Shown: positions 1 to 64,000 of the stretch, piece by piece
How positions within the stretch are numbered: position 1 is the stretch's first letter
How the letters are laid out: each line of letters opens with the position of its first letter
Assembly (NCBI GenBank): GCA_021809435.1
Contig: JAKBAD010000002.1
Coordinates: 62,001 to 126,000 of the forward strand
DNA length: 64,000 bases
Source of the DNA: Pseudomonadota bacterium
GTDB lineage: Bacteria; Pseudomonadota; Alphaproteobacteria; Acetobacterales; Acetobacteraceae
Reading direction: 5' to 3'
The notes under the pieces: model-generated
Database searches by the model: none
What the model was told of the DNA's origin: nothing
Seen by the model: the letters and a program-made list of their open reading frames with translations, nothing else
Made by a program: the position numbers and the translations under genes

Positions 1-27
1 GGCGGCACCGCCGCCGCCCGGGTCGGG

Positions 28-1242
28 TTAGTTCACCAGCGGGCAGCCGCCATCGTTTTTCAGCGAAGGATACGCCACGTCGGCGGGAATGGTGGCAACC
101 ACTTTCGCCACGTCCCACTTCCCATCCTTGGGCTGCTGCACTTTCAACAGGTACATATCGTGCATCAGCAGGCCATCGGGGCGGATATAGCCGCCCTTGG
201 CGAAGAAATCGTTGATCTTCATCTTGCCCAGCTCGGCGCGCACGGCGTCGGGATTATCGGTCCCGGCGGCCTTCACCGCCTCGAGATACGCCATGGTCAG
301 CGAATAATCCGCCGCGCGGGTGAAGGTCGGGGCGGCGCCGTGGGTGTAAGCCTCATACTCAGCCTCCCATTTGCGCGAGGCCGGATCCATGTTCCAGTAC
401 CAGCCAACCGTAAATTCCAGCCCCTTGGCAACATCCGTGCCCAGCGCCTGCACATCGGCAATGTTCATCAACAGCCCGGCGAGCTGCTGGCCGCCACTGG
501 TGACGCCAAATTCATGCGCCTGCTTGATCGAGTTGACCGTATCCTCGCCGGCATTGGCCAGGCCAATAACCTGCGCCCCCGAAGATTGCGCCTGCAGGAT
601 ATAAGACGAGAAATCCGTGGTGCCGAGCGGCACGTCCGAAGCCCCGATGACCTTGCCGCCCAAGCGTGTCACCACCGCGGCCGTGCTGTTTTGCAGCGCG
701 TGGCCGAACGCATAGTCAGCGGTAATGAAATACCAGGTTTTGCCACCATTTTGCACCACCGCTGTGGCGGTGCCATTGGCCAGGGCGTTTGTATCATAGC
801 CGTAATGAATGCCGTAGGGCGTGCAATCCTTGCCGGTCAGCTCCGCCGCGGCCCCGCCCGTGGTCATGGTGATCACATGCTTCTCAGACGCCAGCTTTTG
901 CACTGCGATGGCAACGGCCGAATTGGTCAGATCGGCGATCATGTCGACGTGATCTTCATCAATCCACTGACGGGCAATCGCCGAGCCAACATCGGGCTTA
1001 TTCTGGTGGTCAGCCGAGATCACCACAATCGGCCGGCCCAGCACCTTGCCGCCAAAATCGCGAACCGCCATCTGCACCGCCTGCACGGCACCCTCGCCAC
1101 TGAAATCGCCCGAATAGACGCCCGACATATCGCCCAAAACGCCAATGGTGATGGGGGTATTCGCGGCCTGCTGGGCCATCGCCGCGCCCGCCGACAAACC
1201 AAACATCGCAACCGTCGCACCGAGATAGGTTTTAAACTTCAT
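28..1242 (-). CDS. ABC transporter substrate-binding protein (branched-chain amino acid/amide type)
   Basis: This 404-residue protein is probably the periplasmic receptor of an ABC importer of the leucine/amide-binding family. A Sec signal peptide ends in AMA near residue 23, and the mature part opens with PITIGVLGDMSGVYSG, typical of type 1 periplasmic binding proteins (Peripla_BP_6). The ATG at 1242 is chosen because GGGAGAAG lies just upstream and the signal peptide begins there; a longer in-frame start at 1317 would put 25 non-signal residues in front. Permease and ATPase genes are not inside the window but could lie beyond the left edge. The ligand cannot be read from sequence; the neighbouring acid-catabolism genes suggest an organic acid or amide. 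Confidence 0.88.
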   Translation of the reverse strand: MKFKTYLGATVAMFGLSAGAAMAQQAANTPITIGVLGDMSGVYSGDFSGEGAVQAVQMAVRDFGGKVLGRPIVVISADHQNKPDVGSAIARQWIDEDHVDMIADLTNSAVAIAVQKLASEKHVITMTTGGAAAELTGKDCTPYGIHYGYDTNALANGTATAVVQNGGKTWYFITADYAFGHALQNSTAAVVTRLGGKVIGASDVPLGTTDFSSYILQAQSSGAQVIGLANAGEDTVNSIKQAHEFGVTSGGQQLAGLLMNIADVQALGTDVAKGLEFTVGWYWNMDPASRKWEAEYEAYTHGAAPTFTRAADYSLTMAYLEAVKAAGTDNPDAVRAELGKMKINDFFAKGGYIRPDGLLMHDMYLLKVQQPKDGKWDVAKVVATIPADVAYPSLKNDGGCPLVN

Positions 1243-1255
1243 TATTCTTCTCCCT

Positions 1256-1283
1256 AAAAAGATCCCCGCTCTTCGTCGGGGAT
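1256..1283 (-). terminator. Terminator hairpin directly upstream of the substrate-binding protein gene
   Basis: On the minus strand a stem (ATCCCCG / CGGGGAT, 1262-1283) with an 8-base loop is followed by C and TTTTT (1256-1260), the form of an intrinsic terminator. It ends only about 13 bases before the ATG at 1242 and abuts the ribosome binding site. It can end transcripts from the GntR gene upstream, but any transcript of the binding-protein gene must start inside this 190-base gap and read through it, so attenuation is possible. Confidence 0.6.
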
Positions 1284-1431
1284 TCACGCCACAACTCTGA
1301 CCACTCCACCCAGTCACGCCAAGCCCTGCTCCACTATGGCGCGCGAACAGGCTGCATCCGCGGCCGCTTTTCGCTGTTCCGCTTTTTCACAGCCCCCGCG
1401 CGGGGTTAGCCCCTGGCCGCCTCTGTCACCC

Positions 1432-2208
1432 TCACCCCATACGCTGCCGGCGCAAATCAATCGGCGCGTTCAAATCAAATCCGGCCACTTCATAACCACG
1501 CCGAAAATCCCGGATATGGCGGCGCATCCAGAGCCGCGCCGCCTCGGCGTCGCGCTCCACCACAGCCTGGGCGATCATGCGGTGCGCCTTCAGCAAACGG
1601 TGCCGCGCCGCCGGCACCGCCTGATATAAATCGCGCGTGGCCGAGAACAGCAGCAACCCAAAGGGCGCCGTGGCCAAAACCAAAGCCGGATTAGAAGCGG
1701 CCCCGCTCAGCGTGGCATGAAACTCGACATCATGGCGGATGACCGCTTCATCATCCTCCAACGCGCCCTCCAGCCGGGCGACCAGATCGAGCAATGTCCG
1801 CGCCTCCGCCTCACTGGCCCGCTCGGCCGCCAATCCGGCCGCGAGGGGCTCAAGCTCGATCTGAATTTCCCACAAATGCTTGAAAGCGGTGCCTGTCAGC
1901 CCCAGCGCGCGGGCATTGGTCATGGCCACCACGGCCGGGTCGGGGGTGGCCACCTGCAAGCGCTTGGCGCCCACGCGGCGAATCAAACCGCTGACCTCCA
2001 GCGCGCGCAGACCTTCACGCAATGTCGGGCGGGTCACGCCAAGCGCCTCGGCCAAATCAGCCTCGATCGGCAGCAGCTCCCCCACCTTCAGGCGGCCAGC
2101 CACGATTTCGCCTTCAAGGATACGCGCCACCTGATCGTAGCCGTAAACTTTTTCAGCCCTCGGCAATACCGCTTCAGCCTTGTTCACCACTGTTTCCCCT
2201 TTGCCCAT
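1432..2208 (-). CDS. GntR family transcriptional regulator (FadR/FCD subfamily)
   Basis: This 258-residue protein has an N-terminal winged helix (residues about 20-85, with ADLAEALGVTRPTLREGLRA as the recognition segment) and a C-terminal all-helical FCD domain with spaced histidines (IRHDVEFHATLSG, later KAHRMIAQAV) that usually bind a metal and an organic acid effector. It is divergent from the SDR-ACAD-kinase-CoA transferase operon and upstream of the binding-protein gene, so it probably represses one or both. A GTG one codon upstream is an alternative start. A palindrome matching the FadR-type operator consensus lies in the divergent promoter region. Confidence 0.9.
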   Translation of the reverse strand: MGKGETVVNKAEAVLPRAEKVYGYDQVARILEGEIVAGRLKVGELLPIEADLAEALGVTRPTLREGLRALEVSGLIRRVGAKRLQVATPDPAVVAMTNARALGLTGTAFKHLWEIQIELEPLAAGLAAERASEAEARTLLDLVARLEGALEDDEAVIRHDVEFHATLSGAASNPALVLATAPFGLLLFSATRDLYQAVPAARHRLLKAHRMIAQAVVERDAEAARLWMRRHIRDFRRGYEVAGFDLNAPIDLRRQRMG

Positions 2209-2268
2209 CACGCTGACACAAAGTCACATAAAAAATCAAGTAGACTGACATAAAAAAATAGTGTTTGG

Positions 2269-2279
2269 TTGTCATACAA
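2269..2279. promoter_or_regulatory. Candidate GntR/FCD operator TTGTCATACAA
   Basis: TTGT-CAT-ACAA is a perfect interrupted palindrome matching the TNGTNNNACNA pattern known for FadR-subfamily GntR regulators. It lies in the 93-base gap between the divergent GntR gene and the SDR gene, 22 bases before the SDR start codon, where a bound repressor would block transcription of the catabolic operon. The surrounding stretch is AT-rich, as expected for a promoter. Confidence 0.5.
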
Positions 2280-2301
2280 TAAAACAGTGTCGCGAGGGTG
2301 C

Positions 2302-3048
2302 ATGAAACTCGAACTCCATGACCGCAGCGCGCTCATCACCGGGGCATCCGGCGGGCTTGGGCTGCATTTTGCTTCTGTTCTGGCGCAAGCCGGGGCGCGC
2401 GTAACGCTCGGGGCGCGGCGTCAGGCCGAGTTGACCGCCGCCGCCGGGCAATTGCGGGCTGCGGGACATGAGGTCGATACCCTCCCGCTCGATGTTTCGC
2501 GGGAAGCCGATATCGATGCCGCCTTCCAGGACCGCGTGTATGATATTGTGGTCAATAATGCCGGCATCACCGGCCAGGGCGCCGCGCTCGACATCCCCGC
2601 CGAAGACTGGGACCGCGTGATGACCACCAATTTACGCGGCAGCTTTCTGGTGGCTCAGCGCGCCGCGCGGGCCCTGCACGCAGCCAAGCGGGGCGGTGCC
2701 ATCATCAACATCGCCTCGATTCTGGGCCTGCGGGTCAGCGGCGCGGTGCTCGCCTACACCACCAGCAAGGCGGCCATCGTGCAAATGACCAAGGCCATGG
2801 CGCTTGAGTGGGCGCGCCATGGCATCCGCGTCAACGCGCTCTGCCCCGGATATATCGAAACCCCCCTCAACACCGCCTTCTTCGCCACCGAGGCGGGGCA
2901 AGCCCTGATCCGCCGCATCCCTCAGCGCCGCCTTGGCCGCGCCGAGGAGCTGGACGGGCCCTTGCTTCTGCTCGCCTCGGATGCCGGCAGCTACATCACC
3001 GGGGCCACGCTCGCCGTGGATGGCGGCCATCTCGTCTCAAGCCTCTGA
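2302..3048 (+). CDS. Short-chain dehydrogenase/reductase (SDR)
   Basis: This 248-residue classical SDR probably oxidises or reduces a hydroxy/keto substrate with NAD(P). The cofactor motif TGASGGLG is near residue 14, the NNAG motif follows in VVNNAGITG, and the catalytic YTTSK (Y-x3-K) is in the C-terminal half, followed by PGYIETPLN. The ATG at 2302 is preferred over one at 2269 because GAGGG precedes it and the fold starts there. It is the first gene of a rightward operon with an acyl-CoA dehydrogenase, an APH-like kinase and a CoA-transferase, so a 3- or 4-hydroxyacyl substrate is plausible; that is inference. Confidence 0.92.
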   Translation: MKLELHDRSALITGASGGLGLHFASVLAQAGARVTLGARRQAELTAAAGQLRAAGHEVDTLPLDVSREADIDAAFQDRVYDIVVNNAGITGQGAALDIPAEDWDRVMTTNLRGSFLVAQRAARALHAAKRGGAIINIASILGLRVSGAVLAYTTSKAAIVQMTKAMALEWARHGIRVNALCPGYIETPLNTAFFATEAGQALIRRIPQRRLGRAEELDGPLLLLASDAGSYITGATLAVDGGHLVSSL

Positions 3049-3056
3049 GGATCATC

Positions 3057-4268
3057 ATGGATTTCACCATTTCTCCCGCCCTCGATCAGTTGCGCCGCCA
3101 AATCGCCGCGTTCGTCGAGGAGCGGCTGCTGCCCCTCGAACGAGACCCCGCCAGCTATGACGCGCACGAAAACATCGCCGAGCCGCTGTTGGCGCGCCTG
3201 CGGGCCGAGGCGCGGGCGGCCGGGCTGTGGTGCCTGCAACTGCCCGAGTCCCGGGGCGGGCGCGGGGTGGGCCTGCTTGGCATGGCGGTTTGTTATGAGG
3301 AGATGAACCGCTCGATCTTCGGCCCCGTGGTGTTCAACTCAGCCGCCCCCGATGACGGCAACATGATGGTGCTGAACAAGCTGGGCAGCGAAGCCCAGAA
3401 GGAACGCTGGCTCGACCCCATTGCCCGCGGCGAGGTTCGCTCCGCCTTCGCCATGACCGAACCTCATCCTGGTGGCGGCTCCGACCCCGCCATGATCAGC
3501 ACCATGGCCCAGCGGGTGGGCGACCGCTACGTGGTCACGGGCCGCAAATGGTTCATCACCGGCGCGGGCGTCGCCAAGCATTTCATTCTGGTGGCGCGCA
3601 CCGCCGAGGGGGCCAAGAATGCCCACACCGCCCTGCTCTTTCACGCCGACCAGCCCGGCTGGCGCATCGAGCGGCGTATCCCGATCATGGGCCCCGAGGA
3701 ACATGGCGGTCATTGCGAACTGGTTTTCGAGGGGCTGGAAATTCCCGCCGAGAACGTGCTGCTGGCCGAGGGCAAGGGGATGCGGGTCACCCAAACGCGC
3801 CTCGCCCCGGCGCGGCTCACCCACTGCATGCGCTGGCTGGGGCTGGCCAAGCGCTGCGTTGAGATCGCCACCGACTACGCCGCCCGGCGCGAGGGGTTTG
3901 GCGTGCGTCTGGCGGATCGCGAAAGCGTCCAGCTGATGCTGGGCGATCTGGCCATGCGCATCGAGGTCGGGCGCCTGCTCGTGGCCAAGGCCGCCTGGGC
4001 GCTCGATCGCGGCGAGCGTGCCCAGTCCGAGATCTCCATGGCCAAGATCCAGGTGGCCAATGTGCTGCACGATGCCGCCGACCGGGCCATTCAAATCAAC
4101 GGCGCGCGCGGCTATTCCAAGGATACGGCGCTCGAATGGATCTATCGCTACGCCCGCCAGGCGCGGCTGGTGGATGGCGCCGACGAGGTGCATCGCATGC
4201 TGATCAACCGCCATCTGAGCACTGAGGGCCGGAGCTTCTGGTCCTGGCCGGTGGGAGGCGCCGCATGA
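3057..4268 (+). CDS. Acyl-CoA dehydrogenase, ACAD10/11-like
   Basis: This 403-residue flavoprotein has the acyl-CoA dehydrogenase layout: helical N-terminus, FAD-contacting FAMTEPHPGGGSDPA, beta domain, and C-terminal helices with ARGYSKDTALEW. Near residues 372-379 it carries VDGADEVH where ordinary members have a YEGT-type segment with the catalytic glutamate; an equivalent DGxDEVH segment is typical of the ACAD10/11 branch that pairs with APH-like kinases. The ATG at 3057 follows GAGG at the SDR stop; much longer frames upstream overlap the SDR gene and are rejected. The next gene overlaps its stop codon (ATGA), so the two are translationally coupled. Confidence 0.92.
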   Translation: MDFTISPALDQLRRQIAAFVEERLLPLERDPASYDAHENIAEPLLARLRAEARAAGLWCLQLPESRGGRGVGLLGMAVCYEEMNRSIFGPVVFNSAAPDDGNMMVLNKLGSEAQKERWLDPIARGEVRSAFAMTEPHPGGGSDPAMISTMAQRVGDRYVVTGRKWFITGAGVAKHFILVARTAEGAKNAHTALLFHADQPGWRIERRIPIMGPEEHGGHCELVFEGLEIPAENVLLAEGKGMRVTQTRLAPARLTHCMRWLGLAKRCVEIATDYAARREGFGVRLADRESVQLMLGDLAMRIEVGRLLVAKAAWALDRGERAQSEISMAKIQVANVLHDAADRAIQINGARGYSKDTALEWIYRYARQARLVDGADEVHRMLINRHLSTEGRSFWSWPVGGAA

Positions 4269-5281
4269 CACCAGCATGGCAGCCGCGCCTGGCGCAATGG
4301 ATGGCCGGGCAGCTCGGCTTGTCCGGCCCGCTGACCCTCGAGCCGATCGCGGGCGGCCAGTCGAACCCCACTTATTTCGCCACCATGGGGGGCGCGGAAT
4401 TTGTGCTGCGCAAACAGCCCGCCGGGCCGCTGCTCAAGGGGGCCCATGCCATCGACCGCGAATTCCAGGTGCAAACGGCGCTGGCCGCAACCCCCGTTCC
4501 CGTGCCGCGCATGGTGGCGTTTTGTGCCGATTCCGGCATCATCGGCACCCCCTTCTACCTCATGCAGCGTGTCGCCGGGCGGGTATGGCATCAAACCACC
4601 CTGCCCGGCGTCAGCCCAGATGAGCGGCGCCAGATGTACCTGGCCGTGGCGCGCACCATGGCGGCCATGCATGCCGTCGACCCCGCCGCCGTTGGCCTTG
4701 GCACCTATGGCCGCCCCGGCAATTACTTTGCCCGCCAAGTGGCGCGCTGGGGGCGCCAATGGGCCGAGGCCCTGAACAAAGGCATCCCCGAACTCGATGA
4801 GCTTCATGCCTGGCTGCTGGCCCATATGCCCGAAGATGACGGGCTCAGCGCCATCGCTCATGGTGATTTTCGCATCGGCAATATTCTCTTCGCCCCCGAT
4901 AAACCCGCCGTGGCGGCGGTGCTGGATTGGGAGCTTTCCACCCTTGGCCACCCGCTGGCCGATCTGGGGTTTTTCTGCCTGTGCTGGCGCAGCCGGGCGG
5001 ATGAATATGGCGGCCTCGCCGACACCAACTGGGCGGCGCTGGGCATTCCCTCGAAAGCTGAATTCCTGGCGGCCTACCATGCCCACGCGGCGCATGGCGC
5101 CCGCTTGCGGCCCTTCCACGAAGCCTTCGCCCTGTTCCGCTTCGCCATTATCTTCGTTGGCATCGCCGACCGCGCGCTCCAGGGCAACGCCGCCGGCAAC
5201 GCGGCGGCCGATGCCATGCGCCTCGCCCGCGCCTTTGCCCGCCACGGGCTCACGGCGGCGCTGGAGGGCGCGACAGTTTAA
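4265..5281 (+). CDS. Phosphotransferase of the APH/choline-kinase superfamily (ACAD10/11 kinase-like)
   Basis: This 338-residue kinase-fold protein has the catalytic loop HGDFRIGN (H199-N206, D201 as base) and the metal-binding DWE (D221-E223). In ACAD10/11 proteins and the bacterial Lva pathway such a kinase phosphorylates a 4-hydroxyacyl-CoA, and the partner acyl-CoA dehydrogenase-like enzyme then eliminates phosphate. Its start overlaps the stop of exactly such a dehydrogenase by four bases, which supports that role rather than antibiotic resistance. The substrate chain length is unknown. Confidence 0.85.
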   Translation: MTPAWQPRLAQWMAGQLGLSGPLTLEPIAGGQSNPTYFATMGGAEFVLRKQPAGPLLKGAHAIDREFQVQTALAATPVPVPRMVAFCADSGIIGTPFYLMQRVAGRVWHQTTLPGVSPDERRQMYLAVARTMAAMHAVDPAAVGLGTYGRPGNYFARQVARWGRQWAEALNKGIPELDELHAWLLAHMPEDDGLSAIAHGDFRIGNILFAPDKPAVAAVLDWELSTLGHPLADLGFFCLCWRSRADEYGGLADTNWAALGIPSKAEFLAAYHAHAAHGARLRPFHEAFALFRFAIIFVGIADRALQGNAAGNAAADAMRLARAFARHGLTAALEGATV

Positions 5282-5367
5282 ACCACAACCCCATATCCAG
5301 CGCGCCGGGCCGCCACGGCGGTCACCCCCTCGGGGCGCTGATGTTCGTGCGACGGGAGGAGATATAA

Positions 5368-6063
5368 ATGAACAAAATCTACGAAACGCCAGACGCGGCG
5401 CTCGATGGTCTGCTGCATGACGGCATGCTCATCGCCGCCGGTGGCTTTGGCTTGTGCGGCATCCCCGAACTGCTGATCGAGGCTATACGCCGCGCGGGCA
5501 CCAAAGACCTGACATTTGCCTCCAATAACGCCGGGGTGGATGATTTCGGCCTCGGCCGGCTGCTGCAAACCCGCCAAATCCGCCGCATGATTTCCTCCTA
5601 TGTCGGGGAAAACGCTGAATTCATGCGTCAATATCTGGCGGGAGAGCTTGAGGTCGAGTTCACCCCCCAGGGCACGCTGGCCGAGCGTATGCGCGCGGGC
5701 GGCTCCGGCATTCCGGGGTTCTACACCCGCACCGGGGTTGGCACGAGCGTGGCCGAGGGCAAGGAGCACAAAATCTTCAAAGGCAAACCCTACATCCTCG
5801 AAACCGCCATCGATGCCGAGCTGTCCATCGTCAAGGCCTGGAAGGCCGACACCACCGGCAATCTGATCTTTCGCAAGACCGCGCGGAACTTCAACGTGCC
5901 CGCCGCCATGTGCGGGGCCGTCTGCGTGGCCGAGGTTGAGGAGATCGTGCCCGCCGGCAGCCTCGACCCCGACCATGTTCACCTGCCCGGCATTTATGTG
6001 CACCGTGTCATCGCCGGCCAGCACGAGAAACGCATCGAACAACGCACCACGAGGAAGCACTGA
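5368..6063 (+). CDS. 3-oxoacid CoA-transferase subunit A
   Basis: This 231-residue protein is the alpha subunit of a family I CoA-transferase, moving CoA between succinyl-CoA or acetyl-CoA and a 3-oxoacid such as acetoacetate. [13 protein letters not shown] near the N-terminus and [14 protein letters not shown] in the middle are family signatures. GGGAGGAG sits 6-8 bases before the ATG. The beta subunit follows after three bases, so the pair forms a heterodimer. In this operon it would activate or recover the acid produced by the SDR/ACAD/kinase enzymes. Confidence 0.93.
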
Positions 6064-6066
6064 GCC

Positions 6067-6696
6067 ATGCCCTGGACACGCGAAACCATGGCCGCCCGCG
6101 CGGCACGGGAACTCTCCGACGGCATGTACGTCAATCTCGGAATCGGGATTCCCACGCTCGTCTCCAACTACATCCCCGCTGGCATGACCATCACCTTGCA
6201 ATCCGAAAACGGGCTTTTGGGCATTGGCCCCTTCCCGACCGAGGCCGAGGTCGACGCTGATCTGATCAATGCCGGCAAGCAAACCGTGACCGCCCTGCCC
6301 CATGCCGCTTATGTCGACAGCACCTCCGCCTTCGCCATGATCCGCGGCGGCAAGATCAACCTGGCCATTCTGGGCGCGATGGAGGTCTCGCAAACCGGCG
6401 ACCTGGCCAACTGGATGGTGCCGGGCAAACTCGTGAAGGGCATGGGCGGCGCCATGGATCTCGTGGCGGGGGTTTCGCGCATTGTGGTGGTTATGGAGCA
6501 TTGCAACAAAGCGGGGCAAAGCAAGCTTCTGCGGCGCTGCACATTGCCGCTCACCGGCGCTGGCGTCGTGAACCGCATCATCACCGATCTTGGTGTCTTC
6601 GATGTGGTCGAGGGCGGGTTGCGCCTCATCGAAACAGCGCCCGGCGTCAGCGAGGCTGAAATCCGCGCCGCCACCGAGGCCCATATCGTCGGCTGA
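6067..6696 (+). CDS. 3-oxoacid CoA-transferase subunit B
   Basis: This 209-residue beta subunit carries the active-site glutamate in [11 protein letters not shown] (E47), which forms the glutamyl-CoA thioester, preceded by [10 protein letters not shown]. The length is normal for SCOT-type beta subunits. It lies three bases after the alpha subunit gene and is the last gene of the operon; the next gene, a permease, follows after about 160 bases and probably has its own promoter. Confidence 0.93.
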
Positions 6697-6760
6697 CCTC
6701 CTCGGCCGCCCGCGCCGTCCCCCTGCCCGCCCAGGCGCCGCCGGGCGGGCATCACTTTGG

Positions 6761-6775
6761 CAAACATCAAACTAA
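6761..6775 (+). promoter_or_regulatory. Shared motif CAAACATCAAACTAA, permease promoter copy
   Basis: This 15-base motif lies 81 bases before the NCS1 permease start and recurs with one mismatch at 9388-9402, 75 bases before the ureohydrolase start. The equal position, the same orientation and the LysR gene between them suggest a common activator site. The match was found by eye. Confidence 0.45.
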
Positions 6776-6855
6776 TCGCCATGCCTGCGTTATGTTTGCC
6801 TGTCGGGCACGGGTGTTATGCGTGGTTATCAAATATAAATATGTCCGGAGGAGAC

Positions 6856-8307
6856 ATGGTAACTCTCGCTGATACCGAAGCCCAGGGCGTTCGCAACGGC
6901 CCCAGCCTTGGCATCGAAACCCGCTCGATCGATTACGTGCCCCAGACCGAGCGGCATGGCAAAGTCTCGGCCCAGGGGCCGTTCTGGTTTCTAGGCAATT
7001 TCCAATTCTTCACCATCGCCATCGGCTTTATCGGTCCGGGCATGGGGTTGGGGCTGGGCGCCACGGCGCTGGCCTCGGCGCTGGGCATTTTGTTTGGCAC
7101 GCTGTTCATGGCGTTTCACGCCAGCCAAGGCCCCGATCTGGGCTTGCCGCAAATGATCCAGTCACGCGCCCAGTTCGGCTATCGCGGGGTGATTTTGCCG
7201 CTGATCGGCACATTATTCACCTTTGCCGGCTTCAATGTGGTCGATACGGTGCTCATCTCCCAGGGGCTCAATCATTTATTCGGCTGGGGCATTCCGGCCG
7301 TTGCCGTGGGGCTGGGCATTATCGCCGCCATCATCGCCATTTTCGGGCATGACTGGCTGCATATCATTTTCCGCGTGCTGTTCTGGATCAGCCTGCCGCT
7401 TTACCTCATCATCACGGCGGCCATCATGCTGGGCAAAATCACACCAGAGGCCGCCGCCCACACCAGCTTCACCTGGGTGGCCTTCGCCGCGCAGTTCGCC
7501 GCCTGCGCCAGCTATAACATCACCTACGCGCCTTATGTCTCAGACTACACACGCTACCTGCCCGGCGGCCAAGGGCGCAGCGCGCTGGTGTGGAATGTGT
7601 ATATCGGCGCCTCGGCCTCGGCGATCTGGCTGACCATTCTGGGCGCCTGGCTGGCAACTTATTTCGGCGCGTCCGATGGCATGGTCGCCACCAACGCCGC
7701 CGGCAATGCGGTGCTGCCGCATCTGGGCACGCTCACCGTGCTGGTTTCGGTGGCCGCGCTCACCGCCACCATGGGGCTCAACGCCTATTCAGGCATGCTC
7801 ACGCTCATCACCGGGCTTGATTGTTTCCTCAACATTCCCTTCTCGCGCGCGGTGCGGGTTCTGGGTGTGCTGGCCCTGGCGGTCATCTGGCTGGCCGTGT
7901 CGCTGCCGCTCAACGCCAACGCCATCAACGCGCTCTACGACGCGCTCTCCGTCATGCTCTATCTGCTCGTGCCATGGACGGCCGTGAACCTGATGGATTA
8001 TTTCTTCGTTCGCAAAGGCCATTACGCGATCAAGGATTTTTTTACGGCTGGAGGCATATATGGCGCCTGGGGCTGGCGCGGCTTGGCGGCCTATCTCATC
8101 GGCTTTGCCGCCAGCGTGCCGTTTTTCAACCTCGCTGGCGTGTTTGAAGGGCCCATTGCCCATATGCTGGGCGATGTCGATATCTCCTGGGCGCCTGGCC
8201 TACTGGTGTCGGGGCTGGCTTATTACCTCATCACCCGCTCGCTCGACCTCAGCGCCGAACGCCCCGCCATCATTGCCAGCGACGAGGCCTTTGGTCTCAA
8301 GCTCTAA
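6856..8307 (+). CDS. NCS1 family nucleobase/cation symporter (cytosine/purine permease type)
   Basis: This 483-residue membrane protein has about 12 hydrophobic segments and the NCS1 hallmarks GFIGPGMGLGLGATALASAL and SQGPDLGLPQMIQSRAQFG. NCS1 carriers import nucleobases, hydantoins, allantoin or related nitrogen compounds with a cation. The ATG at 6856 is chosen because GGAGGA precedes it by five bases; Met codons at 6757 and 6841 lack this. It stands alone with a strong terminator behind it and shares a promoter motif with the agmatinase-like gene downstream, which suggests that a guanidino or ureido compound is the cargo. It is distinct from the second NCS1 gene at 17776. Confidence 0.9.
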   Translation: MVTLADTEAQGVRNGPSLGIETRSIDYVPQTERHGKVSAQGPFWFLGNFQFFTIAIGFIGPGMGLGLGATALASALGILFGTLFMAFHASQGPDLGLPQMIQSRAQFGYRGVILPLIGTLFTFAGFNVVDTVLISQGLNHLFGWGIPAVAVGLGIIAAIIAIFGHDWLHIIFRVLFWISLPLYLIITAAIMLGKITPEAAAHTSFTWVAFAAQFAACASYNITYAPYVSDYTRYLPGGQGRSALVWNVYIGASASAIWLTILGAWLATYFGASDGMVATNAAGNAVLPHLGTLTVLVSVAALTATMGLNAYSGMLTLITGLDCFLNIPFSRAVRVLGVLALAVIWLAVSLPLNANAINALYDALSVMLYLLVPWTAVNLMDYFFVRKGHYAIKDFFTAGGIYGAWGWRGLAAYLIGFAASVPFFNLAGVFEGPIAHMLGDVDISWAPGLLVSGLAYYLITRSLDLSAERPAIIASDEAFGLKL

Positions 8308-8371
8308 CCCCCTCACACCCCGCACAACCGTGCCAACTTCTCGCTGAATTGAGCCAATTCGATGGTGAGCA

Positions 8372-8400
8372 CGCCCCTCCGCGCTGGAGGGGCGTTTTTT
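8372..8400 (+). terminator. Intrinsic terminator after the NCS1 permease
   Basis: A perfect 9-bp stem (CGCCCCTCC / GGAGGGGCG) with loop GCGCT is followed by six T residues. It lies 65 bases after the permease stop and just before the 3' end of the convergent LysR gene. Confidence 0.9.
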
Positions 8401-8404
8401 CTTG

Positions 8405-9310
8405 TCACGCCACGCGCGTTAAAACCCGGGTGGCCAGGTCCACAAACAATCTCACCGGCGGCAAGGCCAGCTTGGCGGCATCATAGGCCAGCTCGAACGG
8501 CGCGTTAAAGGCCAGCTCATCGGTCAGCAGGGGCTTCATCTCGCCGGCATCCACCCAGCGTTTGGCGTAATGTTGTGGCAAATAGCCCAGATAATCGCCC
8601 GAGAGAATCAACTGCGCGGCGACTTCCATGTTGTTCATCACCGCCGCCGGGCGCTGGGAGCGTATATGCTTGGTATCGCGCGCGCCCCAATAGCCGCGCG
8701 ATACGATACGCTGGCGGCCGAGCGTCTCGGTGGTCACCTGTTCCGCCGCCAGCGCGAAAAACGGATGCAGCCGACCGCAATAGAAAAGATGCGGCTCCTC
8801 ATAGAGCGGCAAATACGTCAACCCCAGCAGCACTTTTGGAAAACTGCCGATGGCGACATGCAGTTTCCCCTCAATCAGGTCGCGCAGAAGCTCGTTGGGG
8901 GGCTTGATCTCGACACTCAACTGCACATCGCCCCGCGCGGCGATGAACTGATGAAACAGCGCCGGCAAGGCGGCGCCGGGGTCGGTGATGGTGTTATCAA
9001 GCAGCCCAATCGCCAGCGTGCCGCGCACGCGCGCGCGCAACGCGCTGGCGCGCATGTCAAACCCGTCTATGGCGGCAAACAGCGTCTGCGTCTCGGTGAA
9101 AATCGTCTCGCCATCCTCGGTGAGCTTAAACCCAGCCCGCCCGCGCTGGCACAATCTCACGCCCAGCCGGGTTTCCAGCGCCGCGATCTGGTTGCTGATG
9201 GTCGAGGCGCTGACATTGAGCACGGTCTGGGCCGCCGTGAAACCGCGCGCCTCAACCACCGTCACAAACACCCGCAGCAGGCGCAAATCTATGGTATCGA
9301 GCCTGGCCAT
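8405..9310 (-). CDS. LysR family transcriptional regulator
   Basis: This 301-residue regulator has an N-terminal LysR helix-turn-helix (LLRVFVTVVEARGFTAAQ, then NVSASTISNQIAALE) and a C-terminal effector-binding domain. The ATG at 9310 is preceded by GGGAGGG. It is divergent from the agmatinase-like gene and downstream of the NCS1 permease, the usual arrangement for a LysR activator of its neighbours. A near-identical motif in front of both neighbours (6761-6775, 9388-9402) is the best candidate for its binding site. Confidence 0.92.
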   Translation of the reverse strand: MARLDTIDLRLLRVFVTVVEARGFTAAQTVLNVSASTISNQIAALETRLGVRLCQRGRAGFKLTEDGETIFTETQTLFAAIDGFDMRASALRARVRGTLAIGLLDNTITDPGAALPALFHQFIAARGDVQLSVEIKPPNELLRDLIEGKLHVAIGSFPKVLLGLTYLPLYEEPHLFYCGRLHPFFALAAEQVTTETLGRQRIVSRGYWGARDTKHIRSQRPAAVMNNMEVAAQLILSGDYLGYLPQHYAKRWVDAGEMKPLLTDELAFNAPFELAYDAAKLALPPVRLFVDLATRVLTRVA

Positions 9311-9387
9311 TATTTTCCCTCCCGCCCGTTCCCCAACCATAATTGCCAAAGGCCGCGCCCGTCAAAGCCCTGCCCCGGTTGGTTTTA

Positions 9388-9402
9388 CAAACGTCAAACT
9401 AA
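9388..9402 (+). promoter_or_regulatory. Shared motif CAAACGTCAAACTAA, ureohydrolase promoter copy
   Basis: Second copy of the 15-base motif also found in front of the NCS1 permease (one mismatch). It lies in the 166-base divergent region between the LysR gene and the ureohydrolase gene, 75 bases before the latter's start codon. Confidence 0.45.
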
Positions 9403-9476
9403 ATCGCGGCAGGTGGTGATGTAACCGCCCCCCAGGCAAGGGTAAATTGCGTCACCATAAAGCGGGAGACATTGCT

Positions 9477-10424
9477 ATGAGCCCTATCGACCATCCCCAG
9501 CCGCTCAGCGGCAATCAAATGCCGCGCTCAGGTGGCATCGCCTCGATGATGCGCCTGCCGGTTTATGAAAGCGCCGCCGGGCTCGATGCCTGTTTCGTCG
9601 GCGTGCCGTTCGACCTTGGCACCTCCAACCGCACCGGTACACGGTTCGGCCCACGCCAGATTCGCGCGGAATCGGTGCTGCTGCGGCCCTATAATGTCGC
9701 CACCCGCAAAGCCCCGTTCGAGCGCCTGCGCGTCGCCGATATTGGCGATGTCGCCATCAATCCCTATAATCTTCACGATTCCATCGCCCGCATCGAGGCC
9801 AAATACGACGATATTTTGCGCCACGGCGCCAAGCCGGTCACGCTGGGCGGCGACCACACCATCGCCCTGCCCATTTTGCGCGCTCTGGCCAAACAACACG
9901 GCCCCGTCGGGCTCGTGCATGTCGATGCCCATGCCGACATCAACGACACCATGTTTGGCGAAAAAATTGCCCACGGCACGCCCTTTCGCCGCGCGGTTGA
10001 GGAAGGGCTGATCGACCCCGCCCGCACCGTGCAAATCGGCTTGCGGGGCACTGGCTACGCGGCCGATGAGTTCGATTGGGGCCGCCAGCAGGGGTTCACC
10101 GTCATCGAAGCGCATGAATGCTGGCACCACTCACTGGCCCCGCTCATGCGCGAGTTGCGCCCCAAACTCAGCGCCGGCCCGCTCTATGTGAGCTTCGACA
10201 TTGACAGCCTCGACCCCGCCTATGCCCCCGGCACCGGCACGCCCGAAATTGGCGGCCTCACCGTGCCCCAGGCGCTGGAAATCATCCGCGGCCTCGACGG
10301 GCTCGACATCATCGGCGGCGATGTCGTCGAGGTTTCCCCCCCCTACGACCCGCAAGGCACCACCGCGCTGGTGGCGGCCAACATCGCCTTCGAAATTCTC
10401 TGCATCCTGCCTGGGGTTGGCTAA
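9477..10424 (+). CDS. Agmatinase/guanidino acid ureohydrolase (arginase superfamily)
   Basis: This 315-residue enzyme should hydrolyse a guanidino compound (agmatine, guanidinobutyrate or similar) to urea and an amine. All six Mn2+ ligands are present: H127 in GGDHT, D150, H152 and D154 in VDAHAD, and D241 and D243 in SFDIDSLDP. The TGTRFGPRQIR segment is usual for agmatinase and guanidinobutyrase. The ATG at 9477 follows GGGAG; an ATG at 9447 lacks a site. No urease genes are present. The substrate within the family cannot be fixed from sequence. Confidence 0.92.
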   Translation: MSPIDHPQPLSGNQMPRSGGIASMMRLPVYESAAGLDACFVGVPFDLGTSNRTGTRFGPRQIRAESVLLRPYNVATRKAPFERLRVADIGDVAINPYNLHDSIARIEAKYDDILRHGAKPVTLGGDHTIALPILRALAKQHGPVGLVHVDAHADINDTMFGEKIAHGTPFRRAVEEGLIDPARTVQIGLRGTGYAADEFDWGRQQGFTVIEAHECWHHSLAPLMRELRPKLSAGPLYVSFDIDSLDPAYAPGTGTPEIGGLTVPQALEIIRGLDGLDIIGGDVVEVSPPYDPQGTTALVAANIAFEILCILPGVG

Positions 10425-10454
10425 AGCACTCAGCGTTTAGCTGACTGCTTTAGC
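10420..10454 (+). repeat. Stem-loop overlapping the ureohydrolase stop codon
   Basis: GCTAAAGCA and TGCTTTAGC form a perfect 9-bp stem with a 17-base loop; the stop codon TAA lies in the left arm. It is followed by an AT-rich stretch (TTATATTTT) but no clean T-run. It probably helps end transcription or protects the mRNA 3' end. Confidence 0.5.
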
Positions 10455-10476
10455 TTATATTTTGGCGAGAAATTTC

Positions 10477-10516
10477 AACCGTCTGATCTGACCATTCCGG
10501 TTCCGATCAGACGGTT
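10477..10516. repeat. 12-bp perfect inverted repeat between convergent genes
   Basis: AACCGTCTGATC and GATCAGACGGTT flank a 16-base centre. It lies between the 3' ends of the ureohydrolase and the SnoaL-like gene, so a bidirectional terminator or an intergenic palindromic element is more likely than an operator. No T-run follows. Confidence 0.5.
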
Positions 10517-10522
10517 CTGACG

Positions 10523-10906
10523 CTAGCCAGGCAGCAGCGAGAGATGCTCGTGCACGGCCACCCAGCGATTGTTTTGATTGCAAAATATTATGGTTTCCCG
10601 CTCATCATAGGCGCTCTCGCCATCATTGGTCCGCACGCGCGTATGGGTCTGATGCGTAAACACCGCGCAATCGCCAAACATCTCCACATGCTGGTGGGTG
10701 CTGGTGCACTCTAACACCTGAAAGCCATCTTCGCGCACCCACCGGTCATATTCAGCCTCATAGGCCGCGCGGCCGTGCATGACATGCGCGACGGCGTGAA
10801 AAACAAAACTCGCCTCCGGCGCAAAAAAGCTGAAATAACCCGCGCGATCATTGTGTTCAAACGCTGCTATGAGCGCATCGGCGGTGGCCAGAACATCGGC
10901 TTTCAT
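10523..10906 (-). CDS. SnoaL-like / NTF2-fold protein
   Basis: This 127-residue protein has the size and pattern of the SnoaL-like NTF2 fold: N-terminal helices with ADALIAAFEHNDRAGYFSFF, then strands ending RWVAVHEHLS. Such proteins are small isomerases, hydrolases or ligand-binding partners in catabolic clusters. GGGAGG precedes the ATG. It is the last gene on the leftward strand after the cupin gene, 97 bases away, so it may belong to the same operon. No specific reaction can be assigned. Confidence 0.8.
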   Translation of the reverse strand: MKADVLATADALIAAFEHNDRAGYFSFFAPEASFVFHAVAHVMHGRAAYEAEYDRWVREDGFQVLECTSTHQHVEMFGDCAVFTHQTHTRVRTNDGESAYDERETIIFCNQNNRWVAVHEHLSLLPG

Positions 10907-11003
10907 AAATCCTCCCGAAATTTTTCTCTACCCCATGGGTCGCGGGGGCCGCATTACTCTGCGCCAAAAACGCCGTGCTTGTCTTCACAAAATCCCACGC
11001 CCC

Positions 11004-11366
11004 TTACACAAACGCCGCCAAATAGGATTTGCGGATATGGGGGGAGCGTATATCCCACAGCACCGTTGTCCCCTTGGCGATGATCCAGCTATCACCGGGG
11101 CCATAAACCACGGTCTGGCCGGTGGCCTCATCGGTGATGGCCAGCTCGCCATCGAGCAGCGTGGCGTGTTCGTGAAACGGATAGGTGACGCGGTATTTGC
11201 CCTGGGTGGCGGCATAAAGCCCGCCCGAAACCGGCGTTTGCAGCGTGCCAAACAGTAATTTGCCCGAGACCTTGACCGCGCCCTCAACGGTGGCGGCGCC
11301 GATATCCTCTGGCGTGCCCCACTCATCGAGCGGCTGACGGGTCATGTCGAGTTTGAAAGGCAGCAT
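11004..11366 (-). CDS. Cupin domain protein (DUF861/EutQ-like)
   Basis: This 120-residue single-domain cupin has a first motif in RVTYPFHEHATLLDGELAIT and a second in VVYGPGDSWIIAKGTTVLWD. Small cupins of this group accompany catabolism of nitrogen compounds and are often of unknown reaction. TAGGAG precedes the ATG at 11366, and the gene starts 11 bases after the stop of the flavin monooxygenase gene, so the two are co-transcribed. Confidence 0.83.
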   Translation of the reverse strand: MLPFKLDMTRQPLDEWGTPEDIGAATVEGAVKVSGKLLFGTLQTPVSGGLYAATQGKYRVTYPFHEHATLLDGELAITDEATGQTVVYGPGDSWIIAKGTTVLWDIRSPHIRKSYLAAFV

Positions 11367-11377
11367 CGGCGTATCTC

Positions 11378-12616
11378 CTATTCGGCGGCCAGCGCCTGGC
11401 GGCGCGCGGCGATGTGGTGGGCGATGTAAGCGGCGTCGTGCCAGACGCCCCAGATGAATGGCGAGGCACGGCGCGAGAGCCAGGCCAGGCCCAGAAAATA
11501 CAGCCCCGGAACCTCAGCGACGCCGCGCTGATGACGTGGATTACCGGCGGCGTCGAACGCATCGAGCTTGAGCCAGCCAAAATCCAGCCCATAGCCCGTC
11601 GCCCAGATGATGGAAGTCACATTGGCCGCCTTTATATCAAGCGCCGCCAGCGGGTTTGTTACACAAGCGGGCAATGGCGCCAGCTCATGGGCCTCCGGTT
11701 CGGGGGGCAGATCGAGCTTATGAGCGGCAACATATTCATCCGCCGCGCGCAGCATGGAGAGGTAATTCTCATCGCCCTGGCGGATATTTTGCTCGATATC
11801 GTCCGCGAAGCGCAGCACGCCCGCCTCATAGCTGGTGGTGCGGCCAACCAGCGTTATTCCCGCCGCCGCGAGATTGCGGAAATCGACCGTATGGCCGCCC
11901 TCGGCGCCGCTCACCGCGATGGTGACATGGGCCATATCGGGCGCCACGGTCTTGGCATCCCACATGCCCAGCGCGCCCAGCCACCACACAAAGTCACGCC
12001 CGCGATAGCGGCGCGGCGGGCGGTCGTGCGGGCCCACCGAGAGATAAACCCGCCGCCCGGATTTGCGCAGCTCATCGGCGATTTGCACGCCCGACGAGCC
12101 GGCGCCAATCACCATCACCGCGCCCGGCGGCAGTTGCGCCGGGTTTTTGTAATGCGCCGAATGAAGCTGCGCGATGCCCGCATCGTCTGGCACCAGCGGC
12201 GGAATAATGGCGCGCTGAAACGGCCCCGTGGCGGCCACGACATGCTTGGCCTCGAACGTACCCGCCGAGGTTTCGGCGATGAACAGCTCGCCCTGGCGGG
12301 TGAGTGATGTCACCTCAACCCCTTCGCGGATGGGCGCGCCCACCTGCTGGGCATAGCCGACCAGATAAGCGACGATTTCGTGCGCGGGGGTGAAGCCGTC
12401 TGGCCCGGTTTCGGTGAATTCCCGGTTGGGGAACCGGTCGTGCCAGGCGGGGCCGTTGGCGACCAGAGAGTCCCAACGCTCGGAGCGCCAGCGCTCGGCG
12501 ATGCGGCCGCGCTCGAGCACCACATGCGGCACGCCCTGAGCGCCAAGATGTTCCGAGAGCGCAATGCCCGCCTGCCCGCCGCCAATAATGAGCGTATCGA
12601 TTTTCTCAACTGACAT
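11378..12616 (-). CDS. Flavin-containing monooxygenase / NAD(P)-FAD oxidoreductase
   Basis: This 412-residue flavoprotein has an N-terminal FAD-binding Rossmann motif (IIGGGQAGIALSEHLG) and an internal NADPH-binding motif (VIGAGSSGVQIADELRKSG, near residue 165), the layout of group B monooxygenases and CzcO-like proteins. It may hydroxylate or N-oxidise an amine. AAAGGAT precedes the start. It is followed by the cupin gene with an 11-base gap and preceded by a 155-base AT-rich gap with two repeated GGTTTTAAAAA sites, so it may have its own promoter within the larger leftward cluster. Confidence 0.87.
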   Translation of the reverse strand: MSVEKIDTLIIGGGQAGIALSEHLGAQGVPHVVLERGRIAERWRSERWDSLVANGPAWHDRFPNREFTETGPDGFTPAHEIVAYLVGYAQQVGAPIREGVEVTSLTRQGELFIAETSAGTFEAKHVVAATGPFQRAIIPPLVPDDAGIAQLHSAHYKNPAQLPPGAVMVIGAGSSGVQIADELRKSGRRVYLSVGPHDRPPRRYRGRDFVWWLGALGMWDAKTVAPDMAHVTIAVSGAEGGHTVDFRNLAAAGITLVGRTTSYEAGVLRFADDIEQNIRQGDENYLSMLRAADEYVAAHKLDLPPEPEAHELAPLPACVTNPLAALDIKAANVTSIIWATGYGLDFGWLKLDAFDAAGNPRHQRGVAEVPGLYFLGLAWLSRRASPFIWGVWHDAAYIAHHIAARRQALAAE

Positions 12617-12693
12617 ATCCGGTATCCTTTGCGAGATTTCCCCGAAATTTCAGCTTATGAGCTGAGCTTCACCGAGGGTTTACGTGATGCCGT

Positions 12694-12736
12694 GGTTTTA
12701 AAAAATAACGATTTAACGGGGTTTTGGTTTTAAAAA
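12694..12736 (-). promoter_or_regulatory. Two GGTTTTAAAAA direct repeats upstream of the monooxygenase
   Basis: Identical 11-base sequences at 12694-12704 and 12726-12736 are spaced 32 bases apart, about three helical turns, in the otherwise gene-free 155-base gap. Each contains the palindrome TTTTAAAA. Same-face spacing suggests a regulator binding site or a promoter UP-like region for the monooxygenase-cupin-SnoaL genes. Confidence 0.35.
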
Positions 12737-12771
12737 TTCAAAGCCATGCCTGGTAAAATGGCAAATGCTCA

Positions 12772-14838
12772 TTACGCCTCGAACAAGGCGGTGATTTCAC
12801 GCTTGAAGGGCAACACACCATCGGGCAGCAAGGGCGCGTCAAGCTCCTCGGCAAAGCGCCGCCCGGCATAGGTGGCGTGGGCGATGGTGGCGGGGGCCAG
12901 CGCATCACCCATGGCGCTGAGCTGCTCTATGCCATGGCGGGCCAGATCCAGCGCGCGCAGCTCATGCAGCAGGGCATCATTGGGCAGGCGCGCGGTAACG
13001 GGCAGCACGGCGCCAACCTCGATGATGGTTTCGCGGCCCGTGAACACGCACACCAACACCGCATGATCGGCCGCCACCCGCGCGATGCCCCGCGAGACGA
13101 TGATCTCAACACCCGCCTCGAGCAGGCGTTTCTGGATGAAATGCTGCTCCATGGTGTTGCGTGTCCAGGTCGAGGCTTCAGAGGCCGGCGTGGCGTAGAT
13201 GACCTGGTGGCCTTGTTTGGCCAGCGCCTCGGCCATCACACCGCCCATGTAATAATGGTCATCATCCCACACCAGCACGCGCCGGGCGGTGGGGTAGGCG
13301 CCGTTCATGATGTCATCGGGCGTAAAAATTTGCGCGCTTTCCGCCACCGGAATGGCGGTGGTGTGCTGATGACCGACAAAATCGTTACGCCAGCGCGCGC
13401 CCGTGGCCAGCACCACGCGCGGAAAGCCAAATTCTGTGACATCGGCGGCGGTGAGGCGGCTCTCGAGATAGATTTGCACATGGGGCAGCTTGTGCAGCTG
13501 CATCAGGCGGTAGTCGCGCACGCGGCCCCAGGCGGCGAGGCCGGGCAGGCGGCATTCGCGCGCCACGCGCCCGCCCAGCTCGCGCCCCGCCTCGGCCAGC
13601 GCCACCTCATAGCCGCGCTTGCCCAGCGCCTGCGCGGCCTCCAGCCCGGCTGGCCCCGCGCCGATGATCAGCACCGGCTTGTCGGTCTCCTTGGGGCGGA
13701 TGCGCTCCGGGTGCCAGCCTTTGCGCCACTCCTCGGCCATGGTGGGGTTTTGCGTGCAGCGTAACGGTGATTGCGTGAAATCGCCGGAAACGCAAATATT
13801 GCAGCCGATGCATTCGCGAATATCCTCGAGCCGGCCTTCGCGGATTTTGGTGGGCAGGAATGGATCGGCGATCGAGGGCCGGGCCGCGCCGATCATGTCG
13901 AGCACGCCCTTGCGCACCAGCGCGGCCATGCGATCGACCGAGGTATAGCGCCCAACCCCCACCACCGGCTTGCTGGTAAGGCGCTTGATGCCCGAAATAA
14001 ACGGCTCCTGCGCGCCCTCCTCGGCGAAGCGCGAGGTGCGGCTGTCATTTTCCCAGCCCGCCAGCGTGACATCCCACAGATCCGGCAAATCCGCCAGCAA
14101 GCCGATCATGTCCTCGACCTCGGCCACCTCGAGCCCGCCTTCGCCCAGCAGCTCATCGACCGAAATGCGGATGGGCACGGCGCATGTGTCGCCCACGGCG
14201 GCCTTGGTCTCCTCGGTGATCTCGCGCAGCAGCCGCACGCGGTTTTCAATCGAACCGCCATATTCATCGCCGCGCTGGTTGTAGCGCTTGGAGAGGAAAT
14301 GATGCAAAAACCCCAGCGCGTGGGCGGCATAAACATAAATCAGGTCGAATCCGGCGCGCTTGGCGCGCTTGACCGCCGCCAGATGCCAGCCGCGCAAATT
14401 GGCGATGTCGGTTTTATCCATCGCGCGGGCCTGCACGGGGTCGTAGGTGAAGGTGGCGACCGGCAAATGCGCCGGCCCCATGGGCACTTCGCGCGAATAA
14501 AGATTGGGCCCGTTCATGCCGTTATAGGCAAGCTCGATGCCCGCCAGCGCGCCATGCTCATGAATCTTCTCGGCCATGCGGGCAAGCGCGGGAATATCGC
14601 GGTCATCCCACAGGCGCAGTTCGATGAAGGGGGTGATCTCGGAGGAATGATGCAATTCCACCTGCTCGGTGCACACCACCGCCCAGCCGCCCTCGGCCTT
14701 CACGCCGCGCATATGGGCGAGCGCCGTGGGGTCGCGGTAGCCCATGCCGTTGCAATGGGGCACCTGATAGAAGCGGTTACGCGCGGTGACGGGGCCGATT
14801 TTCACCGGCTCGAACAAAATATCGTAAGGGCTGGTCAT
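12772..14838 (-). CDS. Trimethylamine/dimethylamine dehydrogenase-like flavoprotein (FMN, 4Fe-4S)
   Basis: This 688-residue enzyme has the complete architecture of the TMADH/2,4-dienoyl-CoA reductase/N-methylproline demethylase family: an N-terminal FMN TIM barrel (about 1-340), a 4Fe-4S site with C343, C346, C349 and C361 (CIGCNICV...RC), and a C-terminal dinucleotide-binding region (VLIIGAGPAGLEAAQALG). TQNPTMAEEWRKGWHPE after the cluster is close to TMADH-type enzymes. It probably oxidatively demethylates a secondary or tertiary amine. Its start overlaps the stop of the aldehyde dehydrogenase gene (ATGA). The precise amine is unknown. Confidence 0.9.
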   Translation of the reverse strand: MTSPYDILFEPVKIGPVTARNRFYQVPHCNGMGYRDPTALAHMRGVKAEGGWAVVCTEQVELHHSSEITPFIELRLWDDRDIPALARMAEKIHEHGALAGIELAYNGMNGPNLYSREVPMGPAHLPVATFTYDPVQARAMDKTDIANLRGWHLAAVKRAKRAGFDLIYVYAAHALGFLHHFLSKRYNQRGDEYGGSIENRVRLLREITEETKAAVGDTCAVPIRISVDELLGEGGLEVAEVEDMIGLLADLPDLWDVTLAGWENDSRTSRFAEEGAQEPFISGIKRLTSKPVVGVGRYTSVDRMAALVRKGVLDMIGAARPSIADPFLPTKIREGRLEDIRECIGCNICVSGDFTQSPLRCTQNPTMAEEWRKGWHPERIRPKETDKPVLIIGAGPAGLEAAQALGKRGYEVALAEAGRELGGRVARECRLPGLAAWGRVRDYRLMQLHKLPHVQIYLESRLTAADVTEFGFPRVVLATGARWRNDFVGHQHTTAIPVAESAQIFTPDDIMNGAYPTARRVLVWDDDHYYMGGVMAEALAKQGHQVIYATPASEASTWTRNTMEQHFIQKRLLEAGVEIIVSRGIARVAADHAVLVCVFTGRETIIEVGAVLPVTARLPNDALLHELRALDLARHGIEQLSAMGDALAPATIAHATYAGRRFAEELDAPLLPDGVLPFKREITALFEA

Positions 14839-16322
14839 GAGAATTTTATCCAGCTGGTCTTGAGGTAGGAGAATTTTTCCAGCGCGTGCAGCGAGAGATC
14901 GCGCCCAAAGCCCGACTGCTTGATGCCGCCAAAGGGGGTTTGCGGCGAAAGCGCATCGACCGTGTTGACCGACACGGTGCCAACCCGCAACGCCCCCGAG
15001 ACACGCAGCGCGCGGTTGAGATTGCCCGTCCAGACCGAAGCCGCCAGGCCATAGGCGGAGTCGTTGGCGAGCGCTATAGCCTCGGCTTCGGTGTCAAAAG
15101 GGGTGACGGCCAGAACGGGGCCGAAAATTTCCTCGCGGCAGAGAGGAGAAGCCGGATCGGCGTGATCAAAGATCGTCGGGCCGAAGAAGGCGCCCGGTTG
15201 ATCGGTGGCGGTCCCGCCCAGCACCAGCGCCGCCGTGTGGCGCGCCGCCTCGACATGGGCCTGCACCTGCGCGAGATGCGCGCGGTCCACCAGCGCGCCC
15301 ATGCGGGCGGCGGGGTCAAGCGGGTTGGTGGGCGCATAGGCGGCGGCCTCGGCCACCAGCAGCTCGAGAAACCGCTTATGCACGCCCCGCTGCACCAGCA
15401 GCCGCGAATTGGCCGAGCAGACCTGCCCGGCATTGAAAAAAATACCCAGCGCCGCCGTCGCCGCCGCCGCTTCGAGATTTTCGGTGTCCTCAAACACGAT
15501 ATTGGCGCTCTTGCCGCCCAGCTCCAGCCACACCTGCTTCAAGTTGGACTCGCCCGCATAGCCCATGAGCGTGCGCCCCGTGCGGGTGGAGCCGGTGAAG
15601 GCCAGGCAATCGACATCCTGGTGCAAAGCCAGCGCCTTGCCCGCCTCGTGCCCAAAGCCGGTGACGATGTTGAGCACGCCATCGGGCAGCCCGGCTTCCT
15701 GCGCCAGCTCGGCCAATATCAGCGCCGAGAAGGGCGAGCGCTCGGAGGGTTTGAGCACCACCGAATTGCCGGCCGCCAGGGCGGGCGCGCATTTCCAGGC
15801 CGCCATGTCGAAGGGGAAATTCCAGGGCACGATGCCCCCCACCACGCCCAGCGGCTCACGCGTCACCAGCGCGAGATTACCGGCATCGGTGGGCGCCACC
15901 TCGCCGCCCACCTTGTCGATCGCCTCGGCGTAAAACCGCCAGACGGCGGCGGCGCCGGGAATGTCGATGGCCAGCGCCTCGGCCACGGGCTTGCCCATAT
16001 CCAGGCTCTCGGCCAGCGCCAGGCGCGGGGCATTGGCCATAATGAGCTCGGCGAGCTTGAGCAAAATATCGCGCCGCGCCGCCATGGGCCTGGCCCGCCA
16101 GCGCCCATCCTCGAAGCTGGCACGGGCGGCGGCCACGGCCTTGTCGACATCCGGGGCGGTGGCGCGGGCCACCTCGCCCAGCACGGCGCCGGTGGCGGGG
16201 TTGAGCTTGCGCCACGTGGCCCCGCCCGCGGCTGGCGCCATGGCGCCATCAATGAACAGCCCGCTTGGCAGGCGCAGGGTTTCCGCCGCGCACTGCCACG
16301 CGGTGAGGGTGGTTTCGGTCAT
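14835..16322 (-). CDS. NAD(P)-dependent aldehyde dehydrogenase
   Basis: This 495-residue ALDH superfamily enzyme carries VWLELGGKSANIVF with the catalytic-site glutamate and GQVCSANSRLLV with the nucleophilic cysteine; PWNFPFDMAAWK is the usual oxyanion region. Sequence character is close to gamma-glutamyl-aminobutyraldehyde or betaine aldehyde dehydrogenases, which suits oxidation of an amino-aldehyde made by the adjacent amine dehydrogenase. It overlaps that gene by four bases and lies 12 bases after the APC permease gene. Confidence 0.93.
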   Translation of the reverse strand: MTETTLTAWQCAAETLRLPSGLFIDGAMAPAAGGATWRKLNPATGAVLGEVARATAPDVDKAVAAARASFEDGRWRARPMAARRDILLKLAELIMANAPRLALAESLDMGKPVAEALAIDIPGAAAVWRFYAEAIDKVGGEVAPTDAGNLALVTREPLGVVGGIVPWNFPFDMAAWKCAPALAAGNSVVLKPSERSPFSALILAELAQEAGLPDGVLNIVTGFGHEAGKALALHQDVDCLAFTGSTRTGRTLMGYAGESNLKQVWLELGGKSANIVFEDTENLEAAAATAALGIFFNAGQVCSANSRLLVQRGVHKRFLELLVAEAAAYAPTNPLDPAARMGALVDRAHLAQVQAHVEAARHTAALVLGGTATDQPGAFFGPTIFDHADPASPLCREEIFGPVLAVTPFDTEAEAIALANDSAYGLAASVWTGNLNRALRVSGALRVGTVSVNTVDALSPQTPFGGIKQSGFGRDLSLHALEKFSYLKTSWIKFS

Positions 16323-16334
16323 GGGTCTGGTCGC

Positions 16335-17723
16335 TTATTTCTGGGGAATGAGTTCGCCCTCGACCACGTAACGGCGGGGGCGGAAGAAGGCGACACCCGC
16401 CACCAGCGTGCCAATGCCAACCAAAGCCGTGGTGAGGTTGAAGGTGGAGATGGCATAGAGCCCGACGGTCATGAGCGAGATGGCGCTGACGAACGGGTAC
16501 ACACCATAGAGCAGAAAATGCCCCCACGAGGTGCGATAGGCCGTGCGGTGCACCCAGGCGCAGGCCAGCCCCGCCATGCCGAAATAAAACGCCACTTGCA
16601 GGCCCGAGGCGGTGACGGCATCGGAGAGAATGGCGCTGACGGAGGGCATGAAGCCGGTGAGCAGAATGCCCACCAAGCCAGAGCCAATCAGCCACCAGGT
16701 GGCGGTGCTGGGGTTTTGCGTGCGCGGCGACACATGCCCAAACGCGGCCGGCAACGCGCCATCTCGCCCCATGGCGAACAGCGTGCGCGTGACCTGGAGC
16801 ATGCCGGTTTGCACCGTGGCGGCCGAGGAGAAAATAACCGCCACCGACACCACCAGCCCGCCCACGCGCCCAAGCCCGGCGGAGAGCGCGATGTTGTAGA
16901 GCAGATTGCTCGAATCATTGCCCGTATCGGCGGCGCTTAACAGCAGCAGCGTGACGATGGCGAACAGCGAGTAGAGAAAAATGGTGACAAACACACCCGA
17001 CAAACCGCCATTGCCCGCCGCGTGCGCGCCATTGGCGGTTTCCTCGCCCAGATTGGCCGTGACATCCCAGCCCCAATAGAGGAAAATGACGATCAGCGCG
17101 GCGGCGGAGAATTCCGGCATCGAGGCGGTGTGGAAGAAGAAGCTCGGCGAATAATCGGCCATGGTGAAGGGGTTGGCGGGCATTGCGCCGTGGCTGTGAA
17201 TGACCGCCGCCAGCCCCACGAACAACAGCACCAGCATCTCGAACGCGACCATGAAAATCTGCGCGTAGGAGGTGGTTTTGATGCCAAACATAATCACCCC
17301 GACAATGGCGAAAAACCATGCCACCGAAAGCCCGGTGGTGATGGCGACATTATTGGCGAGGGCGGGATTGATGAAATCGAGCACGGCGGTGGAGAGCGGC
17401 ACCACGCCTGAGATGATGAAGATCATCTGCGCCGTGATCAGCGCCCAGCCTGACATGAAGCCGAAGAATTTGCCAAAGGTGAGGCTGACCCAGTTAAAGG
17501 CCGCGCCCGCATGGGTGACATGGCGGTTGAGCGCCTTGTAGGCCAGCGCGATGCCCAACATGGGCACGGCGAAAATGAGTACATAAAGCGGGCTGCGCAG
17601 GGCGGCGGTGGTAATCAGCCCGCCCATGGCCAGCGATATGGCATTGGCCGGGCCAGACCCAGCCACGCCGAGCGTGAGGGATTCGAAAAAAGACAAAGAG
17701 TCCTTGCGCAGACTATGGGTCAT
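16335..17723 (-). CDS. APC family amino acid/polyamine permease
   Basis: This 462-residue integral membrane protein has about 12 hydrophobic segments and an APC-type N-terminus (SLTLGVAGSGPANAISLAMG). The ATG at 17723 is chosen because AGGAG lies 8 bases upstream; longer frames run into the next permease gene. It sits between an NCS1 permease and an aldehyde dehydrogenase in a leftward catabolic operon and probably imports an amino acid, polyamine or related amine. Confidence 0.9.
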   Translation of the reverse strand: MTHSLRKDSLSFFESLTLGVAGSGPANAISLAMGGLITTAALRSPLYVLIFAVPMLGIALAYKALNRHVTHAGAAFNWVSLTFGKFFGFMSGWALITAQMIFIISGVVPLSTAVLDFINPALANNVAITTGLSVAWFFAIVGVIMFGIKTTSYAQIFMVAFEMLVLLFVGLAAVIHSHGAMPANPFTMADYSPSFFFHTASMPEFSAAALIVIFLYWGWDVTANLGEETANGAHAAGNGGLSGVFVTIFLYSLFAIVTLLLLSAADTGNDSSNLLYNIALSAGLGRVGGLVVSVAVIFSSAATVQTGMLQVTRTLFAMGRDGALPAAFGHVSPRTQNPSTATWWLIGSGLVGILLTGFMPSVSAILSDAVTASGLQVAFYFGMAGLACAWVHRTAYRTSWGHFLLYGVYPFVSAISLMTVGLYAISTFNLTTALVGIGTLVAGVAFFRPRRYVVEGELIPQK

Positions 17724-17775
17724 GGTCGCGGCTCCTGTTGCGGGGATAAAGGAGGGCGGCGCGCGCCGCCCCTGT

Positions 17776-19164
17776 TCAGGCGGCGGGTGAGAGGCTGGGC
17801 GCGGGCGAGAATTTCTTGGCCAGCACGTAATAAACCGGGCTGATGACCGCGATGCCCACAATCCAGGAAATATCAACCCCGCCCAGCATATTGGCCACCG
17901 GGCCGGTGTAGAGCGTGGTATCGACAAAGGGCAGCTGAATGAGAATGCCCAGAATATAGCAGGCGATGGCGGGTTTGTTGAACCGCCCGTAAATGCCACC
18001 TTCGGGGCGGAAGAAGGCATCGACGTCATAATCGCCGTGGCGCACCAGGTAGAAATCAACCAGATTGATCGCGGTCCAGGGCACCAGAACATAGAGCAGC
18101 AGCAAAATGAAGTTCGTGTAGTTGGTGAGGAAATTGCCCGCCGCGAACAATGCGATTCCCAAACCGATGACGGTGATGGCAATGGCGGTCACCACCCGCG
18201 CCACTGGCCCGGCTTTCCAGTTGGGCATGAAGGTATGCACCAGCGTGATGGTGGAGAGCACGCCGCAATATAAATTCATGGCGTTGGTGCCCGCGATGCC
18301 AATGGAGAAAATGGCCACGATGGGAATGGCGGCCGCGCCCGTGAAGGCGGTGAGCCCGCCCACCGGATCGCCATTGGCGGCGACGAGGCCGAGCAGCGCG
18401 CCCAGCACCATGGGCAAAATGGAGCCCAGCGTGCAGCCCCAATAAGAGGCCCAGAAAGCCGGCACGGCGCCGGTGTCGTGGGGCATGTAGCGCGTATAAT
18501 CCGAGACATAGGGCGCATAGGCGATCTGCCAGAGCGCGCCGACCGAAATCATCGAGCAAAAGCCGGCGAGGGTGAAGCTGTTCATGTGCGAGAGCCCGGC
18601 GGGCAGGCCGTGCACGAACACCATCCACACAAAGGTGAGCAGCAGCGCGCCACCCGAGGCGTAAGTGAGCACGCGGGCATAAGCATGAATGAGATCGTGC
18701 CCGAAAATAGTGGCGATGACCGAAATCACCGCGATGGCGGTAATCAGCAGATTGGCGTTGACATGAGGCAAAATGGTCGCCAGCGACTGCCCGCCCAGCA
18801 CAATGTTGGAGGCCAGAAACCCGACATACATGACAATGACAATGGCCACCACCAGCACGGCCCCCATGGTGCCAAACTGCCCGCGCGTCTGCACCATTTG
18901 CGGCACGCCCAGTTGCGGGCCCTGTGCCGCGTGCAAGGCCATGAAGATGGCACCAACCAGATTGCCAATCGCGATGGACGCGATGGCCGAGACAAAATCA
19001 AGCTTGAACACCGTTGTCGCCAGCGCGCCGGTGACGATGGTGAGCATCATGATATTGGAGCCGAACCAGATGGTGAACAGGTCACGGAACGTGCCATGAC
19101 GCTGATCTTTGGGAATCTGGTAGATGGTGTGCTGCTCGACAGCACCTGGGCGTTCGCTAGCCAT
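17776..19164 (-). CDS. NCS1 family permease (second copy type)
   Basis: This 462-residue NCS1 carrier has about 12 hydrophobic segments and the motifs HAAQGPQLGVPQMVQTRGQFG (interrupted copy of the family signature) and YAPYVSDYTRYMP. It differs clearly from the NCS1 gene at 6856, so this is not a recent duplication. AGGAG precedes the ATG. It is the first gene of the long leftward operon, followed after 52 bases by an APC permease; two importers in tandem imply more than one related substrate or a substrate plus its precursor. Confidence 0.9.
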   Translation of the reverse strand: MASERPGAVEQHTIYQIPKDQRHGTFRDLFTIWFGSNIMMLTIVTGALATTVFKLDFVSAIASIAIGNLVGAIFMALHAAQGPQLGVPQMVQTRGQFGTMGAVLVVAIVIVMYVGFLASNIVLGGQSLATILPHVNANLLITAIAVISVIATIFGHDLIHAYARVLTYASGGALLLTFVWMVFVHGLPAGLSHMNSFTLAGFCSMISVGALWQIAYAPYVSDYTRYMPHDTGAVPAFWASYWGCTLGSILPMVLGALLGLVAANGDPVGGLTAFTGAAAIPIVAIFSIGIAGTNAMNLYCGVLSTITLVHTFMPNWKAGPVARVVTAIAITVIGLGIALFAAGNFLTNYTNFILLLLYVLVPWTAINLVDFYLVRHGDYDVDAFFRPEGGIYGRFNKPAIACYILGILIQLPFVDTTLYTGPVANMLGGVDISWIVGIAVISPVYYVLAKKFSPAPSLSPAA

Positions 19165-19490
19165 GAGCGGTCTCCTGGGGGTTGAAGCACCGAGAGGGTG
19201 CGAAAGGCGGCCGTATCAAAGACGCAAAAAATGGTCGGAGCGTGCAGCACGGCACTCTGATCGAGCTTACCTCACGCGGAACACGAGCCATGCTCGCGAC
19301 CACTCCCCTTGTCTTTGTTGCTTCAAGATTACACAAACCATTAAGGATTTTGCATTGAATTTATCGAACCAGCGGCGAGCCTTCACCATAGCCATGATGA
19401 AAGATAAGGCATGACGCGGTGCACACAGATTAAACCGCAGGCAAACCAAGATGGCTTGGATCACGTGGCGGGCTTTGCTACAAGCATGTC
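19165..19490. other. Divergent promoter region without a gene
   Basis: This 326-base gap separates the leftward NCS1 permease operon from the rightward M20 deacylase gene and must hold both promoters. Its middle part is clearly AT-richer than the surroundings (about 19320-19400). I see no credible coding frame, RNA gene or strong palindrome. Confidence 0.5.
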
Positions 19491-20624
19491 ATGCCCAACA
19501 CCGTTGAAATGCTGGCGGCGCTTGCCGCTTTCCCCACCATCAGCGCCGACAGTAACGAAGCCCTGATCCGCTTCGCCGCGCAAGCGATTACCCAGGCGGG
19601 CGGGCGGATTGAAAATCTTGCTGGTTCGGTAAAGGGAAAATTCAACCTCATGGCCAGCTTCGGTCCCGTCGCGGGGGCGGGTATCGTGCTGTCTGGCCAT
19701 AGTGATGTGGTGCCCGTGGCGGGGCAAAACTGGCACTCCGCCCCCTTCTCCTTAACCGAGCGCGAAGGGCGGCTGCATGCCCGCGGCGCCTCTGACATGA
19801 AGGGGTTTCTGGCCGCCATGCTCACCGCCGCCGCGCGCTGCGAGGTGGCCAAACTCACGCGCCCCCTGCATCTTATTTTTTCATATGACGAGGAAATCGG
19901 CTGTGTTGGCGTGCGAGATCTGCTCGCGCGGCTGGCGGCGGAAAGGTTTGTGGCCCAGGGGGTCATCATCGGCGAGCCGACCGAGGGGCGGGTGATCACG
20001 GGCCATAAGGGTAAAATCGCCGGCTGCCTGTGCTGCCGGGGCCGCGCCGCCCACTCGGCCAACCCGGCGCTGGGGTGCAACGCCATCATGCTGGCCGCCG
20101 ATATGCTGAGCGAGATGCGCGCCCTGCAAACCGAATTGATGCAAGGCCCCCGCGATGATGCCTACCCGTTCCCCTTCACCAGCCTGCATGCCGGGCGCAT
20201 CAAGGGCGGCGTGGCGCTCAACATTGTGCCCGATGCCTGCGAGATCGAATTCGAGCTGCGTCATCTGGCCGGCACCGATACCGATGCCCTGCTGGCGCGC
20301 CTGCGGGCGGCGGGGGCGCGAATCGGCGCGGCCTCCAACGGCGGCACGGTAACGCTGGAGGTCACCAACCACTATCCAGGCCTCGAGACCCCGCGCGGCG
20401 CCGCCATCACACAAATCGCCCTGGCGGCGGCGGGGCGCGATGAAACCGGCAAGATCGGCTTTGGCACCGAGGCCGGGCTGTTCGCCGAAAGCCTGGGGCT
20501 GGAAACCGTGATTTGCGGCCCCGGCAGCATAGACCGCGCGCATAAAGCCGATGAATATGTCACGCGCGATGAGCTGGCCGCGTGCGATGCGTTTCTCGAC
20601 CGGATCATCGCCACCCTGACCTGA
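19491..20624 (+). CDS. M20 family metallopeptidase, acetylornithine deacetylase-like
   Basis: This 377-residue protein is a dizinc M20 amidohydrolase close to ArgE. It shows the first metal site in LSGHSDVVPVAGQNW, the bridging aspartate in ARGASDMKGF and the catalytic glutamate pair in YDEEIGCVGV. The dimerisation domain follows in the middle third. ArgE removes acetyl from N-acetylornithine, but location in a nitrogen-catabolism cluster makes another N-acyl amine substrate equally possible. It ends three bases before the 3' end of the convergent LysR gene. Confidence 0.88.
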   Translation: MPNTVEMLAALAAFPTISADSNEALIRFAAQAITQAGGRIENLAGSVKGKFNLMASFGPVAGAGIVLSGHSDVVPVAGQNWHSAPFSLTEREGRLHARGASDMKGFLAAMLTAAARCEVAKLTRPLHLIFSYDEEIGCVGVRDLLARLAAERFVAQGVIIGEPTEGRVITGHKGKIAGCLCCRGRAAHSANPALGCNAIMLAADMLSEMRALQTELMQGPRDDAYPFPFTSLHAGRIKGGVALNIVPDACEIEFELRHLAGTDTDALLARLRAAGARIGAASNGGTVTLEVTNHYPGLETPRGAAITQIALAAAGRDETGKIGFGTEAGLFAESLGLETVICGPGSIDRAHKADEYVTRDELAACDAFLDRIIATLT

Positions 20625-20627
20625 CCC

Positions 20628-21545
20628 TCAGCACGTGCCTGGCAGCGGCTTACCCTCCAGCAATTCCCGGCACAGCTCTATAAACGCCTCGGCGGTGGGG
20701 GTGCGGCGCATGCCGCGAAACAGCGCGATGCCGTAAACCAGTGGACGGAGCGAATCCTCGAGCGCCAGATAAGATAATTTCCGGCCATCGAGGGTGGAGA
20801 GATTGCGCGGCCGGGCATTGGCGAGACTATACCCCTCGCCACGCCCGACAAGGCTGCGAATGACATCGATATAGCCATAGCGCCCGGCAATATTCGGGTT
20901 CACCCCGGCCTGGCGGAATAGCGAGAGAAAATAATCGCGGCTCATGGGCAGATCGAGCAGCAAAAAATTATCCTCGGCCAGTTCGCGCAGCATCACCGAG
21001 CGGCGGCGCGCGAACGGGTGCGCGGTGCCGACATAAGCATAAGGCTGCACGGGCGCGAGCGGCAAAAACTCAAAATCAGGCGGAATGGCCAGATCGTAAG
21101 TCAGCAGCAAGGCAATCCGCCCCGCGCGCAAATGCTCAAACAACTCGATCTGGCTGCCCGCGATCGCGGCGGCGCGCGCCGCCTCATGCCGGCGCCGAAA
21201 CTGGCTGAGCAATTCTGGCGCCACCAGGGGAAATAACGTCGAGAGGCAGCCAACCTCCAGCGGTCCGGCCACGCGCGCCGAGATCTCGAGCGCCGAATTT
21301 TCCACCTCCTCGGCCTGCAGCAGCAGCGCCCGCGCCTCGCGCAGAAAACGCTGCCCCTCGGCGGTGAGCGAGAGCCCCTGGGCATGATGGCGAATGAAGA
21401 GCTGAATGCCATAGGCGTCCTCGAGCGCGGTAATGGCCGAGGAAATGGAGGGCTGGGAAATATTCACCCGCTCCGAGGCCAGCGTGATGCTGCCGGTCTC
21501 GGCGGTGGCGACAAAATAAGCGATCTGCTTGAGGGTAAAACGCAT
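20628..21545 (-). CDS. LysR family transcriptional regulator
   Basis: This 305-residue regulator has the LysR DNA-binding domain (LKQIAYFVATAETGSITLAS, then NISQPSISSAITALE) and an effector domain. It resembles the regulators in the CbbR/NAC-like half of the family only loosely. It is divergent from the DUF1028 gene with a 94-base gap, and probably controls that gene and perhaps the deacylase or the permease operon. Confidence 0.9.
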   Translation of the reverse strand: MRFTLKQIAYFVATAETGSITLASERVNISQPSISSAITALEDAYGIQLFIRHHAQGLSLTAEGQRFLREARALLLQAEEVENSALEISARVAGPLEVGCLSTLFPLVAPELLSQFRRRHEAARAAAIAGSQIELFEHLRAGRIALLLTYDLAIPPDFEFLPLAPVQPYAYVGTAHPFARRRSVMLRELAEDNFLLLDLPMSRDYFLSLFRQAGVNPNIAGRYGYIDVIRSLVGRGEGYSLANARPRNLSTLDGRKLSYLALEDSLRPLVYGIALFRGMRRTPTAEAFIELCRELLEGKPLPGTC

Positions 21546-21639
21546 GGATTAGGGGTTTCCGAAGCCAAGCCTTGGCAGATTATGTTTTACAGAGCCACCG
21601 CCAAAGGCAACATGAAAATACCAAAAAGGAGTGCCGCCC

Positions 21640-22317
21640 ATGACCTTTTCCCTCATCGCGCGTTGCCCGCGCACCGGCCAGTTCGCCGTGGGCGTCACCT
21701 CGTCATCGCCCGCTGTCGGCGCGCGCTGCGCCTTTGCCCGCGCGGGTCTGGGGGCGGCGACCAGCCAAAACATCACCGACCCGCGGTTGGGCCCTGGCCT
21801 GCTCGATGCCCTGGCCAACACCCACACGGCCGAGGCCGCTCTGGCGCGGGTGCTGGCCCAAGCCCCTCACCCCGGCTACCGCCAGCTCACCGTGCTGGGC
21901 GCCAGCGGCCCGGGGGCGGCATGGTCGGGCGCCCATACGCTTGGCGTGCACGCCCAAGCGGTGGGCGAGCATGCGGTCTCGGCGGGCAATCTGCTCGCCA
22001 CGGCCCGCGTGCCCGGCGAGGTGGTGGCGGCATTCGCGGCCACCGACCCCGAGACCGAACTCGGCGCGCGGGTGATTGGCGCCTTGCAAGCCGGGTTGGC
22101 GGCGGGGGGCGAGGCTGGGCCCATCCGCTCGGCCGGGCTGCTTGTGGTAGCCGCCCAAGCCTGGCCGCTGGCCGATTTGCGGGTGGACTGGCACGACGAG
22201 CCGCTGACCGAACTGGCCCGACTGTGGGCGCTGTGGGCACCGCAGATGCACGACTACGTCACCCGCGCGCTCACCCCCGCCGCCGCGCCCGCCTATGGTG
22301 TGCCCGGCGACGAATAA
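21640..22317 (+). CDS. DUF1028 family protein
   Basis: This 225-residue protein begins TFSLIARCPRTGQFAVGVTS, the conserved opening of DUF1028 proteins, an Ntn-hydrolase-like family of unknown reaction often encoded near RidA proteins, M20 amidases and amino acid transporters. The ATG at 21640 follows AAGGAG by 8 bases; a GTG at 21631 overlaps that site and is less likely. The convergent RidA gene ends eight bases away. Confidence 0.87.
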   Translation: MTFSLIARCPRTGQFAVGVTSSSPAVGARCAFARAGLGAATSQNITDPRLGPGLLDALANTHTAEAALARVLAQAPHPGYRQLTVLGASGPGAAWSGAHTLGVHAQAVGEHAVSAGNLLATARVPGEVVAAFAATDPETELGARVIGALQAGLAAGGEAGPIRSAGLLVVAAQAWPLADLRVDWHDEPLTELARLWALWAPQMHDYVTRALTPAAAPAYGVPGDE

Positions 22318-22325
22318 CCCCCCGC

Positions 22326-22733
22326 TCACGGCAGCTCGGCGATGATATCCACCTCCACCAGCCATTCCGGCCGGGCCAGCGCCACCACCACCAGCCCGGT
22401 GAACACCGGATAAACGCCCTTCATCCACCGCCCCAGCACGCGATAAACCGGCTCGCGGTGGCGAATATCGGTGAGATAGACGGTCACCTTGCAAATGGTC
22501 TCCAGCCCCGCGCCACATTCGCCGAGCAGCAGCGTGATGTTCGCCATCACCTTCTCGGCCTGGCCGCTGGGGTCGCCCACCGCCACGTTCTCGCGCGTGT
22601 CGAGATCCTGTGCCACCTGGCCGCGCAGATAAATGGTCTTGCCCGCGACCACCGCCTGGCAAAGGTCATTGTCGAGCCGCTGCTCGGGGTAGGTATCTTT
22701 GGTGTTGAATGGGCGGATGCGCTTATGGATCAT
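22326..22733 (-). CDS. RidA family deaminase
   Basis: This 135-residue protein belongs to the RidA/YjgF/Rid family, which hydrolyses reactive enamine/imine intermediates to ketoacids and ammonia. It has the late ARPEWLVEVDIIAELP segment with the arginine that binds the substrate carboxylate. The ATG at 22733 has GAGG at proper spacing; the ATG at 22739 directly abuts it. It matches the presence of amine-oxidising enzymes nearby. Confidence 0.88.
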   Translation of the reverse strand: MIHKRIRPFNTKDTYPEQRLDNDLCQAVVAGKTIYLRGQVAQDLDTRENVAVGDPSGQAEKVMANITLLLGECGAGLETICKVTVYLTDIRHREPVYRVLGRWMKGVYPVFTGLVVVALARPEWLVEVDIIAELP

Positions 22734-22833
22734 GGTCATCCTCGTTTGCGGTTATACACTCCGGCCTATGGCCAAACCCAATGTGGCACTCGCCCATAAT
22801 TTCATAAAGCGGATACTGACGGCGATCGGCTTC

Positions 22834-22847
22834 GATTTTTCAAAATC
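22834..22847. promoter_or_regulatory. AT-rich palindrome upstream of the glycosyltransferase/radical SAM operon
   Basis: GATTTT-TC-AAAATC is a perfect palindrome in the 230-base gap before the five-gene operon. It lies in the AT-richest part of the gap and could be an operator or part of the promoter. Confidence 0.3.
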
Positions 22848-22965
22848 AACAGCCTGTTTATTAGGCACCCGTTAGGTACCAAAAGGGGCGAACCGGCGAG
22901 AGACTATGTTCCGCATTGTGCCGAACCCGCACGGTGCTGGAAATCCGCCACATGGCGGGAGGATC

Positions 22966-23925
22966 ATGCCATCATGGGCCGTTAACATGGCGAGGATCTG
23001 GTTACCCGCCCCCCCGCCGTTCCGCCCTTGGCAAAAGGCCGAAAGCCGCGTTAATCTCGCCGGTAAAATGACCATGCCTCAGCATCGCTCCCGCGCCCCG
23101 GCGCCGCGTTTCGTGTTCGCGGTGGCGGGGGCCACGCATGTGGCTGGGCTGACCCCGGCATTGCAGGCGCTAAAGCGCGCCACCGCCGCCGAAATTATTG
23201 TCGTGCAGCGCGCCGGCGACCCGCCCGCGGCGCACGACAACCGGTTAAACGCCGCCCCGCCACCGGGCCTTGGCGCCCACCAGGCGGCCATATGGCTAAA
23301 AACCCGTCTGCACCGGCTGGTGGGGCTTGAGCGGCCCTTTTGCTACCTCGACTCCGACGTGCTGGCGCTCGGCCCTGAAATCGAGGCGATCTTTGCCCAG
23401 ACCACCGGCCCCGTGGCCTTTGCCCCCGACCACGCCACGCTCGACCAGTTTTCGCCCTATGCGGTGCGCTGCGGCTGCACCGGAGCCTGCGGCCATTTGC
23501 GCGAAGCGCTGTTTTGCACCTGGGGGCTCGATGTGCCCGGTGATTTCAGGCTGTGGAATGGCGGCGTGTTCGTGGCGCGGCCGGGCGCCGAGGCGCTGCT
23601 CGATGACTGGCACGCGCGGGCCGCCGCGCTGTTTGACGCCCCCTATTGGCGCACGCGCGACCAGGCCGCCCTGGCCGCGGCCCTGTGGCGCGCGGGCGCC
23701 CAAAACCTGCCCACCCTGGCGCCGCGTTTCAATTTCATTCTCGATTGCTGCCGGGGCCTATCAGCCGCCGCGCGCACAGCCACGCCCGCCGCCCGCCTGC
23801 CCGTGAGCCCGGCCCACCTGCCCCTGCCCGATGCCGCGGCCGTGCATCTCATCAACCACGGCGTCGGCCGCACTGGCTGGCCGCACTGGGACCATCTCGC
23901 CCATTATCTGGAGCTTGCGCCATGA
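22966..23925 (+). CDS. GT-A fold glycosyltransferase with four-cysteine motif
   Basis: This 319-residue protein is a GT-A type, nucleotide-sugar-dependent transferase, loosely GT8-like. It shows YLDSDVLAL with the metal-binding D129-S-D131, WNGGVF (W197-F202), DQAALAAALW (from D232), FNFILD and a late HLINHG. Unusually, VRCGCTGAC and a later cysteine (C169, C171, C175, C184) form a cluster resembling a metal site. The ATG at 22966 follows GGGAGG; starts at 22906, 23068 and 23074 are possible and the conserved fold begins near 23098. Its stop overlaps the start of the next glycosyltransferase gene. The cysteine motif recurs in the radical SAM protein of the same operon. Confidence 0.82.
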   Translation: MPSWAVNMARIWLPAPPPFRPWQKAESRVNLAGKMTMPQHRSRAPAPRFVFAVAGATHVAGLTPALQALKRATAAEIIVVQRAGDPPAAHDNRLNAAPPPGLGAHQAAIWLKTRLHRLVGLERPFCYLDSDVLALGPEIEAIFAQTTGPVAFAPDHATLDQFSPYAVRCGCTGACGHLREALFCTWGLDVPGDFRLWNGGVFVARPGAEALLDDWHARAAALFDAPYWRTRDQAALAAALWRAGAQNLPTLAPRFNFILDCCRGLSAAARTATPAARLPVSPAHLPLPDAAAVHLINHGVGRTGWPHWDHLAHYLELAP

Positions 23926-26921
23926 GCCCGCTACCCCCTGTTCATACCATGTGGCTGGGCGAGCGGCTTTCGGGCCTCGAGCGTCTGACCCTCGCCTCCT
24001 ACGTCGCCCAGGGCCATGCGGTTTCGCTCTGGGCCTATGATGACCTCACCGGCCAAACCCCGCCCGGCGTGCGCCTGCGCGATGCCGAGGCGGTCTTTCC
24101 CCGCGCGCGCATTCAGCCCAAGCGCCACGCCGAGGCGGGGGTGGGCGTGGGGCGGGGCAGTGTGGGGGGCGTGTTTTCCGACCTGTTCCGCTACCGGGTG
24201 CTCCATGAGCACGGCGGCATCTGGGCTGATATGGATGTCACCGCCCTCAGGCCCCATCTGTTCGATGGCCCCTATGCTTTCCGGCCGCACCGGCTGGGCG
24301 CGGTGGCCAGCATCATGCAGGCCCCCAAGGGCAGCCCGTTTCTCGCCTGGGCCTATGAGCAAACCGAGGCCATCGCCGGCCCCGAAACACCCTGGCTGCT
24401 GCCCATCCACATTCTCAACGAGGGCATCAGGCGGTTCGGGCTCGAGAGCGCGATTGTCGGGGGCATGAGCAATCTCGACCTGTGGAGCGAAATCAAGCCC
24501 TTCATCGAGGGGCGCGCGGCGTTTCCGGGGCCCTGGTTCGCCGTGCATTGGATGAACGAGCTCTGGCGCACGCTGGCGGCGCAACAGGGCTGGCTCGATG
24601 GCCGCCACCTCACCGCGCTCACGCTCGATAAAAACGCCCCGCCGCCCGGCTCGACCCTGCACGAACTCTATCGCGCCCATGGCCTGGCCGATCTCCACGA
24701 ACCCTACCCCACCGCCTTGGCCAAACCCGTGGCCCTGGCGCCCGAAGCCCCGCGCGTGGCCAAACGGGTGGATATGCTGCTGCCCGCCCTGGCCCCCGGC
24801 GGCGCCGAGCGCATTGTGCTCGACACACTGGCCAGCCTGCCGCCCGGCACCACCGCCCGCCTGCACGTGCTGGGCACCAGCCCGCACGACCTGCCCGCGC
24901 CGCCGCGCGTGTTGGTGCACCGGCCACAAGGCCCGCGCGCCGCACGGCTGAAGGCCATTGCCGTTGAGCTGCTGGAGCAGGGCGGCACGCTCTACACGCA
25001 TCTCATCCGCCATGAGGATCTCGCCCTGCTCTGGGCCCAGGGCGTGCCCACCGTGCCGGTGCTGCACAATGCCCGCCCTGGCTGGTCAGACCCGCCCGCG
25101 TGCTACAATACCAGCCTGGTGCCCTTTGTGGTGGCCTGCGCCGACGCCGTGGCCGCCCAGGCCACCGAGAGCGGCCTGACCCGGCCCCCGCTGACGCTGC
25201 GCCACGAACTGCCCGGCCAAGCCGACCCCGCCGCCCTGGCCGAGGCGCGGGCGGCGCTGCGGGCCCGCCATGGCATTGACCCTGGCGTCGTGCTCATTGG
25301 CATGGTGGGGCAGTTTAAACTGCAAAAAGCCTATGCGCGCGCGCCGCTGGTGCTGGCCGCGGTGAAGGCGGCGGGCGTGAACGCCCGGCTGATGGTGCTG
25401 GGCGGCTGGGACCACGCCTGGGGCTCGGGCCGCGCGGCCTATGAGGCCTTCATGCGCGCCGCCGTAGAAGCGGGCGTGGTGGCCGACATTATTTGCCCCG
25501 GCGCGGTCACGCCCGCCCAGCCCTATTATGCCGCGTTCGATGTGCTGCTCAACTGCTCGGCCTATGAGGGCTATTCCATCGCCATGCTCGAGGCCCAGCA
25601 GGCCGGTTGCCCGGTGGTGGCCAGCCAGGTGGGCGGTGCCGGCGAAATGCCGGGGGATCTGGCGCTGATCGACCCGCCCGACGATATCGGCGCCTATGCC
25701 AGCGCCATTATCGAGCGCGCCACCGGCGGCGCGCGCACCCTGCCGCCCAAACCCTATGCGCCCGGCCTGCTGCCCGCGCTCTGGCGGCTGTTGCCCGCCG
25801 TGCCCCGCGCGCCCGATGAAACCCACACCGGCGCGCTCATCCTCACGCAATCGCTTGAGCGCGGCGGCCCGGCCAGCGCGCTCACCCGCCTGGCGGGCGC
25901 CCTGCCGGTGGCGCGCAAACTGCTGGTGGGCACATTTGGCGCCGTGCTGGAACCACACGCCCACGCCCTGCGCGCCGCCGGCACGCCGCTGCTGGCCGGC
26001 CCCAGCCAAGACGTAACCGCCCAGGCCGAGGCGGTGCTGGCATGGGTGCGGCGCTACCGGCCGCGCACGCTTTGCTTTTGGTCGGTGGCGCCCGAGCTGA
26101 AGCTGCTGCTCGCCAAGCTGTTCGAGACCTCGGCGCTGCGGCTGGTGGATGTCAGCCCCGGCCCGATGCTGTTTGACGAGCTGGCCGCCGCCCAGCCCTT
26201 CGCGCGGCGTCTCGCCTTCTCGGCGGCGCAATATTTCGCGCGGTTAGACGCCTTTGTAAGCCTGCACAAAACCGGCGTGGCCCCCAAGCCGGCGCGCAAC
26301 ATCGTGGCGCCGCTGGGCGTGCCAGACCCGCCGGCCTTCGTGCCCCTGCCCGCTCCCTGGGCGCTGCCCGCGCGCGGCTTTGCGCCTGAGCTGGTGGTTG
26401 GCACCATTTGCCGGCTGGTGCCCGATAAGCATATCGAGCATCTGCTGCTGGTGGCCAGGCGCCTGCGCAAGCTGGTGCCCGGCGCCGTGCTGATGGTGGT
26501 GGGCGGGCCCGATGGCCAGTCTGTGCCCTACGCCCAGGATATAATGCGCCAAGCCGACGCCGAACCGGGCATAAGGTTTGTGGGCCCGTGCGACGACCCG
26601 CTGCCCTATTTGCGGCTGTTCAGGGTGTTTTTGCTCACCGGCCGGCGCCAGGGCTGCCCCAATGCCTCGCTGGAGGCCATGGCCATGGGCTTGCCCGTGG
26701 TCGCCGAGCCCGATGGCGGGGTGGCCGAGCAGGTGGTGAATGGCGAGACCGGCTATCTGGCCGCCACGCCCGAAGCCATGGCCCGGCGCGTGGCCGCGCT
26801 GTTGCGCGATGAGCCCCTGCGCGCCCGGCTCGGGCAGCAGGCGCGCCTACATTGTCGGCGCAATTTTTCCATTGATACAATGGCCGAACGATATGATAAG
26901 ATATTGTTCATGAGCGGCTGA
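23922..26921 (+). CDS. Triple-domain glycosyltransferase (GT32-like plus two GT4-like domains)
   Basis: This 999-residue protein fuses three transferase modules. Residues 1-270 are a GT32-like GT-A domain (HTMWLGERLSGLERLTLASY and ADMDV with D103-M-D105). Residues about 283-625 form a GT-B domain starting MLLPALAPGGAERIVLDTL and ending in a GT4 donor-site region (EAQQAGCPVVASQVGG). Residues about 635-999 form a second GT-B domain (LTQSLERGGPASALTRLAG to NASLEAMAMGLPVVAEPDGG). The ATG at 23922 overlaps the previous stop (ATGA). It could build a short glycan of up to three linkages; acceptor unknown. No membrane segment is evident. Confidence 0.88.
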   Translation: MSPLPPVHTMWLGERLSGLERLTLASYVAQGHAVSLWAYDDLTGQTPPGVRLRDAEAVFPRARIQPKRHAEAGVGVGRGSVGGVFSDLFRYRVLHEHGGIWADMDVTALRPHLFDGPYAFRPHRLGAVASIMQAPKGSPFLAWAYEQTEAIAGPETPWLLPIHILNEGIRRFGLESAIVGGMSNLDLWSEIKPFIEGRAAFPGPWFAVHWMNELWRTLAAQQGWLDGRHLTALTLDKNAPPPGSTLHELYRAHGLADLHEPYPTALAKPVALAPEAPRVAKRVDMLLPALAPGGAERIVLDTLASLPPGTTARLHVLGTSPHDLPAPPRVLVHRPQGPRAARLKAIAVELLEQGGTLYTHLIRHEDLALLWAQGVPTVPVLHNARPGWSDPPACYNTSLVPFVVACADAVAAQATESGLTRPPLTLRHELPGQADPAALAEARAALRARHGIDPGVVLIGMVGQFKLQKAYARAPLVLAAVKAAGVNARLMVLGGWDHAWGSGRAAYEAFMRAAVEAGVVADIICPGAVTPAQPYYAAFDVLLNCSAYEGYSIAMLEAQQAGCPVVASQVGGAGEMPGDLALIDPPDDIGAYASAIIERATGGARTLPPKPYAPGLLPALWRLLPAVPRAPDETHTGALILTQSLERGGPASALTRLAGALPVARKLLVGTFGAVLEPHAHALRAAGTPLLAGPSQDVTAQAEAVLAWVRRYRPRTLCFWSVAPELKLLLAKLFETSALRLVDVSPGPMLFDELAAAQPFARRLAFSAAQYFARLDAFVSLHKTGVAPKPARNIVAPLGVPDPPAFVPLPAPWALPARGFAPELVVGTICRLVPDKHIEHLLLVARRLRKLVPGAVLMVVGGPDGQSVPYAQDIMRQADAEPGIRFVGPCDDPLPYLRLFRVFLLTGRRQGCPNASLEAMAMGLPVVAEPDGGVAEQVVNGETGYLAATPEAMARRVAALLRDEPLRARLGQQARLHCRRNFSIDTMAERYDKILFMSG

Positions 26922-26939
26922 TCCCCGCCGGAGGATGCC

Positions 26940-27701
26940 ATGAGCGACGACAGGCCGGGTTTGAAACCTGGGGACAAAATGGGCCTGAGCCGCCGCGCGC
27001 TGCTGGGCGCGGGGTTTATGCTGCCGGTGAGCTTCGCCCACAGCGCCCGCGCCGAGGGGCCGGTGATGATGGCCTATAATGGCGAGAGCTACGAGCCTGA
27101 TAATAACGTCTCAACCACCGACCAGGGCGAGACGGGCGGGGGCGAGACGGGCGGGGGCGAGACGGGCGGCGCAACCGGCGGCGGCGGCGCGGAGTCGGCC
27201 AGCTCGGCGCTCGGCCAGTTGCAGAACATGACCAATGGCTCGGAATCGCTGAATCAGGGATTTTTTGGCGGCGGCGGCGGGCCGGATGACACCACCGTGG
27301 ACGTGACCCCGCCCGAGCCGCCAACGCCGCAGGCCGAGCCGGTGGAGCCCTCGGACGAGGATAGCGCGAACAGCGACAACGAGGACAACAACGCCCCCTA
27401 TGACGAGCCGCCCGCGCCCCCCGACGATGACAGCGGCGATGATCAGGATTTACAGAGCCAATATGACGACGCCCAGGCCGAGGCCGATGCGGCCGCCGCC
27501 GCCGCCGCCAGCGCCGCCGCCGCCTGGGCCACCGCGCGCAGCAACAGCACCACCACGCCCGATCAGTATAACCAGATCTACCAGACCTATCAGCAGGCCC
27601 AGTCGGCCGAGCAATGGGAGCGTTATAAGATCGAGCGCCTCCAGGCGGCGATCAAGTCCAAAAAGCCGGTGATTTATGTGCTCGACGGAGACGGACCATG
27701 A
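26940..27701 (+). CDS. Tat-type exported low-complexity acidic protein
   Basis: I do not recognise this 253-residue protein. The N-terminus has a twin-arginine signal (LSRRALLGAG, R18-R19, hydrophobic stretch, then HSARA). The mature part holds a GETGG repeat tract, glycine runs, a proline- and Asp/Glu-rich acidic section (about 120-175), an alanine run (about 180-200), Gln/Tyr-rich helical sequence and a C-terminus VIYVLDGDGP. GGAGG lies five bases before the ATG. It lies 18 bases after the triple glycosyltransferase and overlaps the next gene by four bases. Serine, threonine and asparagine are frequent, so it is a candidate substrate for the operon's modifying enzymes; that is inference. 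Confidence 0.75.
   Translation: MSDDRPGLKPGDKMGLSRRALLGAGFMLPVSFAHSARAEGPVMMAYNGESYEPDNNVSTTDQGETGGGETGGGETGGATGGGGAESASSALGQLQNMTNGSESLNQGFFGGGGGPDDTTVDVTPPEPPTPQAEPVEPSDEDSANSDNEDNNAPYDEPPAPPDDDSGDDQDLQSQYDDAQAEADAAAAAAASAAAAWATARSNSTTTPDQYNQIYQTYQQAQSAEQWERYKIERLQAAIKSKKPVIYVLDGDGP
27125..27169 (+). repeat. Three perfect 15-bp tandem repeats in coding sequence
   Basis: GGGCGAGACGGGCGG occurs three times head to tail without a mismatch and encodes a GETGG-type repeat in the exported protein. Perfect identity suggests recent expansion and a site able to vary in copy number without shifting frame. Confidence 0.85.
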
Positions 27702-28711
27702 GCCGCGCGCTCAGGGCCTCGGCGCTGCTGGGCGCGCTGCTGGGCGCACCCATGGCCGCCTGGGCGCAGGCGCAAACCGGCTGCCCGGCGCATTCGGTTG
27801 CCTATAAAATCGAGGAAACCGCCAGCGCCACCATCGTGCATTGCCATTGCGCCACGGGGTTCGCGGCCCAGGGTGGGCAATGCCTGCCCCCCGCGCCGCC
27901 GCCCGGCGCGCCGCGCATCAGCTGCGCGGTGGCCGCGCAGCGCATCGCGCGCGATCTCGCGCAAATTCAGCACCAGCGCGAGCTGGCGACCCAGAACCAG
28001 GCCCAATTCGCCGATGCCCGCAACCTGGGCGGCAAGGCCGCGAAAGACATGCTGACCGCCGCCGGCGAGCTGACCATCGGTGTCGCCGCCGCCGAGGATG
28101 AGCACGAGACGGAGGCGATCTCCGCGCTGACGGACCAGACCGCGCAGCTCGAGGCGCAGATTCCCACCATCTCGGACAAGGACGAGCTAGAGACCGCGAT
28201 GAGCCATTTGCGGCAGCTCGACAGCCAGCTCGACGCCGTGCAGGACAATGCCGGCTTCAAGGAGCTGGTGCGCAACGGCATGGATGCGCGCGAAAGCTGG
28301 AAGCTGGGCCAGGGCGCGCTGCATGACGGCTTCACCGCCGCCGCCAGCGTGAATGACCAGATCGCCCAGCAACTTGATAACCCGCAATTCCGCCAGGCCG
28401 TGCTGGGCGAGGAGCCGGGCGAGACCAAGGATGACGCGCTCTGGGACCACAGCGCCGACGTGCTGAAGGAGCTGGTCTCGCAGACCGCCGAGCACGCCCA
28501 GTTTCTGTCTCATTACCAGGCCATCACCGGCCCGGCCATCACCTGGACGAGCTTTACCATCGACGCCGCTTATGCCGATCTTGAACTCTGGTTCGCGGCG
28601 CAAAGCGCCGATCAGGCCGACCAGAATGCCGGCCAGCTCGCCCGCGCCGCCGGGGTGCTGCAACAGACGTTCAAAACCGACATGCAGGCCCGCCAGACCT
28701 GCACGCCATGA
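27698..28711 (+). CDS. Sec-exported cysteine-containing helical protein, unknown family
   Basis: This 337-residue protein has a Sec signal peptide (to about residue 24, MAAWAQA). A short cysteine-rich segment follows, with TGCPAHS, HCHCATGFAAQGGQC, resembling an EGF-like loop, then a proline stretch and a long, mostly helical remainder rich in Ala, Gln, Asp and Glu, with a final cysteine (QTCTP). Coiled-coil or helical-bundle structure is likely. It overlaps both neighbours by four bases (ATGA). It may be a partner, chaperone or second substrate of the operon's enzymes. Similarity to TrbJ/VirB5-type helical periplasmic proteins was considered but cannot be shown. Confidence 0.75.
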   Translation: MSRALRASALLGALLGAPMAAWAQAQTGCPAHSVAYKIEETASATIVHCHCATGFAAQGGQCLPPAPPPGAPRISCAVAAQRIARDLAQIQHQRELATQNQAQFADARNLGGKAAKDMLTAAGELTIGVAAAEDEHETEAISALTDQTAQLEAQIPTISDKDELETAMSHLRQLDSQLDAVQDNAGFKELVRNGMDARESWKLGQGALHDGFTAAASVNDQIAQQLDNPQFRQAVLGEEPGETKDDALWDHSADVLKELVSQTAEHAQFLSHYQAITGPAITWTSFTIDAAYADLELWFAAQSADQADQNAGQLARAAGVLQQTFKTDMQARQTCTP

Positions 28712-30435
28712 GCATAGACGCCACAGCCTACGATGCCACGCGCGATTTCTCGCGCAAGGCCGTGCGCTCGCTGTGCTACGCGCCGCACAGCAACCTGTTT
28801 TTCGACCGCCAGGGCCGCGTGCGCGCCTGCTGCTTCAACTGGAGCGAGCCGCTCGGCAATCTCACCAGTCAAACGCTCGATGAAATCTGGTCAGGCGCGC
28901 AGGCTGCCCTGATGCGCGCGGCGCTGGAGCGCTATGAGCTGCCCGCGGGCTGCGCGTTTTGCCGCTTCCAGACCGACCAAGGCTGGATGGGCGGCGCCAA
29001 GATGCGCCAGTTCGACCATTTCGCGGTAACCGAAACCCCGCCCCGCTGGCCGGGCCAGATGGAGTTTTCCCTCTCCAACGCCTGCAATATCGAGTGCGCC
29101 ATGTGCGATGGCGAGCATTCCTCGGCCATCCGCGCCCACCGCGAGGGGCTGCCCGCCCAGCCGCGGCTCTATTCCGATGAGATGCTCGAGCAGTTCCGCC
29201 CTTATCTGCCCCATCTCACCCAGGCGAAATTTCTTGGCGGCGAGCCGTTTCTCGCGACCGAGAATTTCAAGATCTGGGAGATGATGATCGAGGAAGGACC
29301 GCAAGGCACCTGCCACGCCACCACCAACGGCACGCAATATAACGCCCGCATCGAGCGCGTGCTGGAGCGGCTGCGCTTTGGCTTCGCCCTCTCGCTCGAT
29401 GGCGCGCGCCGCGAAACCATAGAGCGCGTGCGCTACGGCGCCAAATATGACGAGGTGATGCGCAATGTGCGGCGCTTTATCGCCTACACACGCGCGCGGG
29501 GCACCGGCTTCACGCTCACCTATTGCCTGATGCGCCCCAACTGGGCCGAATTTGGCGAATTCTGCGCCCTGGCCGACTCGCTGGGCGTGCGGGCTTCCCT
29601 CAACACCGTGCTGCGCCCGCCCGGCTATTCGCTCTACACCCTGCCCGCCAGCGAATTGCGGCGCGTGGTGACGGCGCTTGAGCGCCAGGCGCCGGAGCTG
29701 GAAACCAGCCTGACACTCAATAAGTCCGTATGGTTTGACGAGCTGGAGCGCCTGCGCCGCAAATGCGTTGCCATGGAAGCCGCGACCGCGCCGCCGCCGC
29801 CCCTGCCCCGCGTGCACACCGCACCGCTCACCACGCCGCACCACGCCATTGTGCTGGGCATAGAAACCCCCGCCCAGGCCAGCCATGCCTGCATCAATCT
29901 GCACATGTTACGCAGCTTCTCGCACACAACCTTGGTGGCCGCCGCGGGCGGGTGCGAAAGCCCCGACGCCCAGGTCACCGCCACTGATCCGCTGTCGCTG
30001 CGCACTGGCCTGTTCGATCTGCTGCCCAGCCACATTGAACGCGCGCTCTATATTGGCGCCGACCAGCCCCCGCCCCGCCACGACATAGACCGCGCGCTGG
30101 AACGCTTCGCACCGCCGCTCGCCTTTGCCCGCGCGGGCCGGATGATTGACGAGGCCAGCGCGACCATGGTGCGCTGCGGCTGCACCGGCGCCTCGTGCCC
30201 CCATGCGCGCGAGGCGCTGCTGTGCCTGTTGGGCGCCGATGTCACCGATTGCGCCTGGGCGCTGCCCGACCCTTCCCGCTTCGCCGCCACCCGCGCCGCC
30301 CTACCCCTGCTGGCCGCCTGGCGAGACTATGCCCAACAGGCGGCGGCCAACAACTATTGGGCCGATCCCGTTCTAGCCGGGCTCATCGCCATGCTCTGGC
30401 ACCGGGGGCTGGCGCACCATCCCCCCCTGGCGTAA
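28708..30435 (+). CDS. Radical SAM protein with N-terminal SPASM/twitch-like region and C-terminal pseudo-glycosyltransferase domain
   Basis: This 575-residue protein has three parts. Residues about 20-95 look like a SPASM/twitch cluster region placed at the N-terminus (CYAPHSNLFFDRQGRVRACC, LGNLTSQTLDEIW, then CAFC). Residues about 110-350 are a radical SAM barrel with the CX3CX2C cluster C126-C130-C133 in NACNIECAMC and GGEPF. Residues about 390-575 match the neighbouring GT-A protein at 22966: Y448-I-G-A-D452 for its Y-L-D-S-D, and C490-G-C492-T-G-A-S-C497 with C506 for its cysteine motif. The first DxD aspartate and WNGG are lost, so this domain is probably not catalytic. It is the last gene of the operon. 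Confidence 0.87.
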   Translation: MSIDATAYDATRDFSRKAVRSLCYAPHSNLFFDRQGRVRACCFNWSEPLGNLTSQTLDEIWSGAQAALMRAALERYELPAGCAFCRFQTDQGWMGGAKMRQFDHFAVTETPPRWPGQMEFSLSNACNIECAMCDGEHSSAIRAHREGLPAQPRLYSDEMLEQFRPYLPHLTQAKFLGGEPFLATENFKIWEMMIEEGPQGTCHATTNGTQYNARIERVLERLRFGFALSLDGARRETIERVRYGAKYDEVMRNVRRFIAYTRARGTGFTLTYCLMRPNWAEFGEFCALADSLGVRASLNTVLRPPGYSLYTLPASELRRVVTALERQAPELETSLTLNKSVWFDELERLRRKCVAMEAATAPPPPLPRVHTAPLTTPHHAIVLGIETPAQASHACINLHMLRSFSHTTLVAAAGGCESPDAQVTATDPLSLRTGLFDLLPSHIERALYIGADQPPPRHDIDRALERFAPPLAFARAGRMIDEASATMVRCGCTGASCPHAREALLCLLGADVTDCAWALPDPSRFAATRAALPLLAAWRDYAQQAAANNYWADPVLAGLIAMLWHRGLAHHPPLA

Positions 30436-30608
30436 CGAAGAAAGACCTTATTTTCCGAATATGCCGCGTCATTGGATCGCCCAACACGGCACAACCAAAC
30501 GCCTATGGCAGGCCGATTGCCGGCCTCCCACACCACCAGACGGGGCATGACCGCAAACCCAGCCAATCTTGGCCACGCCAGGGCAAGCGGCGCGTTCATC
30601 CGGGCACA

Positions 30609-30641
30609 AAAAAGCCGGGCGTACACCACGCCCGGCTTTTT
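30609..30641. terminator. Bidirectional terminator
   Basis: AAAAAGCCGGGCG and CGCCCGGCTTTTT form a perfect 13-bp stem with a 7-base loop, giving a T-run on both strands. It lies between the 3' ends of the radical SAM operon and the phasin gene and serves both. Confidence 0.92.
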
Positions 30642-30659
30642 CGCGCTCATAAGCGCGGC

Positions 30660-31085
30660 TTATTTGTCGAGCAGCGCCTTCATCTCGCTCATCGCCTCCG
30701 AGAAGCGGGTATTGAGCTTGGCAATCGCCTCGGCGTTGGATTTCTGAATCAAATCGCCCAGCTCGCGGGTATTGGCCACCGCGTTTTCATAGGCTTTCTT
30801 CAGCAATTCGGTCTGCTTGGCGGCGCGCCCGGTGGGCGAGGCGGTGGTCGAGAGCTCCTTCAAATTCTCGGTCAACCCGGCCATGGTCGATTGCATGATT
30901 TCCATATGCCGCCGCGCCACCGCCTGCGCGCCTTCCAGCGCCACCCGGTTGGCTTCCGAAAGCGCATCGAGATTGCGCTTATAAGCCGCCATCACCGCCT
31001 GCACATCCGGCACGGAGGGCATTTTCATATCGCCCAGCAATTTGGAAACATCTAACTCCGGCATGAATTTATTCTTATCGTTCAT
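30660..31085 (-). CDS. Phasin family protein
   Basis: This 141-residue, almost wholly helical protein has the phasin pattern: a short N-terminal part, then VPDVQAVMAAYKRNLDALSE, ARRHMEIMQSTMAGL and a C-terminal amphipathic helix LNTRFSEAMSEMKALLD. Phasins coat polyhydroxyalkanoate granules, so the host probably stores PHA, which agrees with the 3-oxoacid CoA-transferase elsewhere in the window. AAGGAG precedes the ATG. No PHA synthase gene is within the window. Confidence 0.9.
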   Translation of the reverse strand: MNDKNKFMPELDVSKLLGDMKMPSVPDVQAVMAAYKRNLDALSEANRVALEGAQAVARRHMEIMQSTMAGLTENLKELSTTASPTGRAAKQTELLKKAYENAVANTRELGDLIQKSNAEAIAKLNTRFSEAMSEMKALLDK

Positions 31086-31125
31086 CGAACCCGCTCCTTG
31101 CCTTTTTGGTTTTAAATTTAATCTC

Positions 31126-31755
31126 TCAAGCCTCAGACGGCACCGTCTCGCCCGCGGCGGCGGCCTCGTTGTCTTCTACCATGCCCGCCTCAGCGGTGGG
31201 AAGAAATCGGCCAGCCAAATTTTCCGCCTGGGTCAGCGCCTTGTCCACCGCCGCCATGGTGTGGGCCAAATCCTCGCTCTCATCGCGCTCCCAGGCATAA
31301 ACGCCATAAAGCCACACGCCCAGCAGCCCGCGTTTCTTCACCGCCCCCTGCGCGCCCGTGGCGTCAATCCCCGCGCCTTCCAGCAACCACCCCATCGAGG
31401 CAATGCTCATCTCCATCAGCGCGAAGGCCAGCGGCGGGTTCAGCGGCAAGGCGCGCAGCAGCGCCAGCACACCGCCCCGGTTGGCCTGCAAATAATCAAA
31501 CCGCTTGAGGATGATCTCAAACAGCCGCTCGCGCGTGGTTCCCTCGCCATCCAGCCCGGCCAGCGCGGCCGCATCGGCGGTCCGGCCAAACTCCGCCAAA
31601 ATCGCGCCATTACACGAAAATTCCCGCCGCGCGCGGGCCAAATCCAGCCCCGCCGCCCGCGCCGCCGCCGCCGGGCTCACCGCCCGCCAGCCTTTCTCGG
31701 CCGCCAGCCCAAACGCCGCCGCCACCAACCGGGCCCGAAACGCCTCCTCGCTCAT
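31126..31755 (-). CDS. TetR-like regulator (COQ9-like fold possible)
   Basis: This 209-residue protein has an N-terminal helix-turn-helix-like region (AAFGLAAEKGWRAVSPAAAA) and a helical C-terminal part (LFEIILKRFDYLQANRGGVL). TetR family assignment is likely; COQ9, a lipid-binding ubiquinone-synthesis protein with the same fold, is the alternative. The ATG at 31755 is preferred to a GTG at 31770 because GGGAGAGGG precedes it. It lies 11 bases after the gamma-carbonic anhydrase gene and 40 bases before the phasin gene, all leftward, so it could regulate the phasin. Confidence 0.75.
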   Translation of the reverse strand: MSEEAFRARLVAAAFGLAAEKGWRAVSPAAAARAAGLDLARARREFSCNGAILAEFGRTADAAALAGLDGEGTTRERLFEIILKRFDYLQANRGGVLALLRALPLNPPLAFALMEMSIASMGWLLEGAGIDATGAQGAVKKRGLLGVWLYGVYAWERDESEDLAHTMAAVDKALTQAENLAGRFLPTAEAGMVEDNEAAAAGETVPSEA

Positions 31756-31766
31756 CGCCCTCTCCC

Positions 31767-32321
31767 TCACACTGGCTTCAGGCCGGCGCGGAACTGCTCG
31801 GCCAGCCAGAGATAATGCGGCACCGTCTCATCCCAGCCCGCGCGCTCCTCATCGCTCATCACCCGCGCCAACTTGGCGGGCGCCCCCATCCACAACTCCT
31901 GGCGCTTAATGCGTTTGCCCGGCCCCAGCAGCCCTCTGGCCGCCAGCAACCCGGCCTCCTCAATCACCGCGCCGTCCAGCACCGTCGCCCCCATGCCCAC
32001 AAAGGCGCGGTTCTCCAGCCGGCAGGCATGCACAATCGCGCCATGCCCCACGGTCACGTCATCGCCGATCATCGCCGGGTTATCGCCATGGTCCACATGC
32101 ACCACCGTGCCATCCTGAATGTTCGAGCGCGCCCCCACGATCACCGGGTTGGTATCGCCGCGCAGCACGCAATTAAACCAGATATTCGCCCCCGGCCCAA
32201 TCCGCACATCGCCAATCAGCACGGCGGTCGGCGCCACCCAGGCGGTGGGGTCAATAACCGGGCGCTTATCGCCCAGCGCATAAAGCAGCCCGCCCGCGCG
32301 GTTCGATTCAGATAAGCTCAT
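31767..32321 (-). CDS. Gamma-carbonic anhydrase family protein
   Basis: This 184-residue left-handed beta-helix protein shows hexapeptide repeats (AVLIGDVRIGPGANIWFNC) and the histidines expected for the trimer-interface zinc site (VVHVDHGDNP and VGHGAIVHAC). It is close to YrdA/PaaY-type members, many of which have not been shown to hydrate CO2. Its start overlaps the argC stop by four bases, so the two are coupled. Confidence 0.9.
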   Translation of the reverse strand: MSLSESNRAGGLLYALGDKRPVIDPTAWVAPTAVLIGDVRIGPGANIWFNCVLRGDTNPVIVGARSNIQDGTVVHVDHGDNPAMIGDDVTVGHGAIVHACRLENRAFVGMGATVLDGAVIEEAGLLAARGLLGPGKRIKRQELWMGAPAKLARVMSDEERAGWDETVPHYLWLAEQFRAGLKPV

Positions 32322-33217
32322 TCACTCCGCCCCAACATCAGGTTCAAATTCTGCACCGCCGCGCCCGAGGCGCCCTTGCCCAGATTATCCAGCCTGGCAA
32401 TCAGCACCGCCTGCGTCCCCGCCTCGTTGGCGGCCACGAAAATCTCCAGCCGGTTGCTGCCGTTCAGCGCCTCGGGGGTCAAATTCTCCCCCCACAGCCC
32501 GCGCGGCACCACCACGCCGTTCTCGCCATAAAACGCCTCATAAAGCGCTGCCAGCCGCGCGGGCGTCACGCCCAGCGCGTCCAGATGCAACGGCACCGAC
32601 ACCAGCATCCCTTGCGCGAAATGCCCGACCGAAGGCACAAAGACCGGCGCCCGCGCCAGCCCGCTATAAGCCATGATCTCAGGCAGATGCTTATGCTTGA
32701 GCCCAAGCGCGTAAAGCTCAAAAGCCGGCCCGCCCGCCCGCTCATGCTCGGCGATCATCGCCTTACCGCCACCTGAATAGCCCGACACCGCGTTGATGCT
32801 CAGCGCCGCCTCCGCCGCCAAAATCCCCGCCTCGCGCAGCGGGCGCAGCAGCGCGATCGCCCCGGTGGCATAACAGCCCGGATTAGCCACCCGCGCCGCG
32901 CCGGCAATCAACGCCGCCTGCCCCGGCGCCATCTCGGCAAAGCCATAAACCCAGCCCGGCGCCACGCGGTGCGCGGTCGAGGCGTCCAAAATCCGCGCCC
33001 CCGCCGGCGCCAGCGCCACCGCCTCGCGCGCCGCATCATCGGGCAGGCACAAAATTGTTACCTCCGCCTCGCCCATGGCGCGCTGGCGAGCCTTGGGGTC
33101 TTTGCGGTCATGGTCGGCCAGCTCAATCAGGCTAAATCCGCCCGCATCCCGCAGCCGTCCGGCAATGCCAAGACCGGTGGTTCCGGCCTGCCCATCAATA
33201 AAAATCTTCGTACCCAT
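32318..33217 (-). CDS. argC: N-acetyl-gamma-glutamyl-phosphate reductase, short type
   Basis: This 299-residue enzyme reduces N-acetylglutamyl phosphate to the semialdehyde in arginine synthesis. It starts KIFIDGQAGTTGLGIAGRL (NADP-binding) and has the active-site cysteine in ANPGCYATGAIAL; INAVSGYSGGGKAM follows. The length and FIDGQAGTTG opening match the short, second ArgC type common in alphaproteobacteria. It heads a leftward group with gamma-carbonic anhydrase and the TetR-like gene. Confidence 0.95.
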   Translation of the reverse strand: MGTKIFIDGQAGTTGLGIAGRLRDAGGFSLIELADHDRKDPKARQRAMGEAEVTILCLPDDAAREAVALAPAGARILDASTAHRVAPGWVYGFAEMAPGQAALIAGAARVANPGCYATGAIALLRPLREAGILAAEAALSINAVSGYSGGGKAMIAEHERAGGPAFELYALGLKHKHLPEIMAYSGLARAPVFVPSVGHFAQGMLVSVPLHLDALGVTPARLAALYEAFYGENGVVVPRGLWGENLTPEALNGSNRLEIFVAANEAGTQAVLIARLDNLGKGASGAAVQNLNLMLGRSE

Positions 33218-33288
33218 ACCCCTCTCTTATCATGCCCCGCCCTTCGTGCTAGGGGCGCTGCGAACTCATCAATCAGGAAGATAGCGCC

Positions 33289-33783
33289 ATGTCAGATTCC
33301 GCCGCGCCGGTCGCGCCCCTCACCCTCAACGTCCAATACACCAAGGATCTCTCCTTCGAAGTGCCCGGCGCGCCGGTCATCTTCACCTCGCTCCGCCAGC
33401 CCCCGCAGGTGAGCATCAATCTCGACGTTCAGGTGCGCAAGCTCGAAGAGAGCGCCGACGTGTTCGAAGTCACCCTGGCCATCCGCGCCGAAGGCACCGC
33501 CCCGGCCGCCAAGGACGGTGAGAAGCCGACCCCCGTGTTCATCGCCGATCTGTCTTATGCCGGCGTGTTCACCCTCTCAGGCATCCCCGAGGCTCAGCAC
33601 GAGCCGATCCTGCTCGTCGAGTGCCCGCGCCTGCTGTTCCCCTTCGCCCGCAACATCCTGGCCGATGTCACGCGTGAAGGCGGGCTGCCCCCGGTCATGC
33701 TCCAGCCCATCGATTTCGTCTCCCTCTGGCAGCAGCGCCGCGCCGCCGCCCTCGCCAACGTCCAGCCGGCCGCCAACGCGTAA
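33289..33783 (+). CDS. secB: Protein-export chaperone SecB
   Basis: This 164-residue cytosolic chaperone keeps preproteins unfolded and hands them to SecA. YTKDLSFEVPGAP, VTREGGLPPVMLQPIDF and the C-terminal WQQRRAAAL are characteristic. AGGAAG lies upstream of the ATG. A hairpin with a T-rich left arm follows the gene, and argC is divergent. Confidence 0.96.
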   Translation: MSDSAAPVAPLTLNVQYTKDLSFEVPGAPVIFTSLRQPPQVSINLDVQVRKLEESADVFEVTLAIRAEGTAPAAKDGEKPTPVFIADLSYAGVFTLSGIPEAQHEPILLVECPRLLFPFARNILADVTREGGLPPVMLQPIDFVSLWQQRRAAALANVQPAANA

Positions 33784-33802
33784 GCCAGCGGCCCGGAATT
33801 TC

Positions 33803-33831
33803 GTGGACCCTTTTGGCAAAAAAGGGTCCAC
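33803..33831. terminator. Hairpin after secB
   Basis: GTGGACCCTTTT and AAAAGGGTCCAC form a perfect 12-bp stem with a 5-base loop. It ends secB transcripts or is a small palindromic element; the similar hairpin after uvrB (36048-36075) has the same GTGG-CCC-TTTT design. Confidence 0.65.
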
Positions 33832-33891
33832 CCCCCAAAAATTCACCGCCCCCATTGAAGCCAGCCGCCACCCGCGCCTAATTTCAGCGCC

Positions 33892-36033
33892 ATGGCGCAC
33901 CAACTGGCCGGGCTGCCGCCCGTCACCTTCATTCCCCAAAAACAAACCATGCGGCCCATGCACCGGCCGCTCAAGGTCGTCTCGCCCTACGAGCCAGCGG
34001 GCGACCAGCCCACCGCCATCAAAGAGCTGGTGGCTGGCGTGGAGGCGCATGAGCGCGACCAGGTGCTGCTCGGCGTCACGGGCTCTGGCAAAACCTTCAC
34101 CATGGCCAAAATCATCGAGGCCACCCAGCGCCCGGCCCTCATCCTCGCCCCCAACAAAACCCTGGCCGCCCAGCTCTACGCCGAGATGAAAGGCTTCTTC
34201 CCCGATAATGCGGTGGAATATTTCGTCTCCTACTACGATTATTACCAGCCCGAGGCCTACGTTCCCCGCACCGACACCTACATCGAAAAAGACGCCGCCA
34301 TCAACGAAGCCATCGACCGCATGCGCCACGCCGCCACCCAGGCGCTCCTGGAGCGTGGCGATGTCATCATCGTCGCCTCGGTCTCGTGCATCTACGGCAT
34401 CGGCTCGGTCGAGACCTATTCCCAAATGGTCGTGCGCCTCGAGCTGGGCGGCCGCATCGACCGCGACGCCCTCACCAAAGCCCTGGTCGAGATGCAATAT
34501 AAACGCAACGACGTCGCCTTCCAGCGCGGCACCTTCCGCGTGCGCGGCGAAACCGTCGATGTGTTCCCCTCCCAATATGAAGACCGCGCCTGGCGCATCT
34601 CGCTGTTTGGCGATGAAATCGAGGCCATCTCCGAATTCGACCCGCTGACCGGCGAACAGAGCGCGCAGCTCACATCCATCGCCATCTACGCCAATTCCCA
34701 CTATGTCACGCCGCGCCCCACGCTCACCCAGGCCATCAAGCACATCAAGGCCGAGCTCAAAGAGCGCCTCGCCCAGCTCACCGCCGACAACAAACTCCTC
34801 GAGGCCCAGCGCCTCTCCGAGCGCACCGCGTTCGACATCGAAATGCTCGAGGCCACCGGCGTCTGCCGGGGCATCGAGAATTATTCCCGCTATCTCTCTG
34901 GCCGCAACGCCGGCGAGCCGCCGCCCACCTTGTTCGAATATCTGCCCGAGAACGCCCTGCTCTTCATCGATGAATCCCACGTCACCGTGCCCCAGATCGG
35001 CGGCATGTACCGGGGCGACTATGCGCGCAAATCCGTCCTGGCGAATTACGGCTTCCGCCTGCCCTCCTGCATCGACAACCGGCCCCTGAAATTCGAGGAA
35101 TGGGACAGTTTCCGCCCCGCCACCCTGTTCGTCTCCGCCACGCCGGGCCCGTGGGAGTTGGAGCGCACCGGCGGCGTGTTCGCCGAACAGGTCATCCGCC
35201 CCACCGGCCTGATCGACCCCGTCACCATCATCCGCCCCGTCGAATCCCAGGTCGATGATCTGATCGCCGAATGCCGCGAGGTGATCAAAAAAGGCGGCCG
35301 CGTGCTGGTCACCACCCTCACCAAGCGCATGGCCGAGATGCTGGCCGAATACATGCTCGAACTCGGCCTCAAGGTCCGCTACCTGCACTCCGACATCGAC
35401 ACATTAGAGCGCATCGACATCATCCGCGACCTGCGCGTCGGCGTGTTCGATGTGCTCATCGGCATCAATTTGCTGCGCGAAGGGCTCGACATCCCCGAAT
35501 GCCAGATGGTGGCGATTTTGGATGCCGACAAAGAAGGCTTCCTGCGTTCCACCACCTCGCTCATCCAAACCATCGGCCGCGCGGCGCGCAATGTCGATGG
35601 CCGGGTCATCCTCTATGCCGACACGCTGACCAACTCGCTGCAAAAAGCCCTGGCCGAAACCGAACGCCGCCGCGCCAAGCAAATCGCCTATAACCAAGCC
35701 CACAACATCACGCCCCAGAGCGTGAAAAGCCATATCGGCGAGGTGCTGCACTCGGTGTTCGAGCAGGATTACCTCACCGTTGCCCCCACCACCGCCGACG
35801 CCGCCAGCGAATTCGTGGGCGAAGACCTCGAAGCCGCCATCGCCAAGCTGCAAAAAGCCATGAAAAAAGCCTCCGAGAATCTCGAATTCGAGGAAGCCGC
35901 CGAACTACGCGATGAAATCAAGCGCCTCGAAGCTCTGGCGCTGGGTCTCGAACCCCCACCCAAAGCCCGCACCCGCGCCCAAATGGCCGGCGGCACCAAT
36001 CGCCGCGTCCGCGCCAAACGCCGTAATAATTAA
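33892..36033 (+). CDS. uvrB: UvrABC excision nuclease subunit B
   Basis: This 713-residue DNA repair helicase-like protein receives damaged DNA from UvrA and recruits UvrC. It has Walker [13 protein letters not shown], the beta-hairpin region [12 protein letters not shown], helicase motif DESHVTVPQ, the conserved [12 protein letters not shown] segment and a C-terminal UVR domain ([17 protein letters not shown]). The start at 33892 gives 25 residues before the conserved core; an ATG at 33949 is also possible. Confidence 0.97.
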
Positions 36034-36047
36034 AAATTTTTGGGGGT

Positions 36048-36111
36048 GTGGCCCCTTTTTATAAAAAGGGGCCACGAAGACTTGGGGGGCTTTTTATAAA
36101 AAGCCCCCCAA
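36048..36111. repeat. Two adjacent T/A-looped hairpins after uvrB
   Basis: Stem 1 pairs GTGGCCCCTTTTT with AAAAAGGGGCCAC (36048-36075) and stem 2 pairs TTGGGGGGCTTTTT with AAAAAGCCCCCCAA (36082-36111), both with a two-base loop. AAAAATTTTTGGGG before and CCCCGCAAAAATTTTT after them are also nearly complementary, so the whole block can fold as nested stems. It probably terminates uvrB and the convergent chemoreceptor gene. Confidence 0.75.
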
Positions 36112-36160
36112 ACCCCGCAAAAATTTTTAATTATTTAAATTTATTCAACAAAAACAACAC

Positions 36161-37594
36161 TCACGCCAGATCAAACATCGCGGTCAAATCCCGCGCGCCC
36201 GCTTCGCTGGTGCGAAACCCCGCCAACAACGCCTCCAGCGCCGCCGCATCCTCCGCCAAAGCCTCCGCCGTCCCCGAGGCCCGGGCCACCAGCGCATCGG
36301 TTTGCCCTCGCACGCGCTCCATCTGGCTCATCGCCTGGTTCACCTCCGCCAGTCCCGCGCTCTGCGCATCGGCCGACGCCGCGATTTCCCCAATGAGCCC
36401 GTTCAGCCCCTCCACCTGCCCGACAATGCGCGACAGCGCCGCACCGGTATCATTCACCAGCCGCACCCCCGCCGCCACCTGCGCGCCCGAAGCGGTAATC
36501 AGCGCCTTAATCTCCTTGGCCGCATCGGCCGAGCGCTGGGCCAGCGCCCGCACTTCCGTCGCCACCACCGCGAACCCGCGCCCGGCATCCCCCGCCCGCG
36601 CCGCCTCCACCCCCGCATTCAGCGCCAGCAAATTGGTCTGAAACGCAATCTCGTCGATCACCCCGATAATCTGGCTGATCTGCCGGCTCGACCCCTCGAT
36701 CTGCCCCATCGCCGCCACCGCCTCGGTCACAATCCCGCCCGACTGCGCCGCCTCCTGGTGCGCTTGGGCCACCATGCGCCTGGCCGCCACCGCGCCCTTG
36801 GCGGCCTCGGCCACGGTGCCGTTCACGCTGGCCAGGGCACGGGCGGTCTGGGTCAGGGCGCGGCCGGTCTCGTCGGTGCCCTGGGCCAAATCGGCGGCGG
36901 CCTCGTGCATCTCGCCAGCCTGGGCGCGCACATTCTCGGTGCTCTGGCGCACCGCCCCCAGCGTGCTGCGCAGCGAGGCCTGGGTGGCGTTGAAATCGGC
37001 CCGCAGCACCTCGTATTCAGGCGGAAACCGGCGGCTCAAATCATACGCCAGATCGCCCTTGGCCAACGCCGAAAGCCCGCCCGCCAGCGCGGCCACCATG
37101 TCACTCTGCACCCGCGCGCGCTCTTCCCGCTCGGCGGCAATGGCGGCCTCGGCCTCCTTAATCGCCGTCAGGTCCAGCAGCGTCTCCACCACATAGCGCG
37201 CCGCGCCATCTGGCCCGCGCAGCGGCCCGGCATCAATGCGCAAATAAAGCCGCCGCCCGCAGGGCAGGTCGCACCAATTTTGCGCCACCATCCGGCCATC
37301 CGCGCTTTGCTGGTTATTCTGGGCATACAGGCCGCCCGCCTTCTCGGTCGCGCCCTGCAACACCAAATCCGCCAGGCACGGCCGCGCCGCCGGATAAAAC
37401 CCCCGCCAATGCTCGCGCGTGCCCATCACCTCGGCGGCTTTCAGGCCGGTCAGCGCCTCCACGGCGTTGTTCCAGTAAGCCACCGCCCCGCTGGCATCGA
37501 GCACGAACATCGGCACCACCATGTGGCCCAAAAACGCCTCAAACGGCAGCGCCGCCGCCCCATGGTCGCGCTTGGCCTTACCCCAGAACCTCAT
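36161..37594 (-). CDS. Soluble PAS-containing methyl-accepting chemotaxis protein
   Basis: This 477-residue receptor has a PAS domain (about 20-150, [20 protein letters not shown]), a HAMP-like linker region ([18 protein letters not shown]) and the cytoplasmic signalling domain with hairpin tip [19 protein letters not shown]. No transmembrane segment is visible, so it is probably a cytoplasmic sensor of redox state or a small ligand. A DNA-encoded C-terminal CheR tether pentapeptide is absent. No che genes are in the window. Confidence 0.92.
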
Positions 37595-37704
37595 ATGTCA
37601 CCCTCCCCCCGCCCTGGTGCGGGTCATCCCGCCCTACCAAAGATACATTTCCGCTCCCCTAACGGCGCGTGACGGCGCGGCGAGCTTTGGGTATGGTGCC
37701 GCCC

Positions 37705-38103
37705 ATGTTCCGTATCCGCCCGCTCGCCGCGCTGACATTCCTGCCCCTGCTCGCCTCCTGCGCGGGCATGGTCAAAACCGCTCCCCCCACACCGGACGCC
37801 AGCGCCACCCCCCTGACCGAGGCCACGCTCAAAACCGCCGAACAAAAGGCTTATTGGCGCGGCTTCGTCGCCGGGCGCCACTACCAGGCCGAGAAAGACG
37901 CGCACGCCCCCCCGTCCACCACCCCGGCCAACCTCACGCCCGCCGCGCCAGGCACCCCCACAAATCCCACGTCAGGCACCGCCACAAACCCCGCGCCAAC
38001 CACGGCGGCGCCAACTGCTCCCGCCAGCCCGCCGCCGCCCCACGCGCCCAAACCCGCCAACACCTACCGGCCCAGCGGCATCGCCCAACCGCTCGGCAAT
38101 TAA
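37705..38103 (+). CDS. Small proline-rich lipoprotein
   Basis: This 132-residue protein has a lipoprotein signal with lipobox LLAS-C19 and a short conserved-looking part (AEQKAYWRGFVAGRHYQAEK), followed by a long Pro/Ala/Thr-rich tail. The ATG at 37705 starts the signal peptide; one at 37669 would disrupt it. It probably sits in the outer membrane or inner membrane facing the periplasm. No family is recognised. It lies 58 bases upstream of the ABC-F gene. Confidence 0.75.
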   Translation: MFRIRPLAALTFLPLLASCAGMVKTAPPTPDASATPLTEATLKTAEQKAYWRGFVAGRHYQAEKDAHAPPSTTPANLTPAAPGTPTNPTSGTATNPAPTTAAPTAPASPPPPHAPKPANTYRPSGIAQPLGN

Positions 38104-38161
38104 CCACCGCTTCCGGCGCCAGGGGCTTGAGTAACGCCGCCCAAGCGGGCACACAGCCTCC

Positions 38162-39964
38162 ATGGCCGCCCCCCCGCTTCTGCTGCTCGATCAAATCGCC
38201 CTCACCCTCGGCACCGTGCCGCTGCTCGGCAATGCCGCCCTCTCGGTGGGCGCGGGCGAGCGCATCTGCCTGGTCGGGCGCAACGGCTCTGGCAAATCCA
38301 CCCTGCTCAAAATCGCCTCGGGCGAGGTGGCGTTCGATTCCGGCACGCGCTTCCTCCAACCCGGCGCCACCATGCGCTATTTGCCCCAGGAGCCCGACCT
38401 CACCGCCCACCCATCGGTCATGGATTATGTGCTGGCCGGCCTTGGCCCCAACGACGATGAATACCGCGCCCGCTACCTGCTGGGCGAGCTGGGGCTGAAA
38501 GAAACGCTCGCCCCCGCCACCCTTTCGGGCGGCGAGGCCCGGCGCGCGGCGCTTGCCCGCACCCTCGCCCCCGCGCCCGACCTGCTGCTCCTCGACGAAC
38601 CCACCAACCATCTCGACCTGCCCGCCATCGAGTGGCTGGAATCCGAGCTGAAATCCCTCTCCAGCGGCCTCGTGCTCATCTCCCACGACCGCCGCTTCCT
38701 CGAAACCCTCTCGCGCGCCATGGTCTGGCTCGACCGCGGCGAAACCCGCCGCCTCGACAAGGGCTTCGCCCATTTCGAAGCCTGGCGCGACGAGATCCTG
38801 CTCCAGGAAGAGCTCGAATTCCACAAGCTCGGCCGCAAGATCGCGCGCGAGGAAGACTGGCTCCGCCACGGCGTCTCGGCGCGGCGCAAGCGCAACGTCA
38901 AGCGGCTGGGCACTCTCCACACGCTGCGCGCCCAAAAGCGCGACTATGTCCACAAGCTCGGCACCGCCAAAATGGCCTCGCTCGACTCCGCCACCTCGGG
39001 CAAAATCGTCGCCGATCTCGACAATGTCTCCAAATCCTTCGGCGACAAGCCGATCATCGCCAACCTCACCCTGCGCGTCCTGCGCGGTGACCGGCTAGGC
39101 ATCGTCGGCCCCAACGGCGCGGGCAAATCCACCCTGCTCAAGCTCATCCTGGGCGAGCTCGAAGCCGATTCCGGCGCCATCAAGCGCGGCACCGCGCTCG
39201 AAATCGTCACGCTCGACCAAAAGCGCGCCGCCCTCGACCCCGCCATCCCCCTGGCCGACACGCTCACCGGCGGCAAATCCGACCTCGTGGTCATTGGCGG
39301 CCAAAGCCGCCACGTCATCGGCTACATGAAAGACTTCCTGTTCAAGCCCGAACAGGCGCGCACCCCCGTCGGCACCCTCTCGGGCGGCGAGCGCGGGCGG
39401 CTGTTGCTGGCCAAGGCCCTCACCTTGCCCTCCAACCTGCTGGTGCTCGACGAGCCCACCAACGACCTCGACCTCGAAACCCTCGACCTGCTCGAGGAAT
39501 TGCTCGCCGACTATCAGGGCACCGTCATCACCGTCTCCCACGACCGCGACTTCCTCGACCGCGTCGCCACCTCCGTGCTGGTCTCCGAGGGCGCGGGCAA
39601 ATGGCTCGAATATGCCGGCGGCTATGCCGACATGCTGGCCCAGCGCGGCGGCGCGCCCACTTCCGAGAAAAAGACGGCCGAGAAAAAACCCGCCCCCAAA
39701 CCATCCCAGCCCGCGCCCCAGCCGTCTCCCGCGGCCAAAAAAATCTCCTTCAAGGAGCTGCACGAGCTCAAAACCCTCACCGCCGACATCGACAAGCTCC
39801 AGCGCGAGCTGCAAGCCACCGAGACCCTGCTCGCCACCCAAGGCCTCTACGAAAAAGACCCAAAAAAATTCTCCGCCGCCTCCCAGATGCTGGGTCAGCT
39901 CCAAGCGCGCCTCGCCCAGGCCGAGGAACGCTGGCTCGAACTCGAAATGCTCAAAGAGGGCTGA
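38162..39964 (+). CDS. ABC-F family ATPase, Uup-like
   Basis: This 600-residue soluble protein has two ABC ATPase domains: Walker A GRNGSGKSTLLK and GPNGAGKSTLLK, signatures LSGGEARRAALAR and LSGGERGRLLLAK, and DEPTNHLDL / DEPTNDLDL. A charged linker separates them and a C-terminal coiled coil follows a Pro/Lys-rich spacer (about 500-600), as in Uup. ABC-F proteins act on ribosomes or branched DNA rather than transport. No membrane segments are present. Confidence 0.93.
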   Translation: MAAPPLLLLDQIALTLGTVPLLGNAALSVGAGERICLVGRNGSGKSTLLKIASGEVAFDSGTRFLQPGATMRYLPQEPDLTAHPSVMDYVLAGLGPNDDEYRARYLLGELGLKETLAPATLSGGEARRAALARTLAPAPDLLLLDEPTNHLDLPAIEWLESELKSLSSGLVLISHDRRFLETLSRAMVWLDRGETRRLDKGFAHFEAWRDEILLQEELEFHKLGRKIAREEDWLRHGVSARRKRNVKRLGTLHTLRAQKRDYVHKLGTAKMASLDSATSGKIVADLDNVSKSFGDKPIIANLTLRVLRGDRLGIVGPNGAGKSTLLKLILGELEADSGAIKRGTALEIVTLDQKRAALDPAIPLADTLTGGKSDLVVIGGQSRHVIGYMKDFLFKPEQARTPVGTLSGGERGRLLLAKALTLPSNLLVLDEPTNDLDLETLDLLEELLADYQGTVITVSHDRDFLDRVATSVLVSEGAGKWLEYAGGYADMLAQRGGAPTSEKKTAEKKPAPKPSQPAPQPSPAAKKISFKELHELKTLTADIDKLQRELQATETLLATQGLYEKDPKKFSAASQMLGQLQARLAQAEERWLELEMLKEG

Positions 39965-40137
39965 CGCCCCCCAAGCCCAGCCTACCCTCCCCTCAGCGCC
40001 GCGCCCTTCCACGACACCATGGCCGCTGTCCTGTTTTCGGCACAAAAAACAGCGTAGAATTTAATTTGTTAGACAGCTATTATGTCATTTTCAGGCGGTT
40101 AAAGCGTGATCAAAATCAAAGCATTTAGGTTTGAGGT

Positions 40138-41412
40138 ATGAAAAAATATTTCGTAAGTGGCTTAATATCTGTGTTGATTGGTGCCGCTGTAATCGCAGTT
40201 ACCTATGCCCTCCACGAAAACAATCCTCAAGTTGAGTATGCGAAAGGGAAAGCTTTCTCTGATCAAGGAAATTACTCCGAAGCTTTTAACTGGTATCTAA
40301 AAGCCGCTAATCAGGGGCTTGGAGTGGCTCAGTTACAAGTCGGCTATGCCTATGACGGCGGTCAGGGCGTGCCCGAAGACGACACCCAAGCTTTTAAATG
40401 GTATTTAAAAGCCGCCAATCAGGGCAACGAAGAAGCTGAGGCGGCAGTCGGCAATGACTATGATTTCGGTAGGGGCGTTCCCGAAGACGATATCCAATCT
40501 TTCAAATGGTATCTTAAGTCTGCTAATCAGGGGGATTGGTTTGCCGAAGAGACCGTTAGCATTGACTACAAATTGGGTGATGGAGTGCAGCAAGACTATG
40601 CCCAAGCTTTCAATTGGTATTTAAAAGCTGCTAATCAGATTGATATCCCAGCCGATGATGATGAGGTCGGCGATGATTATGAACACGGTCAAGGCGTCCA
40701 GCAAGACTATACCCAAGCTTTGAAATGGTATTTAAAAGCCGCCAATCGGGGCTACGCAGATGCCGAGTTTGCTATCGGCGATGCTTACCACGACGGTAAG
40801 GGTGTGCCACAAGACGAAACCCAAGCTTTCAAATGGTATTTAAAAGCCGCCAATCAGAGCTATGCACCAGCTGAGGTTATGGTTGCCGCTTCCTATGGTT
40901 TCGGTCAGGGCGTGCCACAGGACTATATCCAAGCTTTTAACTGGTATCTAAAAGCCGCTAATCAGGGGCTTGGAGTGGCTCAGGTACAAGTCGGCGATGC
41001 CTATTACAACGGTCAAGGCGTACCACAGGACTATACCCAAGCTTTCAATTGGTATCTGAAAGCCGCTAATCAGGGGATTGCGCTGGCTGAGAATATCGTT
41101 GGTATTGACTATGACCAAGGTCAAGGCGTACCGCAAGACAAAACCCAAGCTTTAAACTGGGATCTGAAAGCCGCTAATCAGGGTTATGCACAAGCTGAGT
41201 ACAACGTCGGCGTTGACTATGCCAAAGGTCAGAGCGTGCCACAGGATTACGTTCAAGCATATATGTGGTTTGATTTAGCAGCGGCTCAAAGTTTCTCTAA
41301 CGCCGCGAAAGTCCGAGATGATCTTGCACAATTAATGACCCCTGATCAAATCGCCCAAGCCCAGCAACTCGCCACAGAATGGGCACAGCAACATCCTCAG
41401 AATAATCAGTAA
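40138..41412 (+). CDS. Sel1-repeat (SLR) protein, probably acquired
   Basis: This 424-residue protein has an N-terminal membrane anchor or signal (residues about 5-25) and then nine to ten Sel1-like repeats of 36 residues with the core WYLKAANQG...A...VG..Y..G.GVPQD..QA. Repeat 4 has one extra residue. Such proteins mediate protein-protein contacts in signalling, secretion or host interaction. Base composition is clearly AT-richer than all neighbours and codon use differs, which suggests transfer. The first and seventh repeats share about 50 identical bases, so repeats were duplicated recently. Only GAGG close to the ATG is present as a ribosome binding site. Confidence 0.9.
   Translation: MKKYFVSGLISVLIGAAVIAVTYALHENNPQVEYAKGKAFSDQGNYSEAFNWYLKAANQGLGVAQLQVGYAYDGGQGVPEDDTQAFKWYLKAANQGNEEAEAAVGNDYDFGRGVPEDDIQSFKWYLKSANQGDWFAEETVSIDYKLGDGVQQDYAQAFNWYLKAANQIDIPADDDEVGDDYEHGQGVQQDYTQALKWYLKAANRGYADAEFAIGDAYHDGKGVPQDETQAFKWYLKAANQSYAPAEVMVAASYGFGQGVPQDYIQAFNWYLKAANQGLGVAQVQVGDAYYNGQGVPQDYTQAFNWYLKAANQGIALAENIVGIDYDQGQGVPQDKTQALNWDLKAANQGYAQAEYNVGVDYAKGQSVPQDYVQAYMWFDLAAAQSFSNAAKVRDDLAQLMTPDQIAQAQQLATEWAQQHPQNNQ
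40270..41270 (+). repeat. 108-bp tandem coding repeats of the Sel1 gene
   Basis: About nine in-phase 108-base units encode the Sel1 repeats; one unit is 111 bases. Units starting near 40280 and 40932 share AAGCTTTTAACTGGTATCTA and continue identically through the next 30 or so bases. Repeats this similar can recombine and change number. Confidence 0.8.
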
Positions 41413-41492
41413 CCACCCCCGTGTCCTCCGAAACCCTGCACCCAAAGCCCCAATATCTCGCCAACAGATGCGCCACTCAGGCGGCCATCGCT

Positions 41493-42362
41493 CTACCCCC
41501 CCGCCATCGCGGCCATGGCGGGCGGCTGAAATTGCAGCAAAAACCCGGCCAGCAGCAGCACCAGCAGCCCTACGCCCGTCTCCACCGCCAAGCTTCTCAA
41601 AAACCGTGCCCGCGAGGCCGGCAGCGCCGGGGTGAGCCGGAATTTATGCACCCAAGCCAGCCCCAGCAGCGCCAGCAGCAGGGCGAATTTGGCCAGCGCC
41701 AGCCGCCCATAAACGCTCGAAACCAGCGCCCCCACCCTGCCCACCAGCAGCCAAACCTGCACCAGCGCGGTGGCCAAAATCGCCACAACACAGCCCATCC
41801 CCAGCTTCGAGAAACGCCGCATCACCGGCGCCAGCTCCGCCTCCGGGGCTTTCGCCACCACCAGCAGCAGCGCGGGCAATGTCCCCATCCACAGCGCGGC
41901 GGCGCCCACATGCGCCAGCGCGCAGCCAAACAGCACATCGCCCTCGGCCGAACCCAGCATGGCCCCGCCATGGCCAAGCCAGCTCTCGGCCACGCAGCCC
42001 AGCAGCGCCAGCCAAGCCCCCGCCCGCCGCGCGCCCAGCTCCGCCAGCGCCAACGCGCCCAGCAGCATCCCCAAACGCCCCGCCAGCACATAGCCAAAGC
42101 GCGTCTGCGTCAGCACCACCGGCAGCGCGGCCGATAAGCCCGCCCAGTCCGCCGCGCCCGAGAAATTAATCGTCTCGCCAACAAACCACGCGCCCCCGGC
42201 GAGCGCGGCCAGCCCAAACGCCCCCCATGCCAGCCGGCGCAACGCCTCCAGGAGCACCCACAATACTTCAGCCCACAGCGCGCCAAACGCACAAAAATAA
42301 GCCGCCAGATGCCCGCCCCGCGCGCCCCCCAACAGCCAGATCAGCGCCGTCCCCGCACTCAA
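41493..42362 (-). CDS. copD: Copper resistance protein CopD-like membrane protein
   Basis: This integral membrane protein of about 289 residues has eight or so hydrophobic segments and the CopD pattern, with histidine-containing segments (ESWLGHGGAM, ALAHVGAAALWMG). It would move copper across the inner membrane together with CopC. I prefer a TTG start at 42362 that overlaps the copC stop (TTGA), which keeps the first membrane segment; an ATG at 42425 inside copC would add 21 residues. No clear ribosome binding site is present, so translational coupling to copC is likely. Confidence 0.8.
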   Translation of the reverse strand: MSAGTALIWLLGGARGGHLAAYFCAFGALWAEVLWVLLEALRRLAWGAFGLAALAGGAWFVGETINFSGAADWAGLSAALPVVLTQTRFGYVLAGRLGMLLGALALAELGARRAGAWLALLGCVAESWLGHGGAMLGSAEGDVLFGCALAHVGAAALWMGTLPALLLVVAKAPEAELAPVMRRFSKLGMGCVVAILATALVQVWLLVGRVGALVSSVYGRLALAKFALLLALLGLAWVHKFRLTPALPASRARFLRSLAVETGVGLLVLLLAGFLLQFQPPAMAAMAGG

Positions 42363-42724
42363 GGCTGAAACGTGAACCTGAACGCGCCATGCGTATGGTG
42401 CGTATCCACCGACACCGCATGCCAAACCACCCTATAGGTTCCGGGCGCGGTAATTTTAACCGCCACCGCCATCTCGTCTTCATGGCCGGGCACGGGCTGG
42501 GGCTTGGCGCTCGCCACGCTGGCGCCATCTGGCCCCTGCACGGTCACCCGGCAAAACGCCACTTCCAGCCCCTCGGTATAGCTGAGCAAAATCTCCCTCG
42601 GCGCCACGCTCACCACCGCGCCGGCGCCCGGCACGGCATGGGTGAGATACGCATGGGCCTGTGCCGCCGGGGCCGCCACAATCAGCGCCACGGCACCAAG
42701 CCCCAGAGATTTGATAAATTTCAT
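42359..42724 (-). CDS. copC: Periplasmic copper-binding protein CopC
   Basis: This 121-residue protein has a Sec signal ending AQA before HAYLTHAVPG, placing a histidine at the mature N-terminus, as in the CopC Cu(II) site. The second half of the site is in VSVDTHHTHGAFRF near the C-terminus. AGAGGAAG precedes the ATG at 42724. It overlaps copD and forms a two-gene copper operon. A palindromic element lies just upstream. Confidence 0.9.
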   Translation of the reverse strand: MKFIKSLGLGAVALIVAAPAAQAHAYLTHAVPGAGAVVSVAPREILLSYTEGLEVAFCRVTVQGPDGASVASAKPQPVPGHEDEMAVAVKITAPGTYRVVWHAVSVDTHHTHGAFRFTFQP

Positions 42725-42772
42725 GAAATCAGCTTCCTCTTGTCGTGTCATCCACGATTAGAGGAAACCTTA

Positions 42773-42880
42773 CCCCGTGGGAAGGCTAGTGTGACGGTTC
42801 TGAAATTCGTGATCGTCCATATCGCGAATTTCAGAAGCGGAATCACACTGGCTTATTGATTTTCCTAAGCCCCCACGGGG
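42773..42880. repeat. Nested 108-bp palindromic element upstream of copC
   Basis: Three nested inverted repeats share one centre: CCCCGTGGG (42773-42781) with CCCACGGGG (42872-42880); AGTGTGA with TCACACT; and TTCTGAAATTCG (42798-42809) with CGAATTTCAGAA (42825-42836). It fills the gap between the 3' end of the DUF3035 gene and copC. It could be a terminator, a MITE-like mobile palindrome or a regulatory hairpin. Confidence 0.65.
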
Positions 42881-42889
42881 CGCCGGGCG

Positions 42890-43456
42890 TCAAAAAAAGT
42901 TCAGCAGCTTGTGCCAAAAACCGGGCTTCCCGGCGGCCGGCTGCTGGGGGGTCTCGCCCTGGGTCACGGGCAGCCCGAGCGCCTCGTTCTGTTGCAGTCG
43001 CTTGGCTTCCGCGCTGGCATCCACCACCTGGGCGCCATCCCCGCTTTGCCCCTCGAGCTTGCCCACAAACCCAGCGGGACGCGAGGCGACCAGCGCGTTC
43101 TGGTTCACCTGCTCGCGGATATCGGCGGGCGGCGTCGGCCCGGCCTCGTTCAGCAGCGCCTGCGCGCCGGCGCTCGGGCCGCCGGTGGGCGCGCCAATGG
43201 CCTGCCCGGGCACCAGGGTGTTTTCGCCCAGCGTGGCGGCATCTTGCTGCTGGGTGGGCGCCTGGCCGGGGTTGGGCGCGGGCAGCTGGCCCAGCTCGGG
43301 CGGCAGCGACAGCGGCGGTTCCGTCCCGACATCAAAGGCATCAGGCGGATTCGCCTCCAGCCCGAACTCCTGTTTGGTTTGGTGCGAGCAGCCGGCCAGC
43401 AGCGTGGCGGCGGCGAGGGTCAGGGCGGCGGAACGCGCGGGGCGGATCAGGGTCAT
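42890..43456 (-). CDS. DUF3035 lipoprotein
   Basis: This 188-residue protein has a lipoprotein signal with lipobox LLAG-C23, then FGLEANPPDAFDVG, PPLSLPPELGQLP and TLGENTLV, the pattern of DUF3035 proteins described in alphaproteobacteria as a possible outer-membrane assembly subunit (BamF). The remainder is Pro/Gln-rich and ends GKPGFWHKLLNFF. It is the last gene of the ileS-lspA-DUF3035 operon, nine bases after lspA, a conserved alphaproteobacterial order. Confidence 0.87.
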   Translation of the reverse strand: MTLIRPARSAALTLAAATLLAGCSHQTKQEFGLEANPPDAFDVGTEPPLSLPPELGQLPAPNPGQAPTQQQDAATLGENTLVPGQAIGAPTGGPSAGAQALLNEAGPTPPADIREQVNQNALVASRPAGFVGKLEGQSGDGAQVVDASAEAKRLQQNEALGLPVTQGETPQQPAAGKPGFWHKLLNFF

Positions 43457-43465
43457 GGGGTCTTC

Positions 43466-43957
43466 CTATCTCTCCCCGCTGTCTTGGGCAACGGGGGGGC
43501 GTGCGAGCAGATTTTCGAGCATCAGCACCAGCACCCCGCACACAATGGCCGAATCGCCGACATTGAACACCCAAGGGTAATAAAGCGCGCCGAAATGGGC
43601 CTGCAAAAAATCCACCACCGCGCCAAAGCGCACCCGGTCGATGACATTGCCAACCGCCCCCCCGGCAATGGCGCCCACCGCAATGGTCACCACCCAGCTT
43701 TGCGCCCGCCACATCCAGGCCAGCAAAGCCAGCACGGCCAGGCTGGCGACGGTGGCAAACACAAACCGCCCGCCCGCACCGGCAAACATGCCAAAGGTAA
43801 TGCCATGGTTCCACACCAGCACCAGATTCAGCATCGGCCCGGCCTTCACCACCGCGCCGTTCTGCAAATCCAGCGGCCCCAGCGCCAGCGCCTTGCTCAG
43901 CTGGTCGGCCAGCAGCACCAGCGCGCAGGCCAAAATCCCGGCAATCCGGCGCTTCAT
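43466..43957 (-). CDS. lspA: Lipoprotein signal peptidase (signal peptidase II)
   Basis: This 163-residue inner membrane aspartic protease removes signal peptides from prolipoproteins. It has four hydrophobic segments and the catalytic pair in GAVVDF (D116) and FNVGDSAI (D135), with GNVIDR before them. The ATG at 43957 overlaps the ileS stop by four bases; the longer frame to 44041 lies inside ileS. Its product would process the DUF3035 lipoprotein encoded next and the MlaA lipoprotein. Confidence 0.95.
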   Translation of the reverse strand: MKRRIAGILACALVLLADQLSKALALGPLDLQNGAVVKAGPMLNLVLVWNHGITFGMFAGAGGRFVFATVASLAVLALLAWMWRAQSWVVTIAVGAIAGGAVGNVIDRVRFGAVVDFLQAHFGALYYPWVFNVGDSAIVCGVLVLMLENLLARPPVAQDSGER

Positions 43958-46701
43958 ACCGCCTCGCAGCAGCGCGCGCACAGCGTCGGATGAGCACCAT
44001 TGCCCCCCACTTCGGGCAATACCTTCCAGCAGCGCTCGCATTTCTCGCCCGGCGCCTTGCGCGCGCCCGGCTCACCGTCAAACACCGCGCCCGAGGTAAT
44101 GCAGATCTCCGCCCAGAACCCTGCCTCCGCCCGCAATGTCCGCGCCGTCTCGCCCAGCACCGCCTCGGCCTGCAACGAAGACCCGATCACCTTCTCCACC
44201 CGCATGCGCTCAATGGCCCCCGTCACCTTCAGCCGCTCAGCACGAATGGCCGCGAAATCCGCCGCCAGCGCGTCATCGCGCCAGCTCTCGGGCACGTCTG
44301 GAAACAGCTCCAAATGCACGCTGCCCGCCTCGCCATGGCGCGCCATCCAGGCTTCCTCGGCGGTAAAGGGCAGCGCGGGCGCCAGCCAGGCGGTCAGCGC
44401 GCGCAGCAAAATATCCAAAAAGCTCCGGCACGCCCGCCGCGTCGGGCTGTGGGGCGCGTCGCAATAGAGGCTATCCTTCCTGATATCGAAATAAAATGCC
44501 GAGAGGTCGGTGGCGCAGAAATGGTGAATGGCCGGATACACCCCCGTCCAGTCATGGCTGGCCACCGCGCCCCACACCTTCTGGTTCAGCTCCCACAGCC
44601 GGTGGAGCAAAAACCGCTCCAGCTCCGGAAATTCCGCCGCCGCCACCCGCTCATCCTCGCCAAACCCATCCAGCGAGCCCAGAATCCAGCGCAGAGAATT
44701 GCGCAGCCGGCGGTAAAGCTCGGCCTGCTGCTTCAAAATCTCCGGCCCAATCCGCAAATCCTCCGAGGTATCGGCGTTCATCACCCACAGCCGCAAAATA
44801 TCGGCGCCGAACTTGTCGTTCACCTCCTGCGGCGCGGTCACATTGCCCAGCGACTTCGACATTTTCCGCCCCTGCTCATCGAGCACGAAGCCGTCCGTCA
44901 CAATGGTCTCAAACGGCGCCCCGCCCCGCGTGCCCACCGCCTCGAGCAGCGAGGCCTGAAACCACCCGCGATGCTGGTCCGAGCCCTCCAGATACACATC
45001 CGCCGGGGTCTTCATCCCCCGCGCCTCGAGCACGAACGCATGGGTCGAGCCCGACTCGAACCACACATCCACCACGTCGAAAATCTGCTCATAATCGTCG
45101 GGGTTGCGCCCTGCCCCCAAAAAGTCGCTGGCCGGGCGGGCATACCAGGCATCGGCGCCCTCGGCGGTGAAAATCTCCACCACCCGCTTCACCACATCGG
45201 GGTCGCGCAGCGGCTCATGGGTGCGCTTATCGACAAAAATGGCAATCGGCACGCCCCAGGCCCGCTGGCGCGAGATGCACCAATCCGGCCGCGTCTCCAC
45301 CATCGCGCCAATGCGGTTACGCCCGATCTCGGGCACGAATTTGGTCGCCGCGATGGCCGCGAGCGCCTTGCGCCGAATCTCATCTGGCCCATCCATGCGA
45401 ATGAACCATTGCGCCGTGGCGCGGTAAATCAGCGGCGCCTTCGAGCGCCAGGAATGCGGATAAGAATGCACAAACTCCGCCCGGTGCAGCAGCGCCCCGG
45501 CCTGGGTCAGCGCCGCGCATACCGGGTCGGCGGCCTTATACACATGCAAGCCGCCAAACAGCGGCACGCTGGCATAATAGCTGCCATCATCGGCCACCGT
45601 GTCGGGCACGTTAATGCCATGCGCCTTGCAGAGCAGAAAATCATCCTCGCCATGGCCCGGCGCCATATGCACAATGCCGGTGCCCGCCTCCATGGTCACA
45701 AACTCGCCCAGCATCAGCGGCACCGTGATATCATACCCGGCATCGGCGTTGGCGAGCGGATGGCGAAACCGCATCCCCTCCATCTCGCGCCCGGCAAAGC
45801 GCCGCTCCACCTCATGCGCGCTCACGCCCACCTTGGCGCAAAACTCCTCCAGCAGCGCCAGCGAGACAATCAGCCGCTCGCCCACCACCGCCAAACTGCC
45901 TTCGGCCACCGCGCTCACCCTGATCAGCGCGTAATCAAGCTCATGCCCCGCCGCCAGGCCCCGGTTGCCCGGAATCGTCCAGGGCGTGGTGGTCCAGATC
46001 ACCACGCTGGCGCCCGCGAACGCGCCCTCCTCGGCCCGGAACCGCACATAAATCGCGGTGTCCTTCTTGTCGTGATACTCCACCTCGGCCTCGGCGAGCG
46101 CGGTTTTCTCCACCGGGCTCCACATCACCGGCCGCAAGCCCCGGTAGAGCGCGCCATTGAGCAAAAACTTCCCAATTTCCCCGGCAATCAGCGCTTCCGA
46201 GGCAAAATCCATGGTCGCATAGCGGTTGGCCCAGTCCCCGGCCACGCCCAGGCGCTGAAACTCGGCCGATTGCACATCCAGCCAATGCTGCGCGTATTCC
46301 CGGCATTGCTTGCGGAATTCGAGCACCGGCACCTGGTCCTTATCGAGCTTCTTGGCCCGGTATTGCTCCTCCACCTTCCACTCAATCGGCAGCCCGTGGC
46401 AGTCCCAGCCGGGAATATAATCCGCATCGCGCCCCGCCATCTGCTGCGCGCGGTTAATCACATCCTTGTGAATCTTGTTCAGCGCGTGCCCGATATGCAA
46501 ATTGCCATTGGCATAAGGCGGGCCGTCATGCAGCACAAAGCTCGGCCGCCCCTTGCCGGCCGCGCGCAGCTTGCCCCACAGCCCCATCGCCTCCCAGCGG
46601 GCCAGCATCTCGGGCTCGCGCTTGGGCAGCTCGCCGCGCATGGGAAAATCCGTGCGCGGCAAAAACACGCTGGCTTTATAATCGGGCTTGGCTTCGCTCA
46701 T
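43954..46701 (-). CDS. ileS: Isoleucyl-tRNA synthetase
   Basis: This 915-residue class I synthetase charges tRNA-Ile. The HIGH motif is in NGNLHIGHALNK, KMSKS in RKMSKSLGNV, and the editing domain lies between about 190 and 400. The C-terminus has the zinc motif CERCWKVLP...CARCCEAV. Length is normal for the bacterial type I enzyme. It leads the leftward ileS-lspA-DUF3035 operon; ribF is immediately upstream on the same strand. Confidence 0.98.
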   Translation of the reverse strand: MSEAKPDYKASVFLPRTDFPMRGELPKREPEMLARWEAMGLWGKLRAAGKGRPSFVLHDGPPYANGNLHIGHALNKIHKDVINRAQQMAGRDADYIPGWDCHGLPIEWKVEEQYRAKKLDKDQVPVLEFRKQCREYAQHWLDVQSAEFQRLGVAGDWANRYATMDFASEALIAGEIGKFLLNGALYRGLRPVMWSPVEKTALAEAEVEYHDKKDTAIYVRFRAEEGAFAGASVVIWTTTPWTIPGNRGLAAGHELDYALIRVSAVAEGSLAVVGERLIVSLALLEEFCAKVGVSAHEVERRFAGREMEGMRFRHPLANADAGYDITVPLMLGEFVTMEAGTGIVHMAPGHGEDDFLLCKAHGINVPDTVADDGSYYASVPLFGGLHVYKAADPVCAALTQAGALLHRAEFVHSYPHSWRSKAPLIYRATAQWFIRMDGPDEIRRKALAAIAATKFVPEIGRNRIGAMVETRPDWCISRQRAWGVPIAIFVDKRTHEPLRDPDVVKRVVEIFTAEGADAWYARPASDFLGAGRNPDDYEQIFDVVDVWFESGSTHAFVLEARGMKTPADVYLEGSDQHRGWFQASLLEAVGTRGGAPFETIVTDGFVLDEQGRKMSKSLGNVTAPQEVNDKFGADILRLWVMNADTSEDLRIGPEILKQQAELYRRLRNSLRWILGSLDGFGEDERVAAAEFPELERFLLHRLWELNQKVWGAVASHDWTGVYPAIHHFCATDLSAFYFDIRKDSLYCDAPHSPTRRACRSFLDILLRALTAWLAPALPFTAEEAWMARHGEAGSVHLELFPDVPESWRDDALAADFAAIRAERLKVTGAIERMRVEKVIGSSLQAEAVLGETARTLRAEAGFWAEICITSGAVFDGEPGARKAPGEKCERCWKVLPEVGGNGAHPTLCARCCEAV

Positions 46702-46722
46702 AATCTCAACTCATCTCCACAA

Positions 46723-47646
46723 TCACGGCCGGGGGCCAAAAAACGCCCGCGCCGTCCGCGCGTCCGTATCTATCTGGGCTTTGAGGGCTTGGAAACTCTC
46801 GAACTTCTGTTCTTCCCGTAAAAACGCGTGCAGGGCCACGCTCAGCTCCCGCCCGTATAAATCGCCTTCATAGTCAAAAAAATGCGCCTCCAGCCGGGGC
46901 TCGGTGCCGCCCACGGTGGGGCGCAGGCCAATATTGGCCACCCCCGTCACGCGCGCGCCGTCAATCACCGTGCTCACCGCATACACGCCCCGCAGCGGCT
47001 CCAAATGCCGCCCCAGCGCGATATTGGCGGTCGGAAACCCAATCGTCCGCCCGCGCTTGTCGCCATGCACCACCACGCCCCTGATGGTGTGCGAATGCCC
47101 CAGCAAAGCCGCCGCGCGCTCCGGGTAGCCATCTTGCAACAGCCGCCTGATCCGGCTCGAAGATACCGGCCCCTCCGCGTCGCATAATTGCGGCACCACC
47201 GAGAGTCCCATGCCCAGCATTTCGGCCCGCGCGGCCAAAAACGCCACATCCCCGCCCCGCCGGTGACCAAAGGCAAAATCCGCCCCGCAAGCCACATGCG
47301 CCGCGCCCAGCCCGGCATGCAGCACCTCATCCACGAATTGCGTGGCGGTCAAATGCGACAACGCCGCATCGAAGGGAATCTGATAAAGCCGCTCCACCCC
47401 CAGCGCCGCCAGCGCATGGGCGCGCTCGGCCGCCAGGGTCAGCCGGAAGGCCGGGTCCTGGGGGCGAAAAAACTCCCTTGGGTGGGGCTCGAAAGTGAGC
47501 ACCGCGCGCGGCAAATCCGGCCGCGCCCCGTGCAGCGCGCGCAGCACGGCCTCGTGGCCCTTGTGCACGCCGTCAAAATTCCCCAGCGCCACGGCGGCGC
47601 CCCGCGCATCTTGCGGCAAATCCCGCCAATCGGTGAAAATCTTCAT
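46723..47646 (-). CDS. ribF: Bifunctional riboflavin kinase/FAD synthetase
   Basis: This 307-residue enzyme makes FMN and FAD from riboflavin. The N-terminal adenylyltransferase domain has ALGNFDGVHKGHEAVLR and SSSRIRRLLQDG; the C-terminal kinase domain has RGRTIGFPTANI. The ATG at 47646 begins the conserved KIFTDWRDLP; a longer start lacks support. Linkage to ileS-lspA, 21 bases upstream of ileS, is widely conserved in bacteria. Confidence 0.96.
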   Translation of the reverse strand: MKIFTDWRDLPQDARGAAVALGNFDGVHKGHEAVLRALHGARPDLPRAVLTFEPHPREFFRPQDPAFRLTLAAERAHALAALGVERLYQIPFDAALSHLTATQFVDEVLHAGLGAAHVACGADFAFGHRRGGDVAFLAARAEMLGMGLSVVPQLCDAEGPVSSSRIRRLLQDGYPERAAALLGHSHTIRGVVVHGDKRGRTIGFPTANIALGRHLEPLRGVYAVSTVIDGARVTGVANIGLRPTVGGTEPRLEAHFFDYEGDLYGRELSVALHAFLREEQKFESFQALKAQIDTDARTARAFFGPRP

Positions 47647-47723
47647 GGCCCTGAGAAACCCCCACACTTGGCCGCCGGTCAAGTGTGGGGCAAAAGAGAG
47701 TGGCAACAAATCGGAGTCCGGCC

Positions 47724-48914
47724 ATGCGCGGCATCATGAAATTCCTTGTCAGCCTGGTCGTTCTGGCCGGCCTCGCCTGGGCGGGGCTGTGGGTTTACGC
47801 CCAGAATCGCCTCTCGGGCATGCTGCGCGCCTACACCGCCGACATCACCTCCCCCGACGGCGCCAGCCAGCTCACCTATGACAGCCTGAGCACCGGCACC
47901 AACCCGCTCCAGGCCACGGCAACCCTGCATAATGTCCGCCTCTCCCTGCAACCCGCCGGACTCGCCCAGCCCGTGGTCGCGCGCCTGGCCAGCGTCACCG
48001 CGCGCATCAACGCCGCCCAGCCCCTCACCCTGCACATCGACCTGCCCCCCAGCCTCGACATCACCGCCGATGGCAACAACGCCGTGCTCACCTTTGGCAG
48101 CACCGCCATCTCCGCCACCCTCGATCCCGCGCAGCTCTTCAACCCCGCCGCCAACGCCGTGCTGGGGCAGAGCTTCACCTTCACCAATGTCAATCTGCTC
48201 GGCTCCTCGGGCTCCATCCAGCTCGCCCATATCGACAGCCTGTCCGGCCATGAGCGCTTCGCCCTCCAGGCTTCCGCCACCCAAACCGCCCTCACCAGCC
48301 ACACCGAACTCAACGGCCTGGTCCTGCCCCCCTGGTTCACCCAGCTCATCCAAGTGCCCTTCGACGGCAAACTCGCCCATATCGGGCTCGACATCACCCT
48401 CTCCGGCCCTGTTGACTGGCGCGCCTTCGCCGAAAAACTCCGCGCCACCCCAGATGTCACCGCGCAGCAAGCGCTGATGCTCACCACCCTGCATGGCTGG
48501 GCGCTGGCGGGCGGCGCGGGCAGCGTGCACACCAACATCGTGCTTGGCCCCACCACGCTCGACGCCAGCGGCAACGTGAAATTCGACGATGAAGCCCAGC
48601 CCTCGGGCCAGGCCAGCCTCACCGCCAACCATCTCGATGCCTTCACCGCCCAGCTGGAAAAAACCTCCCCCGACCTGCAAGACGACATCGCCCAGGCCGA
48701 GGCCATGCTCTCCCCCTACCTCACCACCACCGACCAGGACGGCCAGCTCCTCACCCTGCACGCCACCTATGGCAAAACCGGCGTGTTCGTGAACGGCCAG
48801 AATGTCGCCGACATGCCGCCCCTCGACTGGAACGCCCTGCTCACCCCATCCGCCACCGACAGCACCGACAACAGCGCCCCGCAAGGCGATGGTTCAGGCG
48901 CCAGCGCTCCGTAA
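47724..48914 (+). CDS. DUF2125-like exported protein
   Basis: This 396-residue protein has an N-terminal membrane anchor or signal (MKFLVSLVVLAGLAWAGLWVYA) and a long beta-rich, Ala/Thr/Leu-rich remainder resembling DUF2125 or AsmA-type lipid-transfer proteins. Function is unknown. The ATG at 47724 follows GGAG; another at 47736 is possible. It is divergent from ribF with a 77-base gap. The Ser/Gly/Asp-rich C-terminal tail is probably disordered. Confidence 0.75.
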   Translation: MRGIMKFLVSLVVLAGLAWAGLWVYAQNRLSGMLRAYTADITSPDGASQLTYDSLSTGTNPLQATATLHNVRLSLQPAGLAQPVVARLASVTARINAAQPLTLHIDLPPSLDITADGNNAVLTFGSTAISATLDPAQLFNPAANAVLGQSFTFTNVNLLGSSGSIQLAHIDSLSGHERFALQASATQTALTSHTELNGLVLPPWFTQLIQVPFDGKLAHIGLDITLSGPVDWRAFAEKLRATPDVTAQQALMLTTLHGWALAGGAGSVHTNIVLGPTTLDASGNVKFDDEAQPSGQASLTANHLDAFTAQLEKTSPDLQDDIAQAEAMLSPYLTTTDQDGQLLTLHATYGKTGVFVNGQNVADMPPLDWNALLTPSATDSTDNSAPQGDGSGASAP

Positions 48915-48923
48915 AACCCGATG

Positions 48924-49049
48924 ACATGAGATGGACAAGCTTAGCGCTCCCATCTCATGTCTGAGCCCGTCTCCTTATCAATGAATGAGAGGGCGATTAA
49001 AATATCAGATCCCCCCCGCGAGGCGGAGCGATCTGATGTCGTCGCCCTC
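48924..49049. repeat. Two palindromic elements between convergent genes
   Basis: ACATGAGATGG (48924-48934) pairs with CCATCTCATGT (48950-48960). GAGGGCGA (48989-48996) pairs with TCGCCCTC (49042-49049), enclosing ATCAGATC and GATCTGAT. These fill the 182-base gap between the 3' ends of the DUF2125-like and GAF genes; they may terminate both or be intergenic repeat elements. Confidence 0.55.
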
Positions 49050-49072
49050 GAAAGCCGTTCCCGGGCGCCGCG

Positions 49073-49097
49073 GCCCGCCGGCGACCGTCCGGCGGGC
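49073..49097 (-). terminator. Hairpin at the end of the GAF gene
   Basis: GCCCGCCGG and CCGGCGGGC form a perfect 9-bp stem with a 7-base loop, overlapping the first base of the stop codon of the leftward GAF gene. There is no T-run, so the call as terminator is tentative. Confidence 0.4.
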
Positions 49098-49693
49098 TAT
49101 TCCAATATCTCCCACGGCGCTTGCATAAGCGGCGAAATCCGCTCATGCGCCATCTCGCGCAAGCCCAGCACCTTGGCGGCCACCCCCTCGGCAATGCCGC
49201 TCAGCACCTCAATCTCGCGCGGCCTGAACGCGCCCTCATCCATCGAATAAACCGTCAGCACCGCAAACACCCTGGCGCCCTCGCACAGCGGCAGCGCCAT
49301 AACGGCGGCATAATCCCGGCGGGTGAATTCATTGCGCCAAACATCCATCCGCCCCATCTCGCGTAGATGATCATTGATCTGCACCACCCCGGTGCGAATG
49401 GCGCGGCCCACCGGCCCGCTACCCCGCTCATCGCGCCCCCAGGAAATATTGGCGGCCTTGAGATACCCCCGGTCAAACCCCGCGGATGCCACCGGCCGGA
49501 CCGATTTCGTCAAATCCGTCTCCGGTATGCCGACCCACGCCATGCAATACCCGCCAACCCCCACCACGACGCTGCAAATCTGATCATATAATTCCATGAT
49601 CTTGACCGCCTCGGCGGTCACATTGCGCGCCTGATGAACCAGCGCCCCCAAGCGCTCGCTGTTGAAAAATCTGTTGTCGAATGCTGAGGCCAT
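49097..49693 (-). CDS. GAF domain protein
   Basis: This 198-residue soluble protein is essentially a single GAF domain: an N-terminal helix (LGALVHQARNVTAEAVKIME), a core with YCMAWVGIPE, SWGRDERGSGPVGRAIRTG and AVMALPLCEGARVFAVLTVY, then a C-terminal helix. Stand-alone GAF proteins sense small ligands or redox state and act on partners. The ATG at 49693 follows GAGGAG by seven bases. No effector domain is attached and no obvious partner is adjacent. Confidence 0.88.
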   Translation of the reverse strand: MASAFDNRFFNSERLGALVHQARNVTAEAVKIMELYDQICSVVVGVGGYCMAWVGIPETDLTKSVRPVASAGFDRGYLKAANISWGRDERGSGPVGRAIRTGVVQINDHLREMGRMDVWRNEFTRRDYAAVMALPLCEGARVFAVLTVYSMDEGAFRPREIEVLSGIAEGVAAKVLGLREMAHERISPLMQAPWEILE

Positions 49694-49850
49694 GTCACGT
49701 CTCCTCATTGCCCGCCCACCGGCGGCCCATGATGTATGATCGGCCTGTTACCCTAGCGATTTTTCCGCGCCCGCCCCGCAAAGCAAACAAAAAATAATCC
49801 GCCCGACACCCCAGCTAAAGATTATCCCACGTAGAAACCGTTTTCATATC

Positions 49851-50840
49851 TTATCCCTGTTGCCCCACCACCACGCCATCACGCGCGCGCGCATAGCGCT
49901 TGGCCAGAACCGCGCACACCATCAGCTGCATCTGGTGAAAAATAATCAGCGGCAGCACCACCATGCCCACCGTCGAGGCCCCAAACAGCACATTGGCCAT
50001 CGGCACTCCGGTCGCCGCGCTCTTCTTCGAGCCGCAAAACACAATGGCGATTTCGTCGGCCTTCTCATAGCCCAGCGCCCGCGCGCCAAATGTCGTCACG
50101 CTCAGCACCACGCCCAGCAGCACCGCGCTGGCGATAAAAATCTCGCCAAACCCCGAAAGCGGCAGCCTGTGCCACAGCCCCGAGATCACCGCCCCCGAAA
50201 ACGCCGTATACACCACCAAAATAATCGAGCCCCGGTCGGAGATCTGCAACAGCGCCCGGTTTCGCGCCACCCAGCCGCCAATCCAGGGCCGCAGCGCCTG
50301 ACCCAGCGCAAAGGGCAGCAGCAATTCGGCGAACACCGGCAGCACATGCGCCAACCCGCCGCCGCCGCCATGCGTGCCCAGCCACAGCCCGGCGAAAACC
50401 GGCGTCATCACCACCCCGATCAACGTCGAGACCGTGGCCGAGCAAATCGCCGCGGGCACATTACCCTGCGCGATCGAGGTAAACGCGATTGATGACTGCA
50501 CCGTCGATGGCAGCAGGCAAACATAGAGCAGCCCCAGCGCCACGCCCTGGTTCAGCGCGTGCGGAAACAACGCCTGAAACCCAAACCCCAGCAGCGGAAA
50601 CAGCCCAAAGGTCGAAGCCAGAATGGTCAGATGCAGCCGCCAATGCCCAAACCCCGCCACCACCGCCTCGCGCGAGAGCCGGGCGCCTTGCATGAAAAAC
50701 ATCACGGCGATGGCCGCCACCGTCAGCCAGTCAAACAACAGGGCGCCCAGCCCATGGCAGGGCAGCACGCTGGCCACCGCCACCGCGCCAAAAATCGCCA
50801 GCGTGAAGCCATCGGGCAAAAAATTCAAAACCGCGCGCAT
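49851..50840 (-). CDS. Bile acid:sodium symporter family transporter (YfeH/SBF-like)
   Basis: This 329-residue membrane protein has about ten hydrophobic segments and matches the SBF-like group: FFMQGARLSREAV, LLPSTVQSSIAFTSIAQGN and FCGSKKSAATGVPMANVLF. These are conserved around the two sodium sites. The physiological solute in bacteria is generally unknown. The ATG at 50840 is preceded by GGAG and begins the first membrane segment; upstream frame extension runs through the mlaC terminator. Confidence 0.9.
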   Translation of the reverse strand: MRAVLNFLPDGFTLAIFGAVAVASVLPCHGLGALLFDWLTVAAIAVMFFMQGARLSREAVVAGFGHWRLHLTILASTFGLFPLLGFGFQALFPHALNQGVALGLLYVCLLPSTVQSSIAFTSIAQGNVPAAICSATVSTLIGVVMTPVFAGLWLGTHGGGGGLAHVLPVFAELLLPFALGQALRPWIGGWVARNRALLQISDRGSIILVVYTAFSGAVISGLWHRLPLSGFGEIFIASAVLLGVVLSVTTFGARALGYEKADEIAIVFCGSKKSAATGVPMANVLFGASTVGMVVLPLIIFHQMQLMVCAVLAKRYARARDGVVVGQQG

Positions 50841-50852
50841 CCACTCCCCCAC

Positions 50853-50886
50853 AAAAAAAACGCCGCCCCCCTCGCGGAGAGCGGCG
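50853..50886 (-). terminator. Intrinsic terminator of the mlaA-mlaC operon
   Basis: On the minus strand CGCCGC and GCGGCG form a stem followed by eight T residues (50853-50860 on the plus strand are A). It lies 18 bases after the mlaC-like stop and just before the start of the SBF-like transporter gene. Confidence 0.85.
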
Positions 50887-50904
50887 CTCCCGGCTCCCGC
50901 TATT

Positions 50905-51528
50905 TCACGAGTCGGCCGAGAGTTTCTGAATCTGGTGCTGCATCGCATTCAACAGCGCCGAGACATTACCGCCATTATCCGTGATCACCGAGGCATAATC
51001 ATTGCGCGTGGTGATGCGCAAACTCGTCCCCGCCACAATCACATCAATGATCTGGGGTTTGCCGCCAACCTCCTCAACCACCCAGCCCACATCGGCGGGC
51101 GGATGGCCGGGCGTGGTCACGGTGGTGTCCACCACCACATCATCGCCCTGCGGCTTGGTGCCATTCACCACGAACGACACGCCCTGATACGCCTTGATCT
51201 GGTAGGTGATGTTATAGGCCAGCAGCTGATGGAACAAATCCTGAAACTGCGTGTGCTGCGCGGCGGTGGCGATATTGATATAGCGCCCCAGCACATAATC
51301 GCCCACCTGGCTCACGGCCACAATCTGGTTCACCAGCGTGCGCAGCGCGGTGGCGCGGCTTTGCTGGTTACCGGGGCCATTGACAATCCCGGCCATCTGC
51401 TGCCCGGCGGTGGTAATAAAAGCCTGCGCCTCGCTGGCCGAAATCGGATCGGCCTTGGCGCCCTGGGCCATCAGCCCCACCATCGGCGCCACGGCGGCGG
51501 CCATCAAAAGAAAACGGCGAAATTGCAT
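50905..51528 (-). CDS. mlaC: MlaC/Ttg2D family periplasmic phospholipid-binding protein
   Basis: This 207-residue protein has a Sec signal (to about residue 26, QGAKA) and the MlaC fold pattern (FQDLFHQLLAYNITYQIKAY and KPQIIDVIVAGTSLRITTRN). MlaC ferries phospholipids between the outer-membrane MlaA complex and the inner-membrane MlaFEDB transporter. It lies 17 bases after mlaA, but mlaF, mlaE and mlaD are not in the window. Confidence 0.9.
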   Translation of the reverse strand: MQFRRFLLMAAAVAPMVGLMAQGAKADPISASEAQAFITTAGQQMAGIVNGPGNQQSRATALRTLVNQIVAVSQVGDYVLGRYINIATAAQHTQFQDLFHQLLAYNITYQIKAYQGVSFVVNGTKPQGDDVVVDTTVTTPGHPPADVGWVVEEVGGKPQIIDVIVAGTSLRITTRNDYASVITDNGGNVSALLNAMQHQIQKLSADS

Positions 51529-51545
51529 GGTCTGTCCTTGTCAAA

Positions 51546-52349
51546 TCAATTCGAAGGCGGCATCGCCCAGGCGGGCGGCGTGCGTCCCTCTGCCTGATAC
51601 ACCTGCACCACCTCTGAGGCACGAGATTGGCGATAAAGGCTCCTAAATGTGGCATAAGGGTCAAGCGCGGTGGCCTTGATCTGGTCGATCGTATCCAGCA
51701 GCCCGGCCCGCGTGTTCACCAAATGCAGGCCGGTTTCCGCATAGCCAAAATCGGTCAGGGCGGTGCTCGTCGGCACCACCGCCATGGGCGTGGCGAAATA
51801 AGCGAACGGCAGGTTCCACACATCGCGCACGCCCGAGGGCCCAAATACCGGCAGATATAAATAAGGCCCGGCGGGGAAGCCCCAAATCGCCAGCGTAATG
51901 CCAAAATCCGTGTCCGTCTCGGGCAGATCGATATGCTTGGCCGGATCAAAAATACCGCCAATGCCAAAGCTCGAATTAATCACGAACCGCATCAGCGACA
52001 CGCCGGCATCATGGGGCATGCCTTCGAGAATAAAATTCACCGTGCGCGCCGGCTCGCCAATATTGGAGACAAAATCCCCCACATGGTCGCGGATCGTCTG
52101 ATTCGTGACATCCACATACCCCTCCGCCACCGGCTTCATGACATAGCTGTCGAGCGTGTCATTCACCTTGTAAAACTGGCGGTTGGTCGGCTCCAGCGGG
52201 TCGTTCACGGCCCTGTAAGCCTGGTAATCCGCCACATCAGACCTGGGCGGCGCGCTGGCACAAGCGCTCAACCCCGCCAGCAGCGCCAGCCCCGGCACCG
52301 CCGCCATCATTTTCCGCGCCACCACGCGCCCGCGCCTCGTTTGTCCCAT
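51546..52349 (-). CDS. mlaA: MlaA/VacJ family outer membrane lipoprotein
   Basis: This 267-residue lipoprotein has lipobox LSA-C30 and conserved MlaA segments NDPLEPTNRQFYKVND, NSSFGIGGIFDPA and PYLYLPVFGPSGVRD. MlaA removes misplaced phospholipids from the outer leaflet of the outer membrane and passes them to MlaC, encoded next. The ATG at 52349 is preferred to a GTG at 52358 because of spacing to GAGAG. Confidence 0.92.
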   Translation of the reverse strand: MGQTRRGRVVARKMMAAVPGLALLAGLSACASAPPRSDVADYQAYRAVNDPLEPTNRQFYKVNDTLDSYVMKPVAEGYVDVTNQTIRDHVGDFVSNIGEPARTVNFILEGMPHDAGVSLMRFVINSSFGIGGIFDPAKHIDLPETDTDFGITLAIWGFPAGPYLYLPVFGPSGVRDVWNLPFAYFATPMAVVPTSTALTDFGYAETGLHLVNTRAGLLDTIDQIKATALDPYATFRSLYRQSRASEVVQVYQAEGRTPPAWAMPPSN

Positions 52350-52538
52350 GCGATCCACACTCTCGGTTTCAGGGCGGCGCCATCCCGGCCCACCCGCGAT
52401 AAGCCTGTCGCCCCCTCATACTCCGCCCCGCCGCTTCACGCCACCTCTTCGCGCATGCAATACAGCCCTGCCCGCCAATTCGCTCTTGCCTAAACCGCCC
52501 TCACCTGCCACCTACCCGCTCCACGGAGCTTGCCACGA

Positions 52539-53474
52539 ATGACCCATTCCCCCGCCCCCAATTCGCTCGAACGCTGGGCCGCGTCGCCGCGCATCAACCC
52601 CCTCCCCGCGCGCGACGGCGCCCGCCCGCCCGCCATCTCCTTCGAGTTCTTCCCTCCCAAAACCGAAGCCCTCGAAACCCAGCTCTGGTCCTGCATCCGC
52701 CGGCTCGAAGAGCTGGCCCCGGCCTTCGTCTCCGTCACCTATGGCGCCGGCGGCTCCACGCGCGAGCGCACCCACAACACGGTCGTCAAGCTGGTCCAGG
52801 AAACCAGCCTCACCCCCGCCGCCCACCTCACCTGCGTCGGCGCCTCGCGCGGCGAGGTCGATGACATCGCCCGCCGCTACTGGGATGCCGGTGTCAAACA
52901 TATCGTGGCGCTGCGCGGCGACCCGCCGCCCGGCGAAACCTACCAGCCCCACCCCCAAGGCTACGCCTACGCCGCCGATCTCGTCGCCGGGCTGAAAAAA
53001 ATCGCCGATTTCGAAATCTCCGTGGCCGCCTACCCCGAAACCCACCCCCAGGCCGCGAGCCCGGAGGCCGACCTCGACAACCTCAAGCGCAAGCTCGACA
53101 ACGGCGCCACCCGCGCCATCACCCAGCTCTTCTTCGATAATTCCCTCTATCTCCGCTTCCTCGACCGCGCCCTAGCCGCCGGCATCAAAGCCCCCATCGT
53201 GCCCGGCATCATGCCCATCACCAATTTCACCCAGGCCGGCAAATTCGGCGCCCATATCCCCGCCTGGCTGGCCGATATGTTCGAAGGGCTGGAAGACGAC
53301 CTCGAAACCCGCCGCATGGTCGCCGCCGCCACCGCCGCCGAACAAGTCCGCCTCCTTCAAGCCAACGGCATCGACGAATTCCACTTCTATACCCTCAACC
53401 GCCCCGACCTCACCTACGCCATCGCCCGTATCCTGGGCGTCAAGCCGGCTGGCCATGGCCAAACCTCACCTTAA
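52539..53474 (+). CDS. metF: Methylenetetrahydrofolate reductase
   Basis: This 311-residue FAD enzyme makes 5-methyltetrahydrofolate for methionine synthesis. ISFEFFPPKT, YGAGGSTRERT, HLTCVGASRGEVDDI, LRGDPPPG and AITQLFFDNSLYLRF are the family signatures. The ATG at 52539 follows GGAG. No SAM riboswitch-like structure could be recognised upstream. A block of five hairpins follows the gene. Confidence 0.96.
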   Translation: MTHSPAPNSLERWAASPRINPLPARDGARPPAISFEFFPPKTEALETQLWSCIRRLEELAPAFVSVTYGAGGSTRERTHNTVVKLVQETSLTPAAHLTCVGASRGEVDDIARRYWDAGVKHIVALRGDPPPGETYQPHPQGYAYAADLVAGLKKIADFEISVAAYPETHPQAASPEADLDNLKRKLDNGATRAITQLFFDNSLYLRFLDRALAAGIKAPIVPGIMPITNFTQAGKFGAHIPAWLADMFEGLEDDLETRRMVAAATAAEQVRLLQANGIDEFHFYTLNRPDLTYAIARILGVKPAGHGQTSP

Positions 53475-53480
53475 GGCGGC

Positions 53481-53648
53481 CCAAGGGGGCGCTGCCCCCT
53501 TGGAACCCCCGCCAGGGGCCGGGCCCCTGGACCTCAATAATCGGCTTCTGGCAGGCCCCCCCTTGCGGGGGGCCTGCCAGAAGCCGGATGGGTTCCAAGG
53601 GCCTCTCGGCCCTTGGCAGAGGGGTCTGGGGGGACAGCGTCCCCCCAG
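53481..53648. repeat. Array of five perfect hairpins between metF and uvrD
   Basis: Five separate perfect stems follow each other: 53481-53503 (10 bp), 53512-53530 (8 bp), 53543-53585 (19 bp, loop CTTGC), 53595-53616 (9 bp) and 53626-53648 (10 bp). The first and fourth are related (CCAAGGG cores). None has a T-run. They fill nearly the whole 201-base gap and look like assembled intergenic palindromic elements. Confidence 0.8.
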
Positions 53649-53675
53649 GACCGCCCTACGTGAAAGGCTTTATCC

Positions 53676-55814
53676 ATGACCAGCCATCTTGAGGGCCTGA
53701 ACGCGGCGCAGCGTGAGGCGGTGGAGACGATCGAGGGTCCGGTGCTGGTTTTGGCGGGGGCTGGCACGGGCAAGACGCGGGTTCTCACCACGCGGTTCGC
53801 GCATATTTTGCTGAGCAAGCGGGCATTTCCCAGCCAGGTTCTGGCGGTCACCTTCACCAACAAGGCGGCGCGTGAGATGCGCGAGCGTCTGGGTCGGGCG
53901 TTGGGCCAGCCGGTCGAGGGGCTATGGCTGGGCACGTTTCATGCGTTGGCGGCCAAGATGCTGCGGCGCTTCGCCGAGCGTGTGGGGCTGACCAGCGGGT
54001 TTTCCATCCTCGACACTGACGACCAGCTGCGGCTTTTGAAACAGGTGATGGAGGCGGCGCACATCGATGTGAAGCGCTGGCCCGCGCCGGCGCTCATGGC
54101 GCAAATCCAGCGCTGGAAGGACAAGGGCTTCCTGCCCGGCCACATCTCCACGGCCGAGAGCACCGATTTCGCCGGCGGCCGCGCCGAGGCGCTCTACAAA
54201 GCCTATCAAGACCGCCTGCGCGCCCTCAACGCCGTCGATTTCGGCGATTTGTTGCTGCTCTGCGTGCATCTGCTCAAGACCGACGCCGAGGTTCTGGCCC
54301 ATTACCAGCGCCAGTTCCGCTATATTCTGGTCGATGAGTACCAAGACACCAATCTGGTGCAATATTACTGGCTGCGCCTGCTCGCCCAGGGCCACAAGAA
54401 CATCTGCTGCGTGGGCGATGACGATCAGAGCATCTATTCCTGGCGCGGCGCCGAGATCGAGAACATCCTGAAATTCGAGCGCGACTTCCCCGGCGCCAAA
54501 ATCGTCCGGCTGGAGGCCAATTACCGCTCCACCGCCCCCATTTTGGCCGCCGCCTCGCATCTCATCGCCCATAATGAGGGGCGGCTCGGCAAAACCCTGC
54601 ATGCGGGCCGCGAGAGCGCCCATGGCGAGCCGGTCGAGATCATGTCGCTGTGGGATTCGGAAGAAGAAGCCCGCGCCGTGGCCGCGCGCGCCGAATCGCT
54701 CTGGCGGGCGGGCCACAAGCTCTCCGAAATCGCCATATTGGTCCGCGCCGGCTTCCAGACCCGCGCGTTCGAGGAACGGCTGATCGTGCTGGGCGTGCCT
54801 TACCGCATCGTCGGCGGTCTGCGCTTCTATGAGCGCGCCGAAATCCGCGACGCCCTCGCCTATCTCCGCCTGCTGGTGCAACCCACTGACGATCTAGCGT
54901 TCGAGCGCATCGTCAACACGCCTAAGCGCGGCGTGGGCGAGAGCGCGCTCCGCCTGATGCACGAGGCCGCGCGCGCCCAAACCATCCCGCTCTACGCCGC
55001 CGCCCAGCGCCTCGTCGAAACCGGCGGCTTCCGGGGCAAGCTCCTGCAAACACTGCGCGCGCTGCTGGCGCAGTTCGATGATTGGCGCGACGCGCTCGCG
55101 CGTGAGGGCCATGTCGTGGTGCTCGACCGTCTGCTCGACGAATCAGGCTATCTCGCCATGTGGAAGGCCGACAAATCCCCCGAAGCCCCAGGCCGGCTTG
55201 AAAACCTCAAGGAGCTTTCGCGCGCCCTGGCCGATTTCGCCGCCCTGCCGGACTTCCTCGAGCATGTCGCCCTGGTGACCGAGGCCGAAACCCAATCCGA
55301 CGACCAGAAACTCTCGATCATGACCCTGCACGGCGCCAAGGGGCTGGAATTCGACACCGTGTTCCTGCCCGGCTGGGAGGAAGGGCTGTTCCCCAACCAG
55401 CGCGCGCTCGATGAGGGCGGCAACAAATCGCTCGAGGAAGAGCGCCGCCTCGCTTATGTCGGCATCACCCGCGCGCGCAAGCTGGCGGTCATCACCCATG
55501 CCGCGCGCCGCAAATCCTATGCCGGCTGGAACGACGCCATCCCGTCGCGCTTCCTCGATGAGCTGCCCGAACACGCCGTGCGCCATTCGGGCTCGGCGGC
55601 GCAAAGCCATTATGGCAGCCAAATATACCGCGCCCCCGAACCCGCGCCCATCCGCAAAAGCGCCGCCACCATCGCCATCGGCGAACGTGTCTTTCACCAA
55701 AAATTCGGCTACGGCACCGTCACCGGTTCCGACGGCGGACGTCTCGACATCGCGTTCGACAAAGCCGGCCCCAAACGCGTGCTAGAGGATTTCGTAGAAC
55801 GTCATGGACCCTGA
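53676..55814 (+). CDS. uvrD: UvrD/PcrA-type superfamily I DNA helicase
   Basis: This 712-residue 3'-5' helicase works in nucleotide excision and mismatch repair. It has Walker A AGAGTGKTRVLTTRF, DEYQDTN, DDDQSIYSWRGA, TLHGAKGLEFDTVFLPG and VGITRARKLAV. The C-terminal segment from about residue 665 (VFHQKFGYGTV) is the UvrD/PcrA Tudor-like domain that contacts RNA polymerase. It overlaps prmA by 11 bases. Confidence 0.95.
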   Translation: MTSHLEGLNAAQREAVETIEGPVLVLAGAGTGKTRVLTTRFAHILLSKRAFPSQVLAVTFTNKAAREMRERLGRALGQPVEGLWLGTFHALAAKMLRRFAERVGLTSGFSILDTDDQLRLLKQVMEAAHIDVKRWPAPALMAQIQRWKDKGFLPGHISTAESTDFAGGRAEALYKAYQDRLRALNAVDFGDLLLLCVHLLKTDAEVLAHYQRQFRYILVDEYQDTNLVQYYWLRLLAQGHKNICCVGDDDQSIYSWRGAEIENILKFERDFPGAKIVRLEANYRSTAPILAAASHLIAHNEGRLGKTLHAGRESAHGEPVEIMSLWDSEEEARAVAARAESLWRAGHKLSEIAILVRAGFQTRAFEERLIVLGVPYRIVGGLRFYERAEIRDALAYLRLLVQPTDDLAFERIVNTPKRGVGESALRLMHEAARAQTIPLYAAAQRLVETGGFRGKLLQTLRALLAQFDDWRDALAREGHVVVLDRLLDESGYLAMWKADKSPEAPGRLENLKELSRALADFAALPDFLEHVALVTEAETQSDDQKLSIMTLHGAKGLEFDTVFLPGWEEGLFPNQRALDEGGNKSLEEERRLAYVGITRARKLAVITHAARRKSYAGWNDAIPSRFLDELPEHAVRHSGSAAQSHYGSQIYRAPEPAPIRKSAATIAIGERVFHQKFGYGTVTGSDGGRLDIAFDKAGPKRVLEDFVERHGP

Positions 55815-56685
55815 ACTGCTCGACTGCATCTCCCTTCGCGTCCCCGCCGAGGCGCTCGAAGCCTTCGAATCCGCCCTCTCCTCGGTCTGCCGCGCGGTCT
55901 CCTTCTACCACGATGAAGAAATGGATGAATGGGACATCCAGGCCGTGAAGGAGCGTGGCGAACACGAGGAAGACCTCGCCGCCGCGCTCGCGATCGCTGG
56001 CATCCTCACCGGCGTCAGCCCCGCCCTCACGCGCGAGCTGGTGCCCGTCGCTGGCTGGCTGGCCCGCACCCAAGCCGCCTTCCCCGAGCAATTCATCGGC
56101 AACCGCTTCGCCATCCGCGGCACCCATATCCAAGAGCCCCAAACCCCCGGCCGCATCACCCTCACGCTCGATGCCGGTCTGGCCTTCGGCACGGGCGAGC
56201 ACAACTCCACCCGCGGCTGCCTGGTCATGCTCGAATCCTACGCCCAGCGCTACGCCCCCCGCCGCATCCTCGATCTCGGCACCGGCTCTGGCATCCTCGC
56301 CATCGCCGCCGCCAAGCTGCTCCACCAGCGCGTCCTGGCCTCCGACATCGACCACCGCGCCGCGCGCGTCGCCAACGCCAACGCGGCCCTCAACGGCGTC
56401 GCCGCGCGCGTCCACGCCATCCAGGCCGATGGCTGGCAAACCCCCGTGCTCACCCGCAACGCCCCCTACGATCTGGTGTTCGCCAACATCCTGGCCCGGC
56501 CCTTATGCGCCATGGCCCATTCCCTGGCCGCGCATCTGGCCCCCAACGGCCACGCCATCCTAGCCGGGCTGCTCAACACCCAGGTCAACTGGGTGCTCTC
56601 CGCCCATCGCCGCCAAGGCCTGGTGCTGGAGCGCCGCCTCATCGACGGCGCCTGGTCCATCCTGCTGCTGCGCAAACCATCTTAA
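55804..56685 (+). CDS. prmA: Ribosomal protein L11 methyltransferase
   Basis: This 293-residue SAM-dependent methyltransferase trimethylates ribosomal protein L11. The C-terminal catalytic domain has DAGLAFGTGEHNSTRGC, then the SAM-binding ILDLGTGSGILAIAAAKL and DLVFANILARPL; the N-terminal domain binds L11. It starts within the last codons of uvrD, so the two are translationally coupled. Confidence 0.95.
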   Translation: MDPELLDCISLRVPAEALEAFESALSSVCRAVSFYHDEEMDEWDIQAVKERGEHEEDLAAALAIAGILTGVSPALTRELVPVAGWLARTQAAFPEQFIGNRFAIRGTHIQEPQTPGRITLTLDAGLAFGTGEHNSTRGCLVMLESYAQRYAPRRILDLGTGSGILAIAAAKLLHQRVLASDIDHRAARVANANAALNGVAARVHAIQADGWQTPVLTRNAPYDLVFANILARPLCAMAHSLAAHLAPNGHAILAGLLNTQVNWVLSAHRRQGLVLERRLIDGAWSILLLRKPS

Positions 56686-56741
56686 TTTAAGGTTGCAAAC
56701 CCCCTAAATCCCCCGCCATACACAACCGGCGGGGGATTTTC

Positions 56742-58259
56742 ATGCCGGCCACCACCATCAGCGCCTACACCACCACTCCAGCGCGTCTCTCCACGGCCGG
56801 CGCCGCGCTCACCCTCACCCCCACCGCCACCATCGCGGCGGGCAGCGCTACCGGCGTGGTGCTCGCCGCGTCTGGCCAATCGGTGCAAAATGCCGGCACC
56901 ATCACCAGCCTTGGCACCGCCATCGCCGGCTACAGCCTGGCCAGCGTCACCAATTCCGGCCTGCTCGCGGGCTATCAAACCGGCCTCGCGCTCGGGCCTC
57001 AAAACCACCTCGCCAATACCGGCACCATCCGCGCGGGCGCGGTCTCGGGCACCGGCATCACGCTTGGCCCCGCCGACGCGCTCAGCAATTCCGGCCTCAT
57101 CACCGGCGCGCGCGGCCTCTATTATTTCGGCACAGGCGGCACCGAAACCATCCTCAACACCGGCACCATCTCCGGCAGCCAAGAGGGCATCGCCCTGTTC
57201 GGCGCCAACGCCACCATCATCAACCAAGGCACCATTTCCGGCGCCACCATGGCGCTCACCGACTCAAACCTCCTCGCCACCCCCCATCTCGACCTCATCC
57301 TCACCCCCGGCGCCGTGCTCTCGGGCGGGGTCAATGTCTCGGGCGGCGACTTCGCCCTCACCCTGGCGTCCGGCCTCACCTCCGGCACGCTCGGCCTGGG
57401 CTCCATCTCCGGCCTCACCAGCCTCGCCCTCGCCCCCACCGCCAGCTGGACCATCACCGCCCCCAGCGCCGAACTGGCCGCCATCCAAACCATCGCCGGC
57501 CTCACCAGCCAGGACGAGCTCATCCTCACCGACCTCACCAGCCCCGCCACCCTCACCATCGGCACGCCCGGCCTGGTCACCCTCACCAGCGCCAGCCTCA
57601 CCACCACCCTGGCCCTCGCGGGCGCGCAACCGGGCAGCAACTCCTACAACCTGGTCAAAACCGCCTCGGGCGCCTACGCCCTCACCGCCCAGGCCATCTG
57701 CTATCTGCGGGGCACACACATCCTCACCCCCACCGGCCCACGCCCGATCGAGCAGCTCCGCATCGGCGACCTTGTCATCACCCGCTTCACCGGCATCCGC
57801 CCCATACGCTGGATCGGCCGCCAAACACTGCGCCCCACCCATCACAGCCCGGCGCTCGCCCCCATCCGCATCAGCCCCGGCGCGCTCGGCCCCGGCCAGC
57901 CCGCCCGCCCGCTTTATGTCTCTCCCGGCCACGCCCTGCTCATCAACGGCCAGCTCATCCTGGCGCGCCTGCTCCAAAACGGCACCACCATTACCCAGCC
58001 CCCCACGCCCCCTCTCATCGAGTATTACCAGCTCGACCTCGGCACCCATGAGTGCATCATCGCCGAAGGCACCTACGCCGAAACCTACGCCGACGCTGGC
58101 GCCATGCGCGCCCAGTTCGACAATGCCGCCGAATTCGACCGCCTCCACCCCCACCATCTCCCGCCCGAAGAGCCCGTGCTCTGCGCGCCCCGCCCCCTCA
58201 AGGGCCGCCGCCTGGCCGCCGCCCTGGCCACCCTGCCCGTGGCCGCCGTGGCCGCCTGA
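56742..58259 (+). CDS. Beta-repeat surface protein with C-terminal Hint domain
   Basis: This 505-residue protein has an N-terminal region (about 1-310) of irregular beta-helix repeats built on NAGTI, NSGLI, NTGTI and NQGTI units, as in autotransporter or adhesin passengers. A Hint (hedgehog/intein) domain of the Hint_2 type follows from C320: CYLRGTHILTPTGPRPIEQL, RFTGIRPIRWIGRQ, YVSPGHALLING and ECIIAEGTYAETYAD. Hint domains can cleave at the leading cysteine. No Sec signal peptide is visible, so export would need another route such as a type I system. GGGGGA precedes the ATG. No intein C-terminal Asn is evident. Confidence 0.87.
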   Translation: MPATTISAYTTTPARLSTAGAALTLTPTATIAAGSATGVVLAASGQSVQNAGTITSLGTAIAGYSLASVTNSGLLAGYQTGLALGPQNHLANTGTIRAGAVSGTGITLGPADALSNSGLITGARGLYYFGTGGTETILNTGTISGSQEGIALFGANATIINQGTISGATMALTDSNLLATPHLDLILTPGAVLSGGVNVSGGDFALTLASGLTSGTLGLGSISGLTSLALAPTASWTITAPSAELAAIQTIAGLTSQDELILTDLTSPATLTIGTPGLVTLTSASLTTTLALAGAQPGSNSYNLVKTASGAYALTAQAICYLRGTHILTPTGPRPIEQLRIGDLVITRFTGIRPIRWIGRQTLRPTHHSPALAPIRISPGALGPGQPARPLYVSPGHALLINGQLILARLLQNGTTITQPPTPPLIEYYQLDLGTHECIIAEGTYAETYADAGAMRAQFDNAAEFDRLHPHHLPPEEPVLCAPRPLKGRRLAAALATLPVAAVAA

Positions 58260-58267
58260 GAATTGCC

Positions 58268-58438
58268 CTGGGGGAACGCCGTTCCCCCAGCCCCCCATGC
58301 CAAAGACCGAAAGGCCTTTGGAAACCATCCGCCATCAAAAAAGGGACCCGCAAGGGGTCCCTTTTTCGATGGCGACTACAGAGTGGTTTCCAGGGCCGTG
58401 GTCCTGGCCTGGATGCGGGGAGGATAACGCCTCCCCGC
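58268..58438. terminator. Cluster of hairpins between the Hint gene and pntB
   Basis: CTGGGGGAAC/GTTCCCCCAG (58268-58290) follows the Hint gene. AAAAAGGGACCC/GGGTCCCTTTTT (58338-58366) is a strong bidirectional terminator with T-runs on both strands. GCGGGGAGG/CCTCCCCGC (58415-58438) lies just after the 3' end of pntB. Together they separate the two convergent transcripts. Confidence 0.85.
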
Positions 58439-58448
58439 TGACCAAGCC

Positions 58449-59855
58449 TCAGTGGCCCAAAGCCTGCACAATTTCCTCGGTCATCTTCTTGGCATCGCCA
58501 AACAGCATCATGGTGTTGTCGCGGAAGAAGAGTTCGTTCTCCACGCCCGCATACCCCGAGGCCATCGAGCGTTTCACGAACAGCACGGTCTTGGCCTTGT
58601 CCACTTCCAAAATGGGCATGCCAAAAATCGGGCTGGCCGGGTTGGTCTTGGCGGCCGGGTTGGTCACGTCGTTGGCGCCAATCACATAAACCACATCGGC
58701 GGTCGAGAACTCGTTATTGATCTGCTCAAGCTCGAACACCTCATCATAAGGCACATTGGCCTCGGCCAGCAGCACGTTCATATGCCCCGGCATACGCCCC
58801 GCCACCGGGTGAATGGCGTATTTCACCTCCACCCCCTCGGCCTTGAGCATATCAGCCATTTCGCGCAGCGCGTGCTGGGCCTGGGCCACGGCCATGCCAT
58901 AGCCCGGCACCACAATCACCTTCGAGGCATTCTTCATAATGAAGCCGGCATCATCGGCCGAGCCCACCTTCACCGCCTTGTCGCCTCCCGGCCCGGCAGC
59001 GGCGGCCGCGTCGGCGGTGGTGCCGAACCCGCCGGCAATCACGTTGATGATCGAGCGGTTCATGCCCTTACACATGATGTAGGACAGAATGGCACCCGAA
59101 GAGCCAACCAGCGCGCCGGTCACAATCAGCGCCAGATTGCCGATGGTAAAGCCAATGCCCGAAGCCGCCCAGCCTGAATAGGAGTTGAGCATCGACACCA
59201 CCACCGGCATATCCGCGCCACCAATGGGGATGATGAGCAGCACGCCCAAGCTGAGCGCCAGCGCCGCGATGATCGAGAACAGCACCGCCGACCCGCCCGA
59301 GAACACGAACAGGATGATGAACAGCACAATGGCGATGCCAATACCGGCATTGAGCTGATGCTGGCCCTTGAACGTCACCGGCGTACCCTTGAGCAGCGCC
59401 TGCAGCTTGCCAAACGCGATCAGCGAGCCCGTGAAGGTGATGGCGCCAATCGCCAGACCGAGCGACATCTCGATCAGGCTCTCGACATGGATATGGTGCG
59501 GCACGCCAATGCCAAAGCTCTGCGGGGCGTTGAGCGCCGAAGCCGCCACGAACACCGCCGCCAGGCCGACGAGCGAGTGGAACGCCGCCACCAGCTGCGG
59601 CAGCGCGGTCATTTTAATCTTCTGCGCGACCACCAACCCAATCGAGCCGCCAATGGCGATGCCCAACAGAATGGTCAGGCCCCAGCCCAGGCTCATGCCA
59701 CCATGCAAATAGGTGGCGATAATGGCAATGAGCATGCCGATCATGCCAAAGCGGTTGCCCCGGCGTGAGGTGGTGGGGTGCGAGAGCCCGCGCAGCGCCA
59801 GAATGAACAAAACGGCGGCGACGAGATAGGCAAACGAGGTCAGTGACTGATTCAT
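58449..59855 (-). CDS. pntB: NAD(P) transhydrogenase subunit beta
   Basis: This 468-residue inner membrane subunit has about nine hydrophobic helices followed by the NADP(H)-binding domain III (VIVVPGYGMAVAQAQH, YAIHPVAGRMPGHMNVLLAE, VIGANDVTNPAAKT). Proton-translocating transhydrogenase transfers hydride between NADH and NADP+. It is the last gene of the pntAA-pntAB-pntB operon, with 12 bases after pntAB. Confidence 0.97.
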   Translation of the reverse strand: MNQSLTSFAYLVAAVLFILALRGLSHPTTSRRGNRFGMIGMLIAIIATYLHGGMSLGWGLTILLGIAIGGSIGLVVAQKIKMTALPQLVAAFHSLVGLAAVFVAASALNAPQSFGIGVPHHIHVESLIEMSLGLAIGAITFTGSLIAFGKLQALLKGTPVTFKGQHQLNAGIGIAIVLFIILFVFSGGSAVLFSIIAALALSLGVLLIIPIGGADMPVVVSMLNSYSGWAASGIGFTIGNLALIVTGALVGSSGAILSYIMCKGMNRSIINVIAGGFGTTADAAAAAGPGGDKAVKVGSADDAGFIMKNASKVIVVPGYGMAVAQAQHALREMADMLKAEGVEVKYAIHPVAGRMPGHMNVLLAEANVPYDEVFELEQINNEFSTADVVYVIGANDVTNPAAKTNPASPIFGMPILEVDKAKTVLFVKRSMASGYAGVENELFFRDNTMMLFGDAKKMTEEIVQALGH

Positions 59856-59867
59856 GTGCCCGGCCCC

Positions 59868-60263
59868 TTATTTTTTCTTGAACATGGCGAGCATGCGGTT
59901 GGTCACCGCGAAGCCGCCAAAAATGTTCACGCTCACCAGCACCACGGCCAGAAACCCGAACACATGCGCCACCATCGAGCCATGCAGCCCGGTGGCCAGC
60001 ATGGCGCCCACAATAATGACCGAGGAAATGGCGTTGGTCACCGCCATCAGCGGCGAGTGCAGCGCGGGCGTCACACTCCACACCACATAATAGCCAACAA
60101 AAATGGCCAGCACGAAAATGCTGAACAAATACACAAACGGCGCGGCCGGGGGCGCGTTGGCGGCGGCGGCGGCGGCCATGCCGGCGGCGGCCTGCGCCAG
60201 GTCGGCGGCCTGGTGCGAAAGTGCTGCTGCCTGGGCGGCAATATCAGCGGGGGTCGATGTCAT
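59868..60263 (-). CDS. pntAB: NAD(P) transhydrogenase subunit alpha 2
   Basis: This 131-residue subunit supplies membrane helices of domain II ([20 protein letters not shown] and [20 protein letters not shown]) after an Ala-rich N-terminal extension. The split alpha subunit is typical of alphaproteobacteria. The ATG at 60263 has GGAGG at 9-base spacing; an ATG at 60269 is closer to the site and less likely. Confidence 0.93.
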
Positions 60264-60279
60264 ATCCATGTCCTCCGGG

Positions 60280-61413
60280 TCAGGCGGCGGGCTTGAAGTT
60301 CGGATGCACGATCTCACCAGCCTTGGTGAGCAGCGCGCCCTTGATCAGATCATCCTCGGGCTTCAGGTTGGGCGCGCTGGCGTCCTTGTCCCAGAAGGTG
60401 GTGAGGAAGGTGAGCAGATTGCGGGCATAAAGCTGGCTCGCCGCCACGCCAATGCGCGCCGGCCAGTTGCGGTGGCCCAGAATGGTCACGCCATTGGGGG
60501 TGGTAATCACCTCGCCCGGCACGGTGGCGGCGCAATTACCGCCCGCATCCGCCGCCAGATCGATGATGATCGACCCTGGCTTCATGGCATCCACCATCTC
60601 CTGCGTCACAATCACCGGCGCGCGGCGCCCCTGCACCAGCGCGGTGCAGATGATAATGTCGTTCTTGGCCACCGTGGTCAGCATCAGCTCGGCCTGCTTA
60701 CGGCGGAACTCCTCAGACATCTGGCCGGCATAAGGCCCGGTCTGCTTGGCTGATTCTTCGTCATCCACGCCCACATAGGTTGCCCCCAGCGAACGGATTT
60801 CTTCCTTCGCCGCCGGGCGCACATCCGTGCCCGAGACAATGCCGCCAAGCCGGCGCGCGGTGGCAATGGCCTGCAGCCCCGCCACACCGGCGCCAATCAC
60901 AAACACGCGCGCCGGCGCCACGGTGCCCGCCGCCGTCATCATCAGCGGAAACCCGCGCGGAAACGCGTTCGCCGCCTCGATCACCGCGCGGTAGCCCGCC
61001 AGGTTGGCCTGGCTGGAGAGCACATCCATGCTCTGCGCGCGGGTGATGCGCGGCAGCAATTCCAGCGCCACGGCGTCAATCTTCCTGGCCGCCAAATCCC
61101 CGGCCAGTTCCGGGTCCGAGGCCGCGTTGAGCTGCCCGATCACCAGCGTGCCCGGCGCCACCAGCGCCCGCACCGCCTCATCGGGGGCATTGACGCAAAA
61201 CAAAATCCCGGCGCCGCTCAGCATAGCCCCGGCATCGGCCATAATCGTGGCTCCAGCGGCGGCGAACTCATCGTCTGAAATGGCCGCCGCCACGCCCGCG
61301 CCGGTTTCCACCGCCACGTCGAGCCCCAAACCCACCAATTTCTTCACCGTATCCGGAGTGGCGGCCACTCTGGCCTCCCCCGCACGGCGCTCCTTCAAAA
61401 CCGCGAGACGCAT
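60280..61413 (-). CDS. pntAA: NAD(P) transhydrogenase subunit alpha 1
   Basis: This 377-residue soluble domain I binds NAD(H). It opens [20 protein letters not shown] and has the dinucleotide site [21 protein letters not shown] and the mobile-loop region [19 protein letters not shown]. It leads the transhydrogenase operon; its promoter should lie in the 360-base gap upstream. Confidence 0.96.
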
Positions 61414-61773
61414 TTGCCGATCCCTTGTTTTACCCTGTTGCCCTCACCTTGTGCGAGTGCAGCGAAATATTCAAGCCTTCCAACCGGGGGACAGTTCCAC
61501 CCGTCGGAAATTCTCCAAAGCCGGGCAGGGCTTTTCCAACGGCTTCCAAAAAACGCTTACAGTTCAAGCTTCTGCCCGCATCCCCGCGCCACCGGCCGCC
61601 GCCCTCCGGCGCCTCCGCGCGACATATTTAGCAACAAGTGTGACCTTTTTCGCACAGTTCTTGCGCCGATCACGGCCAGATTTTGGCAAAATTCCAAAAA
61701 CAACCCGCCACCCCCGAGCTTAAAACGGCAGCAACACTACCTTTTGTAGCCTCACCCCACCCCGGCACGCGCT
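61414..61773. other. Gene-free 360-base region upstream of the pnt operon
   Basis: This gap lies between the 3' end of the AarF-type gene and the pntAA start, both leftward. It should hold the pnt promoter and the end of the upstream transcript. I see no credible gene, RNA or strong hairpin; a plus-strand open frame in it lacks a ribosome binding site and family features. Confidence 0.5.
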
Positions 61774-63126
61774 TTATTGCGCCGCCGGCACCCCCGCCGC
61801 GCGCAAAGCCGCCTGCTGGCGCGCCACCATCTCGGCCTCGTCAAACCCGTCAATGGTCTCATGAAACAGCCGGCACCAGTTCAGCTCCGCCCCCAGCCGC
61901 ATGAACACCGCCCCCAGCCCAATGGCCGAGCGGTCCATCAGCACAAACTCCCGCGGCGGCTTCACGCCTCCGGTGCGCTTCAACCCCTCATGCACCTTGG
62001 CGGCCACCTCGCGCCCAAATTCCGTGCCGGTTCCCGGCTGAATCGGCCGCACCCGGTCTTCCATCAGCGGCTGATAGAGGAATTTCGCCCAGTCATTGAG
62101 CACCTCCACCTGCTCATCCGAGATACCGGCAAACCCCCACACCTGATAAGCCGCCTTGGCGCGGGCAAAATCGCCATCGCGCGTGGCGCCGAACAAATCC
62201 AGCACGCCCTTGATGAACTTGCCCGGAAACACCCTGATCGAACCATAATCGAGCAAATTCAGCCCGCCCGCCTCATTGATCTGGTAATTGCCCAGATGCG
62301 GGTCGCCATGAATCACGCCATATTTATAAAGCGGCACATACCACGCCCGAAACAGCGCCGCCGCCAGCCGGTTCCTGGCCTCCTGGCTGGGCTTGCCCTC
62401 CAGCCATTGCCTGAACCCCACGCCCTTGAGCCAGCTCATGGTCAGCAGACGGCGGGTGGTATAGCCCGCAATCGGCTCGGGCACGTTCACATCGGGCACG
62501 CCCGCCAGCATGGCGCTATAGAGCCGCATCTGCGCGGCCTCGCGCTCATAATCCAGCTCCTCCCTGAACCGCTCGGCCAGCTCCAGATAAATCTCATCCT
62601 GAATAATGGCGTTATCGAGCTTGGCATAAAGCCCCATGGCCAGCTTCACCTGGCGCAAATCCGCCTCGATCACGCTGGGCATGTCCGGATATTGCAGCTT
62701 TACCGCCACCTCCCTGCCATCGGGCAGCGTCGCGCGATGCACCTGCCCCAGGCTCGCCGCCGCCACCGCCTCATGGCCAAAGCTGGCAAAGCGCGTCTGC
62801 CACTCCGCCCCCAGCTCGCCGCTCATGCGCCGCTTCACAAACGCCCAGCCCATCGGCGGCGCGTTTGACTGCAACTCGGCGAGCTGCGCGGCATATTCGG
62901 GCGGCAGCGCGTCGGGCACGGTCGAGAGAAACTGCGCCACCTTCATCATCGGGCCCTTGAGGTTCCCCAGCACCGATTTCAAATCCTCGGCATGCTTGGC
63001 CTGGTCGGTTTTAATGCCCAAAAACCGCTCCCCCGCCACGCGCGCCGCAATGCCGGTCACCGCGCCAGAGGTGCGCGCCATCCGCCCCAATTCGCCAAAC
63101 AGGCTAGAGCCCTCACGTTCGGTCAT
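61774..63126 (-). CDS. ABC1/AarF/UbiB family atypical kinase
   Basis: This 450-residue protein belongs to the UbiB/ADCK family, linked to ubiquinone synthesis. It has the KxGQ-like region (KGPMMKVAQFLSTVPDALPP, with Ala-Gln rather than Gly-Gln), VAVKLQYP with the ATP-contacting lysine, HGDPHLGNYQI as catalytic loop and LLDYGSIRVFP. No C-terminal membrane helices are evident, unlike UbiB itself. It overlaps the start region with the oligoendopeptidase stop by four bases, so the two are coupled. Confidence 0.9.
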   Translation of the reverse strand: MTEREGSSLFGELGRMARTSGAVTGIAARVAGERFLGIKTDQAKHAEDLKSVLGNLKGPMMKVAQFLSTVPDALPPEYAAQLAELQSNAPPMGWAFVKRRMSGELGAEWQTRFASFGHEAVAAASLGQVHRATLPDGREVAVKLQYPDMPSVIEADLRQVKLAMGLYAKLDNAIIQDEIYLELAERFREELDYEREAAQMRLYSAMLAGVPDVNVPEPIAGYTTRRLLTMSWLKGVGFRQWLEGKPSQEARNRLAAALFRAWYVPLYKYGVIHGDPHLGNYQINEAGGLNLLDYGSIRVFPGKFIKGVLDLFGATRDGDFARAKAAYQVWGFAGISDEQVEVLNDWAKFLYQPLMEDRVRPIQPGTGTEFGREVAAKVHEGLKRTGGVKPPREFVLMDRSAIGLGAVFMRLGAELNWCRLFHETIDGFDEAEMVARQQAALRAAGVPAAQ

Positions 63127-64000
63127 GCCCGCTCCAACTCATCGATAAAGCCTGAAATCACATCCAGCCCCCGGGTCCAAAATCCGGGGTCCGAGGCATC
63201 GAGCCCAAAGGGCGCCAGCAGCTCCTTATGCCGCTTCACGCCCCCCGCCTCCAGCATCCGCTGATATTGCGCCTGAAACGCCACCTTGTCCGGGGTCTGC
63301 TGGTAAGCGCCATAGAGCGCGTTCACCAAACAATCGCCAAACGCATAAGCATAAACATAAAACGGCGTGTGGATGAAATGCGGAATATAAGCCCAGAACA
63401 CCCGGTAATCGGGGGTGAAATTGAACACCTCGCCCAGGCTCTCGCGCTGCACCTCCAGCCAGATCTCCCCCAGCCGCTCGGGCAAAATCTCGCCCTGGCG
63501 CCGCTCTTCATGCACGCGCTGCTCAAACGTGTAGAACGCGATCTGGCGCACCACGGTGTTGAGCATGTCCTCCACCTTCGAGGCCAGCAAAATCCGCCGC
63601 GCGCCCTGGTCGGTCTCGGCGTCGAGCAATTGCCTGAAGGTCAGCATCTCGCCAAACACACTGGCGGTCTCCGCCAGGGTGAGCGGGGTGTTGGACATAA
63701 AATACCCCTGCTTGCGCGCCAGCATCTGGTGCGCGCCATGGCCCAGCTCATGGGCCAGCGTCATCACATCGCGCGCCTTGCCGTGATAATTCATCAGCAC
63801 ATAAGGATGCACCGAGGGCACGGTGGGGTGCGCGAACGCCCCGCCCGCCTTGCCCGCCTTGGGGGCGGCATCAATCCAGCCGCGCTCGAAAAACGGCTCA
63901 ATGGTCGCGGCCAGCTCGGGGCTGAAGGCGGCATAAGCGTCGAGCACCAGCCGCTTGGCCTCGGGCCAGGCAATCGCGCGGTCCTCATCCTTGGGCAGCG
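63123..64000 (-). CDS. Oligoendopeptidase F (M3 family), N-terminus outside the window
   Basis: The visible 292 residues are the C-terminal catalytic part of an M3 zinc metallopeptidase of the PepF group. HELGHG is the zinc-binding motif, with TLAETASVFGEMLTFRQLL carrying the third ligand and YAYAFGDCLVNALY near the end. The frame stays open to the right edge of the window, so the start lies beyond it. It cleaves short peptides in the cytosol. The gene is coupled to the downstream AarF-type kinase gene. Confidence 0.93.
   Translation of the reverse strand, partial: LPKDEDRAIAWPEAKRLVLDAYAAFSPELAATIEPFFERGWIDAAPKAGKAGGAFAHPTVPSVHPYVLMNYHGKARDVMTLAHELGHGAHQMLARKQGYFMSNTPLTLAETASVFGEMLTFRQLLDAETDQGARRILLASKVEDMLNTVVRQIAFYTFEQRVHEERRQGEILPERLGEIWLEVQRESLGEVFNFTPDYRVFWAYIPHFIHTPFYVYAYAFGDCLVNALYGAYQQTPDKVAFQAQYQRMLEAGGVKRHKELLAPFGLDASDPGFWTRGLDVISGFIDELERA

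Follow-up and report, generated by a model that had tools for sequence, protein, structure and literature searches.

Serine-rich repeat adhesins undergo O-glycosylation in the cytoplasm by GT4 transferases encoded beside the exported low-complexity protein, and their systems include a GtfA/GtfB pair and an accessory SecA2/SecY2 export route. The five-gene operon described here (g1 to g5) comes from a genome of the genus Acidocella and resembles these systems in that GT4 enzymes are encoded next to an exported low-complexity protein. It differs in having a predicted Tat rather than an accessory Sec substrate, a radical SAM enzyme, and GT8-like and GT32-like domains. With sactipeptide and similar radical SAM RiPP systems, the operon has in common a SPASM-type radical SAM gene that overlaps the gene of an exported protein, but it has no short precursor (g3 and g4 are 253 and 337 residues long), no RRE/PqqD match and no cysteine in g3.

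The best NCBIfam match of the radical SAM protein g5 is NF033640 (N_Twi_rSAM, twitch domain-containing radical SAM protein), which spans residues 21-332 and likewise has an N-terminal twitch/SPASM region followed by the radical SAM domain. Its score of 147.3 bits falls short of the curated cut-off (170), which makes g5 a relative rather than a member of this family; g5 also adds a degenerate glycosyltransferase (pseudo-GT) tail. Finally, there are loci, mostly in Bacteroidota and with no published name that we could find, in which GT8-like relatives of g1 and GT32-like relatives of the N-terminal domain of g2 (g2-N) lie beside relatives of g5, as in the operon. These loci differ in that g1-like and g2-N-like sequences are fused in 10 ORFs (in the 71 loci described below), several radical SAM genes are often present, and the partners are amidotransferase, UbiA and methyltransferase genes; their g2-N-like proteins lack the GT4 pair, and neither g3 nor g4 was found in them. 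The initial annotation of this DNA knew of no named system with this gene set, and we too found none described in the openly licensed literature; the passages of PMC10352776 (RiPP clusters of Bacteroidales) that we consulted do not describe it.

Operon structure and distribution in Acidocella

The window, i.e. the whole stretch of 64,000 nucleotides that was analysed, contains the following features:

23068-23925, plus strand: g1, GT-A glycosyltransferase, GT8-like (motifs in 34 sequences; start from orthologues)
23922-26921, plus strand: g2, triple glycosyltransferase of 999 residues (Pfam, alignment, motif listing)
26940-27701, plus strand: g3, predicted Tat-exported low-complexity protein of 253 residues (twin-arginine motif, dN/dS)
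27698-28711, plus strand: g4, predicted Sec-exported protein of 337 residues (alignments, sub-threshold EGF/TIL matches, low-confidence model)
28708-30435, plus strand: g5, radical SAM protein (Pfam, 49-sequence alignment, structure model)
29860-30435, plus strand: pseudo-GT domain of g5, or pseudo-g1 (DNA match to g1 in its own genome, alignment)
30609-30641, no strand assigned: bidirectional intrinsic terminator (folding against shuffles)

The five rightward frames are open and are joined by three ATGA overlaps, at 23922 (g1/g2), 27698 (g3/g4) and 28708 (g4/g5), and by a gap of 18 bases between the g2 stop codon (26919-26921) and the g3 ATG at 26940; the g5 stop codon is at 30433-30435. This layout was correctly given in the initial annotation, except that g1, and with it the block, had been made to begin at 22966. 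We rejected this start; g1 most likely begins at about 23068, because the first in-frame start codons of the orthologues in genomes G211 and G068 align there. The bidirectional terminator proposed to close the block lies between g5 and a convergent gene (31085-30660) and is borne out by folding: a 14-bp stem, with an A-run on one side and a T-run on the other, has a fold energy of -24.2 kcal/mol (z -6.8), equalled by 0 of 200 shuffles. A simple terminator scan did not list this hairpin and returned 4 terminator-like sites versus 5.7 in shuffles, i.e. no excess. A simple promoter scan was uninformative, with three consensus matches, none upstream of g1. By our own reading, the convergent gene looks phasin-like.

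All five genes are under purifying selection (dN/dS of 0.22-0.32 between the window and G211). Given these values and the same gene order in G211 and G068, the gene set is not a product of chance, and the five-gene operon is confirmed.

Within the genus, g2 and g3 co-occur in six of 38 genomes. These six are all the genomes with g2; in each of them g3 follows g2, and g4 comes next in five; the contig of the sixth stops inside g3. Both g1 and g5 are found in the same four of the six and are missing from the other two, G201, which keeps g2-g3-g4, and G216, which retains g2 and the beginning of g3. These presence counts make g2-g3-g4 the core, with g1 and g5 as an optional pair. The order in G219 is g5-g1-g2-g3-g4, and in G211 the operon sits elsewhere, in a RidA-LysR block on another contig. 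Full-length g3 was found only beside g2; a decayed g3 remnant in G187 shares a 17-kb stretch with a transposase-like gene. The g4 gene gives one match each in five of the 38 genomes, always in this locus. When the g4 N-terminal domain was searched at E up to 0.1, 12 further genomes gave weak matches (E 0.004-0.09). Among 385 genomes of the class, only the window's own genome has a convincing g4 match, 72,556 plasmid records contain none, and neither g3 nor g4 was found outside Acidocella. The earlier proposal of one co-conserved operon with dedicated exported proteins is thus supported, but G201 and G216 show that these proteins can persist without the radical SAM gene.

Encoded enzymes and exported proteins

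For g2, g4 and g5 the protein descriptions of the initial annotation are refined below. g1 contains a DxD motif (YLDSD), a WNGG motif and a cysteine motif, CxC...CxHLREA..C, as read in 34 sequences; the CxC part is widespread among relatives, and the remainder is found in Acidocella and in part in a homologue from locus L068. That homologue matches PF01501 (GT8) with 27.5 bits (cut-off 24.3), and none of the four g1 members does. g1 itself has no Pfam match, and its profile finds no solved-structure sequence at E 0.1. g2 consists of a GT32-like domain followed by two GT4 domains. The N-terminal domain matches PF04488 (Gly_transf_sug) marginally, with 23.5 bits against a cut-off of 23, and has a DMD motif at 103-105, of which D103 and D105 are invariant in five aligned sequences. 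The GT4 domains correspond to two stretches above the cut-off of PF00534/PF13692. EX7E is the GT4 motif; it is present in the first of these domains and replaced by QX7E in the second, with Q in place of the first E, in all five orthologues.

A Tat signal consists of [ST]RRxxL followed by a hydrophobic stretch, and Tat export of g3 is predicted from this twin-arginine motif in all five orthologues. In g3 (dN/dS 0.26 between the window and G211) the core QLQNMTNGSE...TP is conserved, and the C-terminus, which ends in VLD, looks helical. None of the five orthologues contains a cysteine, which excludes a cysteine-thioether modification of g3. g4 starts with a four-cysteine, putatively EGF-like mini-domain (C29-C62), with the pattern C-x-C-x2-G-[YF]-x...-C in all five orthologues, followed by a helical region that is swapped for a different one in G219. 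The only Pfam families that the mini-domain matches are of the EGF/TIL kind, and each match is sub-threshold (best E 0.0024). Among PDB sequences, the 19 listed for it (E 0.1-7.6) are MSP1, factor X and nidogen, matched in what we read as their EGF regions. The structure model of g4 is of low confidence (mean pLDDT 43.5), with a small beta region at 33-63, and g4 matches solved-structure sequences at chance level only. N-x-S/T motifs are not significantly enriched in g3 or g4.

g5 consists of an N-terminal SPASM/twitch region (PF13186, 34.6 bits, cut-off 21.5), a radical SAM domain (PF04055, 47.5 bits, cut-off 29.5) and a C-terminal degenerate copy of g1. The alignment (A7) comprises 45 of the 120 relatives passing the cut and four Acidocella sequences; the tree uses the same 49, with the g1-linked label assigned by hand. 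The CxxxCxxC cysteines (C126, C130 and C133) and the auxiliary-cluster cysteines (C23, C41, C82 and C85) are invariant in all 49. Pfam finds Radical_SAM, SPASM and Fer4_12 in g5, and no PqqD/RRE peptide-binding domain. The pseudo-GT domain has neither the DxD nor the WNGG motif found in g1, keeps VRCGCTG..C.HAREAL.C and is missing from the G219 orthologue; between the window and G211, dN/dS is 0.46 from residue 361 on versus 0.23 in the radical SAM part. We know of no described case in which a radical SAM enzyme is fused to a degenerate version of a neighbouring transferase. This arrangement looks unusual, and it suggests a possible role of dead transferases as docking domains.

The g5 model has pLDDT values above 90 over most of residues 1-360. 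Its top Foldseek match is BlsE of blasticidin S biosynthesis (PDB 7vob; 18% identity, TM-score 0.50 by target and 0.30 by query), a likeness of fold that is not evidence for the same reaction. The 50 matches listed are all distant (TM-score at most 0.31 by query and 0.63 by target) and include DesII as well as the peptide-modifying SuiB, anSME and SkfB. The substrate of BlsE is a sugar nucleoside, and DesII is a deoxysugar enzyme. Searching solved-structure sequences with g5 gave one weak match, 7wzv (E 0.0017).

Enzyme relatives in other phyla and neighbouring genes

Loci with g5 relatives were drawn by two short peptide patterns, so that the 79 obtained are not an unbiased sample; eight had no ORF reaching at least 150 bits with the g5 model and were left out. 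The family scans drew on 200-249 genomes, a subset. Since many flanks stop at contig ends, absences from the loci are lower bounds. A g1-like transferase is present in 32 of the 71 remaining loci and a g2-N-like one in 24, three of each being from Acidocella. Taken from stop to stop, 16 of 33 g1-like ORFs overlap a radical SAM ORF on the same strand or lie within 20 bases of one. Partner genes, counted with one query each at E 1e-15 (AsnB, UbiA, methyltransferase, PhyH, Wzt), include amidotransferase (16), UbiA (21), methyltransferase (19) and Wzt-like ABC genes (7), the last count possibly including other ABC proteins because of the single query. g1-like genes lie beside g5 relatives in Bacteroidota, Acidobacteriota and Armatimonadota, and g2-N-like genes in Bacteroidota and on one Delongbacteria contig. 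Beyond the genus, the fetched flanks of the closest g5 relatives (L061, L062, L064 and L065) contain neither g1 nor g2. In L062, from Verrucomicrobiota, the radical SAM gene shares an ATGA overlap with a low-complexity gene, whose protein matches solved-structure sequences at chance level.

Genes around the operon were named mostly by eye. In G068 a Wzx/Wzc-type polysaccharide locus lies on the same contig, 3.6 kb beyond g5, with a permease-like and a LysR-like gene in between. It contains a GT8 gene, a polysaccharide flippase, a Wzz/tyrosine-kinase-type chain-length protein, two GT4 genes and a polymerase-like membrane protein without a Pfam match. Given its proximity, a glycan from outside the operon may be the acceptor. 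A Stf0 sulphotransferase gene is divergently upstream of g2 in G201, and a gene of the same sequence type is found there in G216. By eye, we saw no flippase, polymerase or polysaccharide locus among the window ORFs at 18000-36000, and no polysaccharide locus next to the operon in the stretches fetched from G211, G201, G219 and G216.

Possible functions of the operon

Relatives of its enzymes cluster in glycan-type loci of other phyla, so that the most probable product of the operon would be an unusual sugar chain, destined for an exported protein or for the cell surface. We tentatively prefer the former: the operon may be a glycosylation-and-export cassette, in which an exported protein is glycosylated in the cytoplasm and g5 and g1 act on the sugar chain. 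The soluble, cytoplasmic g2 would build a short chain on a co-encoded exported protein, most likely g3, which would then leave via Tat; g4 would leave via Sec and meet g3 outside. The optional pair of g1 and g5 would add or alter one sugar of the chain by radical chemistry. Tat export of g3 would suit a protein that is modified before export. The linkage of g2-g3-g4 and of g1 with g5, the transferase-rich loci of g5 relatives, the degenerate tail of g5, the BlsE and DesII fold matches, the lack of an RRE match and the window ORFs at 18000-36000, among which we saw neither flippase nor polymerase, support this explanation. Counted against it are the N-x-S/T result, the polysaccharide locus in G068, the distance of the fold matches and the peptide modifiers among them, the four closest g5 relatives without g1 or g2, and the gene overlap in L062. 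If it is correct, the operon would be a small and testable example of glycosylation that precedes Tat export. It would also tie an unassigned, phylum-crossing radical SAM group to specific glycosyltransferases, and the chemistry of this group could be sought among sugars, not peptides.

Nearly as likely is a role of the enzymes in the synthesis or decoration of a glycan at the cell surface, either exopolysaccharide or a branch of lipopolysaccharide. In this case g3 and g4 would not be glycosylated, and would help in the periplasm or at the surface by anchoring, chaperoning or presenting the glycan. This reading is supported by the glycan-type loci of other phyla, which have relatives of the enzymes but in which neither g3 nor g4 was found, by the polysaccharide locus in G068 and by the sulphotransferase-type genes in G201 and G216. 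Among the stretches read around the operon, however, such a locus is seen only in G068, and g3, with its Tat signal, and g4 are strictly tied to g2. In the model of the initial annotation, g5 would alter a residue of g3 (or g4), and this protein would also be glycosylated by the transferases. In its favour are the g4/g5 ATGA overlap, the similar overlap in L062, which favours a protein substrate, and the g3 core N-x-T-N-G-S-E. This core is kept in G219, where g1 and g5 are present, and lost in G201, where they are absent, the two proteins being almost equally diverged from that of the window (38% and 37% identity); this contrast depends on one genome. g1 and g5 are absent from two of the six genomes retaining g2 and g3, g3 has no cysteine, g5 has no RRE match and many of its distant relatives sit with glycan enzymes, so that we consider this model unlikely. 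The radical chemistry more probably acts on a sugar or glycan, given the glycan-type loci of g5 relatives and the locus in G068. Overall, the initial interpretation is partly supported; it had named enzymes of a known polysaccharide locus, together with unmodified exported proteins, as a finding that would count against it, and the sequence evidence leans towards enzymes of that type.

The patchy distribution, the different location in G211 and the g3 remnant near a transposase-like gene in G187 could also mean that five genes assembled by chance are kept as one mobile cassette. We regard this as very improbable, as the linkage survives rearrangement in G219, all five genes are under purifying selection and relatives of g1, g2-N and g5 are linked across phyla. 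A more specific form of the glycoprotein pathway is rather doubtful: the radical SAM enzyme, with its dead transferase as a docking tail and g1 as the live GT8-like paralogue, would rewrite a sugar on a cytoplasmically modified, Tat-exported protein, or its peptide core (N-x-T-N-G-S-E), beside a partner with an EGF-like mini-domain, and the same kind of enzyme trio would serve other acceptors in Bacteroidota and other phyla.

Relatives of g5 also occur in phages: the 12 records are all from Vibrio phages, with 22-24% identity in the 10 listed.

Layout and distribution of the operon

The window contains five rightward open genes in 22966-30435, encoding a GT8-like GT-A transferase (g1), a triple glycosyltransferase (g2), a Tat-exported protein (g3), a Sec-exported protein (g4) and a radical SAM protein (g5). 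As described in the initial annotation, there are three ATGA overlaps (23922, 27698 and 28708), with an 18-base gap (26922-26939) as the single intergenic space of the block, and the bidirectional terminator proposed to follow it is present as a strong hairpin:

30609-30641, both directions, strong two-way hairpin terminator

The block most likely starts near 23068 and not at 22966, because the first in-frame g1 starts of the orthologues in two other Acidocella genomes, G211 and G068, align there. Measured for the window against the closely related G211, dN/dS is 0.22 for g1 and g2, 0.26 for g3, 0.32 for g4 and 0.31 for g5; purifying selection acts on all five genes in this comparison.

We compared 38 Acidocella genomes. 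g2 is found in six of them (the window's own genome, G211, G068, G201, G219 and G216), g4 in five and g1 in four, the same four that have strong g5 matches. g3 matches occur in the six g2 holders, cut by a contig end in G216 (where the order can be read as g2-g3 up to that end), and as a decayed fragment in a seventh genome, G187. Weaker g5 matches, at E up to 0.001, bring the total to ten genomes, the six additional ones at 1e-13 or weaker; with the g4 N-terminal domain as query, five genomes match strongly and another 12 weakly (E 0.004-0.09). The five-gene order of the initial annotation, g1-g2-g3-g4-g5, is kept in three genomes, but G219 is rearranged (g5-g1-g2-g3-g4) and G201 has only g2-g3-g4. 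From these presences and orders we conclude that the genes fall into two linked units, one of g2-g3-g4 and one of g1 with g5. In the family genomes scanned, strong matches are confined to Acidocella (g5 and g4 in 2/200 genomes each, g2 in 3/249 at E 1e-100), with g5 matches of any strength in 41/200. In the class (385 genomes), g4 turned up in the genome of the window itself, and there was one match of 33 residues (E 0.009).

The G187 fragment (L170:8673-8894) is the C-terminal part of g3 in a genome without the operon, and a transposase-like gene lies in the same 17-kb stretch. It marks either a loss or a cassette that has moved.

Enzymes and exported proteins

g1 has no Pfam match; its homologue at the fetched locus L068 exceeds the Pfam GT8 cut-off. 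The DxD motif is retained; of 34 aligned sequences, 33 have the first and 33 the second cysteine of a CxC motif. In g2, Pfam identifies two GT4 domains behind a GT32-like N-domain; the second GT4 has Q in place of the first E of EX7E in five of five orthologues. At Bacteroidota loci such as L089, L091 and L098, an insertion of ~75-165 residues splits the g1-like domain just past the conserved CxC, and the split domain is fused to a GT32-like domain.

g5 has an N-terminal SPASM/twitch region followed by a canonical radical SAM core, whose cluster cysteines are invariant in 49 aligned sequences. Its C-terminus is a degenerate copy of g1 that has lost the DxD and WNGG motifs and kept the cysteine motif; the G219 orthologue lacks this tail. 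The predicted structure of the core is a confident model, which matches BlsE best, then viperin, SuiB, sactipeptide enzymes and anSME, and later DesII; these top matches among solved structures are remote and of mixed kinds.

The twin-arginine motif of g3 is present in five of five orthologues. The protein has no cysteine, and a conserved core lies inside otherwise variable low-complexity sequence. g4 begins with a four-cysteine mini-domain that is EGF-like by its pattern and by sub-threshold matches; in G219, the signal sequence and this mini-domain alone are clearly kept, and the remainder differs. The G219 locus also encodes an exported protein absent from the window operon (L042:8825-9610), directly after g4 and in ATGA overlap with it, propeller-like by eye and without a Pfam match.

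The enzyme kinds of the operon are all known. What is new is how they are combined, the fusion of a radical SAM enzyme with a pseudo-GT, and the association with proteins exported by Tat and Sec. In line with the earlier statement that no named system with this gene set is known, we found no described match in a search of the openly licensed literature, which included PMC10352776.

Relatives of g5 beyond the genus

Scanning named genomes with a g5 profile yielded 79 loci, of which 71 carry a g5-type ORF that scores over 150 bits. A g1-like transferase occurs in 32 of the 71 and a g2-N-like one (resembling the N-domain of g2) in 24, three of each being Acidocella. Other partners are UbiA (21 loci), a methyltransferase (19), an asparagine-synthase-like amidotransferase (16), PhyH (12) and a Wzt-like ABC protein (7); g3 and g4 have no match in the 71 loci beyond the three from Acidocella. 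At least two g5-type ORFs are present in 41 loci, 23 of which have g1. Outside Acidocella, g1-like genes come from Bacteroidota, Acidobacteriota and Armatimonadota, and g2-N-like genes from Bacteroidota and one Delongbacteria contig; the two domains are fused in 10 ORFs. With ORFs taken stop to stop, 16 of 33 g1-like ORFs have a radical SAM ORF on the same strand that overlaps them or is no more than 20 bases away.

In a tree of 49 g5 relatives, a fully supported split separates the g1-linked members of Acidocella from those of Bacteroidota, Acidobacteriota and Armatimonadota. The g1-linkage label needs 8 changes on this tree, against a mean of 13.6 in shuffles. Around the nearest relatives of the window's g5 outside the genus (L061, L062, L064 and L065), neither g1 nor g2 lies in the fetched flanks. 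In L064:8169-10880 and L065:9923-13384, the g5 relative is fused to a long C-terminal region with PAS-fold matches. An Ilumatobacteraceae locus (L067:3675-14922) has five g5-type ORFs in 15 kb, two overlapping in different frames, alongside methyltransferase and PhyH matches.

Proposed acceptor and radical step

The transferases look soluble and are strictly linked to two exported proteins, one of which, g3, leaves via Tat; we therefore slightly favour a cytoplasmic protein acceptor over a surface glycan. g3 would be modified before leaving, and Tat export would suit such a protein. That the enzymes serve a surface glycan instead is only slightly less favoured. It is supported by a locus that lies 3.6 kb beyond g5 in G068, with permease-like and LysR-like genes in between:

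L193:339-9675 (G068 contig 17), polysaccharide locus with two GT4 genes, a Pfam-less membrane protein reading like a polymerase, a Wzz-type chain-length protein, a flippase (PF13440, 190 bits) and a GT8 gene (80.5 bits)

This arrangement is seen in one of six genomes and does not show a shared pathway; no glycan locus was seen by eye among the ORFs listed for 18000-36000 of the window.

The substrate of the radical step would be a sugar, a reading we favour because the g1 and g5 pair is optional, the g5 tail is GT-derived and the transferase link is phylum-wide. Against this, radical chemistry on the protein itself has one example each from g3 and from a g5 relative in its favour. The g3 core motif is kept in G219 and lost in G201 (their g3 proteins have 37 and 38% identity to window g3), of which G201 is without g1 and g5, and in the Verrucomicrobiota locus L062 a low-complexity Pro/Thr/Ala-rich gene without a Pfam match (L062:2-1075, the N-terminus off the contig) has an ATGA overlap with the g5 relative, which supports a protein substrate.

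In G201, a Pfam-confirmed Stf0 sulphotransferase gene (L041:12583-13347) stands upstream of g2 in divergent orientation, and G216 has a gene of that sequence type in the equivalent position (L169:6035-6913); both genomes are without g1 and g5.
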